The translations under genes and the position numbers were made by a program. This document shows positions 1-64,000 of a stretch of DNA of 64,000 bases, one piece after another. The stretch spans positions 1 through 64,000 of the forward strand of contig JAERSV010000023.1 of assembly GCA_016845345.1 (NCBI GenBank), written 5' to 3'. The stretch's first letter is position 1; every line of letters begins with the position of its first letter. This DNA is from Methanobacteriota archaeon (lineage in GTDB: Archaea; Thermoplasmatota; Poseidoniia; Poseidoniales; Thalassarchaeaceae). The notes below the pieces were generated by a model. That model had not been told where the DNA came from, did no database searches, and was given only the letters and a program-made list of their open reading frames with translations.

Positions 1-1
1 A

Positions 2-550
2 ACTTTGACAAGACATGTTGATGATGCAGATGGGGCAATGACTGGAGTCATTGATACATGCGATTCTTGTAAAGATTTGTTAGGCGTAGTACTCGATGTC
101 TGGGTTGGTACGGGAAATGTCGACTTAGATTCTGATATACCCCCAGCAGCTGTTCAAGGAGATTATACAATTCTCGGCGAAGTGTTTGATCCGGATGGCA
201 CTCTCACATTCACTTATCCTCTTGTAACAGTTGATGGCACCATTGCAACATGGGACAATTCAGATGGTTTTGGGTCAGGAAATGGTGTTGTAGGTGATTA
301 TAGCTCTCAATTGAATTTGCCAGGTACAACAACTGATGGAGACTCACTTGGCCGAGAGTATATTGAAAGAGATGAGATATTGTCAGACTACGGTTGTTAT
401 GAATTTAAGGTCACCGTGACAATGACTGAAGATTGGGCAGTTGAATTGGACCCTACTATTACAATAGAGGAATTCACATTTGAACGTGGAATGAACTCGG
501 ATGAAGATAATTCAGAGGGTTCAGAATCAATTATACTTGGTTGTACTTGA
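2..550 (+). CDS. C-terminal part of a secreted/surface protein with an Ig-like or PKD-like fold (5' truncated by window edge)
   Basis: Frame is open to the window start and ends at TGA 548-550. Acidic, Thr/Gly-rich beta-type sequence without low-complexity shadow features. Confidence 0.5.
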   Translation, partial: TLTRHVDDADGAMTGVIDTCDSCKDLLGVVLDVWVGTGNVDLDSDIPPAAVQGDYTILGEVFDPDGTLTFTYPLVTVDGTIATWDNSDGFGSGNGVVGDYSSQLNLPGTTTDGDSLGREYIERDEILSDYGCYEFKVTVTMTEDWAVELDPTITIEEFTFERGMNSDEDNSEGSESIILGCT

Positions 551-592
551 TATTATTTATTTTTAATTATATTCGATAATTCTTACATCTTC

Positions 593-728
593 AAACTCAG
601 ATATCATCCAAGTCATCTAGTTCATCGCGCTCAACAGTAATTGTCCTAGTCGGCTCATCAAAACTCAGATATCATCCAAGTCATCTAGTTCATCGCGCTC
701 AACAGTAATTGTCCTAGTGGGCTCATCT
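593..728. repeat. 68-bp tandem direct duplication covering the 3' end and stop codon of the minus-strand gene 665..2401
   Basis: aaactcagatatcatccaagtcatctagttcatcgcgctcaacagtaattgtcctagt[c/g]ggctcatc occurs at 593-660 and again at 661-728 with essentially one internal mismatch. Confidence 0.93.
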
Positions 729-2401
729 CGTGAATGAAGCGCTGTGAAGTATGTTACTAATCCTAGACCAACTACCAATGCGACAAGGAAACTGATGAGC
801 ATCGGGCTCATTCCAGCCGGAGCCTCGTCTGCAACACTCCATACAACAATTTCACTGAGCACAGAGCCGCCGCCAAGTGTACCTTCAATTGCTACCTGTG
901 AAGGGGTCAAAGGACTACAAGATAGGGTGGCGTTACCTTCTTGTGCATGGCCCCATTTCAACTCAATCTCAGCAGTTTCTCCTGCCATCACATCAGCAGC
1001 AGGGTATGTTGGGCTGATGTCTGCTCTATTCTCGCCATCGTAGCACTCTATTGCGACGCTATCGATCAAATCGTTTGGATTACCTGCATCAGCATTGCCT
1101 GTATTACTCAGAGTTACCGTAACAGTTGCTCGCTTTCCTAAGTGTGCCTGTTTTGTTATCTCAACAGATGTAACGCTGATATGCGGGATTGTGTCAAACT
1201 GGACGCTTGGGTTGGCACTCTTCTCTAAATTGCCATCAGTGCCGTAATATGTCCCCCACGCGGTGAACCATTCTATGTCACTAACAGTAGCGCTTTCTGT
1301 CCAGATGGTGCCATCAGCAAATCCTATCTCAACAATTCTTGGGCCTTGTTGATAATTTGCTGGCACAAGGTAAGTTCCATCAACCATTGAAAGTCCCTGT
1401 AGGGTTCGTTCTGCTGGGCCAACTCCGGTTAAATTGAATTTAATTCCAGAACCGGGAAATTGTAGTACTTGAGAAGCGAGTTGTCTTTCCCATAGGTCAA
1501 CAATTCCACCAGTGCCTTCAACATTGGTTAAAGAAATTTGAGCCTCGGTATCTGATACAATATCGTGGTCATCACGGCTACCATCAAATCCACCTCCATT
1601 CATTGAGACGCTCGCATCACTTCCTGTAAGGGTGACTGGGCCACTCGCACTCACTACTGTGTTTGTTGCCGCGAATTCTCCATTGATGGTAATATCTGCC
1701 CCTGAAATTTCAGAATCGGTGGCGGTGAGAGTCGCGCCATTTTGGATATTGAGTGAGAACCCAGAATCACCACGTAATAACCAACCCGTGTGGTCGAGTT
1801 CAGTAGCCTCGTAGATATTGGTTTCAGTCAGGCGTTCAACTTCAATACGGTCAATCACTAGTTCACCATATTCTCCTAATATCGACTCAAAAGAAAGGGT
1901 ACCACCTGCCCCTGGTAGGGGATTTACAACACTGCCCGGAGTTGTGTGGTTGTCTCCTTCCATGTCATCTTTAGGTCCATCATTCCATTGTGCGGTATAA
2001 TTCGATAAATTGTATCCTGGTGCTGAGAAAATATTGATTGAAAAGGCACCAATTGATTCGGGCAAAAATAGCGTTGAAGTACTACCGTAAGCACTCCAAA
2101 ATTGCAGGTCAGAAGGTGGGTTTTCAGCATTTAGTTGGCTACCATCCATAATCAGATTACCTTGTACATCCAGTGAAGACCCCTGGGCAACAGATATTGA
2201 TTCAGAAATTGTCAGATTTACTCCAGCAGGAACAATCACACTCCCGTTCATAGTTGAAGTCTGATTCCAATTGGTATCTTCTGTTAGAGTTACTGTGCTA
2301 CCATCTGATGGCGGTGTTGCGGCAATTGTTGGGCTGGTAATTGGTAAAACCATTCCGAGCATGAGGATAGCAGTCAAAATCACGAATATACGCTTGTTCA
2401 T
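665..2401 (-). CDS. Secreted, C-terminally membrane-anchored surface protein (beta-helix-like N-terminal half, CARDB-like C-terminal domain)
   Basis: 578-aa ORF with N-terminal signal peptide (MNKRIFVILTAILMLGMVLPI), beta-solenoid-like repeats and C-terminal TM (MLISFLVALVVGLGLVTYF) followed by an acidic tail. Confidence 0.8.
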   Translation of the reverse strand: MNKRIFVILTAILMLGMVLPITSPTIAATPPSDGSTVTLTEDTNWNQTSTMNGSVIVPAGVNLTISESISVAQGSSLDVQGNLIMDGSQLNAENPPSDLQFWSAYGSTSTLFLPESIGAFSINIFSAPGYNLSNYTAQWNDGPKDDMEGDNHTTPGSVVNPLPGAGGTLSFESILGEYGELVIDRIEVERLTETNIYEATELDHTGWLLRGDSGFSLNIQNGATLTATDSEISGADITINGEFAATNTVVSASGPVTLTGSDASVSMNGGGFDGSRDDHDIVSDTEAQISLTNVEGTGGIVDLWERQLASQVLQFPGSGIKFNLTGVGPAERTLQGLSMVDGTYLVPANYQQGPRIVEIGFADGTIWTESATVSDIEWFTAWGTYYGTDGNLEKSANPSVQFDTIPHISVTSVEITKQAHLGKRATVTVTLSNTGNADAGNPNDLIDSVAIECYDGENRADISPTYPAADVMAGETAEIELKWGHAQEGNATLSCSPLTPSQVAIEGTLGGGSVLSEIVVWSVADEAPAGMSPMLISFLVALVVGLGLVTYFTALHSRDEPTRTITVERDELDDLDDI

Positions 2402-2482
2402 CGGGCTGTGCGACTAAGTCATTGAACATGAAGCCGTCGCTTTAGCGGGTAAAGGAATACAAACCTTCACCAAAACCGGGGA

Positions 2483-3169
2483 ATGATGTCGTCAGAGTAT
2501 TTACCCTGGGAGAATCTCGTAATCGCACCTTTAATGGTGCTATGGCTCTTCCTTCCTGGCTATCTCTCAAACACTACGGCAATGCTAGGTGGAAAGTGGA
2601 TACCATCAATGACTGGAATCCCAATTAAACCAATTGATGGTGGCAAAAATCATTCTGATGGCAACCGCATTTTAGGCGATGGTAAAACTTGGAATGGGCT
2701 CATAGGTGGTACTATTGGCGGCGGATTAATCGCTATGCTAACACATTCACTTTCTGCTGGGAATCATATTTCTAGCGCACCTTTCCTTGACCCTCTTGGC
2801 ACCTATGGTGTTGGTTCAGCGAGTATTGAAACTGCATGGTTTTGGATAGGTGGTGAATGGGGTGCGGCATTCGTTCTTGGATGCACTCTTGGATTTGGAT
2901 GCATGGTTGGTGATTCAGTAGGTTCGTTTTTCAAACGCCGCCGTGGATTGAAGAGAGAAGGCGAAGTGAGTAGCAAAGCCCCACTCCTTGACACCCTCCC
3001 ATTTGCTATTTTCACATTTTTGTTTGGTCTCATTTTCTTAGGCCCATCAATCGTTGGTCACAGTGGTTTGTTGATGGGGATGGTTATCCTTCTCATCCTA
3101 ACTCCCATTATTCATCGCTCATTCAATGTTTTGGGCTACAAACTTGGATTGAAATCAGTACCATATTGA
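2483..3169 (+). CDS. carS: CDP-archaeol synthase (CDP-2,3-bis-O-geranylgeranyl-sn-glycerol synthase, CarS/DUF46 family)
   Basis: Motifs LPGYLSNTTAMLGG...PIDGGKNHSDGNRILGDGKTWNGLIGGT...GDSVGSFFKRRRGLKR...PLLDTLPF match the CarS family pattern; multi-TM. Confidence 0.88.
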   Translation: MMSSEYLPWENLVIAPLMVLWLFLPGYLSNTTAMLGGKWIPSMTGIPIKPIDGGKNHSDGNRILGDGKTWNGLIGGTIGGGLIAMLTHSLSAGNHISSAPFLDPLGTYGVGSASIETAWFWIGGEWGAAFVLGCTLGFGCMVGDSVGSFFKRRRGLKREGEVSSKAPLLDTLPFAIFTFLFGLIFLGPSIVGHSGLLMGMVILLILTPIIHRSFNVLGYKLGLKSVPY

Positions 3170-3251
3170 TGTCAAACGGTTGTATTCTCTCGCCTTTCTC
3201 CAATGATAACTCGGTGGTATTGCTTATCGCCTCTCTTTGCTACCAATGTAA

Positions 3252-4523
3252 TTGATGGCAGAGGCGACTGTGTTGGTTGTTGGCGGCGGAGGGCGCGAGC
3301 ACGCCCTGACTATTGGGCTGGTTGCATCACCCTCCGTAGGCGAAGTTCACGTTGCTCCAGGCAACGCTGGAACCTCTTTAGTTGCAACTAATCATCCGTT
3401 TTCAGCGGCTGATGTGGATGCAATAGTAGGATTGGCACTATCGTTAGACTGCGACCTCGTCGTAGTAGGGCCAGAAGGCCCCTTGGTAGACGGTCTTGCT
3501 GACAAATTAACTACTGCAGGAATCCCTTGTTTTGGCCCCCATGCTGAGGGCGCCAAACTCGAAGGCAGCAAATTGTACGCTAAACAAACAATGCAAAATC
3601 TGGGCATCCCAACCGCTGGCATACACAACATCAATTCCTCCTCACAAATTGACGCTGCCCTCAACGACTTTGCACCACCTTGGGTAGTCAAGCGAGATGT
3701 CCTTGCTGGTGGTAAAGGCGTAGTTGTTACATCAGACAGGCAAGAAGCGAAACAGGCATTATCGGGCGGATTAGAAGCGGACGGTTTTGTGCTGTTAGAG
3801 GAATTCCTTAGTGGTGAGGAAGCGAGTATGCTAATCATGCTCGATGAAAGTGGGTGGGTTGCTTTACCGGCAAGTCAGGACCACAAACGAGTAGGGGAGG
3901 GGGACACAGGCCCAAACACCGGGGGGATGGGTGCATATGCTCCGGCACCAGTAGTTACTAACGAAGTGCGAGAGAAGGTTTACTCAAGAATTGTCGAACC
4001 TATGCACAGTTGGCTCAAGTCTCAAGATTCTCTTTATCGAGGTTGCCTCTATGTCGGATTAATGATTGATGAGTTAGGTGACCCCTATGTTGTTGAGTAT
4101 AATGTGCGGTTTGGTGACCCCGAAACTCAGGTTACAGTGCCATTAATTTCCAGTGACCTTTACGAATTGCTGTTTTCTGTTGCTTCTGGAAATGTTGGTT
4201 CACACACGCCAGAATTTACTGACTCTTCTGCTTTGACAGTTGTATTAGCGGCCGAAGGATATCCTGATTCTCCGCGTAAAGGATTGCCAATTTCTATTGA
4301 AGTTGGGCTGATTGCAGACGGTGACGGCGGCGCGTTCATCCATCATGCTGGTACAAAGCATGGAAGTGATGGTGAATTGCTCTCAAGTGGCGGCCGGGTG
4401 CTTGCTTGTACAGGCATCGGCTCAAACTTGGATGAAGCCCGAAATCTTGCATATTCATTGATGGATGGCATCATTTTGGAAGGATCTCACTATCGCTCGG
4501 ACATCGGTTTTAGGGCGTTGTAG
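3252..4523 (+). CDS. purD: Phosphoribosylamine-glycine ligase
   Basis: VLVVGGGGREHALTIGL, VVVGPEGPLVDGLAD, GGKGVVVTSD, DHKRVGEGDTGPNTGGMGAYAP, EYNVRFGDPETQ are classic PurD motifs. Confidence 0.97.
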   Translation: MMAEATVLVVGGGGREHALTIGLVASPSVGEVHVAPGNAGTSLVATNHPFSAADVDAIVGLALSLDCDLVVVGPEGPLVDGLADKLTTAGIPCFGPHAEGAKLEGSKLYAKQTMQNLGIPTAGIHNINSSSQIDAALNDFAPPWVVKRDVLAGGKGVVVTSDRQEAKQALSGGLEADGFVLLEEFLSGEEASMLIMLDESGWVALPASQDHKRVGEGDTGPNTGGMGAYAPAPVVTNEVREKVYSRIVEPMHSWLKSQDSLYRGCLYVGLMIDELGDPYVVEYNVRFGDPETQVTVPLISSDLYELLFSVASGNVGSHTPEFTDSSALTVVLAAEGYPDSPRKGLPISIEVGLIADGDGGAFIHHAGTKHGSDGELLSSGGRVLACTGIGSNLDEARNLAYSLMDGIILEGSHYRSDIGFRAL

Positions 4524-4663
4524 AGAATAAAATTCCAAGTGTTGGACTACGGCTTTACCCCTTACGTGCGCGTAGGCGGGTGCGCGCTCGTTTGGCAACG
4601 GTTAAAAAAAGGGGTCAGGTGGCGGCCACGCTGACGGTCGTAAGACTGACAACAACCGAGGTA

Positions 4664-7600
4664 ATGGAAATGGAAAATGAAGGAAACGCATCTGTGCTAC
4701 GTAATGTAGCGTGGGGGCTTGCTAGAGCACCATTGGCAGCACTTATTCTGCTGTTAATGACGATGGCAATGTACCCACTGGGTGTGACCTATGATCAAGA
4801 GACAGCAATAATGACGCAAGTATTGCCGTTCGTGTTACTCACGATCGGTGCAATGTTCGGCAGTGTGCCAAGAATCGTCTTCTCAAACCTCGGAGTGAAG
4901 CCTGCACAAGTCACATTGCTAATTTACGCACCACTAGTACTCGCAGCAGCGATTCCACAGTTGGTAATAGGAAACACTCTACTTGGAGTCTTGTTCCTAA
5001 CTTTAGCACTTGGAGTCCACATGTTTGACAAAGTAGGTCGTAACGATGAAGCCAACTTGTTAATTTGGATCGTAATGGGATTCTACGCCGCACTTTCATT
5101 TGCGGCTGTTGCCGCCCCTTCATGGGATGGCACACAGTTCGTGAACGGTGCTTGGCTCCCTGAACTTACAGAGAACGCATGGGGTTCAATGGATGGGCAT
5201 CGGGAAGCAACGGCTTTCCTATTCTTTAACGGCTGGATGATTGCCATCCTAACTGGTGTGCTAGTCACACTAGGTATTCGTGGCAGATTTGCAAAGCCAA
5301 GCACAAAGGGTTGGTTTTCCAACCTTCCTGAGAAATTCAACGATAAAGCATACATTCCACTGTTTGCTGCATTTGGGGTTTGGCTCATAGCCCACCTAAT
5401 TTCAGAAGTGTCGTTCTTCTCAGTAACAGAAGTACAGAGAGTATCAGGAGATTCTCTTGGCGTATGGTGGCCACTATTTACTGGTATAATCTCATTACTA
5501 ACAGCATATTGTTTTGCAGAAAATATGCGAACTCGTGGCGGTTTAATAGGAATGAATTGGTTAATTTATTCGGTTGGCTCCTTCCACGAAAATGGAATCA
5601 TAATGGATGGTTCACAAGAATGGCACTCATATTTCTCAGGGAATAATGGTCTATTTGTTTGGTTCTTCATCTTCTTCTGGCTCAATGTGTTAGTCGTGAT
5701 GTTAAGTGTCAAAGGAAAATTAGGGGATAGTTCACCCAGGAGAACACCCGGTCTTGCCAAGCAATTTTGGTCAGAGCACTGGTACGGTATTACTGTAGGC
5801 GCTGCTCTATTCTTTGGTTTGTTAGTTCGTGTAGTATGGAATGTTATTCCTTTCATGAACTCTAGTGGGACCCATGAGTGGGACTTGACTGGTGGTTCTG
5901 ACCCATGGTACATGATGCGAACAGTAGAATACATCCTCGCTGAACATAACCATTTCATCATCGATATGGACCGTTCTTACCCACTAGGTGCAATCAACCC
6001 TCGTCCACCTCTGTTTTCATGGAGTCTGGCTGTTGGAGGAATGATGCTAGCGCCTTTGTTAGGCGTCCCAGCATCTGAGGCTGTTTGGTGGTCTGTCGCC
6101 GCTCTACCTGCAATTTATGGTGCACTCACTGTGCTACCAATTGCAGGAATCGGCAACCGTTTCTTTGGCCGTGCAACTGGTGCAGTTGCGGCTTGGTTGA
6201 TTGCTTTGATGCCCGGGCACGTTGGTCACAGTACCTTCGCTTTGGCTGACCACGACGCATTTGCAATCTTGTTCCTGTCATTAGGATTTTATTTCTGGTT
6301 GAAAGCAGTCAAGGCTGCTGGTGATGACAAGATGGTGGCGAATGCAAATTGGTCACCTGCATATTTGTTCAAAGGAATCAAAGCCACATTTGAAAAGCGA
6401 CAAGGAGCAATTGCTAATGCAATTCTTTCCGGTATTGCATTCTCAACTGTTGCATTAGGATGGAAAGGATTCGTCTACGGTCTTGGTATCGTGTTCTTGG
6501 CATTCTTCGCTCAGATTGTAATTAATCAATTCCGCGGACGTGACAGCATGGCATTGTATGTTTCTGCAATGACAATGATGTTGGTTACATTCCTAATTCC
6601 ACTGCCATTCTATGCACATATGCAATTGGGATTGGTTTTCGATGCTAGCGGTTTCCAACCTATGTTCTACATCGTAGGATTCACATTTGCCGCTGGATGG
6701 GTTTCAGTTTCATTCCGTGACAAACCATGGCTACTCGTATTAGTGAGCGGTGGTGCACTTGCAGGTGTAATCCTCGGCGCTCTCTGGTTGATTCAATTTA
6801 TTGGATTATACAATGGCTGGGATGTTCTATTCACTGGAGGGTACTATCTATCTAAGAACAAGATTTTCGATACGATTGCTGAAGCACAGGCTCCAAGCCG
6901 AGCAATGCTTTTCGCATCATTTGGTCCAATAGTAGCATTGGCAGCATTATTTGCTGGGTTCGTTGCACTTTGGCAAGGTCTGCGTCGCCGTGACAGTAGC
7001 AGATTGGTTCTAGCAATCTGGATATTAGTTGCCGGAGTAATGGCTTGGCGTGCTGGAAGATTCATCTTCAACGCAACTCCTCCAGTCGCAGTGATGGGTG
7101 CTTGGGCATTTGTCATCATGTGGCAGTGGGTTGGGGGAACCGATTTCGCTAAGGCTTGGAGAAGGCTTGGAATTGGTTCACCTAGAGCAAGATTCTCTTC
7201 AACAACTAAGACGGCTCGTAAATTCCCTGGAATAGTTCCTATTCTGATGATTTTCATGCTAGTAGGTGCGCAACATGCGGCGTATGGATTAGATTCAGGT
7301 ATTCCATCTGGTAACTCAAAGGCAAAGGATGTTGATTCAAATATTTACAATATAACTCCGAATATTCTGCGTGCAGAAGACCCAATCTTTGGTTGGTCTT
7401 TCTTAGACTCTACTCAGTACAATCCATCGAGTCATTGCCGTGGTAACACCAAGGAAACCAGTTGTTGGTACATGGGTGCTTTTGGACCCGGATTCAATGG
7501 CCAATATTGGAATGAAGGGTATCAGTGGCTAGAAGAACAAGATGCTGATGTGCCATTTGGACAAAGGCCAGCATTCGTTTCATGGTGGGATTATGGATTC

Positions 7601-10600
7601 CAAGCATTGGCTCAAGGAAAGCACCCAACAGTCGCTGATAACTTCCAATCGGGTATTCCTGCTGCTGGAAATATGTTGTTAGCACAAAGTGATCACGACT
7701 TACTTTCACTTTACACAATGACACTTGCAGAGGGCGATTTGAGATATAATGATGGTACATTCACACCAGCCTTCCAAAACGCTCTAGAGAATCACTTGAG
7801 TGAGAGTCAAATTGAAGAGTTCTTACTTCTAAACACTCTAGGTGGGGAGGATGGGGTTGACGATTTAACAGACCGTTCATTTTCAATCACAAAGAAAGCA
7901 GGCAGTATTTCCTTTGGTGAAGGTCATTTGCTGGATTATAACGGAATGCCAACATCTGCTACAATCTATCGTGTATATGATAGTGAGGAGCAAATTGGTG
8001 GGGATTTCAACAATGAACATGAGGCTATGATTCAGTTCAATCAATCAAAGGACCGTAACGATGAAGTTATTGATGAGTTCACTCATCAAGTAATTGGTAA
8101 TTATTGGTACACTAAGGATATTGTTGAGAGTTTTGATGATGTATCATCTTCAATTCACCGCCAAAATGCCCGCTTAGCATTAGGTAGGGTTTTCTTGACT
8201 TCTGTAATGGATATGCCTGAGTTAGTTGATTTGTATCACCAATTAACAAATGACATTACTTACACTGTTGCAGATTCAGAAGGTAATCCAGGAGATACCA
8301 TCACTAGAAATCACGACATCCGATATTTTGGCGTTGATAATCGTCTATACCCTTCGGGTGGCTCATATCAGAATAGTGGAGGTAATCCTACAGGTATTTT
8401 CTATGCTCCAACCACACTTGCAGGTCTCGATCCTGAGACATATATGAAAACGTGGTACGTCACACAAAGAGGAAGTTCAAACTTCGTTGTTGACATGACA
8501 CAAGCTGAATACGAGGAGCAGTACAAGAATGATATCATAATGAGTGAATCACAAGATGTTGATATTATTCAAGCAGTTGACTTACGAGTTGACCAAGAGC
8601 CTGAGTTCTTTGACACAATGGTCGCTCGCACGTACATTGGATATGGTAGCCCTCAATTGGGCCTCCCAGGAAAGGTTGCTCAACCGGGTCAGCACTTTGA
8701 CCTAAGAGGCAGTACAAACAGCAGTTTGCAATATGCTTTCCCCCTTCCAGGTGCGATGATGTCAAACTTTGTAATCGCAAATTGGTATGATGACGAAGCA
8801 ACAAATTCAACCCCTTGGTATGATGCAAATACTGGGGTAAAGATACTCAAGTACTACAGTGGTGCTACCGTAAGTGGTGAAGTCAAATTAGGTGACTTCG
8901 GTGTAGTCCCTAAGGCTCGCCTATTGATTGAGCGGGACGCTTACAGTGGTGAAGACATATTTGATGAGGACCCAAGAGAATATTGGATTCCAATCGGTTC
9001 TGTCGATGCTGACGAAAATGGGCGCTTTGAATTCCGCGTCCCAGCAGGTCACATCCGAGTAACAGCATTTTCTGGGTTTGCTGAAGATGCACAGGTTTTG
9101 AGAAATCAAGATCGTGATGCTATCGTCTCAGCACAAAACGATTTCCAAGAATGGCAAGGATGGTTTTCAGATATTTTAGGCCAAACCACTGAAGATGGTA
9201 GGTCAGTTAATCCAATCACTGGAATTTTAGCGAACGTCAGTGGTGGTAAGTTACTTGGAGAGATGGATTTCAATGTGACTGGAGCACAAGCAGATACCAA
9301 CGGTGGAGCAGTTATTTCTAAGTCACTGACCATTGAAGCATCTAGTGCAACAGGAATTGTTACTTGGGAAGGCCATTCATCCTTTGATGGCACTCCGTTG
9401 AGTTCCCATGAACTAATTTTCACAGATATTTGGACTGAGGAAGAATTAGAGCACATCTGGACTACTAATGGTTCCGTAGTATCTACCGATGAACACCCAC
9501 GCGTGTTCCGTGGCGAAGGTGAGGTGACCTTTACTGGAGCAGGTTTGGTAGTAACTGATGGCGAGGTATTAGTATCAGATTTCACTGGAAATTACACACG
9601 ACAGATTGCAAATAACCACTCATTCACAGGGGTTGGGACATTCTCAGGGGATGGCCAATTCGTAGGTGATATCACAAGTGGAGAGACAATCTCAACATGT
9701 GTTAATGAAACAATCCCCGAATCTTCGGAACTATGTTCCTTAGAGGGCTCCGACCCAGTTACATACTTGTTCTCAGGAACTTTCGATGGTACAGGAAAAG
9801 TGACTGCTAATGGTTCAGTTGATTACACTGCAGAATTATACCGTGAAACACTAGTTGGTAACGGCATTTTCTTCACCGATGGAGAAGATGAGAGTCTTGA
9901 TACATTCGGTACAATCAACGGCAGTGGCACATTCAGTGGTGCTGGAATTTTTAATGGCCCAATGGTTGAGCCGGGTTCATTCCACTTAGTTGACGCATTA
10001 CCCGGCTCCTACCGAGTTTATGTTGTACTTCCAAATGGAAATATCACGCGGTTGAGTACTCCGCTTGAAGTTGACACAACCGCAACCAGCGGTGTGGAAT
10101 TACGCCTTCCCGGTTCTTGGATTGATGGTGAACTAGCGTGGTTCGACGGAGAACCAATTGCAAACACTGAACTTTACTTAACTGAGGTAAGTATAGATGA
10201 AGAGGCAACCGAGCCTTGTACCGAAGTTTTGTTCGCACCTTGTATTATCTATACTGATGAGAATGGTTCATTCGGCTATGGGCCTATTCCTGACGGTTCA
10301 TACGAGATGGTCATGGATGCTGACGGAGATGGATTCTACGAATGTGTACCTTGGAGAACTCCTGCTACGGTCCAATTTTGTGACGGCCGTGCCGCAGTTG
10401 CTGCGACTATTGATCCGATGAACTTCACAATGGCAAGCACCGATGCTGCGGTTCCAATGCATTTTGACATGGAATTCACACTAATGAAGGACCTTGGTGG
10501 CGGTTCAGTTGAACCAATTACTGATGAAGTCATTAATTTCCATAGCGTGATTCTCACAGACGATGAATATGTCGAGGCAATTTATGATAATGAATCAGGC

Positions 10601-13600
10601 ACTTATCGTGTTGAATTGCCAGAGGGTGAATGGATAGCCAATACATCTTCAGAAGGCGATTTGATGCTGTGGGAAGAGTTTGAGGTGACTGAGGATATCA
10701 CAGGTGTCAATTGGATGTTAAGGAGAAGCATCAACGTTACGGGACAAATTCTTGTCGAAACTGGAAAAGCGGAATCACCTGAAGAAGGAGTCCCAAACAT
10801 TGAGGTGAAATTCCAATGGGGTGGTATTACAACTTCAGTCCAAACGAGTTATGGTGCTGATGCTGGTAATTTCTCAGTATTCTTGCCTGAGGGTGTCGAG
10901 GTAAACATGACCACGGTATCTATCGCAAATCAAATGTCAAATGGTACCAACTTTGTTGTTTCAGATGATGTTTCACCGATTATTCTTCGTGTAGAGCAAG
11001 GACTGTCTGTAGATGGAATGCTTTACTTGTTTGAGAACGAAACGTCATACTCACCACATGTTCCTGGATTCGTGGAAGTACAATTACACGCATATCAGGT
11101 AGACAGAGATGTACATTGGTACTTTGACATTGATCCTGAGACCGGACGGTTCTCACAGAGGTTGATGCAAGGTAATTGGACATTAGATGTTTCAGATGAT
11201 AGACTAAATGTTGATGAATTACAATTAGAAGTATCGGATTTGAACATTGAGCAAATTTCTGATGTAGAATTGATAGCAAATCCTGACAATATCACTGTTG
11301 ATATTTCTGCCTTCCTTGACCATTCATTTGATGGAAACAGTAGCAACGGAACTTTTGTCAGCGTTGACTTCGCATTTGTGCCGGTTTCTGGTGGCGGAGT
11401 TGGTACAAGATTGAACATCACAGCAGATGAGATGTCAGATGGGCACATAATTACTTCATTGCATCCAGGTGCCTACACTATTGCAATTGATGCCCAAAAC
11501 AAGATAAACGGTTCTGACTTTGAAACAGTGTTAATCGATGAAGAATTAATCCTTGAACTAGGATTAGATAATACCACAACAGAGTATGCAGAATTGATCC
11601 TTAAACCATCATGGAAGTTAGAAGCATATCTAATCAATCAATCAGGTGGTGTTCTAGACAACAAGACAGTAATTTTCAATTCTGTTGATTCGGACGACAC
11701 ATTCAATATAATGGCTGATGAAAATGGTACAATTTCAGATTATATCCCTGAGGGTGATTGGATTGTTGTTGTAGAGCGTACTTTGGTTGGGGACACATAT
11801 GAAGAATTCAGAGGCAAACTCACAGCGAATGAAACATCATCACGAATAGGATTGCTATGGCGTTCGTTAGAATCAGCCGAAGTAGCAATTCACCTATCTG
11901 AAGGCGATACTGGAGACCCGTTAACTGGGTTCTCGCTGGTTGCAACTAGTTCAGATGGTTATGGTGAGGTAGTTCTGCCGTATACCGATGACCAAGGAGA
12001 TATGGTGGGTTACTTATTCCCCGGAGACTGGGTAGTTTCACTAAACCGCTCTGAATCAATGGACAGGTGGGTGTTAGAAGACCAGCAACTAGCAACATTG
12101 TCTGCTGGTCAAAACATCTCAAACATTAACTTCTCAGTAGAACATTGGGTTACTCTTGGAGGCAACCTGTTCTGGGATTTGGATTCTGATGACGAGTACG
12201 ATTTCAACGAAGGCGTTGAAGGAGCAAATATCACTGTCTCTGGAGGCGGTCTTGATGCCCCTGTGAATTTGACAAGTTCTGCCTACGGAACGTGGCAATT
12301 ATTTGTGCCTTCACAGAATAATTACTCAATTGAAGCATCACAACTTGGTTTCAGTTCAGTATCAATTGTCGCTCAAGTATCAACTATATCAAACTCAACT
12401 GACCTTGAGTTATCAGCAGGTAATGTCACAATTTCTGGTATGGTAGATTATGTACAGATGGAAGTCTGGGATGATTTCTCAGATGATGTTGTTCTAACTC
12501 TAACACCTGCATCAGGAATTGAGAGAGATTCCCGAACACCTACTAAGGTGATGGCTGGTGATGGTTCTTGGGATGGTGACTGGGTTGCTGATGTTGAACC
12601 CGGTGATTGGGTTCTCTCAGCAACAGTTGTTGATGAGGGAATTGTCGGAATTACAGTAGTTGAGGCTGATGTACACGATGGTGCACAAGTCAACCTGACA
12701 ATGATTCAGGGAGGAACAATGTCACTCAGCACAAATTGGATTGACTTTGATGGTGAGAGCCACGATTTGAGTGAAACAAATGTTGCTGGTGCTGAAATAA
12801 TCGGAACGCCTGAAATTAAAGTGACCATCTTGGGTGCTATCAGTTGGAATGAAACTGTTGATTCAAACGGAGAGATAGAATTCTTATTGCCAGCAGGTGA
12901 TCTTTACCTTGAAGGCGTATTTGAAACAAATGAGCGAGATATGGCAATGGTTTACCGAGCGGGATTGACAAGTTCAATTTCCGCTCAACAAGAAGCCCCT
13001 TCAGCGACTTTCAATTACAATCGTATCCTTGAGCATTCAATTGATTTCAATGTCAGCTCAATTAGTGGTGCAGAGCAAACAGATGAGAGTAATGAGGAAG
13101 TTAATGCACTTTATGAAAATGAAACTGCTTACCAAGTGATAGAGTTCACAGTTAATTTGACTTACAATGGAAATGAAGCCTTTGATGAGTACACAGTCGG
13201 TACCGTCTTTGACGCAGAAGATGGCGAGCACTGGAGTATTGAGTTCTTCAATGGTACAGATGAGAACGGCACAGAACTTTGGGCAGAGACTACGCCAATC
13301 ACACTAGGTTTGGATGGTGGAGACACCACAACAATACGAATGCGTGTCACTACTGCTGATGTTGAGGATGCACAATCAATTTCTGGTGGCCATGTAATCA
13401 AACTTCGAACAACTCACTCCACTGGTACCTTCAGTGAATATGTCATAAAAGTTCACATCCCTCAAACCTATTCGATTGAGATTGTCACAACACCGGGAGA
13501 CACTATCGGAGTATTCCCTGGGGAAGAGAAGCGTGTTGAGTTTGTAATTCAGAATACAGGAAATGGTCAAGATGTGCTTGGTTTTGATATTGACAAAACT

Positions 13601-14251
13601 TGGTTGCCAGAGGGTTGGAGTGCTACAGGACCTAGCGAATCACCTTGGGCACATGGAGAGGAGAGAACATATTCCTTCACCATCTTTGCACCTGCTGACG
13701 CTGATACTACACCATTCACACTTACTTTGAACATCAATAGTTCTGATGGCACTGCTTATGACCCGATTGAATTGGAAGTTAAGGCTGCAAAGCCAGTTCT
13801 GAACTTCGTGATGGAGAATACAGGCACATTCAATGGCGAAGATGCAGTTTCTGGTAAGAGCAATAAAATGATTGTTGTAGTAGAAAATTCTGGTATTGTT
13901 GGCGCAAAGACAATCCGAGTTAACATCACAATTGAAGGATATGAAGATATTTACATTCTTTCAGAATCACAGGATATTCCTATTGGAAGCACTGCTGAAT
14001 ACATCCTTTTCATTGATCTAGATGGTGTCGGCATCGGAAACCAAAATTTCGTGTTTACTCTTCAGAGTGAGTTCGGACTTGATTTAGATGCAGAATCTGA
14101 TGAAAGTATTACTAGAGCGTTGAAGGTTGCTACACCACCTCCAGAATCAGTAAATGTTTGGGTGCCTTTGATAATCATAGCTGCATTCATTCTTGGATTT
14201 ATTGGATTCCGTAGAATCCGTGATTCGATAAGCGGTCAGATGCCATTCTGA
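4664..14251 (+). CDS. aglB: Oligosaccharyltransferase AglB/STT3 with extra N-terminal multi-TM domain and very long C-terminal extracellular domain array (CpD-reg/Ig-like, NEW3-like) plus C-terminal TM
   Basis: STT3 signatures: HEWDLTGGSDPWYMMRTVEY (DPWY...R), WWDYGF (SWWDYGFQALAQGKHPTVADN), many TM helices. C-terminal beta-rich repeats and TM VWVPLIIIAAFILGFIGFRRIRD. ORF opens at 4580; ATG 4664 (MEMENEG...) is the likely start. Confidence 0.9.
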   Translation: MEMENEGNASVLRNVAWGLARAPLAALILLLMTMAMYPLGVTYDQETAIMTQVLPFVLLTIGAMFGSVPRIVFSNLGVKPAQVTLLIYAPLVLAAAIPQLVIGNTLLGVLFLTLALGVHMFDKVGRNDEANLLIWIVMGFYAALSFAAVAAPSWDGTQFVNGAWLPELTENAWGSMDGHREATAFLFFNGWMIAILTGVLVTLGIRGRFAKPSTKGWFSNLPEKFNDKAYIPLFAAFGVWLIAHLISEVSFFSVTEVQRVSGDSLGVWWPLFTGIISLLTAYCFAENMRTRGGLIGMNWLIYSVGSFHENGIIMDGSQEWHSYFSGNNGLFVWFFIFFWLNVLVVMLSVKGKLGDSSPRRTPGLAKQFWSEHWYGITVGAALFFGLLVRVVWNVIPFMNSSGTHEWDLTGGSDPWYMMRTVEYILAEHNHFIIDMDRSYPLGAINPRPPLFSWSLAVGGMMLAPLLGVPASEAVWWSVAALPAIYGALTVLPIAGIGNRFFGRATGAVAAWLIALMPGHVGHSTFALADHDAFAILFLSLGFYFWLKAVKAAGDDKMVANANWSPAYLFKGIKATFEKRQGAIANAILSGIAFSTVALGWKGFVYGLGIVFLAFFAQIVINQFRGRDSMALYVSAMTMMLVTFLIPLPFYAHMQLGLVFDASGFQPMFYIVGFTFAAGWVSVSFRDKPWLLVLVSGGALAGVILGALWLIQFIGLYNGWDVLFTGGYYLSKNKIFDTIAEAQAPSRAMLFASFGPIVALAALFAGFVALWQGLRRRDSSRLVLAIWILVAGVMAWRAGRFIFNATPPVAVMGAWAFVIMWQWVGGTDFAKAWRRLGIGSPRARFSSTTKTARKFPGIVPILMIFMLVGAQHAAYGLDSGIPSGNSKAKDVDSNIYNITPNILRAEDPIFGWSFLDSTQYNPSSHCRGNTKETSCWYMGAFGPGFNGQYWNEGYQWLEEQDADVPFGQRPAFVSWWDYGFQALAQGKHPTVADNFQSGIPAAGNMLLAQSDHDLLSLYTMTLAEGDLRYNDGTFTPAFQNALENHLSESQIEEFLLLNTLGGEDGVDDLTDRSFSITKKAGSISFGEGHLLDYNGMPTSATIYRVYDSEEQIGGDFNNEHEAMIQFNQSKDRNDEVIDEFTHQVIGNYWYTKDIVESFDDVSSSIHRQNARLALGRVFLTSVMDMPELVDLYHQLTNDITYTVADSEGNPGDTITRNHDIRYFGVDNRLYPSGGSYQNSGGNPTGIFYAPTTLAGLDPETYMKTWYVTQRGSSNFVVDMTQAEYEEQYKNDIIMSESQDVDIIQAVDLRVDQEPEFFDTMVARTYIGYGSPQLGLPGKVAQPGQHFDLRGSTNSSLQYAFPLPGAMMSNFVIANWYDDEATNSTPWYDANTGVKILKYYSGATVSGEVKLGDFGVVPKARLLIERDAYSGEDIFDEDPREYWIPIGSVDADENGRFEFRVPAGHIRVTAFSGFAEDAQVLRNQDRDAIVSAQNDFQEWQGWFSDILGQTTEDGRSVNPITGILANVSGGKLLGEMDFNVTGAQADTNGGAVISKSLTIEASSATGIVTWEGHSSFDGTPLSSHELIFTDIWTEEELEHIWTTNGSVVSTDEHPRVFRGEGEVTFTGAGLVVTDGEVLVSDFTGNYTRQIANNHSFTGVGTFSGDGQFVGDITSGETISTCVNETIPESSELCSLEGSDPVTYLFSGTFDGTGKVTANGSVDYTAELYRETLVGNGIFFTDGEDESLDTFGTINGSGTFSGAGIFNGPMVEPGSFHLVDALPGSYRVYVVLPNGNITRLSTPLEVDTTATSGVELRLPGSWIDGELAWFDGEPIANTELYLTEVSIDEEATEPCTEVLFAPCIIYTDENGSFGYGPIPDGSYEMVMDADGDGFYECVPWRTPATVQFCDGRAAVAATIDPMNFTMASTDAAVPMHFDMEFTLMKDLGGGSVEPITDEVINFHSVILTDDEYVEAIYDNESGTYRVELPEGEWIANTSSEGDLMLWEEFEVTEDITGVNWMLRRSINVTGQILVETGKAESPEEGVPNIEVKFQWGGITTSVQTSYGADAGNFSVFLPEGVEVNMTTVSIANQMSNGTNFVVSDDVSPIILRVEQGLSVDGMLYLFENETSYSPHVPGFVEVQLHAYQVDRDVHWYFDIDPETGRFSQRLMQGNWTLDVSDDRLNVDELQLEVSDLNIEQISDVELIANPDNITVDISAFLDHSFDGNSSNGTFVSVDFAFVPVSGGGVGTRLNITADEMSDGHIITSLHPGAYTIAIDAQNKINGSDFETVLIDEELILELGLDNTTTEYAELILKPSWKLEAYLINQSGGVLDNKTVIFNSVDSDDTFNIMADENGTISDYIPEGDWIVVVERTLVGDTYEEFRGKLTANETSSRIGLLWRSLESAEVAIHLSEGDTGDPLTGFSLVATSSDGYGEVVLPYTDDQGDMVGYLFPGDWVVSLNRSESMDRWVLEDQQLATLSAGQNISNINFSVEHWVTLGGNLFWDLDSDDEYDFNEGVEGANITVSGGGLDAPVNLTSSAYGTWQLFVPSQNNYSIEASQLGFSSVSIVAQVSTISNSTDLELSAGNVTISGMVDYVQMEVWDDFSDDVVLTLTPASGIERDSRTPTKVMAGDGSWDGDWVADVEPGDWVLSATVVDEGIVGITVVEADVHDGAQVNLTMIQGGTMSLSTNWIDFDGESHDLSETNVAGAEIIGTPEIKVTILGAISWNETVDSNGEIEFLLPAGDLYLEGVFETNERDMAMVYRAGLTSSISAQQEAPSATFNYNRILEHSIDFNVSSISGAEQTDESNEEVNALYENETAYQVIEFTVNLTYNGNEAFDEYTVGTVFDAEDGEHWSIEFFNGTDENGTELWAETTPITLGLDGGDTTTIRMRVTTADVEDAQSISGGHVIKLRTTHSTGTFSEYVIKVHIPQTYSIEIVTTPGDTIGVFPGEEKRVEFVIQNTGNGQDVLGFDIDKTWLPEGWSATGPSESPWAHGEERTYSFTIFAPADADTTPFTLTLNINSSDGTAYDPIELEVKAAKPVLNFVMENTGTFNGEDAVSGKSNKMIVVVENSGIVGAKTIRVNITIEGYEDIYILSESQDIPIGSTAEYILFIDLDGVGIGNQNFVFTLQSEFGLDLDAESDESITRALKVATPPPESVNVWVPLIIIAAFILGFIGFRRIRDSISGQMPF

Positions 14252-14352
14252 TGGTAAACAGCATAATCCTTGGTTGTAAAACTGAGGGTGAATTTGGACT
14301 AAACGCCGAAGAGTGCATTTAGCACCGCCTTTACCGGATATCAGGTGAGACT

Positions 14353-15606
14353 GTGATACCGGGCTTGGAGGGTGTGGAATTTTTGCCAGAACCCGAAGAC
14401 CCGCGGATGCTTTCCACAATTGACCCAGGAGCACCGGGGTATCCCGCAGAAGCATATGGAATGCCTACTGAGATGGACCCACAAGCATGGAAAGAGGCTG
14501 ATGCGGTAAAGCCTCGAAAACCACCTCTTAACCTCCCATGGGGATTATGGATGTTGGTTGCATTGATTGTTGGATTGATGATAAGTTATAGTTCAATAGT
14601 AGGGTATCTTGATGAGTTTATTCCTGAATCAGAGTGGGCTTATGAAAATTCAGGAATACGTGGGTTAAACGCCGAGGGTTACAGTGGAAAAGGAGTACGT
14701 GTCTGTATTGTTGATACGGGAATAGATACAACACACCCTGATTTAGTTGGAGTCAATCTTGTTGGTTTCAAAGATTTCATTCAAGGGACTGAAGGAAACC
14801 CTCATGACAATGATTTGACACAATCTCATGGGACAATGATGGCTGGTATTCTTGTTGCCAACGGTTCATTTGTTGGCGCCGCACCAAATGTACAACTGAT
14901 TGTTGCAGCAGCTCTTGGTGCAGATGGAGGCTCAGGCTCAGAGGTTGCAGTCGCTGATGCGATTGAATGGTGCTGGACTTCTATGGGAGCGGACATAATC
15001 AGTTTGAGTCTTGGCGGAAAACCCGATTTAGTCTCTACATTTGGTGGTAGAACAGAAAGTGCTGTCAGTGACGCACTTGACAATGGAATTTTCGTTGTTG
15101 CTGCTGCTGGAAATCATGGTGGTGCCGGCCAAGATTATCCAGATGTTACCGTGCCTGCTAATGTTGACGGAGTGATAGCAGTTGGTGCTGTTCACCGCAA
15201 TAATTCACTTTGGCAGTTTTCAAGTTCAGGTTCTCCAACCAATGCTTCGGGAGAAGCTAGAATTTGGCCAAATCAAAAACCAGAGGTCGTTGCACCGGGG
15301 GTTGAGATCCACTCAACTTTTGTTTCAGAGAGAACTGGGGCTACATGGTCAAGAAGTGATGGGACGAGTGATTCGACAGTGTTTGTCACAGCCGCTCTTG
15401 CATTGATACTCGAGAGATACAGTGGCAACCCAGGACTTAGCCCAACTCACCAAGGAGATCGCACACCCATACAATTAGTGAAGGCCGCACTTGCTAATTC
15501 GTCTGAACCCGGGGTTTTCCAAGAAACAGGGGAGCACCATTTGAGGTACGGTTATGGTTCGCTAAACGCGGAGAGTTGGTCAGACGCTGTTGGGGCAAGA
15601 CTCTGA
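14353..15606 (+). CDS. Membrane-anchored subtilisin-like serine protease (S8)
   Basis: Catalytic triad blocks: CIVDTGIDTTHPDLVGVN (Asp), SHGTMMAGILV (His), SDGTSDSTVFVTAALAL (Ser). N-terminal TM PWGLWMLVALIVGLMISY; GTG start. Confidence 0.9.
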   Translation: MIPGLEGVEFLPEPEDPRMLSTIDPGAPGYPAEAYGMPTEMDPQAWKEADAVKPRKPPLNLPWGLWMLVALIVGLMISYSSIVGYLDEFIPESEWAYENSGIRGLNAEGYSGKGVRVCIVDTGIDTTHPDLVGVNLVGFKDFIQGTEGNPHDNDLTQSHGTMMAGILVANGSFVGAAPNVQLIVAAALGADGGSGSEVAVADAIEWCWTSMGADIISLSLGGKPDLVSTFGGRTESAVSDALDNGIFVVAAAGNHGGAGQDYPDVTVPANVDGVIAVGAVHRNNSLWQFSSSGSPTNASGEARIWPNQKPEVVAPGVEIHSTFVSERTGATWSRSDGTSDSTVFVTAALALILERYSGNPGLSPTHQGDRTPIQLVKAALANSSEPGVFQETGEHHLRYGYGSLNAESWSDAVGARL

Positions 15607-15791
15607 GAATAATCAGTCATTTTTCCACACAAATTAGTGATACTTTTGTCGGGCAATGATACAAATAGGGCTGAAAGCTACCTATTTTTGATGATATTTG
15701 TAATATGATTTTGATACTATCTCAATTGCAGTAAGGCGTTTTTTTATAACTAAGCAGCGTTCACGGCTATTTTAACCAAGGATTTGATGTC

Positions 15792-18700
15792 ATGGAAATG
15801 AATAACCGAACCACAAGTCTTCTGCTAGTCTCTTTGTTTGTGATTAGTACGATGACTGCATTAGTCACTTTGACACCCACTGTAGTAGCAAGTAATGAAA
15901 CTACAAGTGGTACGATTACAGGAACTGAAATTTGGCAGGGTGGACACACTCTGACGGGCGATGTTGAGATTGCGCCGGGTGCGAAATTGATTATTCAGCC
16001 AGGCACAACAGTAACATTTCCTAATGGTACTTACTTGGATGTAAAAGGTAATTTGTGTGCTGCAGATACTTCATGTGGTGCTAATGGAATGGGTAGTAAT
16101 TCGAGCAAAGTTACCTTGCGATGGGCAACACCTGCTAACGAATCAGCAACTGGTCGTTGTTACAGAATGATGAATCCTGCAAGCGGATTACCATTGTGGA
16201 ATGCGGATCCTTCGTGCTTTGAAGGCGTTTTAGTACGCGATACAATCGATATTGCTGAAACAAGGTTCAATCATGTAGCAGTTGAGAATGCTTACGGTAT
16301 GCCCAGATATGTGGCTGATTTAGGAGAAATTCGCTGGGCTGCATTTATTCTAGATGGGGCAAGTCCAACCCTTACAGAAATGAGTTTTAGCAGTATTAAC
16401 ACTTCAAGTGTTCTTGTACTAGATTTAGCATCACCAACATTCAATGGAGGGTCTTTTGAAGTTGGTTCAGATGAAGTAATCGCTAGTTTAGCAGGAAATG
16501 CAGTACAAACCTATGGTGCAGGAAGCCCGAGTGGCCCTGTTCGTTTCCTTAGCCCTATTTTTACAGGTACTGAGAATGGTTGTACTTCTCAAGACAATGG
16601 ACGTCACGTTCTTTGGGCGCAAAAATCGTTCACTAATATTGACCACGGAGTCGTGGCAAGTGGAGACTATGGGTACAGGTATACCGATTCAGCAGGTGTG
16701 ATATACGGGAACACAGTAGACACAGATTGCACGGGGATTGATATTAACGGCCGCAGAACAATCTCAAACACAGATTACAGAGTTGATGTAACTAGTAACT
16801 CGATTACAACTGGTGACAACTCTCCATTAACTGTTTATGATGCTGCATATGCTCATGTTGAAGGCAATGTGATGAGCGGTGCTGATGAGGGTTCAGGAAT
16901 CCAAGTGGTTTCATCCTCAGGTGCAGCAGGTGTAGTCACTCAGGTCAGGATTACCAATAACGTGATTGGCCCAATCGCTGGGTATAACGGTGTTTGGGGT
17001 GTAGGTTACTTTGACATGGAAATTGACAATAATACCTTCCAAGAAATTAATCGCGAACCAATAATTGTTGGTGAATACCATTACCAAGATTCTGGTTGGT
17101 CGGTCACTGGTCCAGCCCCAGCAAGGGCTACAATCAATGATAACGTCTTCAGCAACGTTTCAGGCACATGTTCCTCCGATACTGTTTGGGATGAAGATGA
17201 TTTTAATTGCCCAGCATTCCATGTTTTCAGGGCTAGCGCAACCATCAAGAGAAATGTTGTGACAGGAGTTGCGGGGGATGCTATACGAGCAATCGGAGCA
17301 ATACTTGATGTGCAGGACAACCAATTTACTGTTGGCGGAGAAGGTGCGAAAATTGTTGACCATGACCACTCATTCGCTTCACTTGCGTTCTTCTCTGGGA
17401 ATCAATGGCTTGGCGTTTCTGACATTGTGTACAACATTACCAAGAGTTCTGTGACTGTACAGTCTGAGGCAATTCCTTCCTTAACTGGTCCAAATGCAAG
17501 TATGCCCATTCAGTTAGTGTGGGACCGAGGAGAGGCTTTTGAGTACAATAATTGGGATAATCAAGTGCTTCTTCCACCTACTACATCAATTCCTCCCGTA
17601 GATTTCCCCTTGTCATTGCAAGCGGTGAATAATTCAACAGTGTTCACATTCGCAAACATGTCTGGTCTATCTCTTTCCAAGATAGAAATTGGTGCATCAC
17701 CAAGTGTATGGTCGGTACAAGTTCGCGAGGCGGCTTTAGTTCGAATTAGAGCAACTGTTGGTGGCGTGAGAGTACCAGGCGCAACAATTCTGATAGAAGA
17801 TGCTCATGGTAATGATCTTTACAATATGCAAACAGATACTCAAGGATTTGCTCCTTGGGTTGCATTGCCATCAGATTTCCATCTTGATATAAGAGGAAAT
17901 GGAAATAATCCGGATGGATTTGCTGATGATGTTGGTGAAGATTCTTGTTCTGATGGAATCGATAATGATGGAGATTTATTGTATGATTTGGATGACCCTG
18001 ATTGCAATGCTGGTGCAGGAACTAGGGAATTGTCAAAATACTTCGTGACAGCGTACAAATTTGGTAAAGGATACCATAAGTCGTCATTTAACCTCACTGG
18101 GACTTATGAGGATACTCTTGCAATGACCAATCTCAAGCCAACAGTCGTTGTGACTCAAAGTGATGGTCACTCATTCATCCGCAACATCAATTTCACAGGC
18201 TATGCTTGGGATGGAAATATTGGTACTGGAGTTTTCGGAACTGCTGAGCAGGCTCAGTGGGAACAGCAAGGTGCAGTCCAGAGAATTGAAGTCAAAACTC
18301 CGGATTCAAGTTCATGGGTTGATGTTCGATATGCAGTTGATGACAGCGGAACCAATGGTGAAGTTACCAGAAATAATCGGCCTTTCAAGAACTGGCATTT
18401 TGAGTATGACATGGCTGACCAACCTGAAGGGGATTACACCTTTGATTTCAGAGCTTATGATGGGGTCGATTACAGCCCAATCGTGACAAAAACGATCAAA
18501 TTAAACACAAATCCACCGACAATCAATGTTGCATCTCCAGTAAATGGTTCGATGCATAATTCTGGAAAAGTTGTATTCTCCGGAACAGCAAGTGACGCTT
18601 ACAACGGGGCACTTGGTAGTGATATCCAAGAGATACATTTCCGTATGTCAAGCCCTACTTGGGTGACTACAACAACTAGCATCGCCCGCCCTCTTGACGC

Positions 18701-20156
18701 ACAAGGAAACCCAATTGGTGCTCTTTCAGAGTGGTCGTGGGAATGGGACTTTTCGGTTATGCCGAGAATTAGCGAAACATGGACTTTCGTGATATGGGCC
18801 TCTGATTCAGGTTTCTGTTTAGAAGACATTGACACGTGTGATACGGTAACACTAGAACTTGATATTGACAATAGTAATGCTGCACCAGTAATTTCTTTGC
18901 TTGCACCATATGAAGATGAAACCATTTCAGCAAGTCATGACACAGTTATATCTGGCATTGCAAGAGATACTGATGGGGAAGTCAGTCGGGTTGAGATTCG
19001 CATTAGAGACCCTCAGGATGCGCTTCGTGAATTACCAAATGCTCCACCTTACGTTACGACGATACAATCTAATGGTTTGTGGAGTACAACTTGGGATACT
19101 AGCAACATGATTCATGATTTCCATTATCTAATCAGCGCACGTTCGTTTGATGGGCATTCGTATAGTGAGTGGGTTGAGGTTGAAGTGATTATTCACAACC
19201 CATCAGATGCTAACAATCGTGCCCCAGTATTCGACTCTACAGGTTGGGAAGGAGAAGTAATCATTTTCTGTGAAGAGGGTAGTCAAGCCCTTGACAGGTG
19301 TGGGAATGGTGGAAGTGTGGTACTTCCTCCATTTTTCTCTGACGCTGATGGTGATTTACTCGACTACGATGTCTTTGATGACCCAGAAATTATTGCAAAT
19401 AGTGATCTGCAACATGATGAATTGTGTGCTGATTTAATTTCCATTGATATTTATGGTAAGGTAACATACGACCCAGTCGGAATGTCCTTCCATACGACTG
19501 ATATCGATTTGTGGTCATGTGAAGGAATGAAATTTATGGCCAGAGATGGTTCATCAAATGCTTACACAATGAATGTTGATTTCATCGTCCGAGCAGTTTC
19601 ATTTAGTGTTGAACGAATTGATGGAATCAGTGAAATCAATGCTGGTGATACTGCTATCTTCACAGGACAAGGCCGTCCAGGTGTTGAAGTGGTCGCCCGC
19701 TCATCAAATACAGGTCTTCGCCTTAACAATACCATTGTTAGCGATAATGGAACTTGGATGATGACTGTACAAAGCAATAAGTTAGAGTCTGGAGTGAACA
19801 ACGTAGCATTCGAATATGGTGGTGATTCAACTGGACAGGCCCTTTCAGTACAAGTTGGCGCTACTACGCAGGAGAGTGCATTAGGTTGGGTTCTTTGGGC
19901 GATTCTCGCCCTTGTTGTATTAGCAGGACTTGGCGGAGTTTTCATGTTCTTCTTTGTGGAGTTTGAAGATGAGCCGGAAATTGGCGATATCGAGGCACAA
20001 GAGACAGCAGAAGAGGACCCCTATGCTTGGGGTAAGGCGAATCAAGCAGATGCACAAGCCCAAGTGGCTGCACCTGCCCAACCAGTTGCTGAACCACAGC
20101 CCACTTACCCAGGTTGGAAGTGGGATCCAGAGACTAACCAGTGGATTCCAGAATAA
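15792..20156 (+). CDS. Giant secreted surface protein: parallel beta-helix N-terminus, CxDGIDNDGDxxxDxxDPDC motif, Ig-like repeats, C-terminal TM and cytoplasmic tail
   Basis: 1454-aa ORF with signal peptide. GTEIWQGGHTLTGDVEIAPGAKLIIQPGTTVTF is typical of beta-helix starts. CSDGIDNDGDLLYDLDDPDC at about 17945-18004. TM LGWVLWAILALVVLAGLGGVFMFFFV; tail YPGWKWDPETNQWIPE. Confidence 0.85.
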   Translation: MEMNNRTTSLLLVSLFVISTMTALVTLTPTVVASNETTSGTITGTEIWQGGHTLTGDVEIAPGAKLIIQPGTTVTFPNGTYLDVKGNLCAADTSCGANGMGSNSSKVTLRWATPANESATGRCYRMMNPASGLPLWNADPSCFEGVLVRDTIDIAETRFNHVAVENAYGMPRYVADLGEIRWAAFILDGASPTLTEMSFSSINTSSVLVLDLASPTFNGGSFEVGSDEVIASLAGNAVQTYGAGSPSGPVRFLSPIFTGTENGCTSQDNGRHVLWAQKSFTNIDHGVVASGDYGYRYTDSAGVIYGNTVDTDCTGIDINGRRTISNTDYRVDVTSNSITTGDNSPLTVYDAAYAHVEGNVMSGADEGSGIQVVSSSGAAGVVTQVRITNNVIGPIAGYNGVWGVGYFDMEIDNNTFQEINREPIIVGEYHYQDSGWSVTGPAPARATINDNVFSNVSGTCSSDTVWDEDDFNCPAFHVFRASATIKRNVVTGVAGDAIRAIGAILDVQDNQFTVGGEGAKIVDHDHSFASLAFFSGNQWLGVSDIVYNITKSSVTVQSEAIPSLTGPNASMPIQLVWDRGEAFEYNNWDNQVLLPPTTSIPPVDFPLSLQAVNNSTVFTFANMSGLSLSKIEIGASPSVWSVQVREAALVRIRATVGGVRVPGATILIEDAHGNDLYNMQTDTQGFAPWVALPSDFHLDIRGNGNNPDGFADDVGEDSCSDGIDNDGDLLYDLDDPDCNAGAGTRELSKYFVTAYKFGKGYHKSSFNLTGTYEDTLAMTNLKPTVVVTQSDGHSFIRNINFTGYAWDGNIGTGVFGTAEQAQWEQQGAVQRIEVKTPDSSSWVDVRYAVDDSGTNGEVTRNNRPFKNWHFEYDMADQPEGDYTFDFRAYDGVDYSPIVTKTIKLNTNPPTINVASPVNGSMHNSGKVVFSGTASDAYNGALGSDIQEIHFRMSSPTWVTTTTSIARPLDAQGNPIGALSEWSWEWDFSVMPRISETWTFVIWASDSGFCLEDIDTCDTVTLELDIDNSNAAPVISLLAPYEDETISASHDTVISGIARDTDGEVSRVEIRIRDPQDALRELPNAPPYVTTIQSNGLWSTTWDTSNMIHDFHYLISARSFDGHSYSEWVEVEVIIHNPSDANNRAPVFDSTGWEGEVIIFCEEGSQALDRCGNGGSVVLPPFFSDADGDLLDYDVFDDPEIIANSDLQHDELCADLISIDIYGKVTYDPVGMSFHTTDIDLWSCEGMKFMARDGSSNAYTMNVDFIVRAVSFSVERIDGISEINAGDTAIFTGQGRPGVEVVARSSNTGLRLNNTIVSDNGTWMMTVQSNKLESGVNNVAFEYGGDSTGQALSVQVGATTQESALGWVLWAILALVVLAGLGGVFMFFFVEFEDEPEIGDIEAQETAEEDPYAWGKANQADAQAQVAAPAQPVAEPQPTYPGWKWDPETNQWIPE

Positions 20157-20229
20157 TGGAGATATTCTGACCTCTTAGGCGGAACTATTGAATGGTTGCA
20201 GGTGTCTATACCATAAGGAGAGGAATGAT

Positions 20230-22749
20230 TTGGTAGTGACTAAGCCGGGTGTTCAGGAAAGAATTCTGTTGCATTTACGAGACTTTGGGGATTATTCTAG
20301 CAAGGTTGAAGTCCCGTTTGCGTTATCACAAATGGGCATTGCAAACGCTGTTGCAATTGCTCGAAGTAACGTCCCGAGGGCAATTGCCGGATTGAAGGAC
20401 CAAGGTCTTTTGATTGAAAGGCAAACACACGTCACAGGAGTTACTCGTAAGCGGAAAGCCTACTTCCTAACTGATTCAGGTATGATTGTAGCAGAAGAGA
20501 CTTGGGAGCGTCTCTCTCATTATCCAGTGAGATTGATTGGTCAAGAGGGGAGCACAAGTAGCACAACATTAGCAAAGGCGATTGAAAGTTCTCCATTTTC
20601 TATCAGGGCAGTTGACATTATTCGATATATGGATGATAGTGGCCTTGTTGACTTGCGCCCATTAAACCCTGAGTTGATTCAAAGGGATTTGGCAAAACAC
20701 GTTGAGAAGCAACTAGTTACTTCACTTGAGGATTTACCTAGATTACGAAGTTTCTATGGCCGAGACACAGAAGTAAAAACAATGGTTGACCTTCTTGATG
20801 CTCGGTCAACCACTATTCTAGTGCCAGGGATTGCAGGGATAGGAAAAACTGCTCTTGCTGGTAAATTGATAGAGACCTTCACGCACAAACGCAATTTGCT
20901 ATACCACCGCGTACAAGATTGGGAGGGCTCAAGGGCTTTCCTTGAAGCGTGTGGTGAATGGTTAGCAGCAATCGGTAATGATTCGCTATCAGATTATCTT
21001 GCTGCTACTCCAGTACCTGTTGCACAAATGTCAGTCGATTTGATTGTAGATTCACTCACTGATGTTCCAACCATCATCATCATAGATGATTTGCACAAGG
21101 TTGCTGATGATATTCTCTATGCAGTTATTAGGGGATTAACTCAGCGTATGGATGATTTAGATGAAACTGGATTGATTCTGTTTTCACGGTCTTTCAAATC
21201 CGTAGTTCCATTACGTGATGCAGAAGGAAAAATCACAACTTTAGTGGTGCCATTAGATGGATTGGATAGGGATGCTTGTAGAAATTTACTGCCATCGCTA
21301 GAGCCAGTTGATGAGGTGACTTATCAGCACATTTACGGCTTATCTAGAGGCCATCCTCTGGTTCTAAACTTGATTAATCGTGGTTCAATTGGAACCACTT
21401 TTTATGAGACCTTAGAAATGTATGTTGAGCAGGAAATTTTCAGCAAACTTTCAGGTGCTGAAAAACGATTGCTTGGTGCACTCGCAGTGTTCAGAGAACC
21501 AATGCCTTTGGAAGCATTGAGCGGCCATGATTTAGAAACAGATTTGCTCGATGATTTAGTTGAGAAAGGCTTGGCTAGACAAGCAGATTCAGAAATGTAC
21601 GATGTTCACGATTTGATTCGCGAATTTTTGACCCGTTCACTAGACTCTGACACAAATGTGCAATTACACGCTAAGGCGGTAGATTGGTATCGAACACGTA
21701 GAGAACGACCAGAGGAACAGATTGAATTCTTATTTCACCTATCTCAAGCAGGCAATTCAGGAGAACTTGGTGAGGCGCTTGCTACTACCGGAGCAGATTT
21801 AGTGCAAGCAGGTCATATGGAATTATTTTCAATCCTTGATTCTGTTGACAAAGAGTCTGTTGAGGGTACGGCATGGCCAGTAATTCTTGAACTCAGGGCA
21901 AATATTCTGTCAATGCAAGGAAATTGGTCTGATGCTACATCCAATTACAATGAAGCAATTGAAATGCTCGGTTCTAGCAAAAAGGAGGAGTTGATTCGGG
22001 CACGAATTAAATCCAGTCTAGCAGATATTTCGGTTACAATTGGAAAAGCCGATGAAGCACTTGCATTGCACAAAGAAGCATTGGAATCATTCATCAAACT
22101 AAACGACCCAAGAGGGGCGGCTAGAACATACAACAACATGGGTTACATTTACCGCCGCCAAAGAAATGACAAGAGAGCCTTGGAGGTTTATGCTAATGTG
22201 GAAGAACTTCTAAATTCCGAAGATGACCCTGAATTGGTGGAATCTCGGATTAAACTCGCTTCTGCTTTCCTTGAGATGGGGGAGAATGACCGGGCAAAAG
22301 AACACGCGTTCTTGGCTCACGATGAGACTAACGAGGGTGGTAGTGCAGCACACCAAGCACGGGCAAGAGCAGTGTTGGGAAGATACTACTCAAAGACCGG
22401 TGACCGAGAATTAGCGCTACATCATTACACAGGTGCTTTAGATGGACTATCTGAAGAGAGAGATCATCATGCTGAAGTAGAAATCACTCTGTTATTGGGT
22501 GAGGTTTTGGTTGATGCAGGACGTCGTGATGAAGCGATGGAATGTTACCGTGATGCCTTAGTGTTGGCAGAATCAAATGATTTCAGGGTTCTGATTGGTG
22601 AATTATTAGCGCGGCTTGGCGAAGCGGCTCCTGACCGCAGTAGGCGTATGGAATATCTACAACGCTCGCTCACTGTGTTTAGAGAACTAGGCGCAAATGA
22701 CCGAATGCGTGAGATTCAGTCCAAGGTTCACAGAGCCTTGATGGGATAA
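20230..22749 (+). CDS. wHTH-STAND ATPase-TPR protein (MalT/NB-ARC-like signalling or regulatory NTPase)
   Basis: N-terminal winged-helix-like segment (ALSQMGIANAVAIARSNVPRAIAGLKDQGLLIE), P-loop VPGIAGIGKTALAGKL, Walker B TIIIIDDLHK, C-terminal TPR-type helices (AARTYNNMGYIYRRQRNDKRALEVY). TTG 20230 or GTG 20236 start preceded by AAGGAGAGG. Confidence 0.82.
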   Translation: MVVTKPGVQERILLHLRDFGDYSSKVEVPFALSQMGIANAVAIARSNVPRAIAGLKDQGLLIERQTHVTGVTRKRKAYFLTDSGMIVAEETWERLSHYPVRLIGQEGSTSSTTLAKAIESSPFSIRAVDIIRYMDDSGLVDLRPLNPELIQRDLAKHVEKQLVTSLEDLPRLRSFYGRDTEVKTMVDLLDARSTTILVPGIAGIGKTALAGKLIETFTHKRNLLYHRVQDWEGSRAFLEACGEWLAAIGNDSLSDYLAATPVPVAQMSVDLIVDSLTDVPTIIIIDDLHKVADDILYAVIRGLTQRMDDLDETGLILFSRSFKSVVPLRDAEGKITTLVVPLDGLDRDACRNLLPSLEPVDEVTYQHIYGLSRGHPLVLNLINRGSIGTTFYETLEMYVEQEIFSKLSGAEKRLLGALAVFREPMPLEALSGHDLETDLLDDLVEKGLARQADSEMYDVHDLIREFLTRSLDSDTNVQLHAKAVDWYRTRRERPEEQIEFLFHLSQAGNSGELGEALATTGADLVQAGHMELFSILDSVDKESVEGTAWPVILELRANILSMQGNWSDATSNYNEAIEMLGSSKKEELIRARIKSSLADISVTIGKADEALALHKEALESFIKLNDPRGAARTYNNMGYIYRRQRNDKRALEVYANVEELLNSEDDPELVESRIKLASAFLEMGENDRAKEHAFLAHDETNEGGSAAHQARARAVLGRYYSKTGDRELALHHYTGALDGLSEERDHHAEVEITLLLGEVLVDAGRRDEAMECYRDALVLAESNDFRVLIGELLARLGEAAPDRSRRMEYLQRSLTVFRELGANDRMREIQSKVHRALMG

Positions 22750-22756
22750 TTAGGTC

Positions 22757-23233
22757 TTAGAATCCAGGTTGATTACTAGTGATAGTTACATTGTTTTCTT
22801 CAAGCAACACCCATATTCTTTCTAAACCTGCTAATTCCACTTCTCCGCTATGGTTGGTAGCACTAGCCGAAGAAATATCTCTGCTAAATATGAGGGTTTC
22901 ACCTTTATCTTGCATTAATAATCCATTATCGTCTAAGACTAATCGTAATTCGAGGTTCACTGCTTTTGATAACAGTAGGTCAACAGGTTCGGCATAAGTC
23001 ACATTGCCGTCTTGCCGGCTTGCAAGGTCTGCTCGTTCTACTGCTTCTGCAATGGAATCTAAATTTTCCTCCATTGCCTGCTCTAACCACACATCACCTC
23101 TTTCATCCTGAAGTTCCCAAGTCCAAATACTGAACACCGATAGGAATGATAGTCCAAGCAAGAAAGTTAACACATAGCCTAACTCAGTGGCTGCTGCAAC
23201 AGTGTCGCGCATGAATTCTGAATTGCGCCTCAA
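22757..23233 (-). CDS. Small pilin-like membrane protein (third gene of pilin-like operon)
   Basis: 158 aa; single N-terminal hydrophobic helix (TVAAATELGYVLTFLLGLSFLSVFSIWTW). TTG start overlaps upstream TGA (TTGA). Confidence 0.6.
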   Translation of the reverse strand: MRRNSEFMRDTVAAATELGYVLTFLLGLSFLSVFSIWTWELQDERGDVWLEQAMEENLDSIAEAVERADLASRQDGNVTYAEPVDLLLSKAVNLELRLVLDDNGLLMQDKGETLIFSRDISSASATNHSGEVELAGLERIWVLLEENNVTITSNQPGF

Positions 23234-25443
23234 ATAATCAACTCCGTATCGATAGATATCTGACTCAGTTGCAGATTGAACATTATTGGTTCACCAGACG
23301 CATGGTAAACCGCCTCAGGACTAGAATGCGTCAATTGTACCCAGCCAACATAATCATCGAGAAGGTCAACCCGGCCAGGGAATGTCAACCAATCTGCACT
23401 GAAAGCCAATTCTTGTGAGGCCTCAGCAGCGATTGCCGCCCCATAAGGCCCATCCCATCCTCGTCTTATTTCATGTGCTTGCACAGAAACTAACTGAACT
23501 CTCTCGTCCAATGAAACTGTAAGAGCGACTTGGCTATTTCCAATAGAAGAACTATCTGCAGGCATGGTGAGAGGAATCGTAACTGCTAACCGGGGGCCGG
23601 GGCCCTCTCGTGCTGGTGGCAGAACTAAGACATCTGCTTGATACTCTGGATGATTGGTTCCAACAAAACCACCCCGATACCCAATTTCCATCCCTGAAAC
23701 CGAACTTCTGAACTCATAGTTTAGGCGAGGTAAATGTGCGCCCCATGCAGCTGCTAAAGTGTCGTGCGGTGCACCGTTTTGAGGCCCGAATAGAGTCACT
23801 TCTACTCCTAAGGGGTGTGACCCGTCCTTCCATGCATCCTTCACAATAGCCGTGCTGTAGTGAGAATAATCATCCCAAGGCAGATTTAACTCAACCCATC
23901 CTGATGCCCAGTATCCAATTGGTAAACACCTCTGCTCGCCGTCTTGGCGAATTTCCATCATACCATCGTCTCCCGCTACAGAAATAATTCTGAATGGGGC
24001 GTCATTGATTATGTCAGTTGAATTGACAGCAGTTCTCACTAAATTTGAGGCAGTTGAAGAGAGAGTTACTTGTGGGCTACCAGTTGAATCATTCATCGTG
24101 ATGTAAGGAGAATGACCCGCTTCAAGGTCTGCAATCAATGTTAGAGAAGTTTCAGGGCTTGCTTTCTGAATGATGACACTTTCATTACCGGATGATGTTG
24201 GACTTGTGTACGAATGCTCTAAGCCACTTGAGCGTCCAGTATCAGTTGCTGGAATCATCTCAAGTGAACCGGTGCGATAGGCATTACTGGCATCTTCTGC
24301 AAGCCAGTGAATTTGAACTGGGCCAGTCGATTGAATCTGTGATGAGACCGCTGGCCATGAAATCCGCATTGAACTTTGGGCCGAAATCGTGTTGAATAGT
24401 CCATCAATCTGAACCGCGATTGATGTTGTCTCTGGATTTTCGATTAGAATACTACCCGCTGTGGCTGGTAGTGTGTGACTAATTCCCAACCCACTGCCCC
24501 CATCATCAGGCCAAACTGTTGCACCTGTTCCGCTTCCCCAAACCATCATCAATCTTGCAGGATTGCTCGAATGAACAGTCATCACATCTCCTGCTGATGT
24601 AGTGAAATCACCGTTCCAAGTTGCTGGTGAACCTGTACTAGTAGCAGAACCTGAGTTTGAATTTGAGTCCCAACTAATTGTGGTTAAATCAGAACTGACT
24701 AAATGAAGGCTAACAGACCCGGTTGGCATTGGAATTGTCCATGCTCTTCCCTTTCCATCTGAAGGATTGGCTAGGTCAGGTTCAACCATCGTAACACCCC
24801 CGGTTCCCCGTAAGAATATGACTTTCAAAGGCCCATCCGATTGTAACCAACTTTCTCCAGTCGATGAGGTTGACAACACTGAGCCAGGAGTTAGAGTAAA
24901 AGAAGTGCTAGAAGCACTAGAAGTGTATTCGACAGTTGTCTCATAAAGAGGTTGTTGGAGGCTGGTGGCTGGTGTGGCAAGAATTGTGCCACTAATGTTT
25001 GGAATCCTATAATTCCACGTAGCATCCTTATTGGCTCTAAGGTCTGAAAAACAAACAGCAGAAACTTCACTTTCCGAATATCGTATTCTAGTTTTGTCAT
25101 TTAAATCAAGTAAACCATCAAGCCGGAAACTACCGCCATCAACGAATGCAACTGAGTACCATGTACCGCCGTGGACTAAGTTCCAACCTAATTCTCCCGT
25201 GTGTGGCCTGAGTTGTAATGTGGCAGAATCACCTGGTAATCCATTTTCAGAGATTCTGACGGTCTCAGCCGCTAAGTCCTCCATTTGTCCAGCCATTGCT
25301 TGTCTCTCAACTGAGCCATGTTTCTCATTGATTAGAGGGGTGATAGTCACCATCATCCCTGATATGATACCAAGCACACCAGCGAACAACAACACCGTTG
25401 CAATCGCCGCAGAAACCGCTTCATCATCGAACCTGCGGCGCAT
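23230..25443 (-). CDS. Large archaeal type IV pilin-like protein
   Basis: N-terminus MRRRFDDEAVSAAIATVLLFAGVLGIISGMMVTITPLI resembles an archaeal pilin N-domain (class III signal). 737 aa. Start overlaps upstream stop. Confidence 0.7.
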   Translation of the reverse strand: MRRRFDDEAVSAAIATVLLFAGVLGIISGMMVTITPLINEKHGSVERQAMAGQMEDLAAETVRISENGLPGDSATLQLRPHTGELGWNLVHGGTWYSVAFVDGGSFRLDGLLDLNDKTRIRYSESEVSAVCFSDLRANKDATWNYRIPNISGTILATPATSLQQPLYETTVEYTSSASSTSFTLTPGSVLSTSSTGESWLQSDGPLKVIFLRGTGGVTMVEPDLANPSDGKGRAWTIPMPTGSVSLHLVSSDLTTISWDSNSNSGSATSTGSPATWNGDFTTSAGDVMTVHSSNPARLMMVWGSGTGATVWPDDGGSGLGISHTLPATAGSILIENPETTSIAVQIDGLFNTISAQSSMRISWPAVSSQIQSTGPVQIHWLAEDASNAYRTGSLEMIPATDTGRSSGLEHSYTSPTSSGNESVIIQKASPETSLTLIADLEAGHSPYITMNDSTGSPQVTLSSTASNLVRTAVNSTDIINDAPFRIISVAGDDGMMEIRQDGEQRCLPIGYWASGWVELNLPWDDYSHYSTAIVKDAWKDGSHPLGVEVTLFGPQNGAPHDTLAAAWGAHLPRLNYEFRSSVSGMEIGYRGGFVGTNHPEYQADVLVLPPAREGPGPRLAVTIPLTMPADSSSIGNSQVALTVSLDERVQLVSVQAHEIRRGWDGPYGAAIAAEASQELAFSADWLTFPGRVDLLDDYVGWVQLTHSSPEAVYHASGEPIMFNLQLSQISIDTELII

Positions 25444-26462
25444 TAGTAAACCTCTACTGATTGCAATGTTACAACGAATTGAAACGGAACGTCTCCGGGT
25501 AAAACGGTGATTCCGTCAAGGCCGGAAAGACGTTCATGTGGCCCAAATCCTTGGTATTCGTTAATTGACCCACCGGCTAGGTAAAGTGCATAATCCCCAG
25601 TCCAGTGATGAATATATTGTGGGGATATAGAAGGGTCGCCGGCAATTTCAACCTCGACGATTAGATTACGCGCCTCACTGTCAAATAATTCCTGTTCTCC
25701 CTTCGAATCAAGGTGGACATTTGTCATGTGTCGGCTTGCAGAAGCACTAATGTCAAGGTCGAGAAGAATTAGAGAGACTCTTGGGGTTCCATCGAGTAAA
25801 AGATCTGTTTTGAAACGAGGGAATTGTTTGACTGCAACTGGATGATTTGGCAATTTTTCAATTCTGGCTCCATTGACCAAATCAACTGAAAATTCCCCAT
25901 CAGTCAATACATTGTTGAGACGGATTCCATCAATCGTGATTTCTAGGAAACGATGTGATATTGTCCCGTGGATATCCTCTACCTCAATGACAACATTGCC
26001 CACTAAGCCCGAAACGGTGAATTCGTTTGTGCTATTTGTCATGGTAAATGTCTGTGTGGAATTTGAATCGGTGACTCTGACAATCGATGCTGTGCGATTG
26101 AGGCTAGAGACCGTGAGTAAGTCACCATCCAAAGTGACTACAGTTCGGTCACTTCCGCCGAGGTCGGCTTGAATTTTCCAAATTTCAGCATCTTGTAATG
26201 GGTCCATTGACCTAGAAAGTTGGGCATTCTGTTGCACTAATCCACTACCCTCTGGGCTCTGGGCGGCAATCAAAATTCGGTCATTCAACTGAGTGGCTGC
26301 CACGGTACCAGATGACCATTCTCGATTATCGCTGATATCTTCTAGAAATGGGGTAAGTAGAACAAACACGCTTCCAATCACAGTGACAACCATGGCTAAC
26401 AGCATAGTAACTCCGAGGATTTCGCTAACCGCATCCTCGTTATGGCTCCCGCTCCGCCGCAC
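25443..26462 (-). CDS. Archaeal type IV pilin-like protein
   Basis: N-terminus SHNEDAVSEILGVTMLLAMVVTVIGSVFVLLTPF matches the archaeal pilin/archaellin N-terminal pattern (xAVSxxIGVxLMxAxxV). Confidence 0.75.
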   Translation of the reverse strand: MRRSGSHNEDAVSEILGVTMLLAMVVTVIGSVFVLLTPFLEDISDNREWSSGTVAATQLNDRILIAAQSPEGSGLVQQNAQLSRSMDPLQDAEIWKIQADLGGSDRTVVTLDGDLLTVSSLNRTASIVRVTDSNSTQTFTMTNSTNEFTVSGLVGNVVIEVEDIHGTISHRFLEITIDGIRLNNVLTDGEFSVDLVNGARIEKLPNHPVAVKQFPRFKTDLLLDGTPRVSLILLDLDISASASRHMTNVHLDSKGEQELFDSEARNLIVEVEIAGDPSISPQYIHHWTGDYALYLAGGSINEYQGFGPHERLSGLDGITVLPGDVPFQFVVTLQSVEVY

Positions 26463-26508
26463 AGATGCGACTGAACCTCCCTGTTCTTATGGGTTCGCTG
26501 TGGGGAAC

Positions 26509-26523
26509 ATCGCCGTAGGCGAT
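26509..26523. promoter_or_regulatory. Hairpin ATCGCC-GTA-GGCGAT upstream of the pilin-like operon (minus strand)
   Basis: Perfect 6-bp inverted repeat with 3-nt spacer, 47 bp upstream of the start at 26462. Confidence 0.55.
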
Positions 26524-26695
26524 ATTTCTGACAATGGTCTGCGCCGGAATCAAATACCACTGATGTTGATGTTGGATGATTGAATTTGACAGGCATCAAC
26601 TATTCGGTTTTACTCAAAGAAGTGAGATGAAATTATGGTTCTAATTGGCGCCACTTTAGCGGTTGCAATTAGCCATTTCGGGTTCTAATCGGGTT

Positions 26696-26886
26696 GCTTT
26701 ACCGGCAAATAGCATTTTCCGGTCTTAATTTGCCTTCGTTCCTAGATTGCAAATAGCAATTTTTCAGGTTCGCTATCTACTTGCTTTACCGGCGTTCAAA
26801 TAGCATTTTCCGGTTTTAATTTGCCTTCGTTTCTAGATTGCAAATAGCAATTTTTCAGGTTCGCTATCTACTTGCTTTACCGGCCT
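26696..26886. repeat. Two-level tandem repeat (about 87/91-bp unit, each with two CAAATAGCAWTTTT sub-repeats), a further partial copy running into the MBL gene 3' end
   Basis: gctttaccggc(gtt)caaatagcattttccggt[c/t]ttaatttgccttcgtt[c/t]ctagattgcaaatagcaatttttcaggttcgctatctactt at 26696-26782 and 26783-26873; partial copy from 26874. Confidence 0.9.
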
Positions 26887-27687
26887 TCAAATAGCAATTT
26901 TTTCGGACTCTGCTTGGCCTAAATAATGGGCGAATTCCGGGCCTTCTTGAGTACTGATTGAGATGTCACCTGTGAATATCTCATCAATCTCCATTAGGAC
27001 CTCACTTTCAGCTAAATGTGGGGCATTATTTTGAGCGCTTAAGTGGCTCAAAACAATACTTCGAGTATGGTCGCCAACAACATTCGATAACAGGTCCGCA
27101 GTTTGTCGATTAGACAAGTGGCCTCCGCGTCCAGAAATCCGTTGTTTAAGGCGTTCCGGATAAGGGCCGTTCCACAACCGATTTGCATCATAATTTGCCT
27201 CTATGGAAATATGCACACATTCAGCCATATGACGGACTAATTCATCGTTCCAAGAACCAAGGTCAGTTACTACGGCAGCCCTCTCTCCGCGATGGGATGC
27301 AATGAATCCAACATTATCGGCTCCATCATGATTTACAGATACTGGCAGAATACTCAAATCACTGCCAAAACCAACGCGTGTCAAGGGCTCGAACAATTGG
27401 CACTCATTTACCGGGTCCATACCTAGTCTAGCACATGTTTCAAAGTTAGCCCAAACTTTTGTCCCCCAGCGTTTTTGGGTGATAGCCGCACCCCTTGCAT
27501 GGTCAATATGGTGGTGGCTAATTAGGATGGCATCGAGATCTTTTGGAGATAGTTCCAAGAGTTCTAGGCGCTTCTCAATCTGTTTGCCAGAAAACCCACA
27601 ATCAAGTAAGATTTTTGTCTCATCTGTGGCGATTAGGGTGGCGTTTCCGCCAGAGCCTGAACCAAGGTGAGTTATTGAGAGGGTCAT
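26887..27687 (-). CDS. MBL-fold metallohydrolase, YycJ/WalJ-like
   Basis: THLGSGSGGNATLIATDETKILLDCGFSGKQIEKRL, ISHHHIDHARG (HxHxDH), VVTDLG, VLSHLSAQN. Confidence 0.9.
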   Translation of the reverse strand: MTLSITHLGSGSGGNATLIATDETKILLDCGFSGKQIEKRLELLELSPKDLDAILISHHHIDHARGAAITQKRWGTKVWANFETCARLGMDPVNECQLFEPLTRVGFGSDLSILPVSVNHDGADNVGFIASHRGERAAVVTDLGSWNDELVRHMAECVHISIEANYDANRLWNGPYPERLKQRISGRGGHLSNRQTADLLSNVVGDHTRSIVLSHLSAQNNAPHLAESEVLMEIDEIFTGDISISTQEGPEFAHYLGQAESEKIAI

Positions 27688-27932
27688 CCAAATGGGGCCC
27701 GAGCGCGGACACCTCTTGAAGGCGCCCCTTCAACTCAGACAAATACTGGGTTTTCATATCCGTTCGGTTCGTTACCAACTGGTTGAGAATTTGTTTTGAA
27801 TTCCCCAATAATGTCTACTTTGGACTGCTACATTTGTTGTTTTCAAAAACTATGAATATACTCACGTACGGTAGTTTTTCACAGCATACCACAAAGGCTT
27901 GTATGAACTGTGCACCATCAGCATCATAAGGA

Positions 27933-27968
27933 AACCCGTAGGGTTCTCTCGTAAACAGCGGACGCTGT
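27933..27968. promoter_or_regulatory. Two tandem hairpins (AACCC-GTA-GGGTT and ACAGCG-GA-CGCTGT) immediately upstream of gene 27979
   Basis: Perfect inverted repeats 27933-27937/27941-27945 and 27955-27960/27963-27968. Confidence 0.6.
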
Positions 27969-27978
27969 AGGTGAGCCC

Positions 27979-30900
27979 ATGCGCAGAAAACAGACAGTTC
28001 TCTTCATCACTTTGCTACTATTAGGAAGCCTTGCATTCGTCTCAATGTCAAGACCATCTTCAGAGGTTGATTCAGTTCACCCCGATGACACGACAGGTGA
28101 AGGTCCACCAATAACTGATACCGATAAAGACAAGATTCCAGACTTACACGAACAAATGTATAGTGTTGATAGAAACATAACATTGGATGATGTGGTTTAT
28201 ACAATAAGTGGACTTGATTACGAAAATGCTTCTGATAACGAATCTGACTTTGATAATGATGGTCTAAATTCTCTCGAAGAATATTGTTGGCCTTACGATT
28301 TAGACCACTGTTTTGTTGACCGTAAATCACTCACTGGTATTCCTCCCGAACTAACCGAATCTGGAATGAGAGAATTCCTCGACCCAAGGCTTGGAGATAC
28401 AGATGGAGATGGTTTACCTGATGGTTATGAGATATGGATGTGTATGCGAGAAACCGGCGCGAAAAATGAATCCATGGCTTGGGAATGTGATGGTTTTGAC
28501 CCGTTAAACGCGCATGATGGCCAAAATGACTCCGACAGATGTTGGGATGGTGAATTGGGTTGTGGTGATGGATTTGATGTAGACCGCGATGGAATCATTG
28601 AACTCCATGAATGGTATACAAATGCCGAAGAGTACAATTACGACGCCCCTGATAATTGGACTACTGAAATTCACGGATTGCGTTGTCTTGGTTTGATGGA
28701 TGCTTGCGCTGATAATGTCACCCGTCCTACTGGCTCGCCCGGTTGGCTTGGAACGGACCCATTGCGAAATGATAGCGATTTTTATTATTGGTCTGGGAGC
28801 CGCGAGTTAGCGAAAAGTAGCCGCGGCGATGCAATACCTGATGGCTGGGAAGTTTTCTTCGGACTAAATCCATTAAATGAATCTGATAGCCTGCTTGATA
28901 GTGATTCTGATGGCTGGGATTTGAACCGAGATGGAATGATTATGCCAGACGGTTCAAGAGCCACCGTTTACATTGGCGAAGCCTATTCTAATTTAGAAGA
29001 ATACTATACTTTCATTGATAATGGAACATGGGTAAGAGCAGGGCTCAAGTCAACTCTTCTTGGAGAGGTTGATGCACAGGTATCAATGTATGACCAAGGT
29101 ACATCCCCAAGAATCATGCATCATGATGTGCGTGCTTTACAGGCTGATGAAGTACTTGGATTGCTCTATGTTGGCACTAAGCGCGGTTTGACAATCTTTG
29201 AGCCAAGCACAGGTGGAAGTTGGGATTTAGCCCTCCCGCCGGGTGGTGAATTATTTGACATGATTTTGTGGGCTGACCGAGGCGGTGAACATAGACTCGT
29301 TCTTGCCACTAACGGCGGTATTGAAATCTGGACCCTTGATGGAGATGGATTCCTCAATCAGAATGCTGGGATTACAGGTGTCGAAATGCCTCCAGTTACA
29401 GGGCTATATCCATTAGATACTGGTTCAGGAAATCTCGATTTATTAGTTTCGGGTGACGATTCTCAGGCCTGGACATTAACGATTGATGGTTCAGGGCAAA
29501 TCACAGATTATAGAGAAGCAGAAACTCTCATTGAAGCCTTAGAAATTGAAAATGCAACCATACAAGCGATTGCACACACATCTGTAAATGGTGGGGCTAA
29601 GAAACTCTACGTCGGCACCGACCACGGATTCTTAGTAGCAAGCACAGAAGATGTTGTTGGCGATTATCCCGCACTATGGATATTCAATGAAACAGATGCA
29701 GAAAATTATGTCCGTCAAGCAAATCCCCAGAATATTACCCATTCTGCAAATGTTAGGACTCTTGTATTAGATGGACCGCGTCAACCCGACGGTTCAATCT
29801 CGAGTACTCAGACACTTTGGGTAGGGACCGCGGGGGGTGTGCACCAATTCTCCCTATTAGATGAGGCCGACCCGTCCATAGCCTTCTCTAGAGATCGCAT
29901 GCAGAATGATGCACACGATTTAGAAGGTGCTAATGACATTCATGCGATATTACCGCTTGGTGATGAGGTTTTAATTGGTTCAAGGTATGGTACTTGGACT
30001 TTAGACGGTGACCACGCTCGAGCATTGGGGATTGATGAACAACAGACGAGAATCCCAGGTTTTGTAACTGAAATCATAGTAATGGATGTGCTTGGAAATG
30101 ATACTGTATTCGCTGGGTTACATCCAGGTAGATATTCAAATCGGATGCTGATTAATCCGTTTAGTAATGACTCAGACCTTGATGGAATGCCAGATGGCTG
30201 GGAGAATGCGCACGGTCTTGACCCAACTGACCCATTTGATGGGGATGAAGATTTAGATGTTGATGGAATCAATATCAACCCATATGAAGATGATTTAATC
30301 GACCATAACTGGACAAATTTAGATGAATTTAGGTATATTGCTAGCACACCAGAAGGGTGGAATGGCACCGACCCAAGGTTATCTGACACAGATGGCGATG
30401 GTTTACTTGATGGGTCAGAATATTGGGGTTGGTTCTATGATGAAACCAACTTCACTTGTCATTATGAGATAGGTGAATATGTATGCGACCAAACTGAAGG
30501 CGATGCTGCGGCTCAGGTGTACGCTGTTGGGTATCCTGGTACTCAGGCTAGTGGTGGTACTGATCGCTCCACTGATCCTACTAATCCAGATTCTGATGGA
30601 GATGGGATGCCTGATGGCTGGGAAATTGCCAATCGCCGCTGGATCGGCACCGAATTCCATGGCGGCAATGAGTGGTCACTTGACCCAAGAGATCCTACCG
30701 ATGCAGATGAAGATGCAGATAGTGATGGCTTGTCTAATTTGTGTGAATATCAATGGGAATTACTGTTGCAAGCGGCATTAATCGATGGATTACCTGCCTT
30801 TGGTGAAACTGCAGAATCTGCGGCTTCGTGGTCAAAGATTGACCCGAATAACCCCGATTCTGATGGTGACTCCTTGCCTGATGGTTGGGAATCGAGATAT

Positions 30901-33711
30901 TCTTGTGATTGGTTAATTTCCAATATTGGAATCAATCCACTAAATGGTAGTGACGCATTTTCAAATCCAGATGGAGATGGATACGATGCTAACCACGATG
31001 GAATTATTCAACCTGAAGAAGAATTTAGCAACTGGATGGAGTATCATATTAGGGAAGACCAAATTTTTGGCAACTACACTGAAAGTGGTGCACCTTTGCC
31101 CGATGGATTCTCTACAGCCCTGTGGAATGATACATGGGTATCTAGCGCGTCAAGACCGTTTGGGGAATCAGCGAGTGCAACTACAATAGCAAGTGTGCCT
31201 GGTATGCCATTGACAGATCGTGGTTCTGCGAATCCACTGGTTGCTGATACCGATGGTGACGGAATGCCAGACGGTTGGGAAGTTTGGTATGCACGCTGGG
31301 ACACTTTTGATTCTGAGTGGACTTTGAATCCAGTAAACGAGAGTGATATTTTCAATGACCCAGATGGAGATGGAATGACAAATTGGGAGGAGTATAACAG
31401 CATAAATGCAAACATTACTGAGACCAACGAGAATCAGACTTCTCCTCAATATCATCCGTTTAAGTTAGGAAATACATTGATTTTGACTCCATGGAATCTT
31501 GCGGTTGGGACACCATCATTTGGTACATACATTACTCCCGAACAGTATGCAATGAGTGGCGCTACATGCGATCCAAATAATGCTGATAGCGATGGCGATG
31601 GGTTGCTTGATGGAATTGAATTACTATTCACTCAGTGGAACTCTACATTCGCTAATTGGTCATTAAACCCCCTTGTTTCAAATGATGGTGGTGGAGATGG
31701 TGACCAAGATTCACTTACCGACCGTCAAGAATTAAATTTGACATTTGAGAATCCTCTAAATGGCGGACTTGCACCACCCGACGCACCTAAAATGTGGGAA
31801 GAGGCATACTCGCTTGAACCACAGAATTTCACTAGCCGAGTTCAGTCAATTCTTGACAATAAACTCGGCCGCGCATTTTTAGCACTTGACCAACATGCTG
31901 AGTGGGTATCAACAGGGGTCGCAAGACCCCTATTAGCAACTCTAATTGGAATCACGGACCCTACAAATAATGATACTGATGATGATGGTATGATTGATGG
32001 ATACGAGTATTGGTTCACAGAGTGGGATTTAGACGATAACCGATGGTCAATGAATCCGCTGACACAATCCGATATTGATGCTGATAGTGATGATGATTCA
32101 TATGATTGTAACGAGGATGGAATTATTCAGATGAGTGAACGTTACACTAATCTTAGAGAATATGAAGCTAGAATCTATGGCAAGGAATCCATGCGCTATA
32201 TGTTCCCGCCAGGTTACGGCTTGGTTGATTTTGGCGATGATGCAATAGCCGCTCAGATGAGTGAGAATTCATTATCTTGGGAAGATGCAAGACAAGTAAT
32301 TGTCGATATATTCGCATCGAAGGATGTGACTAGTACAGAACGTCTATCAAGAATCAATACAGCATGGAGTGACAATTTCAACATTAGCCTAATTGGAATA
32401 TCTGACCCTACTCATCCTGACAGTGATATGGACGGCTTGCCAGATGGTTGGGAATTCTGTTATGGTGCATATCAAGAGGTTATGCCGGTAAATGAATACC
32501 GCTGGACACTTAATCCGGTGAATCCACTCGATGTTGATTACGACCCAGATGAGGATGGCTGGTTTGATAGGACAAGCCAAGACACACCCGCAGAACAGGG
32601 TAGATGGGCAAACCACGCCTTTACTCCAGGTACAATAGATGACCAATATGCGCCCGGAAATAATCCTCTATTCTTCACTAACTGGATGGAGTATGACAAT
32701 GGCACAAGGCCTGACCTCAATGATACCGATGGCGATGCTGTTAATATGGTGCGTGTTGCAAACTCCGTTGACCCAACGTTGACCGATGATTACTATCGAA
32801 GTTGGGCTTTGACTGATGGCAGAGAGGTGTTCAAGTATGGTAGTGATGCCACTGATAATGACACAGATTGGGATATGCTACCCGATTGGTATGAACTGAA
32901 ATATGGTTGGAACGAAACCAATGATAATTGGTCATCATATCAGCAAGTAGAAGTCGTTTGGGAACAATATTCAATCCTTGGTAACATTGCCATGCGGCCT
33001 TTACACAATAATGGTGGACTGCTTGAGAGGCCACTCCTGAATTGGACGTGGGTTACCTTTGACCCGACAAACCCGAGTGATTCTCTTCAAGACCCAGATA
33101 AAGATGGGAATTGGGATTGTAGTAATGCTGGATGTACTTACACGCCTTACAATAATTTCCAAGAATTTTTTGGTTTAACAAATCAATCAATTACCTCTGC
33201 AACATTGGCAAGAGCGACACCTGTTACTATCGCTGGTTCAGATCCTCCGATTCAAATAGTTCCACAAGAATGGTGGGAATTGCAAAACGCTTTGCTAGCA
33301 AAGGGTAGAGCAAATGAGTACGATTGGAATTATCTAAGGATGTTTAGAATCAACCAACTTACTGACGAACTCTACGCCTTAGTTATTGATGACCATGATA
33401 CTGATTATCTTACAATTAATGGTTCTGATGACACACCTCTTGTGAAGGGTGATTGGACAGCCGACTGGGGTCGGGTGTTTGGAGACCAATATCATTTGCC
33501 AAACACGGGTTTGGGTGAGATGGTGTATGGTTGGTGGCTTCTGGATTTCAACGGAGATATGATTGCTGATGGAACTAATCCACTCAATTGGGATACTGAT
33601 GGTGACTGGCTCAATGATTGGTTTGAAATTGAAAATGATATGCTTGATGGAATACGTGGAAACGGGCCATCTCCAATTCGCTATGATGACCGAACTACAA
33701 ACAGCGGTTGA
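27979..33711 (+). CDS. Giant secreted protein with about 14 TSP3/EF-like calcium-binding repeats and a propeller-like central region
   Basis: 1910 aa; signal peptide; repeated DTDGDGLPDGYE/DSDGDGMPDGWE motifs; central LYVGTKRGLTIFEP...LWVGTAGGVHQF blade-like repeats. Confidence 0.85.
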   Translation: MRRKQTVLFITLLLLGSLAFVSMSRPSSEVDSVHPDDTTGEGPPITDTDKDKIPDLHEQMYSVDRNITLDDVVYTISGLDYENASDNESDFDNDGLNSLEEYCWPYDLDHCFVDRKSLTGIPPELTESGMREFLDPRLGDTDGDGLPDGYEIWMCMRETGAKNESMAWECDGFDPLNAHDGQNDSDRCWDGELGCGDGFDVDRDGIIELHEWYTNAEEYNYDAPDNWTTEIHGLRCLGLMDACADNVTRPTGSPGWLGTDPLRNDSDFYYWSGSRELAKSSRGDAIPDGWEVFFGLNPLNESDSLLDSDSDGWDLNRDGMIMPDGSRATVYIGEAYSNLEEYYTFIDNGTWVRAGLKSTLLGEVDAQVSMYDQGTSPRIMHHDVRALQADEVLGLLYVGTKRGLTIFEPSTGGSWDLALPPGGELFDMILWADRGGEHRLVLATNGGIEIWTLDGDGFLNQNAGITGVEMPPVTGLYPLDTGSGNLDLLVSGDDSQAWTLTIDGSGQITDYREAETLIEALEIENATIQAIAHTSVNGGAKKLYVGTDHGFLVASTEDVVGDYPALWIFNETDAENYVRQANPQNITHSANVRTLVLDGPRQPDGSISSTQTLWVGTAGGVHQFSLLDEADPSIAFSRDRMQNDAHDLEGANDIHAILPLGDEVLIGSRYGTWTLDGDHARALGIDEQQTRIPGFVTEIIVMDVLGNDTVFAGLHPGRYSNRMLINPFSNDSDLDGMPDGWENAHGLDPTDPFDGDEDLDVDGININPYEDDLIDHNWTNLDEFRYIASTPEGWNGTDPRLSDTDGDGLLDGSEYWGWFYDETNFTCHYEIGEYVCDQTEGDAAAQVYAVGYPGTQASGGTDRSTDPTNPDSDGDGMPDGWEIANRRWIGTEFHGGNEWSLDPRDPTDADEDADSDGLSNLCEYQWELLLQAALIDGLPAFGETAESAASWSKIDPNNPDSDGDSLPDGWESRYSCDWLISNIGINPLNGSDAFSNPDGDGYDANHDGIIQPEEEFSNWMEYHIREDQIFGNYTESGAPLPDGFSTALWNDTWVSSASRPFGESASATTIASVPGMPLTDRGSANPLVADTDGDGMPDGWEVWYARWDTFDSEWTLNPVNESDIFNDPDGDGMTNWEEYNSINANITETNENQTSPQYHPFKLGNTLILTPWNLAVGTPSFGTYITPEQYAMSGATCDPNNADSDGDGLLDGIELLFTQWNSTFANWSLNPLVSNDGGGDGDQDSLTDRQELNLTFENPLNGGLAPPDAPKMWEEAYSLEPQNFTSRVQSILDNKLGRAFLALDQHAEWVSTGVARPLLATLIGITDPTNNDTDDDGMIDGYEYWFTEWDLDDNRWSMNPLTQSDIDADSDDDSYDCNEDGIIQMSERYTNLREYEARIYGKESMRYMFPPGYGLVDFGDDAIAAQMSENSLSWEDARQVIVDIFASKDVTSTERLSRINTAWSDNFNISLIGISDPTHPDSDMDGLPDGWEFCYGAYQEVMPVNEYRWTLNPVNPLDVDYDPDEDGWFDRTSQDTPAEQGRWANHAFTPGTIDDQYAPGNNPLFFTNWMEYDNGTRPDLNDTDGDAVNMVRVANSVDPTLTDDYYRSWALTDGREVFKYGSDATDNDTDWDMLPDWYELKYGWNETNDNWSSYQQVEVVWEQYSILGNIAMRPLHNNGGLLERPLLNWTWVTFDPTNPSDSLQDPDKDGNWDCSNAGCTYTPYNNFQEFFGLTNQSITSATLARATPVTIAGSDPPIQIVPQEWWELQNALLAKGRANEYDWNYLRMFRINQLTDELYALVIDDHDTDYLTINGSDDTPLVKGDWTADWGRVFGDQYHLPNTGLGEMVYGWWLLDFNGDMIADGTNPLNWDTDGDWLNDWFEIENDMLDGIRGNGPSPIRYDDRTTNSG

Positions 33712-33805
33712 AAGCATTAAATTTTGAAATTTTTCACAATGATTTTGTCCATAATGGATACGTTGACACGCCGTTCAAAATGACATCAAAAAACCCCGTT
33801 GACAT

Positions 33806-33833
33806 CTGGCCGTAGGCCAGAGTCACCTGTGAC
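33806..33833. promoter_or_regulatory. Two tandem hairpins (CTGGCC-GTA-GGCCAG and GTCAC-CT-GTGAC) upstream of gene 33889
   Basis: Perfect inverted repeats 806-811/815-820 and 822-826/829-833 (last three digits of 33xxx). Confidence 0.6.
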
Positions 33834-33888
33834 CTAGTGGGGGAGATTTGATAGGTAGGAGGATTTTGTGATAAGGTGAGGGCACGCC

Positions 33889-36800
33889 ATGTCTAGTGAA
33901 GTAAATCGAAAACATATTCCTTCAATGCTTGTTTTACTTTTTCTTCTTTCTTCGCTGGCACCTCTGCTTGACTTCACAAGTGAAGTTGCTGAAGCCTCAG
34001 GTGGACAAAGACACATTTACACATTTACAGATGGTTCTAATGAGGCAGTAGCCCTCTATCAAAGTGGTCAAAAAGCAACGAATGTCAAGGTTTCTTTGCC
34101 AAGAGGGGCAGAAGTTACAGCTGTGGAGATGACTCTTTCAGGGGCATCCTCAACAGGTTGGAATCAGATTCAACAAACCTCTAGAGCTGATTGGATGGCT
34201 GGTGACTCAATTGATACAGACCCTCGTTCAGGCTCAATCTCTCTTGGTTTAGCATCTTCCACCCTGAATTTTTCCTCACATCAAATTGACGAAACGCCAA
34301 CCTCAGGAAATGCTTGGAATGACAATGGTTCTTTTTCAATTCGTCAACCACACACATCTAATGCCTCAGAAACAAGGTTCAATCCTCAAAGAACAGTCAC
34401 ATCACCATTTGGCAATCAAGGGGCAGGAGCGACTTTGAACTACCGCGGTTGGACTTATGTTTCGACTTTTGCTTCAACCACGCTAAACCAAGTAGTGAAG
34501 AAAACATATCCTAACAACCTCAGTACCGCTTCCAGCGTTGCGATAGTTGAAGGGAACTGTAACATCCCCTCTCCTACAGGTTCAACTTGGGGCGCATATT
34601 ATGGATTCAGAGATTGGACAATCAGTGATGACGAGAAGTTGTATGCTATTCTTGGATTGAACAGGCAATCCGCATCAATTAGTGAATTGGTAATGGTAAT
34701 CTTTGATATCCGCTATGAAGATGTCTGGACTTGTGAGAATACTTACGATTTATCTTCAAACTCTTATGGACCATATACTGGAATATCCTATGACAGAAGT
34801 CGTGACCTAATTTGGGTTCTTCATGCGGTAAGGAACACCGTAACCCCTTACACGTTCAACTCTGATGGTACTTTTGAGAGAGATACTGATTTACAATACT
34901 CATACTTTTCGAGTTATAGCGAGCAAAATGGTTTGGTAGCCCACAATAATATGTTCTTCTTTAGAAGTCAATTCAACTACTATCAAGACAGATTGGAAGC
35001 ATATGCAATTAGTGGCACATCAACAACTCTTGCTAAACAAACCGGTGAGCGTTCAATTAGTGCTCGTGGTTTTGGTCTCTACTACGATGGGTCAAGGCTA
35101 TCATTGATTGACCACTATATGTGGTCTGCAAGATATTATCGTGAATACGGAACTGGTTGGGCTTATCCGATTTCACCCCAACCAGGGACATCTAGTTGGA
35201 TTTCAGAACCAATTATCACCACTGAAGATGTGATAATGGCAAATTTAGAAACTTCATGGTCAGCGACTTCAACAGGAGATAGAGTTGATTATTGGGTAAG
35301 TGCTGACAATGGAACTCATTGGGTCCAAGTGACGAACAATGAGACAGTACATTTCTCAAATCCAGGGGACCATCTGCGTTGGAAGTTACAACTAGTAGGT
35401 GGGACTGCTGTTTCATGGTGGCTGTCAATGGAATACGGCACCGCATATGCAACATCTGGGACTTGGACTTCTCCAAAGATACCAACAGGTACACAAGTTG
35501 GTACTCTGCAACCACAATGGACTGAAACCACCCCTGCTGGAACCGCACTTACTGTTGAAGTTAGCAATGACAATGGAACAAATTGGCATTCTGCAACAAA
35601 TAATCAGTTGATAGAATTACAAACTCAAGGATCTGCCTTGAAGTATCGGGTCAGTTTCTCAACAACAGATTCTGCAATCACTCCACTACTTGATTCCTTC
35701 ACTTTAGATTACGAAGAGGGATATCCTACAGCAGTTAGACTTGATATTGGTGCAGATAATACCAACGAATACATTGGCACTGGTCTTTTGAATTCACCAA
35801 TTGAACTCAGTGGTGCGGCTTTAGTAAGTGCATTCAATGACCACATCATTGACAATGGAGAAGGTGTTTCAAATGTCACACTGGGTCTATCTGCTGGCTC
35901 ACCAGGCCGAATTAAAGTATCAAATCTTGATATTACTTATCGCATGAACACTCGTGCTTTGAGTGCTGAAATTGAAGGGAACATCTTAGTTCCAGATGGT
36001 GATACACGTGTGTTACTGGTGAGAGTTGCTGAGGGTGACGAAGCAGACAGGATTACTCAGGTGCAAGTTGAATTGATGGCTAATGGCCGAAATAATTCGG
36101 TTTTACAATGGCAGAGCGGTAACGTCTGTGATTTAGTGAGTAACAGTGAAAATTTAATTCGTTTTGATGCTGGTAACTGTTCGTCATCCACAGATAGTAA
36201 TGGATTCCTATCCTTACTTTTCCCGATTGAATCAACATGGGAATGGAATGACGAATTAGATGTTGAAGCAAAAATAACTGTTGATGATGACATAGGCAGA
36301 CAAGTGAATGGCTGGTTAACCAGCGACATGGACATTCGAGTTGAAAACGACATCGTGTTACTCGATTTGGGTGTGACTGATGAAACTGGAAGAGCCCTCG
36401 AAGGAAATGATTGGATGCGAGGTGGTCTACAAATGACCTTCCAAGGAGGCCTTGTGTTCGAAGGAACAACTTATACCCCCCACGCAGGACAATTCAGCAT
36501 TGAATTGACCGGCCAGAATTTATCCATGAATGGTGACCCCGAAGAGCCTGAAAAGCAATTCCATATTGAACCAAATCCAAGTCATGGACAATACTCGTTG
36601 ACAATCACCTCACCAATTGAGTCATCTCCTGGAGGTATGCTTTTCCGAATAAAGGCAGTGAGTTTGCAAAATGGTTCAACATACATCAATCCTGAATTTA
36701 ACTCTGTAAGAATCGTCTTGGATGGTAATAGTCCATTGGTGATTGGAGCCACTCCTGAAGATGGTTCTGAAAGGCATAAGGGTAATCCTGACCAACCGAT

Positions 36801-39516
36801 AAGAATCGTAGTCCAAGATTCTGTTGACCCGCCAACCCTACTCACGCTTCATTACTGGCGGCAAGGTCAAGACGATTTGAATTATGATAAAATCCCAGAC
36901 GAAAATGAGTACACAACAATGTCACTAAGGACTCCTGAATTACAGCCGGGTGGAATCAATATTTTTGAAGGCCTTGTCACAGATTCAATGAACAAACATG
37001 GAGAGGTTGTATCCTTCTTCTTGTCTGGTGCTGATGCACAAGGTAACGTGCTAGCCATGGGTGGTGGGCCTGTTTGTCTCAATGATGATGCACCATGTGG
37101 TGAACTCCCAACTCAAACCCTTCCAGATTGGGATGCTGATTTAGTAACTTACACAATTCGTGAAGAATTTGAACCATTCTTAGTACTGGATGGTAATTCT
37201 ACAATTGTTGGTCACGATGATTCTGCGCCATTACACCCCGGGACAAAATATACTGCTAAACTGAGGGTATGGGATAAAAATGGCTGGAATGATATTGAAA
37301 GGGTAAAGATTGCGCTGGGTAGTGATATTGATGCGAATGAAACCGCAATTTGGTCCAACTTCACCAAACTTTCCAACGGGTCATTGAACATGCATCTTGA
37401 GTCTGGTGGGGATGGTTTGGCAGTTTCAAACCTCTACAGCGACTTCTCAGTTGTGAATGACACTGCACTTGATTTAGATATTCAATTCCAGTTGACATGG
37501 TTATTCCCTGAAATATGGGATACTAATGGTGTTACAACATTTATTCCTGTTGTAGAAATTGCCGATTGGCCTTGTCTTGATGGAGAGGACTTTGCTTGCT
37601 TTGAACACCGTAACGGATTAGGCAATGATAGATGGAGTCTAGATAATGACCTTCGCTTTGACATGGCTCCTGGGCATTTCACGGCTATTGATTTGGCGAC
37701 GGGTAAAAATCTCTACACGGGCGGAGATGAGCAAGAGACGATAGCCGCCGGTCAAGTTGTCAGAGTCAACGGCAGAATTCTATTTAGTGAAGATGAAACA
37801 CCTGCTCCGGAAGGTGCTTTCGATATCGTAATTGGTAATCTTGAATTGCAATGGCGAGCAGTACCAAGAGATGATGGTGAATTCACTAGTGACATTTTAG
37901 TTCCTAATGTTAGAAGTGGACATCTTGATATGATTGCATGGTTAGAAAATTTGCCCGGTCTCGCTCAAGACGAAAGCGAAGAACAACCAAGAATCCTTTT
38001 GGAAGTTGATGGTAATTCACCGGTAATTAATGCAATTAGTCCTTCAGGTGATATTGCAATTACAGATGCATCAGAAATTGCAGTTTTCATCAATTCAAGT
38101 GATGACCACGGCTTTAGCGCCCAAAGAACAGCAGTATTGCACTACAAAGTGAAGGCCGGGGAATCAGAGGTTTCTAGAGGTTCCCAAGAGTTAGGAACAC
38201 TCCTTGAACAGTACGGGTATGGTCACTGGACTGGCGTGGTTGACCTGACTGATGGAGGGGTTACTGAACTACTCCCTGGTTATACTGTTGATGTATGGGT
38301 GACGGGGGCAGACGCTGCCGGTAATCCTTATGTTTCAGAAAACAATACTGAACAAACCCCACTCACTCAATGGAGAATTATCCGGGTTGGTCCTACTGTT
38401 ACACTTGTGGACTTGGATGTTTATTGGACTGATGCTACACCTGTATCGGGTGAGAATGTTAGTCTGTTAATCAACGGGGCTAACGAAAATAGCGAAGAAG
38501 GAACCCTTACCTTCGCCTTACAACAAAAAACCAAAGATGGCGATTGGATAAATGTCAACAATGCTTCTTCTGATGCATTATTGCGAGCCAATGGCAACTT
38601 CTCTGCAGAAATTTCAATCAAGACATCAAAGGTTGATGAGGAGACAGTTGAACGCTTCCGTCTCATAGTAAAAGATAACCACGTAATTTTGGACCGTATG
38701 TCCCTTGACCCATTGATTATTCAGCCTGCTGTTGCTCGTGATGGTGCCGCTATTTCAGAGCAGTTTAGCGAACAAACTGGTACCGTTTTACTTTACATCG
38801 CTTTGATTGTCGCTTTGATTGCGATTGTTGTATTGATAACAATGAACAGGCAGTTAACTAGTGAGGACCCTGAATTAGACCCTGCTGAGCAAACATTAGC
38901 GGTTGTTGATGCCATGGATTCACCACCACCGCCTCCCGGGTTTGATGTCGATGCTCCGCCTCCACCTCCTGTAGGGTTCGACCCCAACGCGACACCGCCC
39001 CCTCCATCTGGGTTTGACCCGAATGCAAGTCCGCCTCCACCGGAGGGTTATGTTCCAACTGTTGAGGATTCAATTGAAAGTCCAGCCGTTTCAGAGCCGA
39101 CACACGAATCGGCTAGTGCTGAGCTAGATTATTCGGGTTGGACTGATGAGATGTTAATTGCTCAAGGATGGACTCAATGGCAAGTGGATACTTGGCGCGC
39201 TCAGCAAGGTGGTGGTGAGGCGACTCAAAACAGCGCTGATAATGCTGAGACTGTTGCGCAATCTGAGACTGTTGAACAACCAGAGTCAGAAGCAGACCCG
39301 CTGAAAGATCCTCCAGATGAGGCAAATCTGCCTTCAAACCACCCGGCAGCAGATTACAACTATTCAGAATCAGTCCTTGATTCTGTAATGAAAGCAAATG
39401 GCATAACTGACAAATCAGCATTCATGACTCACGCGATTGAATTCGATAAAGATGGTAATAATTACCTCAATGGAAAGGAATTAGAGGAAGCCGCTAAGTC
39501 CTTCGTAAATCAATGA
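33889..39516 (+). CDS. Giant surface protein with C-terminal TM, proline-rich cytoplasmic tail and EF-hand
   Basis: 1875 aa; signal peptide; TM TVLLYIALIVALIAIVVLI; PPPPxGFDxxAxPPPP repeats; WTDEMLIAQGWTQWQVDTWRAQ; EF loop DKDGNNYLNGKE at 39445-39480. Confidence 0.85.
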   Translation: MSSEVNRKHIPSMLVLLFLLSSLAPLLDFTSEVAEASGGQRHIYTFTDGSNEAVALYQSGQKATNVKVSLPRGAEVTAVEMTLSGASSTGWNQIQQTSRADWMAGDSIDTDPRSGSISLGLASSTLNFSSHQIDETPTSGNAWNDNGSFSIRQPHTSNASETRFNPQRTVTSPFGNQGAGATLNYRGWTYVSTFASTTLNQVVKKTYPNNLSTASSVAIVEGNCNIPSPTGSTWGAYYGFRDWTISDDEKLYAILGLNRQSASISELVMVIFDIRYEDVWTCENTYDLSSNSYGPYTGISYDRSRDLIWVLHAVRNTVTPYTFNSDGTFERDTDLQYSYFSSYSEQNGLVAHNNMFFFRSQFNYYQDRLEAYAISGTSTTLAKQTGERSISARGFGLYYDGSRLSLIDHYMWSARYYREYGTGWAYPISPQPGTSSWISEPIITTEDVIMANLETSWSATSTGDRVDYWVSADNGTHWVQVTNNETVHFSNPGDHLRWKLQLVGGTAVSWWLSMEYGTAYATSGTWTSPKIPTGTQVGTLQPQWTETTPAGTALTVEVSNDNGTNWHSATNNQLIELQTQGSALKYRVSFSTTDSAITPLLDSFTLDYEEGYPTAVRLDIGADNTNEYIGTGLLNSPIELSGAALVSAFNDHIIDNGEGVSNVTLGLSAGSPGRIKVSNLDITYRMNTRALSAEIEGNILVPDGDTRVLLVRVAEGDEADRITQVQVELMANGRNNSVLQWQSGNVCDLVSNSENLIRFDAGNCSSSTDSNGFLSLLFPIESTWEWNDELDVEAKITVDDDIGRQVNGWLTSDMDIRVENDIVLLDLGVTDETGRALEGNDWMRGGLQMTFQGGLVFEGTTYTPHAGQFSIELTGQNLSMNGDPEEPEKQFHIEPNPSHGQYSLTITSPIESSPGGMLFRIKAVSLQNGSTYINPEFNSVRIVLDGNSPLVIGATPEDGSERHKGNPDQPIRIVVQDSVDPPTLLTLHYWRQGQDDLNYDKIPDENEYTTMSLRTPELQPGGINIFEGLVTDSMNKHGEVVSFFLSGADAQGNVLAMGGGPVCLNDDAPCGELPTQTLPDWDADLVTYTIREEFEPFLVLDGNSTIVGHDDSAPLHPGTKYTAKLRVWDKNGWNDIERVKIALGSDIDANETAIWSNFTKLSNGSLNMHLESGGDGLAVSNLYSDFSVVNDTALDLDIQFQLTWLFPEIWDTNGVTTFIPVVEIADWPCLDGEDFACFEHRNGLGNDRWSLDNDLRFDMAPGHFTAIDLATGKNLYTGGDEQETIAAGQVVRVNGRILFSEDETPAPEGAFDIVIGNLELQWRAVPRDDGEFTSDILVPNVRSGHLDMIAWLENLPGLAQDESEEQPRILLEVDGNSPVINAISPSGDIAITDASEIAVFINSSDDHGFSAQRTAVLHYKVKAGESEVSRGSQELGTLLEQYGYGHWTGVVDLTDGGVTELLPGYTVDVWVTGADAAGNPYVSENNTEQTPLTQWRIIRVGPTVTLVDLDVYWTDATPVSGENVSLLINGANENSEEGTLTFALQQKTKDGDWINVNNASSDALLRANGNFSAEISIKTSKVDEETVERFRLIVKDNHVILDRMSLDPLIIQPAVARDGAAISEQFSEQTGTVLLYIALIVALIAIVVLITMNRQLTSEDPELDPAEQTLAVVDAMDSPPPPPGFDVDAPPPPPVGFDPNATPPPPSGFDPNASPPPPEGYVPTVEDSIESPAVSEPTHESASAELDYSGWTDEMLIAQGWTQWQVDTWRAQQGGGEATQNSADNAETVAQSETVEQPESEADPLKDPPDEANLPSNHPAADYNYSESVLDSVMKANGITDKSAFMTHAIEFDKDGNNYLNGKELEEAAKSFVNQ

Positions 39517-39517
39517 T

Positions 39518-39865
39518 TCAAGCAGAATATGTCTTGGTAACAGACAGCATTGCTGTTTGGTATGCGTCAAAGATTGACCAGAACCAAATCAGGGGCCAGA
39601 GTAAGCAGAAAAGTAGTGGGATTTGCAGGGCAAACCAATCAAAGGCTTTGGAATGCTGTCGATTGAAATGCTGGCCAAGGAATAAGAACGGTACAATCGC
39701 TAATCCTGTGGCAATTAATGGGCGTAATGCCCCCCACGGACCAACTCCACCAGTAATCTCACTGAGCACTACCAAAACGACTTGAAACGGTGTATGCCAA
39801 GTAGGAGAGTTCTCTAATTTCTCATGCAAACGTTCTCGAACGCGCTCGGAAAATCCTTCACTCAC
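39518..39865 (-). CDS. Small membrane protein, unknown function
   Basis: Frame extends to 40003, but GTG at 39865 preceded by GGAGGAG (complement of 39871-39877) is the likely start. Three hydrophobic segments. Confidence 0.6.
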   Translation of the reverse strand: MSEGFSERVRERLHEKLENSPTWHTPFQVVLVVLSEITGGVGPWGALRPLIATGLAIVPFLFLGQHFNRQHSKAFDWFALQIPLLFCLLWPLIWFWSIFDAYQTAMLSVTKTYSA

Positions 39866-39914
39866 ACTTACTCCTCCGGCTTGTACATTTTGAGTCCAAC
39901 GGTTGTTTGTCCCT

Positions 39915-40496
39915 CTATCTATTGAATTGTTCAATCTCCAAACCATCTCCGATGAGACGATACCAATACATTGCAAGCATAAGGAGTCCAGCTGAAACAA
40001 CATAGATTACTAGATAAAAATCAACACCAATTCGAGTTGCGATGGTATCTGGTAAAACTGAGATTCTCCAAGCAATAATCGCTGAAAGGAGAGAGGCGAT
40101 TACAAGAGTTGCAGCGCGGCGCCCCTGCGCCGCTTCAGATTGATCTGAGAAATCCTTTGGGCCAATGCCTAATTTGAGTAGCATTCGTAGCCACAAAGGT
40201 AGTAATCGTTTGAAATCATTCAAAGATTGTGAACAAACCCACAGTGCTAGACCACTCCAAAGTAGGATGAGGTCACCTTCTGACCACAACCATTCAGTTG
40301 GGTTGATTGAAAGGGCAATATCTGATAATCCGATAATTATGGAGATGAATCCGATTGCATAAATCATGGCATCAGCCAATAAAAGTCCGAAATTCGCGGT
40401 AATTTCACCTTGTACCTTCTCAAAACGGGCTCGTGATTGCTCAAGAGATAGCTGTTCTAACTCGTCCACACTGCCTTGCAGGCCAATCGGTGACAT
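39915..40496 (-). CDS. Multi-TM membrane protein, unknown function
   Basis: Hydrophobic segments; likely ATG start at 40496 (MSPIGLQGSVDELEQ). ORF frame extends to 40610. Confidence 0.65.
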   Translation of the reverse strand: MSPIGLQGSVDELEQLSLEQSRARFEKVQGEITANFGLLLADAMIYAIGFISIIIGLSDIALSINPTEWLWSEGDLILLWSGLALWVCSQSLNDFKRLLPLWLRMLLKLGIGPKDFSDQSEAAQGRRAATLVIASLLSAIIAWRISVLPDTIATRIGVDFYLVIYVVSAGLLMLAMYWYRLIGDGLEIEQFNR

Positions 40497-40540
40497 AATG
40501 GATACCCTGCTGTCCTCCCCATTCAGAGCGATTGTGAGGG

Positions 40541-41608
40541 TTGGTGATGGGGGTCGAAGTGTGGTTGACTGGATACGAGCCTTTTGGTGAGCACAAGACC
40601 AACATTTCACAACAAATTTGTGAACATTTGTCTGATTTCAACGATGTGATATCAATTGGTCAATCAGTTGACCCTATGGCGGCGGAGGCACGTGAGATAG
40701 CAGTTGAAATCAAATCACAGGTCCTAACTGTTGACAAATCAGGAAGCGAAAAAATCGCCTCAACTATTGCTGAATCTGATGCCACCATGCCACAAGCTAT
40801 CATCCATTTAGGATTGGCTGAAAACCGAGACGTAATCTCGCTTGAGGCTACTTCTTTCAATGAGTTAGATTTTCGTATCCCAGATAATGCTGGCAGACAA
40901 GAATCATCCGACATCATCACCGATTCTGGACACAATTTGCTACACACAACAGCACCGATGAATTTGTTGATGGCTGAGTTTGGTGATGATGAATTAATTT
41001 GCAAGAGTGAAGACCCAGGTCGTTTCATCTGTAATGAAACTTATTTCAAAACCCTTCAAGCAGTTGAAGAGGCTGATTTGAGGGACCGAATGAACCGAGT
41101 CATCCCGGTATTATTTGTGCACCTACCTCCGGCAAACAAAATCCCCTTAGAAACCCAAATTTCCATGGTAAAGCGGGTGATTGCAATCACGGTACAGAGG
41201 CCTGAAATGCAAGTTGTTGGTGGTATGTTGAGAGATGAAAATAACCGCCTCCTCGCCGCCCGCAGGTCAGCCGATGAATACATGGCGGGTTACTGGGAAT
41301 TTCCTGGCGGGAAGGTCGAAAAAGGGGAGAGTAAAGAGGAAGCGATTAGTCGTGAGTATCACGAAGAATTCGGTTGGATTATCAAACCAGTACGGGTGTG
41401 TGAAGAGTATTCACATGCATGGCCAGAAATGGTCGTTCACCTAACGTTTTTCTTGTGTGAGGTTGAGGGGGAGTTACCACCTGCGGTAATGACATCTCAT
41501 GATGAAAACCGCTGGCTTGGTGCTGATGAATTGATGGATGTCGAGTGGCTTCCACCTGATGTTGAATTTGTGAAGCGAATTCAAGAGCGAGGAATTGAAA
41601 ACCTCTGA
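40541..41608 (+). CDS. Fusion: pyroglutamyl-peptidase I-like N-domain + Nudix hydrolase C-domain
   Basis: N-domain: VWLTGYEPFGEHKTNIS, HLGLAENRDVISLEATSFNELDFRIPDNAGRQ, GRFICNETYF (Cys), VLFVHLPP (His). C-domain Nudix box GGKVEKGESKEEAISREYHEEFGW. Confidence 0.85.
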   Translation: MVMGVEVWLTGYEPFGEHKTNISQQICEHLSDFNDVISIGQSVDPMAAEAREIAVEIKSQVLTVDKSGSEKIASTIAESDATMPQAIIHLGLAENRDVISLEATSFNELDFRIPDNAGRQESSDIITDSGHNLLHTTAPMNLLMAEFGDDELICKSEDPGRFICNETYFKTLQAVEEADLRDRMNRVIPVLFVHLPPANKIPLETQISMVKRVIAITVQRPEMQVVGGMLRDENNRLLAARRSADEYMAGYWEFPGGKVEKGESKEEAISREYHEEFGWIIKPVRVCEEYSHAWPEMVVHLTFFLCEVEGELPPAVMTSHDENRWLGADELMDVEWLPPDVEFVKRIQERGIENL

Positions 41609-41620
41609 AATTAGTAGTCT

Positions 41621-42118
41621 TCAGTCTGATTTTTCGTCAACCCATTCGCTGACTTCCCCATCTTTGTGCATGGACCAATCATCACTTAGAGAGCGTGGAT
41701 ACTCAATTCTTCCTTCATGCCAAGTTGATTCCTCAATCCAAGCGGCTAAATTGTCGCCGCGGAGAGTAACTTCGATTGTACCGCCAAGTGATATTTCATC
41801 ATTTAGAACAAAGGCAACTTTTCCGGCTAAAGCGGCTTGGCGGGAAAGTGAAAAAACGGTTTCATTATCATACAAGTTTGCACCCATTGCATCTAAGGCT
41901 GTATCAAGAATTCTCAATTCGGAAATTCGTTCAAGAAATTTACTCAGGTCAATCTCATCAAACTCCCATTTCAGTTCTTTTTCAGTGACAGGGAATACAT
42001 TTTCTTGAAACTCCGGGGGTTCAAGTTCGGGGAATAACGTGCTTAGAGAATCAGCAACGCTTGGGGCGTGGTCAGAAGGGCGAATTGTCGTGCAAACCAC
42101 TACGTAAGGAGAACCCAT
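41621..42118 (-). CDS. UPF0201 family RNA-binding-like protein (PF01877)
   Basis: ELRILDTALDAMG...FSLSRQAALAGKVAFVLNDEISLGGTIEVTL matches the UPF0201 pattern (RILDxAR...LNKQAAxVGkVxF...PLGPIxV). Confidence 0.75.
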   Translation of the reverse strand: MGSPYVVVCTTIRPSDHAPSVADSLSTLFPELEPPEFQENVFPVTEKELKWEFDEIDLSKFLERISELRILDTALDAMGANLYDNETVFSLSRQAALAGKVAFVLNDEISLGGTIEVTLRGDNLAAWIEESTWHEGRIEYPRSLSDDWSMHKDGEVSEWVDEKSD

Positions 42119-42211
42119 CAGAATGTGCGAAGAGTGGTTAGATGATGAACTCTATCGCTTGAGTAGTGGCAAGATTGACAGACATTCGCCAATCAGGGGT
42201 GGTTGAGTCTG

Positions 42212-43270
42212 ATGGCTGAGCCGTATGTTGTCACCGTAGTTCCGACCTTTCAGGAGGCGGACCATATTGAGCGGTGCCTGTTATCTTTGATGGCTCAGAC
42301 TTGGCCGCCTGAACAGCATTTGATACACGTTGTAGATGGGGGTAGTGATGATGGGACTCGTGAAATAATAGCAGAATTGGCTAAAAAATCAGCTGTTGAA
42401 GGTGGGCCCGAAATTCTTCTATTAGATAATCCAAATCGCTTTGTTGCTGAGGCTAGAAATCTAAGTCTTGAACAATTACCTGATGAGGTAACTCATGTGC
42501 TTGAGATGATTGGTCACGTTTGGGTGCCTCCTAAGCATATTGAATCACGGATGAATGAATTTGATGATTTGGAAGATGAACTTGGGGATGATGGCAAAAA
42601 AATTGCTGGAATAGGGACTCTAGTCAAGGAAAGTGACCAACCACTGAAAATGATTGGCCGCTGGGTTGAGGCAACCTTGCAGAATCCACTGGCGAGTGGC
42701 CGCGGTCAATTTGCTCAATTTACCGGTTGCCAACGTACAACAATTCCACCATTCACTTTGTATCGCCGAACCGCTTTAGATGCGGTTGGCGGCTGGAATC
42801 CTGAATTCATAACCACTCAGGATTCTGAACTTAACATGCGTCTTGACGGCCAGGGTTGGAGCCTGTGGCGTTCAGACGCATCGTATTGCCACATGGCCAA
42901 ACGGACTTCCGTTATCGGATGGCTCCGCTTTGGCCACCGTTACGGGTTTTGGCGGACTAAGCATATACGCAAAACCCCACAAAGAGCCTCAATCCTTGAG
43001 TTTCTGCCGTGGATTGGATTGCTAACCACACTAGCATTATGTTGGTCTGGTTACATTGTTACTGGATACCCTGCATGGCAAATTCCAATCGCCGCTTACA
43101 GCGTAGTCCTGCTTCTTCACGGCCTCTTAGAATCCTTCACACGTTCACAACCAAGTTTGATTGTCGGAGTCCCAATAATGCTGGTTCTCCTTCACACAAC
43201 TTTCAGCATCGGATTACTGGATGGATTGTTTAGAAGGGGCCGAGCGGCGAAGGACCGCGTAGCAAAATAG
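42212..43270 (+). CDS. Family 2 glycosyltransferase, membrane-associated (ExoA-like)
   Basis: VTVVPTFQEADHIERCLLSLMAQTWPPEQHLIHVVDGGSDDGT; WNPEFITTQDSELNMRL; C-terminal TM helices. Confidence 0.88.
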   Translation: MAEPYVVTVVPTFQEADHIERCLLSLMAQTWPPEQHLIHVVDGGSDDGTREIIAELAKKSAVEGGPEILLLDNPNRFVAEARNLSLEQLPDEVTHVLEMIGHVWVPPKHIESRMNEFDDLEDELGDDGKKIAGIGTLVKESDQPLKMIGRWVEATLQNPLASGRGQFAQFTGCQRTTIPPFTLYRRTALDAVGGWNPEFITTQDSELNMRLDGQGWSLWRSDASYCHMAKRTSVIGWLRFGHRYGFWRTKHIRKTPQRASILEFLPWIGLLTTLALCWSGYIVTGYPAWQIPIAAYSVVLLLHGLLESFTRSQPSLIVGVPIMLVLLHTTFSIGLLDGLFRRGRAAKDRVAK

Positions 43271-43341
43271 TCTCTGAGAATAGGCTTAGCAAGTGGGGGT
43301 AACATTGAACCCATATCGCATTGTCCAACGCTTTGGTAGAC

Positions 43342-44199
43342 ATGGCTGATGATGAAAAGAACAGCCTGAATTCTTGGGCTATTCTATTGGTTCCATTAAT
43401 CATTGCAGGATTAATTGGCAGAATTATTCCTGCAGTTGATTTACTTCTAGTCGAAAATTGGAAAATTGGTGCATATTATGGATTTGCTTTTCTACTTGGA
43501 TTTGTATTGTTCAAGCGATCTAGGAAGGAACGAGATCATGAGTTTCACAGAGTTAAGAATATCAAGAAATTAGGCAAAGCCTACAAGGCCGAAGATCAAG
43601 GATTATGGGGCAAGGCAGATGCCGCTATGGCTGGCCTTGAAAGGGACGCGGAAGGCTATCAAGCAAGTGATAAAGACCTAATTCAAGGGAGAAAAGTCAA
43701 CGAGATTCTTCGTGAGAAACGGACCGGTGAGATTGGCGATGATCAGCCAAAAGAAGAGGTGCAAATGTTTCACGATGAAGAGCACGTCAGGCGCTCCTCA
43801 GCCCGCATGTCTGGGGACACAGACCCTATGGCACAAATGTCGGGTGCTGCTATTGAGATGATGAAAGCGGCTGGTTCTGGCCAAACTAATGTAGACGATA
43901 TGATGGCTCAGTTGAACGCCGAAGATGAACGTTTAGAGAAGCAGAAGAAGCCAAAGCCAGAACCAAAACCACAACCAAAGTCAGAACCAAAACCAAAACC
44001 CAAACCAAAGCCAGAAGTGGCTGGTGGTCAAATGGGTGCGGCGGGAATTACCCGAGAGGACAAGTTGTTTGATGACCTTGGGGCATCAATTGGTGGTGGC
44101 AAAACAGTTGGTCGGGAAACTAAAATTTGCTTGGACTGTGGTTCGAGAAACCCTGTTGGCCGAGGTAACTGTAGTAATTGTGGTTCATCCCTAACCTAA
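43342..44199 (+). CDS. Membrane protein with Lys/Pro/Glu-rich linker and C-terminal zinc ribbon
   Basis: Two N-terminal hydrophobic segments; KPKPEPKPQPKSEPKPKPKPKPE linker; CLDCGSRNPVGRGNCSNCG. Confidence 0.75.
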   Translation: MADDEKNSLNSWAILLVPLIIAGLIGRIIPAVDLLLVENWKIGAYYGFAFLLGFVLFKRSRKERDHEFHRVKNIKKLGKAYKAEDQGLWGKADAAMAGLERDAEGYQASDKDLIQGRKVNEILREKRTGEIGDDQPKEEVQMFHDEEHVRRSSARMSGDTDPMAQMSGAAIEMMKAAGSGQTNVDDMMAQLNAEDERLEKQKKPKPEPKPQPKSEPKPKPKPKPEVAGGQMGAAGITREDKLFDDLGASIGGGKTVGRETKICLDCGSRNPVGRGNCSNCGSSLT

Positions 44200-44270
44200 T
44201 ACTGTGTCATTCAGCATAATGGTCAGATTCAAAACAGGTGGGCAGTCAGCGACCATTCGGTGATGGGGTC

Positions 44271-45419
44271 ATGGCGAAGCGAGACTACTACGAAGTCTTG
44301 GAAGTTAGCCGTGATGCTAACGATAACGAGTTGAAGAAAGCGTTTCGTTCGTTAGCGAGAAAAAACCATCCTGATAAGAATCCAGATGATTCGGAAGCGG
44401 AAAATCGGTTTAAGGAAATTCAAGAAGCATATGCTGTATTATCAAATCCTCAACAACGCCGGAATTATGACACATTCGGACATGATTCACCGGGTGGAAA
44501 TCCATTTGGAAGCAGTGGTTTCCAAGGCGTCAATATCTCAATGGATGATTTGTTTAGCGGCGGTTTTGACTCAGTCTTTTCACAATTTTTTGGTGCTGGC
44601 GGTGGAACAAACCGCCGCTCTTCACGTGGCAATGATGTCCTCATTAGACACTCAATTGACATGAACATGGCAATGTTAGGTGGTGAGACAGAATTAGAGG
44701 CAAGACTCCTTGTTAACTGTGAGGCATGCCAAGGTCGAGCAGCAGCAAGCCCAGATGGTGTCAAGACCTGTGTCACTTGTTCTGGTCAAGGCCAAGTAAC
44801 TCAAAATCGTAAGATTGGCCCATTTATTCAACAAATGGTTACTGATTGCCCTGATTGTAATGGTTCTGGAAGAAAAATTACCGACCCATGTAAACCCTGT
44901 CGAGGTGAAGGTAGGATGAAGAAAAAGCAGACGATTCGATTCTCTATTCCTGCCGGAATTTCTGATGGAACTCGAATGAGAATGGGCGGTAGAGGAGAAC
45001 CAATTAGAGGCGGGGGTGGTAGTCCAGGAGACCTCTACATCCAAGTCCATATTGAGGACCATGAATGGTACGAAAGAGATGGTTCCGACCTACTAATGGC
45101 TCTGCCACTAGGATATCCCGAATTACTGCTTGGAATATCTATATCGCTCCCACACATCGATGGTAAAGACATCAAAATCAATGTACCTGCTGGTTCAATA
45201 CCTGGTGATACCTTAGATGTGAAGGGCCGAGGATTTCCCCGCTCCCGTGGTCGAGGACGAGGAAATGTCACGGTATTGTTGAAGTTGTATGTTCCTTCAA
45301 AATTATCAAAGAATGTCAAGAAGCAGATTGAAGGTCTACGAGATGAAATCGGAGTTGATTTAGATTCGGTAGAGGATTTAGTCCGTAAAGAAGCGAAATC
45401 AAGACGTGGTGTTAGATAA
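44271..45419 (+). CDS. dnaJ: Chaperone protein DnaJ
   Basis: [38 protein letters not shown] (HPD), G/F region, four CxxCxGxG-like motifs, C-terminal substrate-binding domain. Confidence 0.97.
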
Positions 45420-45443
45420 TAATTGGTGTAATGCAAATCTGCT

Positions 45444-45815
45444 CTACTCTTCTTGTAAAATGATTCTTTCATAATTTTCCATTTTCCTTGGGAATAGTCG
45501 GCGCTTCATTTTACTAGTATACGGCCAATATGTGGTGATAAGAATCACATTTTCATCCTCAATTAAAATCCCACAATATACCTCTAAATTATTGATTAAG
45601 CAGTAATATTTCATCAAGCCTTCTTCATCATCAAATTTCTGATACCAAGTCCCCTTTTCTCTCATTAATTTCTCCATTTTGGGTAACTTTTGTCTGGTAT
45701 CTCGATAACTATTCGATTGGACTAACCAATCTTCCCGAGTTGTCTTTCTCTCGATGACATGGTGAGTGAATTCAATTCGAGCGGCTACTAAACTAGGTTC
45801 ACCTTCGTAAGTCAC
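45444..45815 (-). CDS. Hypothetical protein (123 aa)
   Basis: Single complete ORF in an AT-rich gap; no motif recognised. Confidence 0.5.
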   Translation of the reverse strand: MTYEGEPSLVAARIEFTHHVIERKTTREDWLVQSNSYRDTRQKLPKMEKLMREKGTWYQKFDDEEGLMKYYCLINNLEVYCGILIEDENVILITTYWPYTSKMKRRLFPRKMENYERIILQEE

Positions 45816-45862
45816 AAATTTTCAATATATTATCACTAATATATTTTTTATGCTTGTAAGGG

Positions 45863-48127
45863 TCATTCCTCTTCAGATGATGTGAGTACTGCTTTTGTTG
45901 GCACTGCTGCAACCGGTTTGCCGCCAACTAATCCTGATAGAATCAAATCAAAGCCATCTGCGTCCCCTTCCATGTCAATTCTGAGGAATCGATTTGTTTT
46001 AGCATTCAAATCTCCAAGGAAAACCTCGTCACCATCAAATAATGATTCAGGGGTTACTGATGTCACATTCCATTCAATTCCTTCAACAGCCTGAAATCTG
46101 ATTGCCGCTAAGGCCCATTCTTCAGATAGAAGCCTCAATCCCACGGTGACTGAACGTTCTCCCTCATTCGCAGTCAATCCCCAGACAATCAAGTCAAGCG
46201 ATTCGGTAGTGTGGCGTGTGAGAGGCTTACCCCATTCCATGGTCAATGCATCCCAGTCTGTATCTGCGAGCGATTCTAGTGCGTGAAGTAGTGCATTTGG
46301 GTCCTTTAGATTCTTTGGGTCAGCAGCAATCAGTCGCTCCCGCAAGCGCTTCAGTCTACGCTTTTCATGAACTTCAATTTGTAAGACTCCATCGGATTTC
46401 ATTCTCCAGTAAATAACAACCATCATAGGCGATAACAAAATAAATCCTATGACGATGTAAAATGTGCTAACCTGATCGGAATAATCAATCCATTCTCCCT
46501 CAATTGGTTCTGCACCCTCAGGTGTTGACCATGCCCAATTTATTGTGTAATCTACTTCGGTTGTGATGTTTGATTCTACGACCAAGAGGTGGCGTCCATG
46601 TGGTAAGTCAAGTGTTGTCGTCGCTTGTTGCCCCTGCATTTCAGTAAGATTCCAAGAAACAGTAGTCCACGCGTTATACGCAGTAGTATTGAGTTGCACA
46701 AGTTTGAGCACACAAGTTCCCGGGTCTGATTCAATAGTTGCCGTCAACAAACTCCGATACGGATAACCTATTTCTCTCTCAATGAGATACACATCACGTA
46801 TATCTTCACCTCCAATAGTGCCGCTCGTATAACCCGATTCAGATTGCATAATTTCCCAATCCAGCGTATCGGCTTCTCCATTTGGTTGATTATCTGATGC
46901 GTCTCCTGGGGTCGCACCATCATTTGGACCAAGAGACGTTGTTGTCAGCGTCCAAATTAGTGGTTCACTAGCGTTGGTAAAAGTGATTGCTGCGGCATCT
47001 GCATCTGCTGGAACAGTGAATTGAATACTGCCGCTGAGATTCGATTCGTTTTGGATGATAATCCATGTGCCTATTCTTGATTGGAAGTGAATATCAGCGG
47101 CACTAGATATTGTCCAATCAACGATGAATTTACTTCGTGAGCCGGCTTCTAATCGGATGGTATCTCCACTATCATCGGTTGTTAGATGACCAGATAATGT
47201 TTCATCTTTGATAGTGGGTGCAACCCAAGGCTGAGATACGGTTTCCCCAAAGGATGTCTCAAGTTCTGCTGAATGACTTGCAAAGCGTAGCGAATACAAT
47301 CCTGGTTGATTACTAGCGGGATATACTGAAACCCAAATTTCATCATTATTTACTTCAACAAGCAATCTTTCAGCAGGATTACTAGAACCTGCCATGAATT
47401 GTTGTTGAGAAATGAGTTGAAGGTCGTTGGAGGTTCTGCTCCATAATTCAATAAAAACATCATTCGAAAAGGCCGAGAATTCGATTTCAATAATATCTCC
47501 ATCACTCGCATTGAGCTGAAAAGTGTCCGAATCTTCGGCCGAGTCAAGAGAGCCGTTCCACCAAACTGCGGAATCATCTATCACTGCACGGTCAATTGTT
47601 CCACAATCGCTGAGAGAGTTACATCCTGCCATTTCTATGAGTCGCCAATCATCTGTATTTTCGCCTGGATTTGGCAATTGCTGAGGTGTGTCAACAAATT
47701 CTCCACTAGCAAGGTCAAAGAAGATTCGTGAAACAAGTAATTCCTGGCTAGTGATCCCGTCACGGGTAATTTGAATAGTCGTTAAGCCAGCACTTAGGTC
47801 CCCACTCAATTCCAAATGGAAACGGCCTGTTGTGCTGTATTCTGAACCCCAAGAGTCAGTTACTGTCAGATTTAACTCTTCACAATTGCTTTCTGATGGG
47901 CAATCAACTGAAATCCAAAACGGACTTCCTCGAACATCTAATGTCTCACTCCAGACCGCTTCACCTTCACCCAGTTCAACGTTTGATGAGAATTTCGGAG
48001 ACACAATTGTCGGCAATTCTGAGGGTGCGGGGATGCTAGTTATCAGCAGAACAATCGCCAGTGCAGAGGCTATGGTTAGGCGGCTCACATTTACTTGGCG
48101 CGCCCCTCGGCATTTAGAATCATTCAA
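45863..48127 (-). CDS. Secreted/membrane-anchored surface protein (pre-peptidase-C-like domains), cytoplasmic tail
   Basis: Signal peptide, DSAEDSDTFQLNASDGDIIEIEF-type PPC-like repeats, TM STFYIVIGFILLSPMMVVIYW, about 190-aa cytoplasmic region. Confidence 0.75.
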   Translation of the reverse strand: MNDSKCRGARQVNVSRLTIASALAIVLLITSIPAPSELPTIVSPKFSSNVELGEGEAVWSETLDVRGSPFWISVDCPSESNCEELNLTVTDSWGSEYSTTGRFHLELSGDLSAGLTTIQITRDGITSQELLVSRIFFDLASGEFVDTPQQLPNPGENTDDWRLIEMAGCNSLSDCGTIDRAVIDDSAVWWNGSLDSAEDSDTFQLNASDGDIIEIEFSAFSNDVFIELWSRTSNDLQLISQQQFMAGSSNPAERLLVEVNNDEIWVSVYPASNQPGLYSLRFASHSAELETSFGETVSQPWVAPTIKDETLSGHLTTDDSGDTIRLEAGSRSKFIVDWTISSAADIHFQSRIGTWIIIQNESNLSGSIQFTVPADADAAAITFTNASEPLIWTLTTTSLGPNDGATPGDASDNQPNGEADTLDWEIMQSESGYTSGTIGGEDIRDVYLIEREIGYPYRSLLTATIESDPGTCVLKLVQLNTTAYNAWTTVSWNLTEMQGQQATTTLDLPHGRHLLVVESNITTEVDYTINWAWSTPEGAEPIEGEWIDYSDQVSTFYIVIGFILLSPMMVVIYWRMKSDGVLQIEVHEKRRLKRLRERLIAADPKNLKDPNALLHALESLADTDWDALTMEWGKPLTRHTTESLDLIVWGLTANEGERSVTVGLRLLSEEWALAAIRFQAVEGIEWNVTSVTPESLFDGDEVFLGDLNAKTNRFLRIDMEGDADGFDLILSGLVGGKPVAAVPTKAVLTSSEEE

Positions 48128-48140
48128 TTATAGCGCATAG

Positions 48141-49982
48141 GTGGCGCCCTTCGTGACTGATTCCACGCTAGGCCGAACGGTGGCCGAAAGATTGCGTCAT
48201 GCGCGCATGATGGCCTTAGGTGACCGCAAGAATCCATTATGTATCACTCCGGCCCTAATCGGCACAAGAAATGACGAATCTCAACTAAGCATCAGCACTA
48301 ATTTGATGCCATTTGTAGTTGATTATGATAGCACTTCTCTGCCAGCAACGATGACAATTACTGGAAGAGGCGCGATGGCAATGCCATTTGACAACGATTC
48401 TCCTCAATGGTTTTGTCAAATGAACCATATTTTACCACCTTCATTAGAAGATTCCGATACCGGAGTAAGAGGGCGTTCAAACGGTGGCTTAATTTCCCTA
48501 TCATGGCAAACTTTGAGGCATGATTCAGAATTAATGGATTTACCTGAACAACCAGAAATCATTGCTTTGGTCGATGCAATACAACTGGCAAACCATCCGG
48601 GCAAATTGGTGTCTGCGTTGGCGGTCCTCAGAACTCATTTCCCGTCGTCTTTGTTGTGGTGTCCCGGTTTAGGTGGACCAGATAACCTTGCATTACTTAC
48701 TTGGTTTGGGGTTGACTTACATGATTTCACACGCTCAAGGCAAGCAGAATCTTTGGGCTATCTACTAACTTCTGATGGGGCGAGAGAGCCAAGTGAAGGA
48801 TATGATGAAAATTCTGATATCGAGGCGCAGTGTAATGAATGGAAACGTGAGATTTCAGCAGTAAAATCTGCATTAAAGAATGGTAATCTGCGCCAGTTAG
48901 TAGAAAAGCGTTCATTGAATTCACCGAAACTAGTTGAACATCTTAGATTCCATGACAGGCTGATGGTCGAGCAATTTAGTGATAAAAGCGAGATTTCGAT
49001 TAATGGCGCGCCATTACGTCGATTCGTTAAACATGGAATGAAATGGCGATGTCACAGCCAAGTTAGTCGCCAAGACCCTTTAATTGTTGATTGGATTCAA
49101 AGGATATCTTCTGATTATCGAACACCCATTGAGCAATCAGAGGTTCTAGTTTTGCTTCCGTGCAGTGCGCGTAAACCATACTCCATGTCACAGTCTCACA
49201 GACGCTTCCGGGGTTCACTTCGCCACCGACCACTCCACGAAGTAATGGTGACCGCACCACTAGGGGTAGTTCCTCGTGAACTTGAAGAATTGTGGCCCGC
49301 TTCTCACTACGATATTCCAGTGACCGGAGAATGGGACGGCGAAGAATTAGCGATAATCCAAAAATGTGTCAAATCACTGGTCTCTAACAATGGTTACAAG
49401 AGAATAATCAATCATAGTGGAATCAATTTTGACAGCGATGAAATTGGCATTGAAATTATTGATACGCGGCAAGGCGAAGGCGCTGGGTCTCATGATGCAC
49501 TTGCAAGACTCAAACAAGCATCAGAGGATGCTGCTAAGAAATTCCATCCGAATTATAGGATGAATGAGAAACAACAATTGCTCATTAAAATGAGAAGCAT
49601 TTCTCGCTGGCTTCATAATAATGATGACTGGCTCGAAAACGCTCATGTTGGTGGAAAACCCCCACGTTGGAAGATTCTTGAGGGAAAACAGCAGTTAGCA
49701 ATGTGGCATCCTCAAGATGGAAGGTTTGCATTTCCAAAGGGTACTTTACCTAGTTTAGCGAAGTGTGCAACCCTATCAGAAGTATATTTAGTGGATGGTC
49801 CGAAACTTGAGGGCGATATTTTCTCGCCTATGGTTTCCAAGGTGGTTGGAGACATTCGAGTCGGCGACGAAGTATTGCTTTACCGTGCAGGAAAACTCCT
49901 TGGCAGCGCTCGAAGCGTGACTGCAAAGTGGGAGTATTTCGGAAGTCCTGGCAGGGTTGCAAAGACCAAACACAGGCTGTAA
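48141..49982 (+). CDS. arcS: Archaeosine synthase ArcS-like (TGT-like + DUF5591 + PUA)
   Basis: EVLVLLPCSARKPYSMSQSHRRFRGSLRHRPLHEVMVTAPLGVVPRELEELWPASHYDIPVTGEWD is a hallmark; C-terminal PUA-like domain (VVGDIRVGDEVLLYRAGKLLGSARS). Confidence 0.82.
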   Translation: MAPFVTDSTLGRTVAERLRHARMMALGDRKNPLCITPALIGTRNDESQLSISTNLMPFVVDYDSTSLPATMTITGRGAMAMPFDNDSPQWFCQMNHILPPSLEDSDTGVRGRSNGGLISLSWQTLRHDSELMDLPEQPEIIALVDAIQLANHPGKLVSALAVLRTHFPSSLLWCPGLGGPDNLALLTWFGVDLHDFTRSRQAESLGYLLTSDGAREPSEGYDENSDIEAQCNEWKREISAVKSALKNGNLRQLVEKRSLNSPKLVEHLRFHDRLMVEQFSDKSEISINGAPLRRFVKHGMKWRCHSQVSRQDPLIVDWIQRISSDYRTPIEQSEVLVLLPCSARKPYSMSQSHRRFRGSLRHRPLHEVMVTAPLGVVPRELEELWPASHYDIPVTGEWDGEELAIIQKCVKSLVSNNGYKRIINHSGINFDSDEIGIEIIDTRQGEGAGSHDALARLKQASEDAAKKFHPNYRMNEKQQLLIKMRSISRWLHNNDDWLENAHVGGKPPRWKILEGKQQLAMWHPQDGRFAFPKGTLPSLAKCATLSEVYLVDGPKLEGDIFSPMVSKVVGDIRVGDEVLLYRAGKLLGSARSVTAKWEYFGSPGRVAKTKHRL

Positions 49983-50050
49983 TGACTCTCATAGAGAGGC
50001 GGAGCGGTTATGAATGGGGAGTAGGTCGGCGGCTCGCTCAAGGTGTTATC

Positions 50051-50506
50051 ATGGGACGAATGCACAGTGGTGGAAAGGGTCGTTCAGGCTCAACCCGGCC
50101 AAATGTTAGTGAGTTACCTGAGTGGTCAGAACAAGACGCTTCAAGGGTTGAGTCGCTCATTGTTGAATTGAATGAACAAGGCAATTCAAACGCTATGATA
50201 GGTACAATACTTCGTGACCAACACTCAGTTCCTAGTGTAAAACTACTACTCGGAAAGTCTGTCGGCGCAGTTCTGGAAGAAGCTGGCAAGACTCGTGCAG
50301 TTCCAGAAGAACTGATGAACATGATGCGTAAGGCACAAGGCATCATTGACCATTTAGAGAATAATCACAAAGATTTGCATAATAATCGTCAACTCAATCT
50401 AGTCGAATCAAAGATTCGCCGCACAGCCCAATATTACCAATCAAATGGCAAATTAGATGATGAGTGGAACTACAAGCGTGACCAACTTCGTCTAATGGTG
50501 GAGTAA
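50051..50506 (+). CDS. rpsO: 30S ribosomal protein uS15
   Basis: MGRMHSGGKGRSGSTRPN...W...LIVELNEQGNSNAMIGTILRDQHSVPSVKLLLGKSV...HLENNHKDLHNNRQLNLVESKIRRTAQYYQ is archaeal S15. Confidence 0.96.
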   Translation: MGRMHSGGKGRSGSTRPNVSELPEWSEQDASRVESLIVELNEQGNSNAMIGTILRDQHSVPSVKLLLGKSVGAVLEEAGKTRAVPEELMNMMRKAQGIIDHLENNHKDLHNNRQLNLVESKIRRTAQYYQSNGKLDDEWNYKRDQLRLMVE

Positions 50507-50507
50507 T

Positions 50508-50527
50508 TGCGCCGCCATAGCGGCGCA
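50508..50527 (+). terminator. GC-rich hairpin directly after rpsO (TGCGCCGC-CATA-GCGGCGCA)
   Basis: Perfect 8-bp stem, 4-nt loop, just past the rpsO stop codon; no long T tract immediately after, so terminator function is inferred. Confidence 0.55.
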
Positions 50528-50593
50528 GTGGATAGATTCCTAATGCTGAATATTCAGCCGTGACAATTCTTGGCTTCGGTCAGTCCTCAGCGT

Positions 50594-51004
50594 CTCCGCT
50601 TCGGACAACATTTGAGTGGAAGATTTTGCCAGCAAAATCGACTACTATTGTTCTCATTCAGATTTTATCCCCAACAATTGTCACTATGATTGAACCCGCT
50701 GGGCGGATTTTCAATCTTCACCTGCGCTTCTTGAATCCACACTCGGAATTTTGCATGGTATAATATGCATTTTTGAAAGGGTCATGAAAAAATCACCTCT
50801 CCGATTATTGACCCTTCGGGCGTATTTGGATGGCTAAGTCTGATTTAGTTAACAACAAGTTTCATTTGATTTTTGAGTGGAAGATTTTGCAAGCAATATC
50901 GACTACTATTGTTCTCATTCAGATTAGAACGGAAAGAATCACCACTATGATTGAACCCTTTGAGCAGATTTCCAATCTAAACCTGCTCTTCTTGAATCCA
51001 CAGT
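50594..51004. repeat. Two diverged direct copies of an intergenic element (about 140 bp each)
   Basis: tttgagtggaagattttgc[c/a]agcaa..atcgactactattgttctcattcagatt...act atgattgaaccc...cttcttgaatccaca occurs at about 50606-50743 and 50873-51003 without obvious indels. Confidence 0.8.
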
Positions 51005-51069
51005 TTACGTCGCCGATTGATTGAGTTTGGCAATGATTGAAGGGTTCTCTAAGATTCGGTGTGCTTTGC

Positions 51070-51991
51070 CTAACAGTAGAAATCTGTGCAAGTGCTGCCG
51101 AACATTTCAGATAACCCAATAACAACGATACAAAGCAGCAATCCAATCAGTTGTCCGTGCAGGATTCCTTGTTTTTTCCGTGCTCCCATCATTACTGCTG
51201 CTACAATCCACCCCGTCAAGCCAGCACCAATGCTAATCAAACTGAGTAGGAATACAGGGGAACCTATTGAAGCAAAGGTGTCAGAATCAAGAACAATGGT
51301 TGTCCCATTAGCAGGTGGCTCATCAGCAATGATTTGTAAATCTCCATTGGTTTCATCCCAAGTTACGTTGTAGCCCTCACTAATCCAAATTACTCCTTCT
51401 CCACATTCAAATTGGGCAATCTCCGAGTACTCTTCCCATTCGTTCGTTTGGTCGTCTAGCCAAGCATCAAACATGACATCCTTTCCATCAACACAAACAA
51501 TTGCCTCGAGATCAAATACCGTTGTAACCCCATCTCCATTTGCTACAACCTGACCATTGAATTGGTTGCCCGACAACACTCCGCCGCCAAGTCCACTAAT
51601 TCCAACGAAAATTAGGAGAGCCGCGAGAACAGTGATTGCAGTACCAATAGCGTAATCTTTGGATTCAATGGGTGGAGGTTGCAGGATTTCAACGCATTCT
51701 TTCAAATTTTGTCGATTAGCGTTATATTTGGCCGCAGATGTGTATATATCAAAAATTAGATAGAACGGGATTGTGATTATTAATGGAAAGAAAAAAGTGC
51801 ATAAACCCAAATATACGAGCCACTTTATTTGAGTTGCTTTTTTTCACTCTATCGCTACTAACTTGCCACGCCCTCCAAGCAGCAATCGTCCCAAGTTCAG
51901 GTGGAATATCTGCGCTTTCATGAGTTGATGATTCATCGCTAATTACGATAGCTGGAGGTTCTCCCATAGCACTCTCAAAGTTATTGGGCAT
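51070..51991 (-). pseudogene. Membrane protein split by an apparent +1 frameshift at a homopolymer (A7 on coding strand, 51838-51844)
   Basis: ORFs 51749..51991 and 51070..51810 join as ...WQVSSDRVKK/ATQIKWLVYLGLCTFFFPLIITIPFYLIF... if one A is removed. Confidence 0.65.
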
Positions 51992-52058
51992 TTCAAGGTT
52001 CGCACTGCTACAGAGATAGTAATGCAGAATTCAGTGATAGATAATTGTGTAGCAGAAT

Positions 52059-52655
52059 CTACTCAACATTTTGTCCGCCGTCATCTAATGTTTCTGGGCG
52101 AGACCAGTATGTGAATTGAGGTACCCAATCCCCGTCTGTTCTTCCTGCAAGTGAGAGAATGTGCCAAAACGAGCAGAACGCATCACCAGGTCCAAAAGTC
52201 GCATTGTTTTTCTTGACAATCTTGCCACCTTGTTTGGAAAAAAAGGATATTCCCGGGTAGTTCCCCTCACCCTCCTCAACACTCTCTTCAAGGGCATAAC
52301 CCTCTCCTTCATGTGAGGCTAAATTGAACCGCCAGCCACGCTCATTTGCAAATTTCCTCTGAATATCTGGATTATCTTTTGAAACCAAGAATACCGAAAA
52401 CTCGGTTTCTAAATGTGGAAGAAATGCATTAATTCCATCAGCCCAAAGTGTGCAATATCGACACCCTTGTCCCATATTGTGAATGACGAAAAGTCCCTCT
52501 TTACCGCCGAACATTTCTGAAAGTTTGATTTTACCATGCGAATTAGAAAATTCATAATCCGAAACTTCGATTCCTGCTTGTTGAATTCTCATCGCTTCTA
52601 TTTCTTTTCCAAGTTTGTAATATTCCATCTCTTTAGCGCGAATATCATCATGCAT
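52059..52655 (-). CDS. DUF899-family thioredoxin-like protein
   Basis: LFVIHNMGQGCRYCTLWADGINAFLPHLE ... VFLVSKDNPDIQRKFANERGW matches the DUF899 pattern. Confidence 0.82.
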   Translation of the reverse strand: MHDDIRAKEMEYYKLGKEIEAMRIQQAGIEVSDYEFSNSHGKIKLSEMFGGKEGLFVIHNMGQGCRYCTLWADGINAFLPHLETEFSVFLVSKDNPDIQRKFANERGWRFNLASHEGEGYALEESVEEGEGNYPGISFFSKQGGKIVKKNNATFGPGDAFCSFWHILSLAGRTDGDWVPQFTYWSRPETLDDGGQNVE

Positions 52656-52763
52656 GTTTGGCGCAATACTGATTTTGATTTGAAATATATGGCTAATATC
52701 AAAAAATTATCGAATTGTATCAGTTAAGTTTTCACAAAAACTGATTGCTAAGCAAAATATCCT

Positions 52764-53648
52764 ATGATGAGTGAGTGGCTTTTTGGTAGTAGACATTGTC
52801 CGGCGGCCATGCGCTCATTATTGGAGTTGGAGGCATTTGCTGCAATTGCCGAAAATCTCCAAACTTATGCGGCATCAATTAGCCAATCAGATACTATCAC
52901 ACTGATAATTCCGCCAACACCCGAAGGAGCAGTCTGTTCGGCTTTTTTGGAGGCGGCTTTGTTAGACTGTGAAATTCCATACCGCCGCCGTTTCGCTCCT
53001 CGCTCTGCATCCCCTCCATTTATTGAGATAAAAGACGGGGATGCCTCGAATAAACCCTCATCTCATCAGCCCAATCAATTTGTCATTACCCCACTGTTTG
53101 CCACAGGAGTGAGAGGGCATGATGGGGTAGCCCACAGAGGCGTCCTTTCAACGGTTGCACAATCAGCAGCCTTGGCGGAATTAATTTCACGGGTTGGAAA
53201 AAAGTCGCGTTCACTACGGCCTTGGTTACTGGCCGGTAATTGGTGGGCTGGGGCGCTTGACCAAGGGTATGACCCTGTGTACAGTGCTCTTCGTGACCAT
53301 TTGCATCAGGAAGGTTCGGTCAGAGTGGTGCCAATTCCGGAGATAGAAAACCCGGATATGACTGGGCTAAAACAGGTCGATTTAGAAACCGCGGCAAGTA
53401 CTCGTGAAACATGGTCTTCTCTAGATGTAGATGCTAAGGCAAATGCGCTCAGTACTCTTGTCCTACCACAGGTGTTGAGTGAAAAACCATCGACAGCGAG
53501 GCTCGAAGAATTAGTGTGGCATAGAATTAAATTGGCAGATTCTGAAAGCGATTTACACACTAGGATGGTATCTGCTCGTGCAATGTGGGATGGCACTCCG
53601 AAGGCAGCATCAATTTTGATTGACTCAATTTTGTCTGGGGCAATCTGA
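52764..53648 (+). CDS. Hypothetical protein, possibly a degenerate DHH/RecJ-like protein
   Basis: 294 aa, Ala/Leu-rich alpha/beta; no catalytic DHH motif visible. The DHH suggestion comes only from archaeal rpsO neighbourhood habit and general layout. Confidence 0.5.
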   Translation: MMSEWLFGSRHCPAAMRSLLELEAFAAIAENLQTYAASISQSDTITLIIPPTPEGAVCSAFLEAALLDCEIPYRRRFAPRSASPPFIEIKDGDASNKPSSHQPNQFVITPLFATGVRGHDGVAHRGVLSTVAQSAALAELISRVGKKSRSLRPWLLAGNWWAGALDQGYDPVYSALRDHLHQEGSVRVVPIPEIENPDMTGLKQVDLETAASTRETWSSLDVDAKANALSTLVLPQVLSEKPSTARLEELVWHRIKLADSESDLHTRMVSARAMWDGTPKAASILIDSILSGAI

Positions 53649-53671
53649 TTACAGTGTTAGTAATTCAGATT

Positions 53672-55765
53672 TCATGATATTTTGAGGCGGGTATCACAGC
53701 CTTCACAACGAACTCTAATCGGCCTTTTAGTTGAACTTACGGCAATTTTATCAGCACAAGCAGGACATTTTACAACGGGAATTTTAACTCGTTTTTTCCG
53801 AATTCCAATACTTGGCATTATTGTGAAATAGGCTGCTTCATCTGCCAGCGCGTCTTCTAAACTGATTTTTGGAGTCACCACAGCAACTGCCAACATCATT
53901 ACTCCCGCAACCCCCAAAGCAACTAGCATGAATACAAGAGGCAATGCGAAGAAGTATGAGTAGCCCCAAACACCAGTGAATAATACCGCGGTCAACCAGA
54001 AACCAGCTCTTGGTTTGTCTTTGGTTAACTTACGTGCTAAGAAGGTGAAAGCAACAAACATTGCAATTGATTGCAACAAGGTGACAAGTGGAGAATGAGC
54101 CAAACTACCGATAACATATGCGACGCGATAATCCGACATCGCATCTTCACCAACTAAGGTGGTTTTTGAGACGGTCACAGTTTCTGTGTAAATGAATCTC
54201 TTATGGGAATAATCTATTCCACTTCCATCAACTGCTGCTGTTCCAACCATCATTGAAGTACTCAAACGGGCATCAATAGTTAGTTCAGTCCAAAACGGAG
54301 TTGCTGATGCTTGTGGTCTAACAAAATTGTCGAATAGTACACTCTTTTCACCTACTCTGATATTCTCAAGTGACTCAATAGTAATCGTGATGGTTGAATC
54401 GCTAAATCCGTAATCTTCGTTGACATCGATGCTTACGGTTGGTGCTGCGGCTGCTTCAATGGGTTCCACACCAAGTAAGCGACTAGAATCAAGCATTAGC
54501 CCGTCAAACATGAATTGTTTGAGTGAGGAGGCCCTTCCCGAAAGATACGTTTCTAAGGCTTGAACTTCTGATGAATCAACTTGTTGATTGTTATGAGTTA
54601 CTTCTGTTGAGGAACTTCCTTGTACTCTCCTCCATTGAGAAAGTGAGTCTAAAGAATCGTTTCCGATGTTGTCCAACCCCCATCTCATCCATGTTGCCAT
54701 AGGCCCTTCAAGATCAATTTGGGTTGTCCGATGAACGCGGTCACCGCCTTGAATTTCGGCATCAATTTTGACACTGATTTGACTTCCACCACTGCGGAGT
54801 GGTTCATCTGCTGGGAATATTCCATATCCAGTGCCACTACCTCCTCCAAAAGATAACACATAGGAGAATCCACCATTGAATGGCTGAACCTGTGATTCTG
54901 AGACAGTCAGTGAGAGATTCACATCATAGACTCCGTCCTCAGCTGATTCCGGCGCCTGCCAATTAAGGTATACTTGGGCGCCGTCATTGTGCATTGTTGC
55001 AACAACTGTGTCAACAACAACGCCATCAATCTTGAATTCGGTTGTTGATTTTTCCCAAATTGCAGCACCATAACCAGAGTGAAGGACTACTGGAATCTGA
55101 ACAGAATTACCATTCACGATTGCAGGTTGCCAATCCATCTTCACTAAGGGGATATTTGCTTTTAGATTTGATGAGTATTCATCAGTTCCCCAAATAAATC
55201 TGACACCTGCATCCTCATCAGGTGAATTGAAGATTAGAGTTTGTACGCTGAGAACTACAACGATTAACTCTCCACTAGAGAGAATATTTCCTTGCTCATC
55301 AATGTCTATTGTGACATCAACTGTTCCAAGACCTGGGGTGTAAGCAGGATTGGTGTTTGAGGAGCCAGTCCACGACTTCCCTCCTATCTTCACCTCAGCT
55401 GAGACATTTGCTTGAACACCTCCTGCATTTACTACCTCATAGTTAACCGAAAGCGTCCAGGTTGAAATTGGATAAGTTCCACTGGTTGCTTGGGGGACTC
55501 TCCAACGAGCGATTTCAGTAAGTTGGCTTACAGACGAGGTAACCCAGACATCTTGCTCAGTTGTCAAATCAGCGGAGAATGGGCTAAGTGTACCTTTTCC
55601 GGTTTCATCACCGTCGCCTAGTAAATAGTAGTCAACCTCAACCGAATCACAACAGGTAATTTGTGCATCTACATTGCCGATGATTTGGCTATTTGGCATC
55701 GTCGATATTAACAGTGCTAGGAGAGCAATAATTGTGGTTGCTCGCTTCACCATCTGCTTCCCCAA
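53672..55765 (-). CDS. Secreted/membrane surface protein with C-terminal TMs and cytoplasmic zinc ribbon
   Basis: Signal peptide; beta-rich ectodomain; multiple TMs; C-terminal VKCPACADKIAVSSTKRPIRVRCEGCDTRLKIS. Confidence 0.78.
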   Translation of the reverse strand: MGKQMVKRATTIIALLALLISTMPNSQIIGNVDAQITCCDSVEVDYYLLGDGDETGKGTLSPFSADLTTEQDVWVTSSVSQLTEIARWRVPQATSGTYPISTWTLSVNYEVVNAGGVQANVSAEVKIGGKSWTGSSNTNPAYTPGLGTVDVTIDIDEQGNILSSGELIVVVLSVQTLIFNSPDEDAGVRFIWGTDEYSSNLKANIPLVKMDWQPAIVNGNSVQIPVVLHSGYGAAIWEKSTTEFKIDGVVVDTVVATMHNDGAQVYLNWQAPESAEDGVYDVNLSLTVSESQVQPFNGGFSYVLSFGGGSGTGYGIFPADEPLRSGGSQISVKIDAEIQGGDRVHRTTQIDLEGPMATWMRWGLDNIGNDSLDSLSQWRRVQGSSSTEVTHNNQQVDSSEVQALETYLSGRASSLKQFMFDGLMLDSSRLLGVEPIEAAAAPTVSIDVNEDYGFSDSTITITIESLENIRVGEKSVLFDNFVRPQASATPFWTELTIDARLSTSMMVGTAAVDGSGIDYSHKRFIYTETVTVSKTTLVGEDAMSDYRVAYVIGSLAHSPLVTLLQSIAMFVAFTFLARKLTKDKPRAGFWLTAVLFTGVWGYSYFFALPLVFMLVALGVAGVMMLAVAVVTPKISLEDALADEAAYFTIMPSIGIRKKRVKIPVVKCPACADKIAVSSTKRPIRVRCEGCDTRLKIS

Positions 55766-55992
55766 TGTGTGTGGGTTATCATAGGCTCTTTCAAGTCAAC
55801 GGATGGACGAGCCATTAAACAGTCTGTATTTGAGGTAAATAACAGGTTGCGAAACTCATCAAATAGAAATTGGAAATCACAATATCTGATGGATTTTACT
55901 CAATTTTCTATATTATTTTGAATTGTTAATCGAATAATATATTCCAACAGATTCATGAACCTTAACTGCCGCCTTGGACTTAGTGACCTATT

Positions 55993-56421
55993 ATGGATGA
56001 CGTGAAAGTCTCAGACTTGATTTTGACAGATGAGCATGAAGTAGTTGAGATGGATGCCTCCATTGCAGATGCTGCTGGCAAATTGCTTGCTCTTGAGCGT
56101 GGAATATTGATTGTGCTCGGTGAAGACAGCATGGTCAAAGGAATCGTAACTCCAAATCAGGTTCTTTCGGCAATTTCAGATGGCGGTGATTCTAATGACA
56201 TGACCGTCGGCGAACACATGGACGCAGATGTTATGGAAGTTGGTCAGAATGACAATGTTGACGATATCATTGTACAGATGAATGAACGCAAGCCACATGC
56301 TGTTGTTGCTGTCAATAGTGATGGTAAGTTCGCAGGCTACTTTTCACCTAATGATTACCGTGAGGCACTTGCTCATATTGAGGCAAGACCGGCAATCAAG
56401 CGCCTTGCCCAGCACGAATAA
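55993..56421 (+). CDS. CBS-domain protein (paired CBS)
   Basis: VSDLILTDEHEVVEMDASIADAAGKLLALERGILIVLGEDSMVKGIVTPNQVLSAI...MDADVMEVGQNDNVDDIIVQMNERKPHAVVAVNSDGKFAGYFSPND. Confidence 0.9.
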   Translation: MDDVKVSDLILTDEHEVVEMDASIADAAGKLLALERGILIVLGEDSMVKGIVTPNQVLSAISDGGDSNDMTVGEHMDADVMEVGQNDNVDDIIVQMNERKPHAVVAVNSDGKFAGYFSPNDYREALAHIEARPAIKRLAQHE

Positions 56422-56463
56422 GTAAAATTGACAATACCTCAATTTGCTACCATTCGGGAGTTT

Positions 56464-58215
56464 TCACCCGTGTAGCCGAACGAGGCGGCGTGCCCCGTTC
56501 TCCTCGGTTCCTTCAAGAATTGCGAAACCCATTCGTTCTAATTGCACAACAGTGCCATCTGGATAATCATTGATTTCTAGCAAACCTTCTGCAGAAACCA
56601 ATTCTCCGTCTTCTTCAAGCACTAATACGGCTGGTTGTGCCATATTGCTTGGGAGCCAATGAATAATCGGAGTGTCGTCAACACGTTCAATGTGAATGAT
56701 TTCTCCTTTCCAACCTTGCTCAGTCTCTTGATGATTGATTGAAATGGTGGCAAAATCTTTCAAACGCCTTCCTTCGGCCGAGGAAAAATCTTCTGAGGTA
56801 ATCTTCACCTTGAGTGGGTTATCCCCGAGTGGCCATTCGCGAACCCCTTTGGCCGGATGTTCAGGGTGAACCGGCAAAGTGACATTGGTCAATTCAATCT
56901 CAGTTATGTCTAGGATTACGGTTCGTGGGTCGCGCACAAATGAAAGTCGTGGGGCTTCTACATCCACCGCCTTGGCGTTGAGACTATTCAGCGTCGACAT
57001 TGGCACTGAGATATCCTTCTGTGTGAGGCCTAAATCTATCCAAAATTGCCGAATGGCTTGAGCATCATATCCTCGTCTTCGTAAGGCTCTAAGAGTTGGT
57101 AATCGAGGGTCGTCCCAACCTTCAAAATTTCCATTTTCAATGTCAATCTTCATTTGTGATGTTGAAAAACCTCCAAATTCGTGAACCTTGACACGCCCCC
57201 AATAGAGCGTTTCAGGATAATTCCAACCAGCCATTTTGTAGAGCAATTTCTGTTTCCTAGTTGAGTCCATCAGGTCCTTACCACGAATGATGTGAGTTAC
57301 TTCTTGGATGTGGTCTTCCACTGCACTTTGGAAATCAAGAAGTGGCCATACTCGGTATTTCTCACCTACTTTAGGGTGACCTGCTCTCTGGATTCTTAAT
57401 GCTGGCCAATCTCGTAAGGCTGGGTTTGTGTGGTCCATGCCTGTCCGGACCCGAACAACTGCATCTCCTTCGTTAAAGCCTCCTTCTTTGTCGTTCATTT
57501 GGTCCCACAAATCACTATTCTTGAGTGTACTATTGGCGCGGCATGGGCATTCTTGTTGGTCATTTCTCAGTTGTTTGAACTCATCTGCTGTGCAGGTGCA
57601 GACATACATGTAATCTTCTTCGATGAATTGTTTTGCATGTGTCAAGTATTCTGACATTCTAGCAGATGCCTCGAGAATTATGTCTGGCTTTCTACCGGCA
57701 AGCCAAGTGAAATCTTCACGAATCCAATCGTAGGCTTTCAACTCTGGCCGTTTGATTTTGGTGTCTGTATCATCGTATCTTAGAATCATTTTTCCGTCGT
57801 ACTTCTCTGCATAATGAGAATTGATGATTACACCTCGGCTGTGGCCGAGTGTCAGTGGCCCATTTGGATTCGGAGCAAAGCGTAGAATCACCTTGCCCTT
57901 GTCTGCATTTGGTAATTCAGGCAGACCTTCGCGTCGCTCTTTTACCCTCTTTTCAAGAGCATCAGGTGCTTCTGCTTCTAACACCGCTTTGACCGCTTTT
58001 GGCCCCTCATCATTCCACAGTTGGTTTGCTTCGTCTATTGCTGGACCTAACACGCTGAACAGATGTTTTGCGTGCTCTCGGAGTTCAGCAACTTCGCCAA
58101 GGATTCTACCCTGTACAGAATTAGCTTGTCCTTTCCCATCATATTCAAGTGCGTTTTGCATTGCATATTTTCGAATTAAGCGGATTGTGTCCTCATCGGG
58201 AATCCAATCGCTCAT
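56464..58215 (-). CDS. gltX: Glutamyl-tRNA synthetase, archaeal type
   Basis: RFAPNPNGPLTLGHSRGVIINSHYAEKYDGKMILRYDDTDTKIKRPE; HIIRGKDLMDSTRKQKLLYK; FGGFSTSQMKIDIENG. ATG 58215 (MSDWIPDED) preferred start. Confidence 0.95.
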   Translation of the reverse strand: MSDWIPDEDTIRLIRKYAMQNALEYDGKGQANSVQGRILGEVAELREHAKHLFSVLGPAIDEANQLWNDEGPKAVKAVLEAEAPDALEKRVKERREGLPELPNADKGKVILRFAPNPNGPLTLGHSRGVIINSHYAEKYDGKMILRYDDTDTKIKRPELKAYDWIREDFTWLAGRKPDIILEASARMSEYLTHAKQFIEEDYMYVCTCTADEFKQLRNDQQECPCRANSTLKNSDLWDQMNDKEGGFNEGDAVVRVRTGMDHTNPALRDWPALRIQRAGHPKVGEKYRVWPLLDFQSAVEDHIQEVTHIIRGKDLMDSTRKQKLLYKMAGWNYPETLYWGRVKVHEFGGFSTSQMKIDIENGNFEGWDDPRLPTLRALRRRGYDAQAIRQFWIDLGLTQKDISVPMSTLNSLNAKAVDVEAPRLSFVRDPRTVILDITEIELTNVTLPVHPEHPAKGVREWPLGDNPLKVKITSEDFSSAEGRRLKDFATISINHQETEQGWKGEIIHIERVDDTPIIHWLPSNMAQPAVLVLEEDGELVSAEGLLEINDYPDGTVVQLERMGFAILEGTEENGARRLVRLHG

Positions 58216-58273
58216 GTCCTGTCGGCCTTGGCTACACCTCTTGAGCATATCCGGATAATTTACCTCCGCGGGG

Positions 58274-59011
58274 TCAATAATCTAACAGATTCCGTTCTTT
58301 GAACAATGGTGTTCCACGGGGCCTTGTCGGTATAGGGGAATTGTGCATAGTTTGCCAAGCATTTTCAGTTGTTTTCCATTTCCACCTTAACATGTGGTGG
58401 GGGGTGTCCCCTTCCAATAACTCTGGTAATATTCTCTGAGTTTGTGGGTCAGATGGATAACCAGAGCCAAATTGTACTGCCTCTTCTTGTTTTAAGTTCT
58501 CAATAAATGAGTCGCGCACTTGCTTTGCAATGATTGAGGCGGCGCCAACAACTGCGTGAGTTGAGTCGCCCCCATGCTCACTAGTGATTTTCCAGTTCCT
58601 CCAAGGCCAATTATTGAGCCTTGCACTGATATTATCACCGAATCTCTGTTCATTTACATCACAAGCATCGAGATGTAAGATGCCTTCATTTTGTCCCTTT
58701 GGTGGTAGGATTTTATTTGCGACATGAGCAAACATTTCGACTTCTAAATCGTTAAGTGACCTAGATTCCATCCAGTTGTCAATATGGTTTGGCATCGCAT
58801 TTATGACTTCAATGTGCCATCCTTTAAGCCGTGATTGTTCATACAACCAGTCATGGTATTCCGCTCTTTTTTCTGAAGATATTTTCTTTGAATCATCAAT
58901 TCCCTTCTGTTCCAGTAATTCAATATCTGATTCTGGGAGAGCAACAATTGCTACGACTAGTGGCCCAATGCACGGACCTCGGCCAGCCTCATCAATTCCA
59001 GCAACCCACAT
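58274..59011 (-). CDS. rnhB: Ribonuclease HII
   Basis: WVAGIDEAGRGPCIGPLVVA...GIDDSKKISSEKR...HLDACDVNEQRF...GDSTHAVVGAASIIAKQVRD. Confidence 0.96.
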   Translation of the reverse strand: MWVAGIDEAGRGPCIGPLVVAIVALPESDIELLEQKGIDDSKKISSEKRAEYHDWLYEQSRLKGWHIEVINAMPNHIDNWMESRSLNDLEVEMFAHVANKILPPKGQNEGILHLDACDVNEQRFGDNISARLNNWPWRNWKITSEHGGDSTHAVVGAASIIAKQVRDSFIENLKQEEAVQFGSGYPSDPQTQRILPELLEGDTPHHMLRWKWKTTENAWQTMHNSPIPTRPRGTPLFKERNLLDY

Positions 59012-59020
59012 CTTGTCATC

Positions 59021-61321
59021 TCAGAGGTCAAGGTCGAATTCTTCGTCCTGCTCCACTACGGCTGGAGAGGTGACGGTGTGTGAATCCTTCGCTTTATTTG
59101 TTGATGGCGTGGATTTTATTGTAGATTCTGATTTAGGCTTTAGGTACTTTGAGGCGACTTTTTTCTTGGGTTTTCTCACAGTTCTTCCCGCTTCTTGTTC
59201 TGCCTTGCCAAATAATTCATTAGAAGGATGAGCCTTCTTTTCAATGGCTAATTCGCCAGCCAAGTCGTCTAGTAAGTCACCTTCTATACTGGTTTCATGA
59301 TGTTCTAAAACAGTATTAGCCGCATCAAGAAGAGCCTCAGATGGTTTTGCTTTCTGTACACTCTTTGGAGGAGCCTTGGCGGTGAATAAGTCTTGAAACA
59401 CTCTAGCGGCGATTTTAGGTGCTTCAATGACACTACCAACAATGCCTTTGTCGCCTGATTTATCTTCACCTTCAAATTTCTCCATCCATTCTTCTGGCTT
59501 CTCCGGTTCTGCAGGTTCAGATGCCGCTAACTTAGCCTTCCAGAGCGCATCTTTTTCTGCTCGATGTTTGAGGGCTTGCAAAAGTCCAAGCGACCCTGCA
59601 AGAACCACTAGAATAGTCATGACCAAGCCATTAAATTGATTCCATAACTCAGCAATAGCAATCTCAAATTTTACCCAATTAGAATCTTCGTGGATATTTT
59701 CAGGACGCCATGATTCGGCGAGATATTCTGCTTTTGTTTCATTTACAAAAATGATGTCAGGTCGCAACACACTTTGCATTTCAACAGTCATGGTAAGTGT
59801 GCCATTCGCTTCGGAGTCGCGTGGTAAATGCATCCAAGATCGGAAAGTAAAGTTCACACCCGGTGGTATTTGGTCAATTTCAAAGAATCTAGGGGTGCCT
59901 GTGTTAGAACCATGTGTTGCTTGGTCGGGGGGGATAAATCCATGCTCCACATTCATATCAACATGAAGAGAAACTTGCAGGCCATCATCTCCATTACCGA
60001 GGTTCCTTAACGTAAAAGCAACTGAGACATTATCTCGAGAATCTGTACTGCTTTCTATCGCATGTAATTCCCAATCAACCTTTGGAGCCACCCTGATTTC
60101 TACCCGTTCTGTGGCGAGGACAGTTCCTGAATTAAGTTTCAGGGTGATAGTTGAAAATCCGTGGGTGAAAGCTGGAACCATTCCATTTACTGTGATTGTC
60201 AAAGTTGCAGCATTCTGGGTTTCTCCCTTGTCTACAATTGTTGTAGCGCGCGTGAGGCTTCCTACCAACCATTCAGATGATTCCACTGAAATTTCAAACG
60301 TATCCTCAAAGTTGCCATCGTTGGTGACTGAAATAGCGACTGAACAACTTTCATCAGGTAGTACATCATTTCCATTGCACGAATCCTGAATTGTCAGGCT
60401 TCCTGCCCGATGCCATAAAATGCTTGAATTATATTCAATTAATTTTGTATCCGAAGGATTGTTTGCACTCCAGAGTAAAATTCCAAAACGTAACTCAGCA
60501 GAGGTTAGAGAAGGTGCTTGAATCTCAATATCAACTGTACTTTGGTCATTTGCTGCTAATCCAAATCCACTAGCACCATTTAGGTGGTGGATATTGAATA
60601 ATCCCACCATCCATCCATCTTGTTGGAATGAAAGAGCCGGTGTGATACCGTTGATAGGCTGTCCATTGTCGTCTAAGGGCACTAATCGAGCAACTAGGCT
60701 TGCTTGTGAGTTACCTGTATTTCTAACTAACAAAGTCTCTCTGATTTTGGTCCCTGGGTCAAGAGTTACGTTGGTTCCTGAACTGTCAAATTCTGCTTGG
60801 AACCATTCATCAGGTTCTAGCGTGAAATCATACTTGACCTGTGCGCCATCAAGACTAGAAACAGCCGTTAACTGAAATGGATGTTGTACAAAAGCAAGAG
60901 GCGCTCCATCAACAACGGGAGGCACAGTTATGGTATATTTTGGCCACGCCAATGCGCCAGATGCAACAACGATTTGATAAGGTTGGTGGCAAGGAGTAAT
61001 TGTCCCAAACCAAATACAATCCCATCCGACATCACTTGTCAATGTGAAATCAACTGCATCACTGACATTTGCTCCATTTGTGATATTAATTGACATCGTC
61101 AAAGGTGTATCTACCGACGCAAATGCGTTGAGACCTGAACTTGGACCCCATGTTAGGTTACTCGTGTAATTTGTTGAATTATGTGATGTTTGAAAAATAG
61201 AGGTTTCAGAAAGTGTAGTGGCTACCTCTTGGCTAGTACTGTTTGTTTCAAGGATGGGGAGTACGGATACGGTGAAGAGAATAAGAAGTGCAAGTATCGG
61301 TTGCAAAGGCGACCTGCGCAT
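59021..61321 (-). CDS. Secreted, membrane-anchored surface protein with NEW3-like repeats and long charged cytoplasmic tail
   Basis: Signal peptide; repeated LDPGTKIRETLLVRNTGNSQ and VLPDESCSVAISVTNDGNFEDTFEISVESSEW; TM QFNGLVMTILVVLAGSLGLLQAL; tail ends DEEFDLDL. Confidence 0.8.
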   Translation of the reverse strand: MRRSPLQPILALLILFTVSVLPILETNSTSQEVATTLSETSIFQTSHNSTNYTSNLTWGPSSGLNAFASVDTPLTMSINITNGANVSDAVDFTLTSDVGWDCIWFGTITPCHQPYQIVVASGALAWPKYTITVPPVVDGAPLAFVQHPFQLTAVSSLDGAQVKYDFTLEPDEWFQAEFDSSGTNVTLDPGTKIRETLLVRNTGNSQASLVARLVPLDDNGQPINGITPALSFQQDGWMVGLFNIHHLNGASGFGLAANDQSTVDIEIQAPSLTSAELRFGILLWSANNPSDTKLIEYNSSILWHRAGSLTIQDSCNGNDVLPDESCSVAISVTNDGNFEDTFEISVESSEWLVGSLTRATTIVDKGETQNAATLTITVNGMVPAFTHGFSTITLKLNSGTVLATERVEIRVAPKVDWELHAIESSTDSRDNVSVAFTLRNLGNGDDGLQVSLHVDMNVEHGFIPPDQATHGSNTGTPRFFEIDQIPPGVNFTFRSWMHLPRDSEANGTLTMTVEMQSVLRPDIIFVNETKAEYLAESWRPENIHEDSNWVKFEIAIAELWNQFNGLVMTILVVLAGSLGLLQALKHRAEKDALWKAKLAASEPAEPEKPEEWMEKFEGEDKSGDKGIVGSVIEAPKIAARVFQDLFTAKAPPKSVQKAKPSEALLDAANTVLEHHETSIEGDLLDDLAGELAIEKKAHPSNELFGKAEQEAGRTVRKPKKKVASKYLKPKSESTIKSTPSTNKAKDSHTVTSPAVVEQDEEFDLDL

Positions 61322-61446
61322 GGTTCTCGGAATTGGTATGGTTCTTGAAGAGTTGCTCCGGCTTGTGTGCGCTATGAGTCATTTTTTGTGTATATTCAAT
61401 GATTTCAAGCACACATTCTAAGGGTAGGCACCATGTTCGCCCTGTC

Positions 61447-61836
61447 ATGGCGGGTATATGGCCATTCAAGAAAAAGGCCGCCGAGGCCGAACCGCAAAAA
61501 ATTGTCACATATAGTAAGGACGACGACCATGCCGAGGAAATCATGGCTGATCGTAGTCATATTGAGGATGACCAATATCAAGCCGCTCTTGACTTATTGA
61601 CTAATCCTCATCTTGGCAAGGAGTCAAGTGGCGAGATTGCGGAAAGCGAAGTTGTTGAGAATGAACAAGATGGAGAAACCGTTGATTTATTGGAGTCAGT
61701 AAGTGCTAGCGCGACTGAAGAAGAATATGAGCAAAGCGATGACGGATATTGGTACATCAAGAAAGAGGATGGCTCATTTGACCCGACAGCCTACGTGAAA
61801 GCCGACGATGGTTCTTTTAGTCCTTATTCAGAGTGA
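61447..61836 (+). CDS. Small acidic hypothetical protein
   Basis: MAGIWPFKKKAAEAEPQ...DDGYWYIKKEDGSFDPTAYVKADDGSFSPYSE. Confidence 0.65.
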   Translation: MAGIWPFKKKAAEAEPQKIVTYSKDDDHAEEIMADRSHIEDDQYQAALDLLTNPHLGKESSGEIAESEVVENEQDGETVDLLESVSASATEEEYEQSDDGYWYIKKEDGSFDPTAYVKADDGSFSPYSE

Positions 61837-61849
61837 TTGATAACTCAAT

Positions 61850-63610
61850 TTAATGGACAGGGTCCGGTATTAGTTTTCCTAGCAATCCAACATCGAATTC
61901 GCCAGCCTGAATGGGAACTCTTAGTTCAAATAAGTCAGCGATTGCAGGGTCTATTTCTCCACAACTACCAACTTTTTGACCATTGATTAGAATGTCAGCC
62001 CCTCTTCCTTCTAACCAAGGCCCATCCTCTGATTTGATGGGCTTGTAGACAATTTCAAATTCTTCCGGGTCGGCTCCTAAATCTCTTAACAATGCTTGAG
62101 CAATACCTTTGGCTCCAGTGAATCCAGTTCCAACTTCTGCACAACCCCAAGCCACTCTGTCGTTGTTATTGTGGTCATGTACTACCGTGCCTAACTCATA
62201 CACTCTTTGTGGGAGTTCATGGTGGCGGTTTGCCGCTAAAAGTCTAAGTAAACTCGGAAGAATGTATTGTCTCATAATCGTATGTTCAATTGTGATTGGA
62301 TTGTGCAGTTCAGTCACGTCGCCGTTGCTTTTTTGCCTCATTTTAGTGAATTGGTCATCTTCATTTGATAATGTAAGTGATTGAATTTGTTGTAATCCAC
62401 AACCCTGCAAACTCTCTCTGATTCTTCTATGCAAAGTCATTTTTGTAAGTGGTTTTCCAGCGATGGTTTGCATTGAATTCGCCACTCCTAAATCTTCGAA
62501 ACCAATTCCTGTGGCGACTTCCTCTACCAAGTCAACAGGATGGAGGATGTCTGAGCGCCATCTTGGCATTTCGATTAGATACTCATCGCTGCCAACTTCT
62601 GCATCAGCCCACCTCTCTGAAACAAGCGGTCCATCAGTAACAACTCGCCTTCGTATGAAGCGACCACCCATACGATTGATTGCTTGTGAAATTTCAGCAT
62701 CACTAAATTCTCTTCCAAGTACATTTTCTAACAGTGATTTTGGCAATTTATGGGTTTGTGGTGAGCCATTTGGGAAAATAGACACCTCACCATTATAATC
62801 AGTCAATTCAATGCTCTCAATTGTGCCTCCACGAACCGCCATGGATAAACAAACAAGAAGTAAAGACGCTTCACATGCTTTCTCATCCCAACCTGTAACA
62901 TCAATGAAGAAATCTGTAGTTTCTTCGGTTACAGTCGTGTGAGCTCCATTGATTATTGGCGGAAATGAAAGCACATCTCCAGATGCATCGAGAATAACAG
63001 GGAATTTTTCAAAGCCGTCAAGGAGATGAGCATAATCAACACCCTTGGGGTGTTTGCTAAGAATATCTGAAATGCTCATCTCTTCGTCCATTGCTAAGGG
63101 TGTGAATTTGTAACTTGAATCAACGGTTTTAACGCGGAAAGGTGGTTTAAGTTTTGATAGGTCGTGAACGCCGATAGAAGAGCGCTTTCTCCCTCTGCCT
63201 AATGCGAAGTGTAACTTTTCCTGGTGGTCCATTAAACCCTGGATGAATTGGTCACGCGCCTCACTTGTGTGCCCAGTATCTACACCACGAACCACTGCTC
63301 CATAGATGATTGGTCGTACATCTTCTAATGAAGGATCGACGCTCATTGTGATAGGGCCAGCATTGACAGGTAGTGTTGGTTCAGCAGGTGTGCCATGAAG
63401 GAATGTCCTAGTGGCGTAAGCCATGGTTTCCGCGCTTAGGAGATCTGGGCGGTCTGGAAATACCTCGATTTCCACAGTAGTGTCATCACATTCTTCTACA
63501 ACACATCCAATTTTATCCAATTTCTCTTCCCAAAGTGCTGGGTCGTGAGTGATGTTAGCATTTAGTTGGATGATGTGGAGAGTTTGATGTTCAAAAGTGA
63601 CGGTTGGCAT
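61850..63610 (-). CDS. pheT: Phenylalanyl-tRNA synthetase beta subunit, archaeal/eukaryotic type
   Basis: MPTVTFEHQTL...VEIEVFPDRPDLLSAETMAYATRTFL; PIINGAHTTVTEETTDFFIDVTG; MPRWRSDILHPVDLVEEVATGIGFEDL; RVYELGTVV. Confidence 0.95.
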   Translation of the reverse strand: MPTVTFEHQTLHIIQLNANITHDPALWEEKLDKIGCVVEECDDTTVEIEVFPDRPDLLSAETMAYATRTFLHGTPAEPTLPVNAGPITMSVDPSLEDVRPIIYGAVVRGVDTGHTSEARDQFIQGLMDHQEKLHFALGRGRKRSSIGVHDLSKLKPPFRVKTVDSSYKFTPLAMDEEMSISDILSKHPKGVDYAHLLDGFEKFPVILDASGDVLSFPPIINGAHTTVTEETTDFFIDVTGWDEKACEASLLLVCLSMAVRGGTIESIELTDYNGEVSIFPNGSPQTHKLPKSLLENVLGREFSDAEISQAINRMGGRFIRRRVVTDGPLVSERWADAEVGSDEYLIEMPRWRSDILHPVDLVEEVATGIGFEDLGVANSMQTIAGKPLTKMTLHRRIRESLQGCGLQQIQSLTLSNEDDQFTKMRQKSNGDVTELHNPITIEHTIMRQYILPSLLRLLAANRHHELPQRVYELGTVVHDHNNNDRVAWGCAEVGTGFTGAKGIAQALLRDLGADPEEFEIVYKPIKSEDGPWLEGRGADILINGQKVGSCGEIDPAIADLFELRVPIQAGEFDVGLLGKLIPDPVH

Positions 63611-63625
63611 TCCAACATCTCTCCT

Positions 63626-64000
63626 TCACTGTCCAAGCCATTGTGGCATTGGTCTATCATAACCTGCTAAACGGATGCCAGTCATATTTGCAGTATCTGA
63701 GTCTAAAGCCCTCAGGTGACGGCGATTGAGTTGGTCGATTCCATCTTCACCAATTTCAACTAATCGACCTCTGATTTCAGAATCCAAAGTTGCTAGCCAA
63801 TTCTCAACCGCCTCAGCTCTCCCTTTGTCTGTTTTTGGGGTTTCAGAATTTGCAAACGGATTTGTGACAATGAATTGTGCACCGGCGGCAGCGATTATCA
63901 GCGCATCACTCGCACAAGCCTCCCAAGGTATGGATACTCCCTGTGATACTCCTTTGCGAGCCAACTGATGTTCTCGTGCAGAAAGTCCAACCATTGGGAG
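63626..64000 (-). CDS. C-terminal part of an unidentified protein upstream of pheT (truncated by window edge)
   Basis: Open frame from the window edge to a stop at 63626; no family recognised. Confidence 0.5.
   Translation of the reverse strand, partial: LPMVGLSAREHQLARKGVSQGVSIPWEACASDALIIAAAGAQFIVTNPFANSETPKTDKGRAEAVENWLATLDSEIRGRLVEIGEDGIDQLNRRHLRALDSDTANMTGIRLAGYDRPMPQWLGQ

Follow-up and report, generated by a model that had tools for sequence, protein, structure and literature searches.

The window analysed here (the whole stretch of 64,000 nucleotides, on contig C23) comes from the genome of a Poseidoniales archaeon (Marine Group II; 2.08 Mb, 86% complete). It holds a giant aglB/STT3 gene between purD and a gene for a membrane-anchored subtilase (Table 1). 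This order, purD-aglB-subtilase, recurs across the testable loci, with the upstream gene kept in 56 of 58 and the downstream gene, recognised by S8-type motifs, in 49 of 53. Four loci (L156, L161, L169, and L184) are without the subtilase, and the aglB frame is >3,000 aa in all four. The window also encodes giant surface-type proteins at 15792-20156 (1454 aa), 27979-33711 (1910 aa), and 33889-39516 (1875 aa); the second has calcium-binding repeats of the DxDxDGxPD type (TSP3-like), and its 38 sequons compare with 16 expected. Three consecutive genes on the reverse strand (22757-26462; 158, 737, and 339 aa) have N-termini that resemble archaeal pilin/archaellin leaders, and none of the three has a Pfam match. 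Outside the window, a 3,487-aa open frame at G000:C37 (about 5979-8663) contains the strongest CarboxypepD_reg domain of the genome.

Table 1 Features of the aglB locus, with positions in the window.
Feature	Residues	Position (strand)	Basis or conservation
purD, upstream neighbour		3252..4523 (+)	Pfam GARS domains
Giant aglB/STT3 gene		4664..14251 (+)	Single unbroken ORF
N-terminal module, 10 TM helices	1-360	4664..5743 (+; start perhaps 4670)	AlphaFold2
STT3 catalytic membrane domain, 13 TM	370-875	5771..7288 (+)	Pfam, NCBIfam, PDB, Foldseek
GGSDPWY, first catalytic Asp motif	410-416	5891..5911 (+)	Invariant in Poseidoniales
ADHDAF, DxD/DHD motif	528-533	6245..6262 (+)	D529, H530, D531 invariant
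TIAEA, EL5 TIXE motif, catalytic Glu	737-741	6872..6886 (+)	E740, A741 invariant
Ordinary AglB C-terminal globular domain	876-1466	7289..9061 (+)	Foldseek 3wai/7e9s, probability 1.00
WWDYG signature	974-978	7583..7597 (+)	Invariant in all aligned sequences
First added beta-sandwich/helical region	1467-1609	9062..9490 (+)	AlphaFold2 strands, helices
Glycine-rich GxGxF long-strand module	1610-1770	9491..9973 (+)	AlphaFold2, self-repeat, invariant columns
About ten CarboxypepD_reg/transthyretin-like Ig domains (~95-100 aa each)	1780-2750	10001..12913 (+)	Pfam, profile self-repeats
NEW3/CARDB/choice-anchor-T-like domains	2870-3160	13271..14143 (+)	Pfam in orthologues, NCBIfam
C-terminal TM helix	3163-3181	14150..14206 (+)	Hydropathy
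Short basic cytoplasmic tail ending PF	3182-3195	14207..14248 (+)	
Membrane-anchored subtilase (peptidase S8), downstream neighbour		14353..15606 (+)	Pfam E = 4e-42

The aglB frame is open from a GTG at 4580 to 14251, and translation from the ATG at 4664 yields 3,195 aa. Orthologues start with the methionine whose codon lies at 4670, M3 of the alignment and invariant there, which makes 4670 slightly more likely than 4664 as the start; the resulting length of 3,193–3,195 residues agrees with the ORF of about 3,200 aa in the original prediction. No DNA tandem repeats were found. Between 8,800 and 9,300, where a chimeric join had been suspected, there is no stop codon and GC content (0.39–0.48) does not jump. 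One STT3 gene was found in the Poseidoniales genome under study, and the count is also one per genome among its relatives. Using PF02516, we searched 59 relatives, 296 genomes of the phylum, and 97 genomes of the class; nearly all Poseidoniales frames measure 3.1–3.3 kaa if the gene lies complete on its contig. Another collection supplied 80 named loci with 59 intact Poseidoniales genes, 56 of which share a frame of 3,124–3,321 aa, including those from four single-cell genomes (L130, L148, L167, and L168). A 364-kb contig, for which the isolate name suggests PacBio reads (L185), likewise carries a full-length gene. The three shorter frames are those of L144 (1264 aa), L132 (2749 aa), and L139 (1810 aa), the last of which stops near a contig edge; in a single-contig genome (L092), a run of N splits the frame into two halves, both of which are present. 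Apart from this break and the three shorter orthologues, nothing favours an assembly chimera or an annotation artefact, which we rule out because independent Poseidoniales genomes, single-cell genomes among them, carry the same full-length frame in conserved synteny and with no break in composition. A Poseidoniales-type aglB with 54% identity across the whole core is also present in a sequence titled 'Deltaproteobacteria bacterium AH-558-G13' (L155; JAOMAZ010000025.1); mislabelling or contamination of this single-cell genome is probable.

According to searches of Pfam, NCBIfam, and PDB, the catalytic part occupies about residues 370–1011. Pfam STT3 (PF02516) covers residues 412–773 (E = 1.7e-15; 57.9 bits vs. 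a cut-off of 24.5), a weak AglB_core match lies at residues 971–1011, a PDB search returned AfAglB (3waj; E = 3.6e-23), and the fold of the core was matched to 3wak by Foldseek (E = 6.8e-10). The archaeosortase-associated archaeo_STT3 profile (TIGR04154) scored 190 bits, under its subfamily cut-off of 450 bits, and membership of that subfamily was therefore rejected. The GxDP, DHD/DxD, TIXE, and WWDYG motifs are fully or almost fully invariant across Poseidoniales and MGIII; as for the DK/MI motif (Ser/Thr pocket), inspection of the conserved columns by eye showed no canonical DxxK. AlphaFold2 and Foldseek recovered both the 13-TM GT-C fold and the AglB C-terminal globular domain. Domain searches, motifs, PDB matches, and fold thus fully support the proposed AglB/STT3 identity and, because motifs and fold are intact, the catalytic step is likely to proceed as in known AglB.

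In the AlphaFold2 model of residues 1–880 (pLDDT 76.5, pTM 0.78), ten helices precede the 13-TM core, so the N-terminal multi-TM region that had been noticed earlier is real. This module is single copy in its own genome, is specific to Poseidoniales as judged by its absence from 43 non-Poseidoniales Thermoplasmatota genomes (MGIII included), and is poorly conserved, with ~25% identity between genera. Its conserved Arg/Glu residues include R126, E128, R206, and E286. It has no Pfam, PDB-sequence, or PDB fold match, and its assignment to a known membrane family was rejected for this reason. A lipid-linked oligosaccharide flippase (Wzx/MATE-like) was rejected on the same grounds, and the genome encodes a Wzx-like protein separately. 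The 2,611-aa AglB of L107 (family f12) has an N-terminal extension of its own (residues 1–260, ~7–8 TM helices), and hhalign detected no relationship between this extension and the Poseidoniales module (probability 0.2%). N-terminal additions to Thermoplasmatota AglB may have arisen more than once.

Residues 1467–3160 form an extension of ~1,700 residues beyond the ordinary AglB domain, the proximal part of which was modelled together with that domain (AlphaFold2, residues 870–2010; pLDDT 80.3). Strands of the GxGxF module reach 33 residues, the module is duplicated internally (1567–1668 matches 1659–1765), and its Cys pair, residues 1679 and 1691, is invariant. Pfam identified CarboxypepD_reg at residues 2515–2572 of the window protein and in 32 of the 33 orthologue tails searched, NEW3 (NPCBM_assoc) in 10/33, and CARDB in 5/33. 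Residues 2870–3160 match NCBIfam NF041740 under its cut-off, and similar stretches occur in other proteins of the same genome. Each of the 20 Poseidoniales orthologues checked has the C-terminal TM with a basic tail, and the helix recurs in almost every giant homologue. The array of CpD-reg/Ig-like, Gly-rich, and NEW3-like domains read from the sequence earlier is therefore borne out (Pfam, AlphaFold2, self-repeats), as are the terminal TM and the basic residues after it. The picture of a free stalk has to be given up: with 10 + 13 + 1 helices and a basic tail, both termini of AglB would be cytoplasmic, and the extension, predicted to lie outside the cell, would be a loop tethered to the membrane at both ends. 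Conservation of residues 1201–1800 (0.52–0.67) is almost that of the enzyme, and that of the distal array is lower (0.34–0.48).

To place the gene in its phylum, we compared AglB sizes across Thermoplasmatota, taking lengths beyond the phylum from the literature (PMC3703281) and PDB entries. AglB spans 2,300–2,375 residues in the sister group MGIII and 1.86–2.75 kaa in most other Thermoplasmatota, among them single-contig genomes of 99% completeness; the longest form among the Thermoplasmatota sampled is that of Poseidoniales. The Poseidoniales profile aligned to MGIII AglB over >2,000 columns (E about 1e-153) and near end-to-end to most other giants of the phylum, with collinear, homologous tails. 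Because MGIII and most other Thermoplasmatota also have an extended AglB, these comparisons indicate a phylum-wide trait that is not unique to the Poseidoniales window. The range of 600–1,100 aa that the original prediction considered typical of archaea fails in Thermoplasmatota, where 1.9–3.3 kaa is usual, and so does the rarity it implied: the giant form is usual in the phylum and the rule in Poseidoniales, and the window gene is therefore not an exceptional fusion. Short forms (1.1–1.4 kaa) exist in families f14, f32, and f30, and those checked have no C-terminal TM. In the STT3 tree, the short forms of f14 and f32 branch within the giant-bearing part; the deep forks are weak and the root is uncertain because of long branches. 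The extended AglB looks like an old trait in Thermoplasmatota, with a giant form likely but not proven to be ancestral in the phylum and with probable shortening in some lines. The open-access literature that we searched yielded no description of it; the known additions to AglB are the units IS, P1, and P2 only (PMC3703281).

Sequon counts were compared to composition-based expectations and to a reversed-sequon control, using 20 genome stretches in addition to the window. The extension contains 46 N-glycosylation sequons vs. 15.3 expected (3.0x; reversed control 19), concentrated in the Ig-domain region (residues 1801–2850: 33 sequons vs. 9.3 expected), whereas the ordinary AglB C-terminal domain shows no excess (4 vs. 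4.6 expected; 0.88x). The extensions of 67 orthologues together contain 2,779 sequons vs. 1,220 expected (2.3x; reversed 1,280). Part of the excess could come from NxS/T in the turns of beta-sandwiches, for which the reversed control does not correct. In the same genome, cytoplasmic-like proteins stand at 0.94x and other surface proteins at 1.61x. A number of sequon positions are conserved among the orthologues (for example, N1537 and N1752 each in 60/67, N2228 in 65/67). With one STT3 gene in the genome, any N-glycans on the extension must come from AglB itself. The suggestion that the enzyme glycosylates itself thereby gains indirect support from sequon excess and the lone STT3 gene, and the loop is likely to be heavily N-glycosylated by AglB, either in cis or between copies. 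The original interpretation is in this way partly supported; its further suggestions, that the stalk could anchor an S-layer-like coat or position the enzyme relative to secreted substrates, are possibilities.

We tentatively favour, at a little short of an even chance, the idea that the extension is a self-glycosylated scaffold acting in cis and NOMO-like in build. Tied to the membrane twice, it would form a loop that arches above the active site or alongside it; close to the translocon, such a loop could provide an integral scaffold on which surface proteins are held or spaced as they emerge, for glycosylation. A single chain would then do the work of accessory subunits in multisubunit systems, and N-glycans on the loop would protect the extension at the surface. 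This explanation appears the best of those considered because the proximal stretch is about as conserved as the enzyme and the distal array drifts at constant length. It is also in line with the full-length build in 56/59 genes, the collinear tails across the phylum, the invariant catalytic motifs, the sequon excess, the single STT3 gene, and the conserved C-terminal TM. At sea, an MGII oligosaccharyltransferase (OST) gene is transcribed, with enrichment at times of activity of genus O1 (PMC9723583). Catalysis does not depend on the loop, since forms of 1.1–1.4 kaa exist, and the fast evolution of the distal array counts against a scaffold, as a spacer or a surface coat would be expected to evolve in that way.

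A surface coat is the main rival to the scaffold, and it is possible, if rather unlikely, that the extension serves chiefly as a surface glycoprotein, with each enzyme molecule contributing its own glycosylated Ig-like loop to a glycocalyx in archaea that often have no S-layer. The sequon density of the extension, the highest of any AglB part, would fit such a role, as would its acidic tail (~16% D+E vs. 4% K+R in the window protein), the fast drift of the distal array, and the best Foldseek matches of the tail, which are to Ig-type pilins of Gram-positive bacteria. S-layers are missing in most described Thermoplasmatales (PMC5155288), and Thermoplasma acidophilum has an N-glycoprotein in its plasma membrane (PMC2952790); surface layers have been observed on some acid-mine plasmas (PMC3750248), and the S-layer status of Poseidoniales was not found in the literature searched. 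However, enzymes are usually low copy, and the genome has further giant surface proteins, 1.4–3.5 kaa in size. A broader proposal joins both roles and treats the Thermoplasmatota OST as enzyme, scaffold, and substrate at once, self-glycosylating and with its loop as part of the coat; in Poseidoniales, with the 10-helix partner also fused, one chain would replace a multisubunit OST/translocon assembly. We consider this unlikely as a whole.

That the extension consists of ordinary surface Ig domains without a specific role, inherited through a neutral fusion, is doubtful. The genome has many such domains, short AglB forms exist, and the distal array diverges fast (26–34% identity to most orthologues), but length is near-constant in Poseidoniales, the extension is retained across most of the phylum, and the Cys pair, several sequons, and the C-terminal TM are conserved. 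Very unlikely, in our judgement, is a polyprotein from which the neighbouring subtilase cuts the enzyme off the array, so that a surface protein anchored at its C-terminus would remain. The conserved position of the subtilase gene downstream of aglB would suit such processing, and alignments of profiles with AglB from some other Thermoplasmatota break off cleanly after residue 1466. Yet the fusion is kept with different neighbours in MGIII and other Thermoplasmatota loci inspected, the four Poseidoniales loci without a subtilase still have the full gene, and no split-gene lineage was seen among the lineages inspected.

The archaeal OST is commonly presented as compact and made of one subunit, a simple equivalent of the complex of many subunits found in eukaryotes. 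An AglB that is two to four times larger across a phylum, with its own Ig-type array, would represent another route to OST complexity, in which accessory domains are added in cis. For Poseidoniales, uncultured archaea that abound in surface waters of the ocean, a self-glycosylated loop on the sole OST, if true, bears on the make-up of the cell surface. Cultured Thermoplasmatales with homologues of roughly 1.9–2.1 kaa make the idea testable.

Compared to AglB-Long of Archaeoglobus fulgidus (868 aa; 3waj/3wai), the window protein has the STT3 fold, the GxDP, DHD, TIAE, and WWDYG motifs, and the C-terminal domain in common, whereas the A. fulgidus enzyme is without the 10-TM module, the 1,700-residue array, and the C-terminal TM. 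Other Thermoplasmatota AglB (MGIII ~2.3 kaa; others 1.86–2.75 kaa) share the collinear, homologous extension and the C-terminal TM, but their array is shorter than in Poseidoniales and the 10-TM module is absent (43 non-Poseidoniales genomes). The multisubunit OST of eukaryotes, Asgard, and TACK (OST1, OST3/6, and OST48 with STT3) likewise has large extracytoplasmic domains around STT3; there, these domains reside on chains of their own, which belong to other families. The OST1, OST48, and OST3/6 families are absent among the Pfam matches shown for the AglB tail, and an identity with any of these was rejected; a search for the ribophorin (OST1) gene had no match in the same genome, nor in any control genome.

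Gram-positive sortase pilins (BcpA, SpaA/Cna-B domains) are also strings of Ig-like beta-sandwiches but, unlike the giant AglB, have no enzyme and no membrane loop, and belong to a covalent polymer biology. Closer in build is eukaryotic NOMO of the BOS complex (multipass translocon), which comprises 12 Ig-like domains, one TM, and a short tail, loops, and forms a rod of ~27 nm (PMC12262048), and which has been suggested to tether translocon parts (PMC11169918). The AglB extension has the same plan of a CarboxypepD_reg/Ig-like string, a single C-terminal TM, and a short cytosolic tail, and a PDB profile search returned NOMO2, a weak match (E = 0.0015) to the generic CarboxypepD_reg class. NOMO-specific Pfam domains were not found in residues 870–2010, and just NOMO_5th appeared in 1/33 orthologues (E = 0.011). 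Because the NOMO-specific profiles fail, we describe a likeness to NOMO and not a membership: NOMO is a separate protein, the AglB extension is fused to the OST, and homology between them lies at the level of the domain class.
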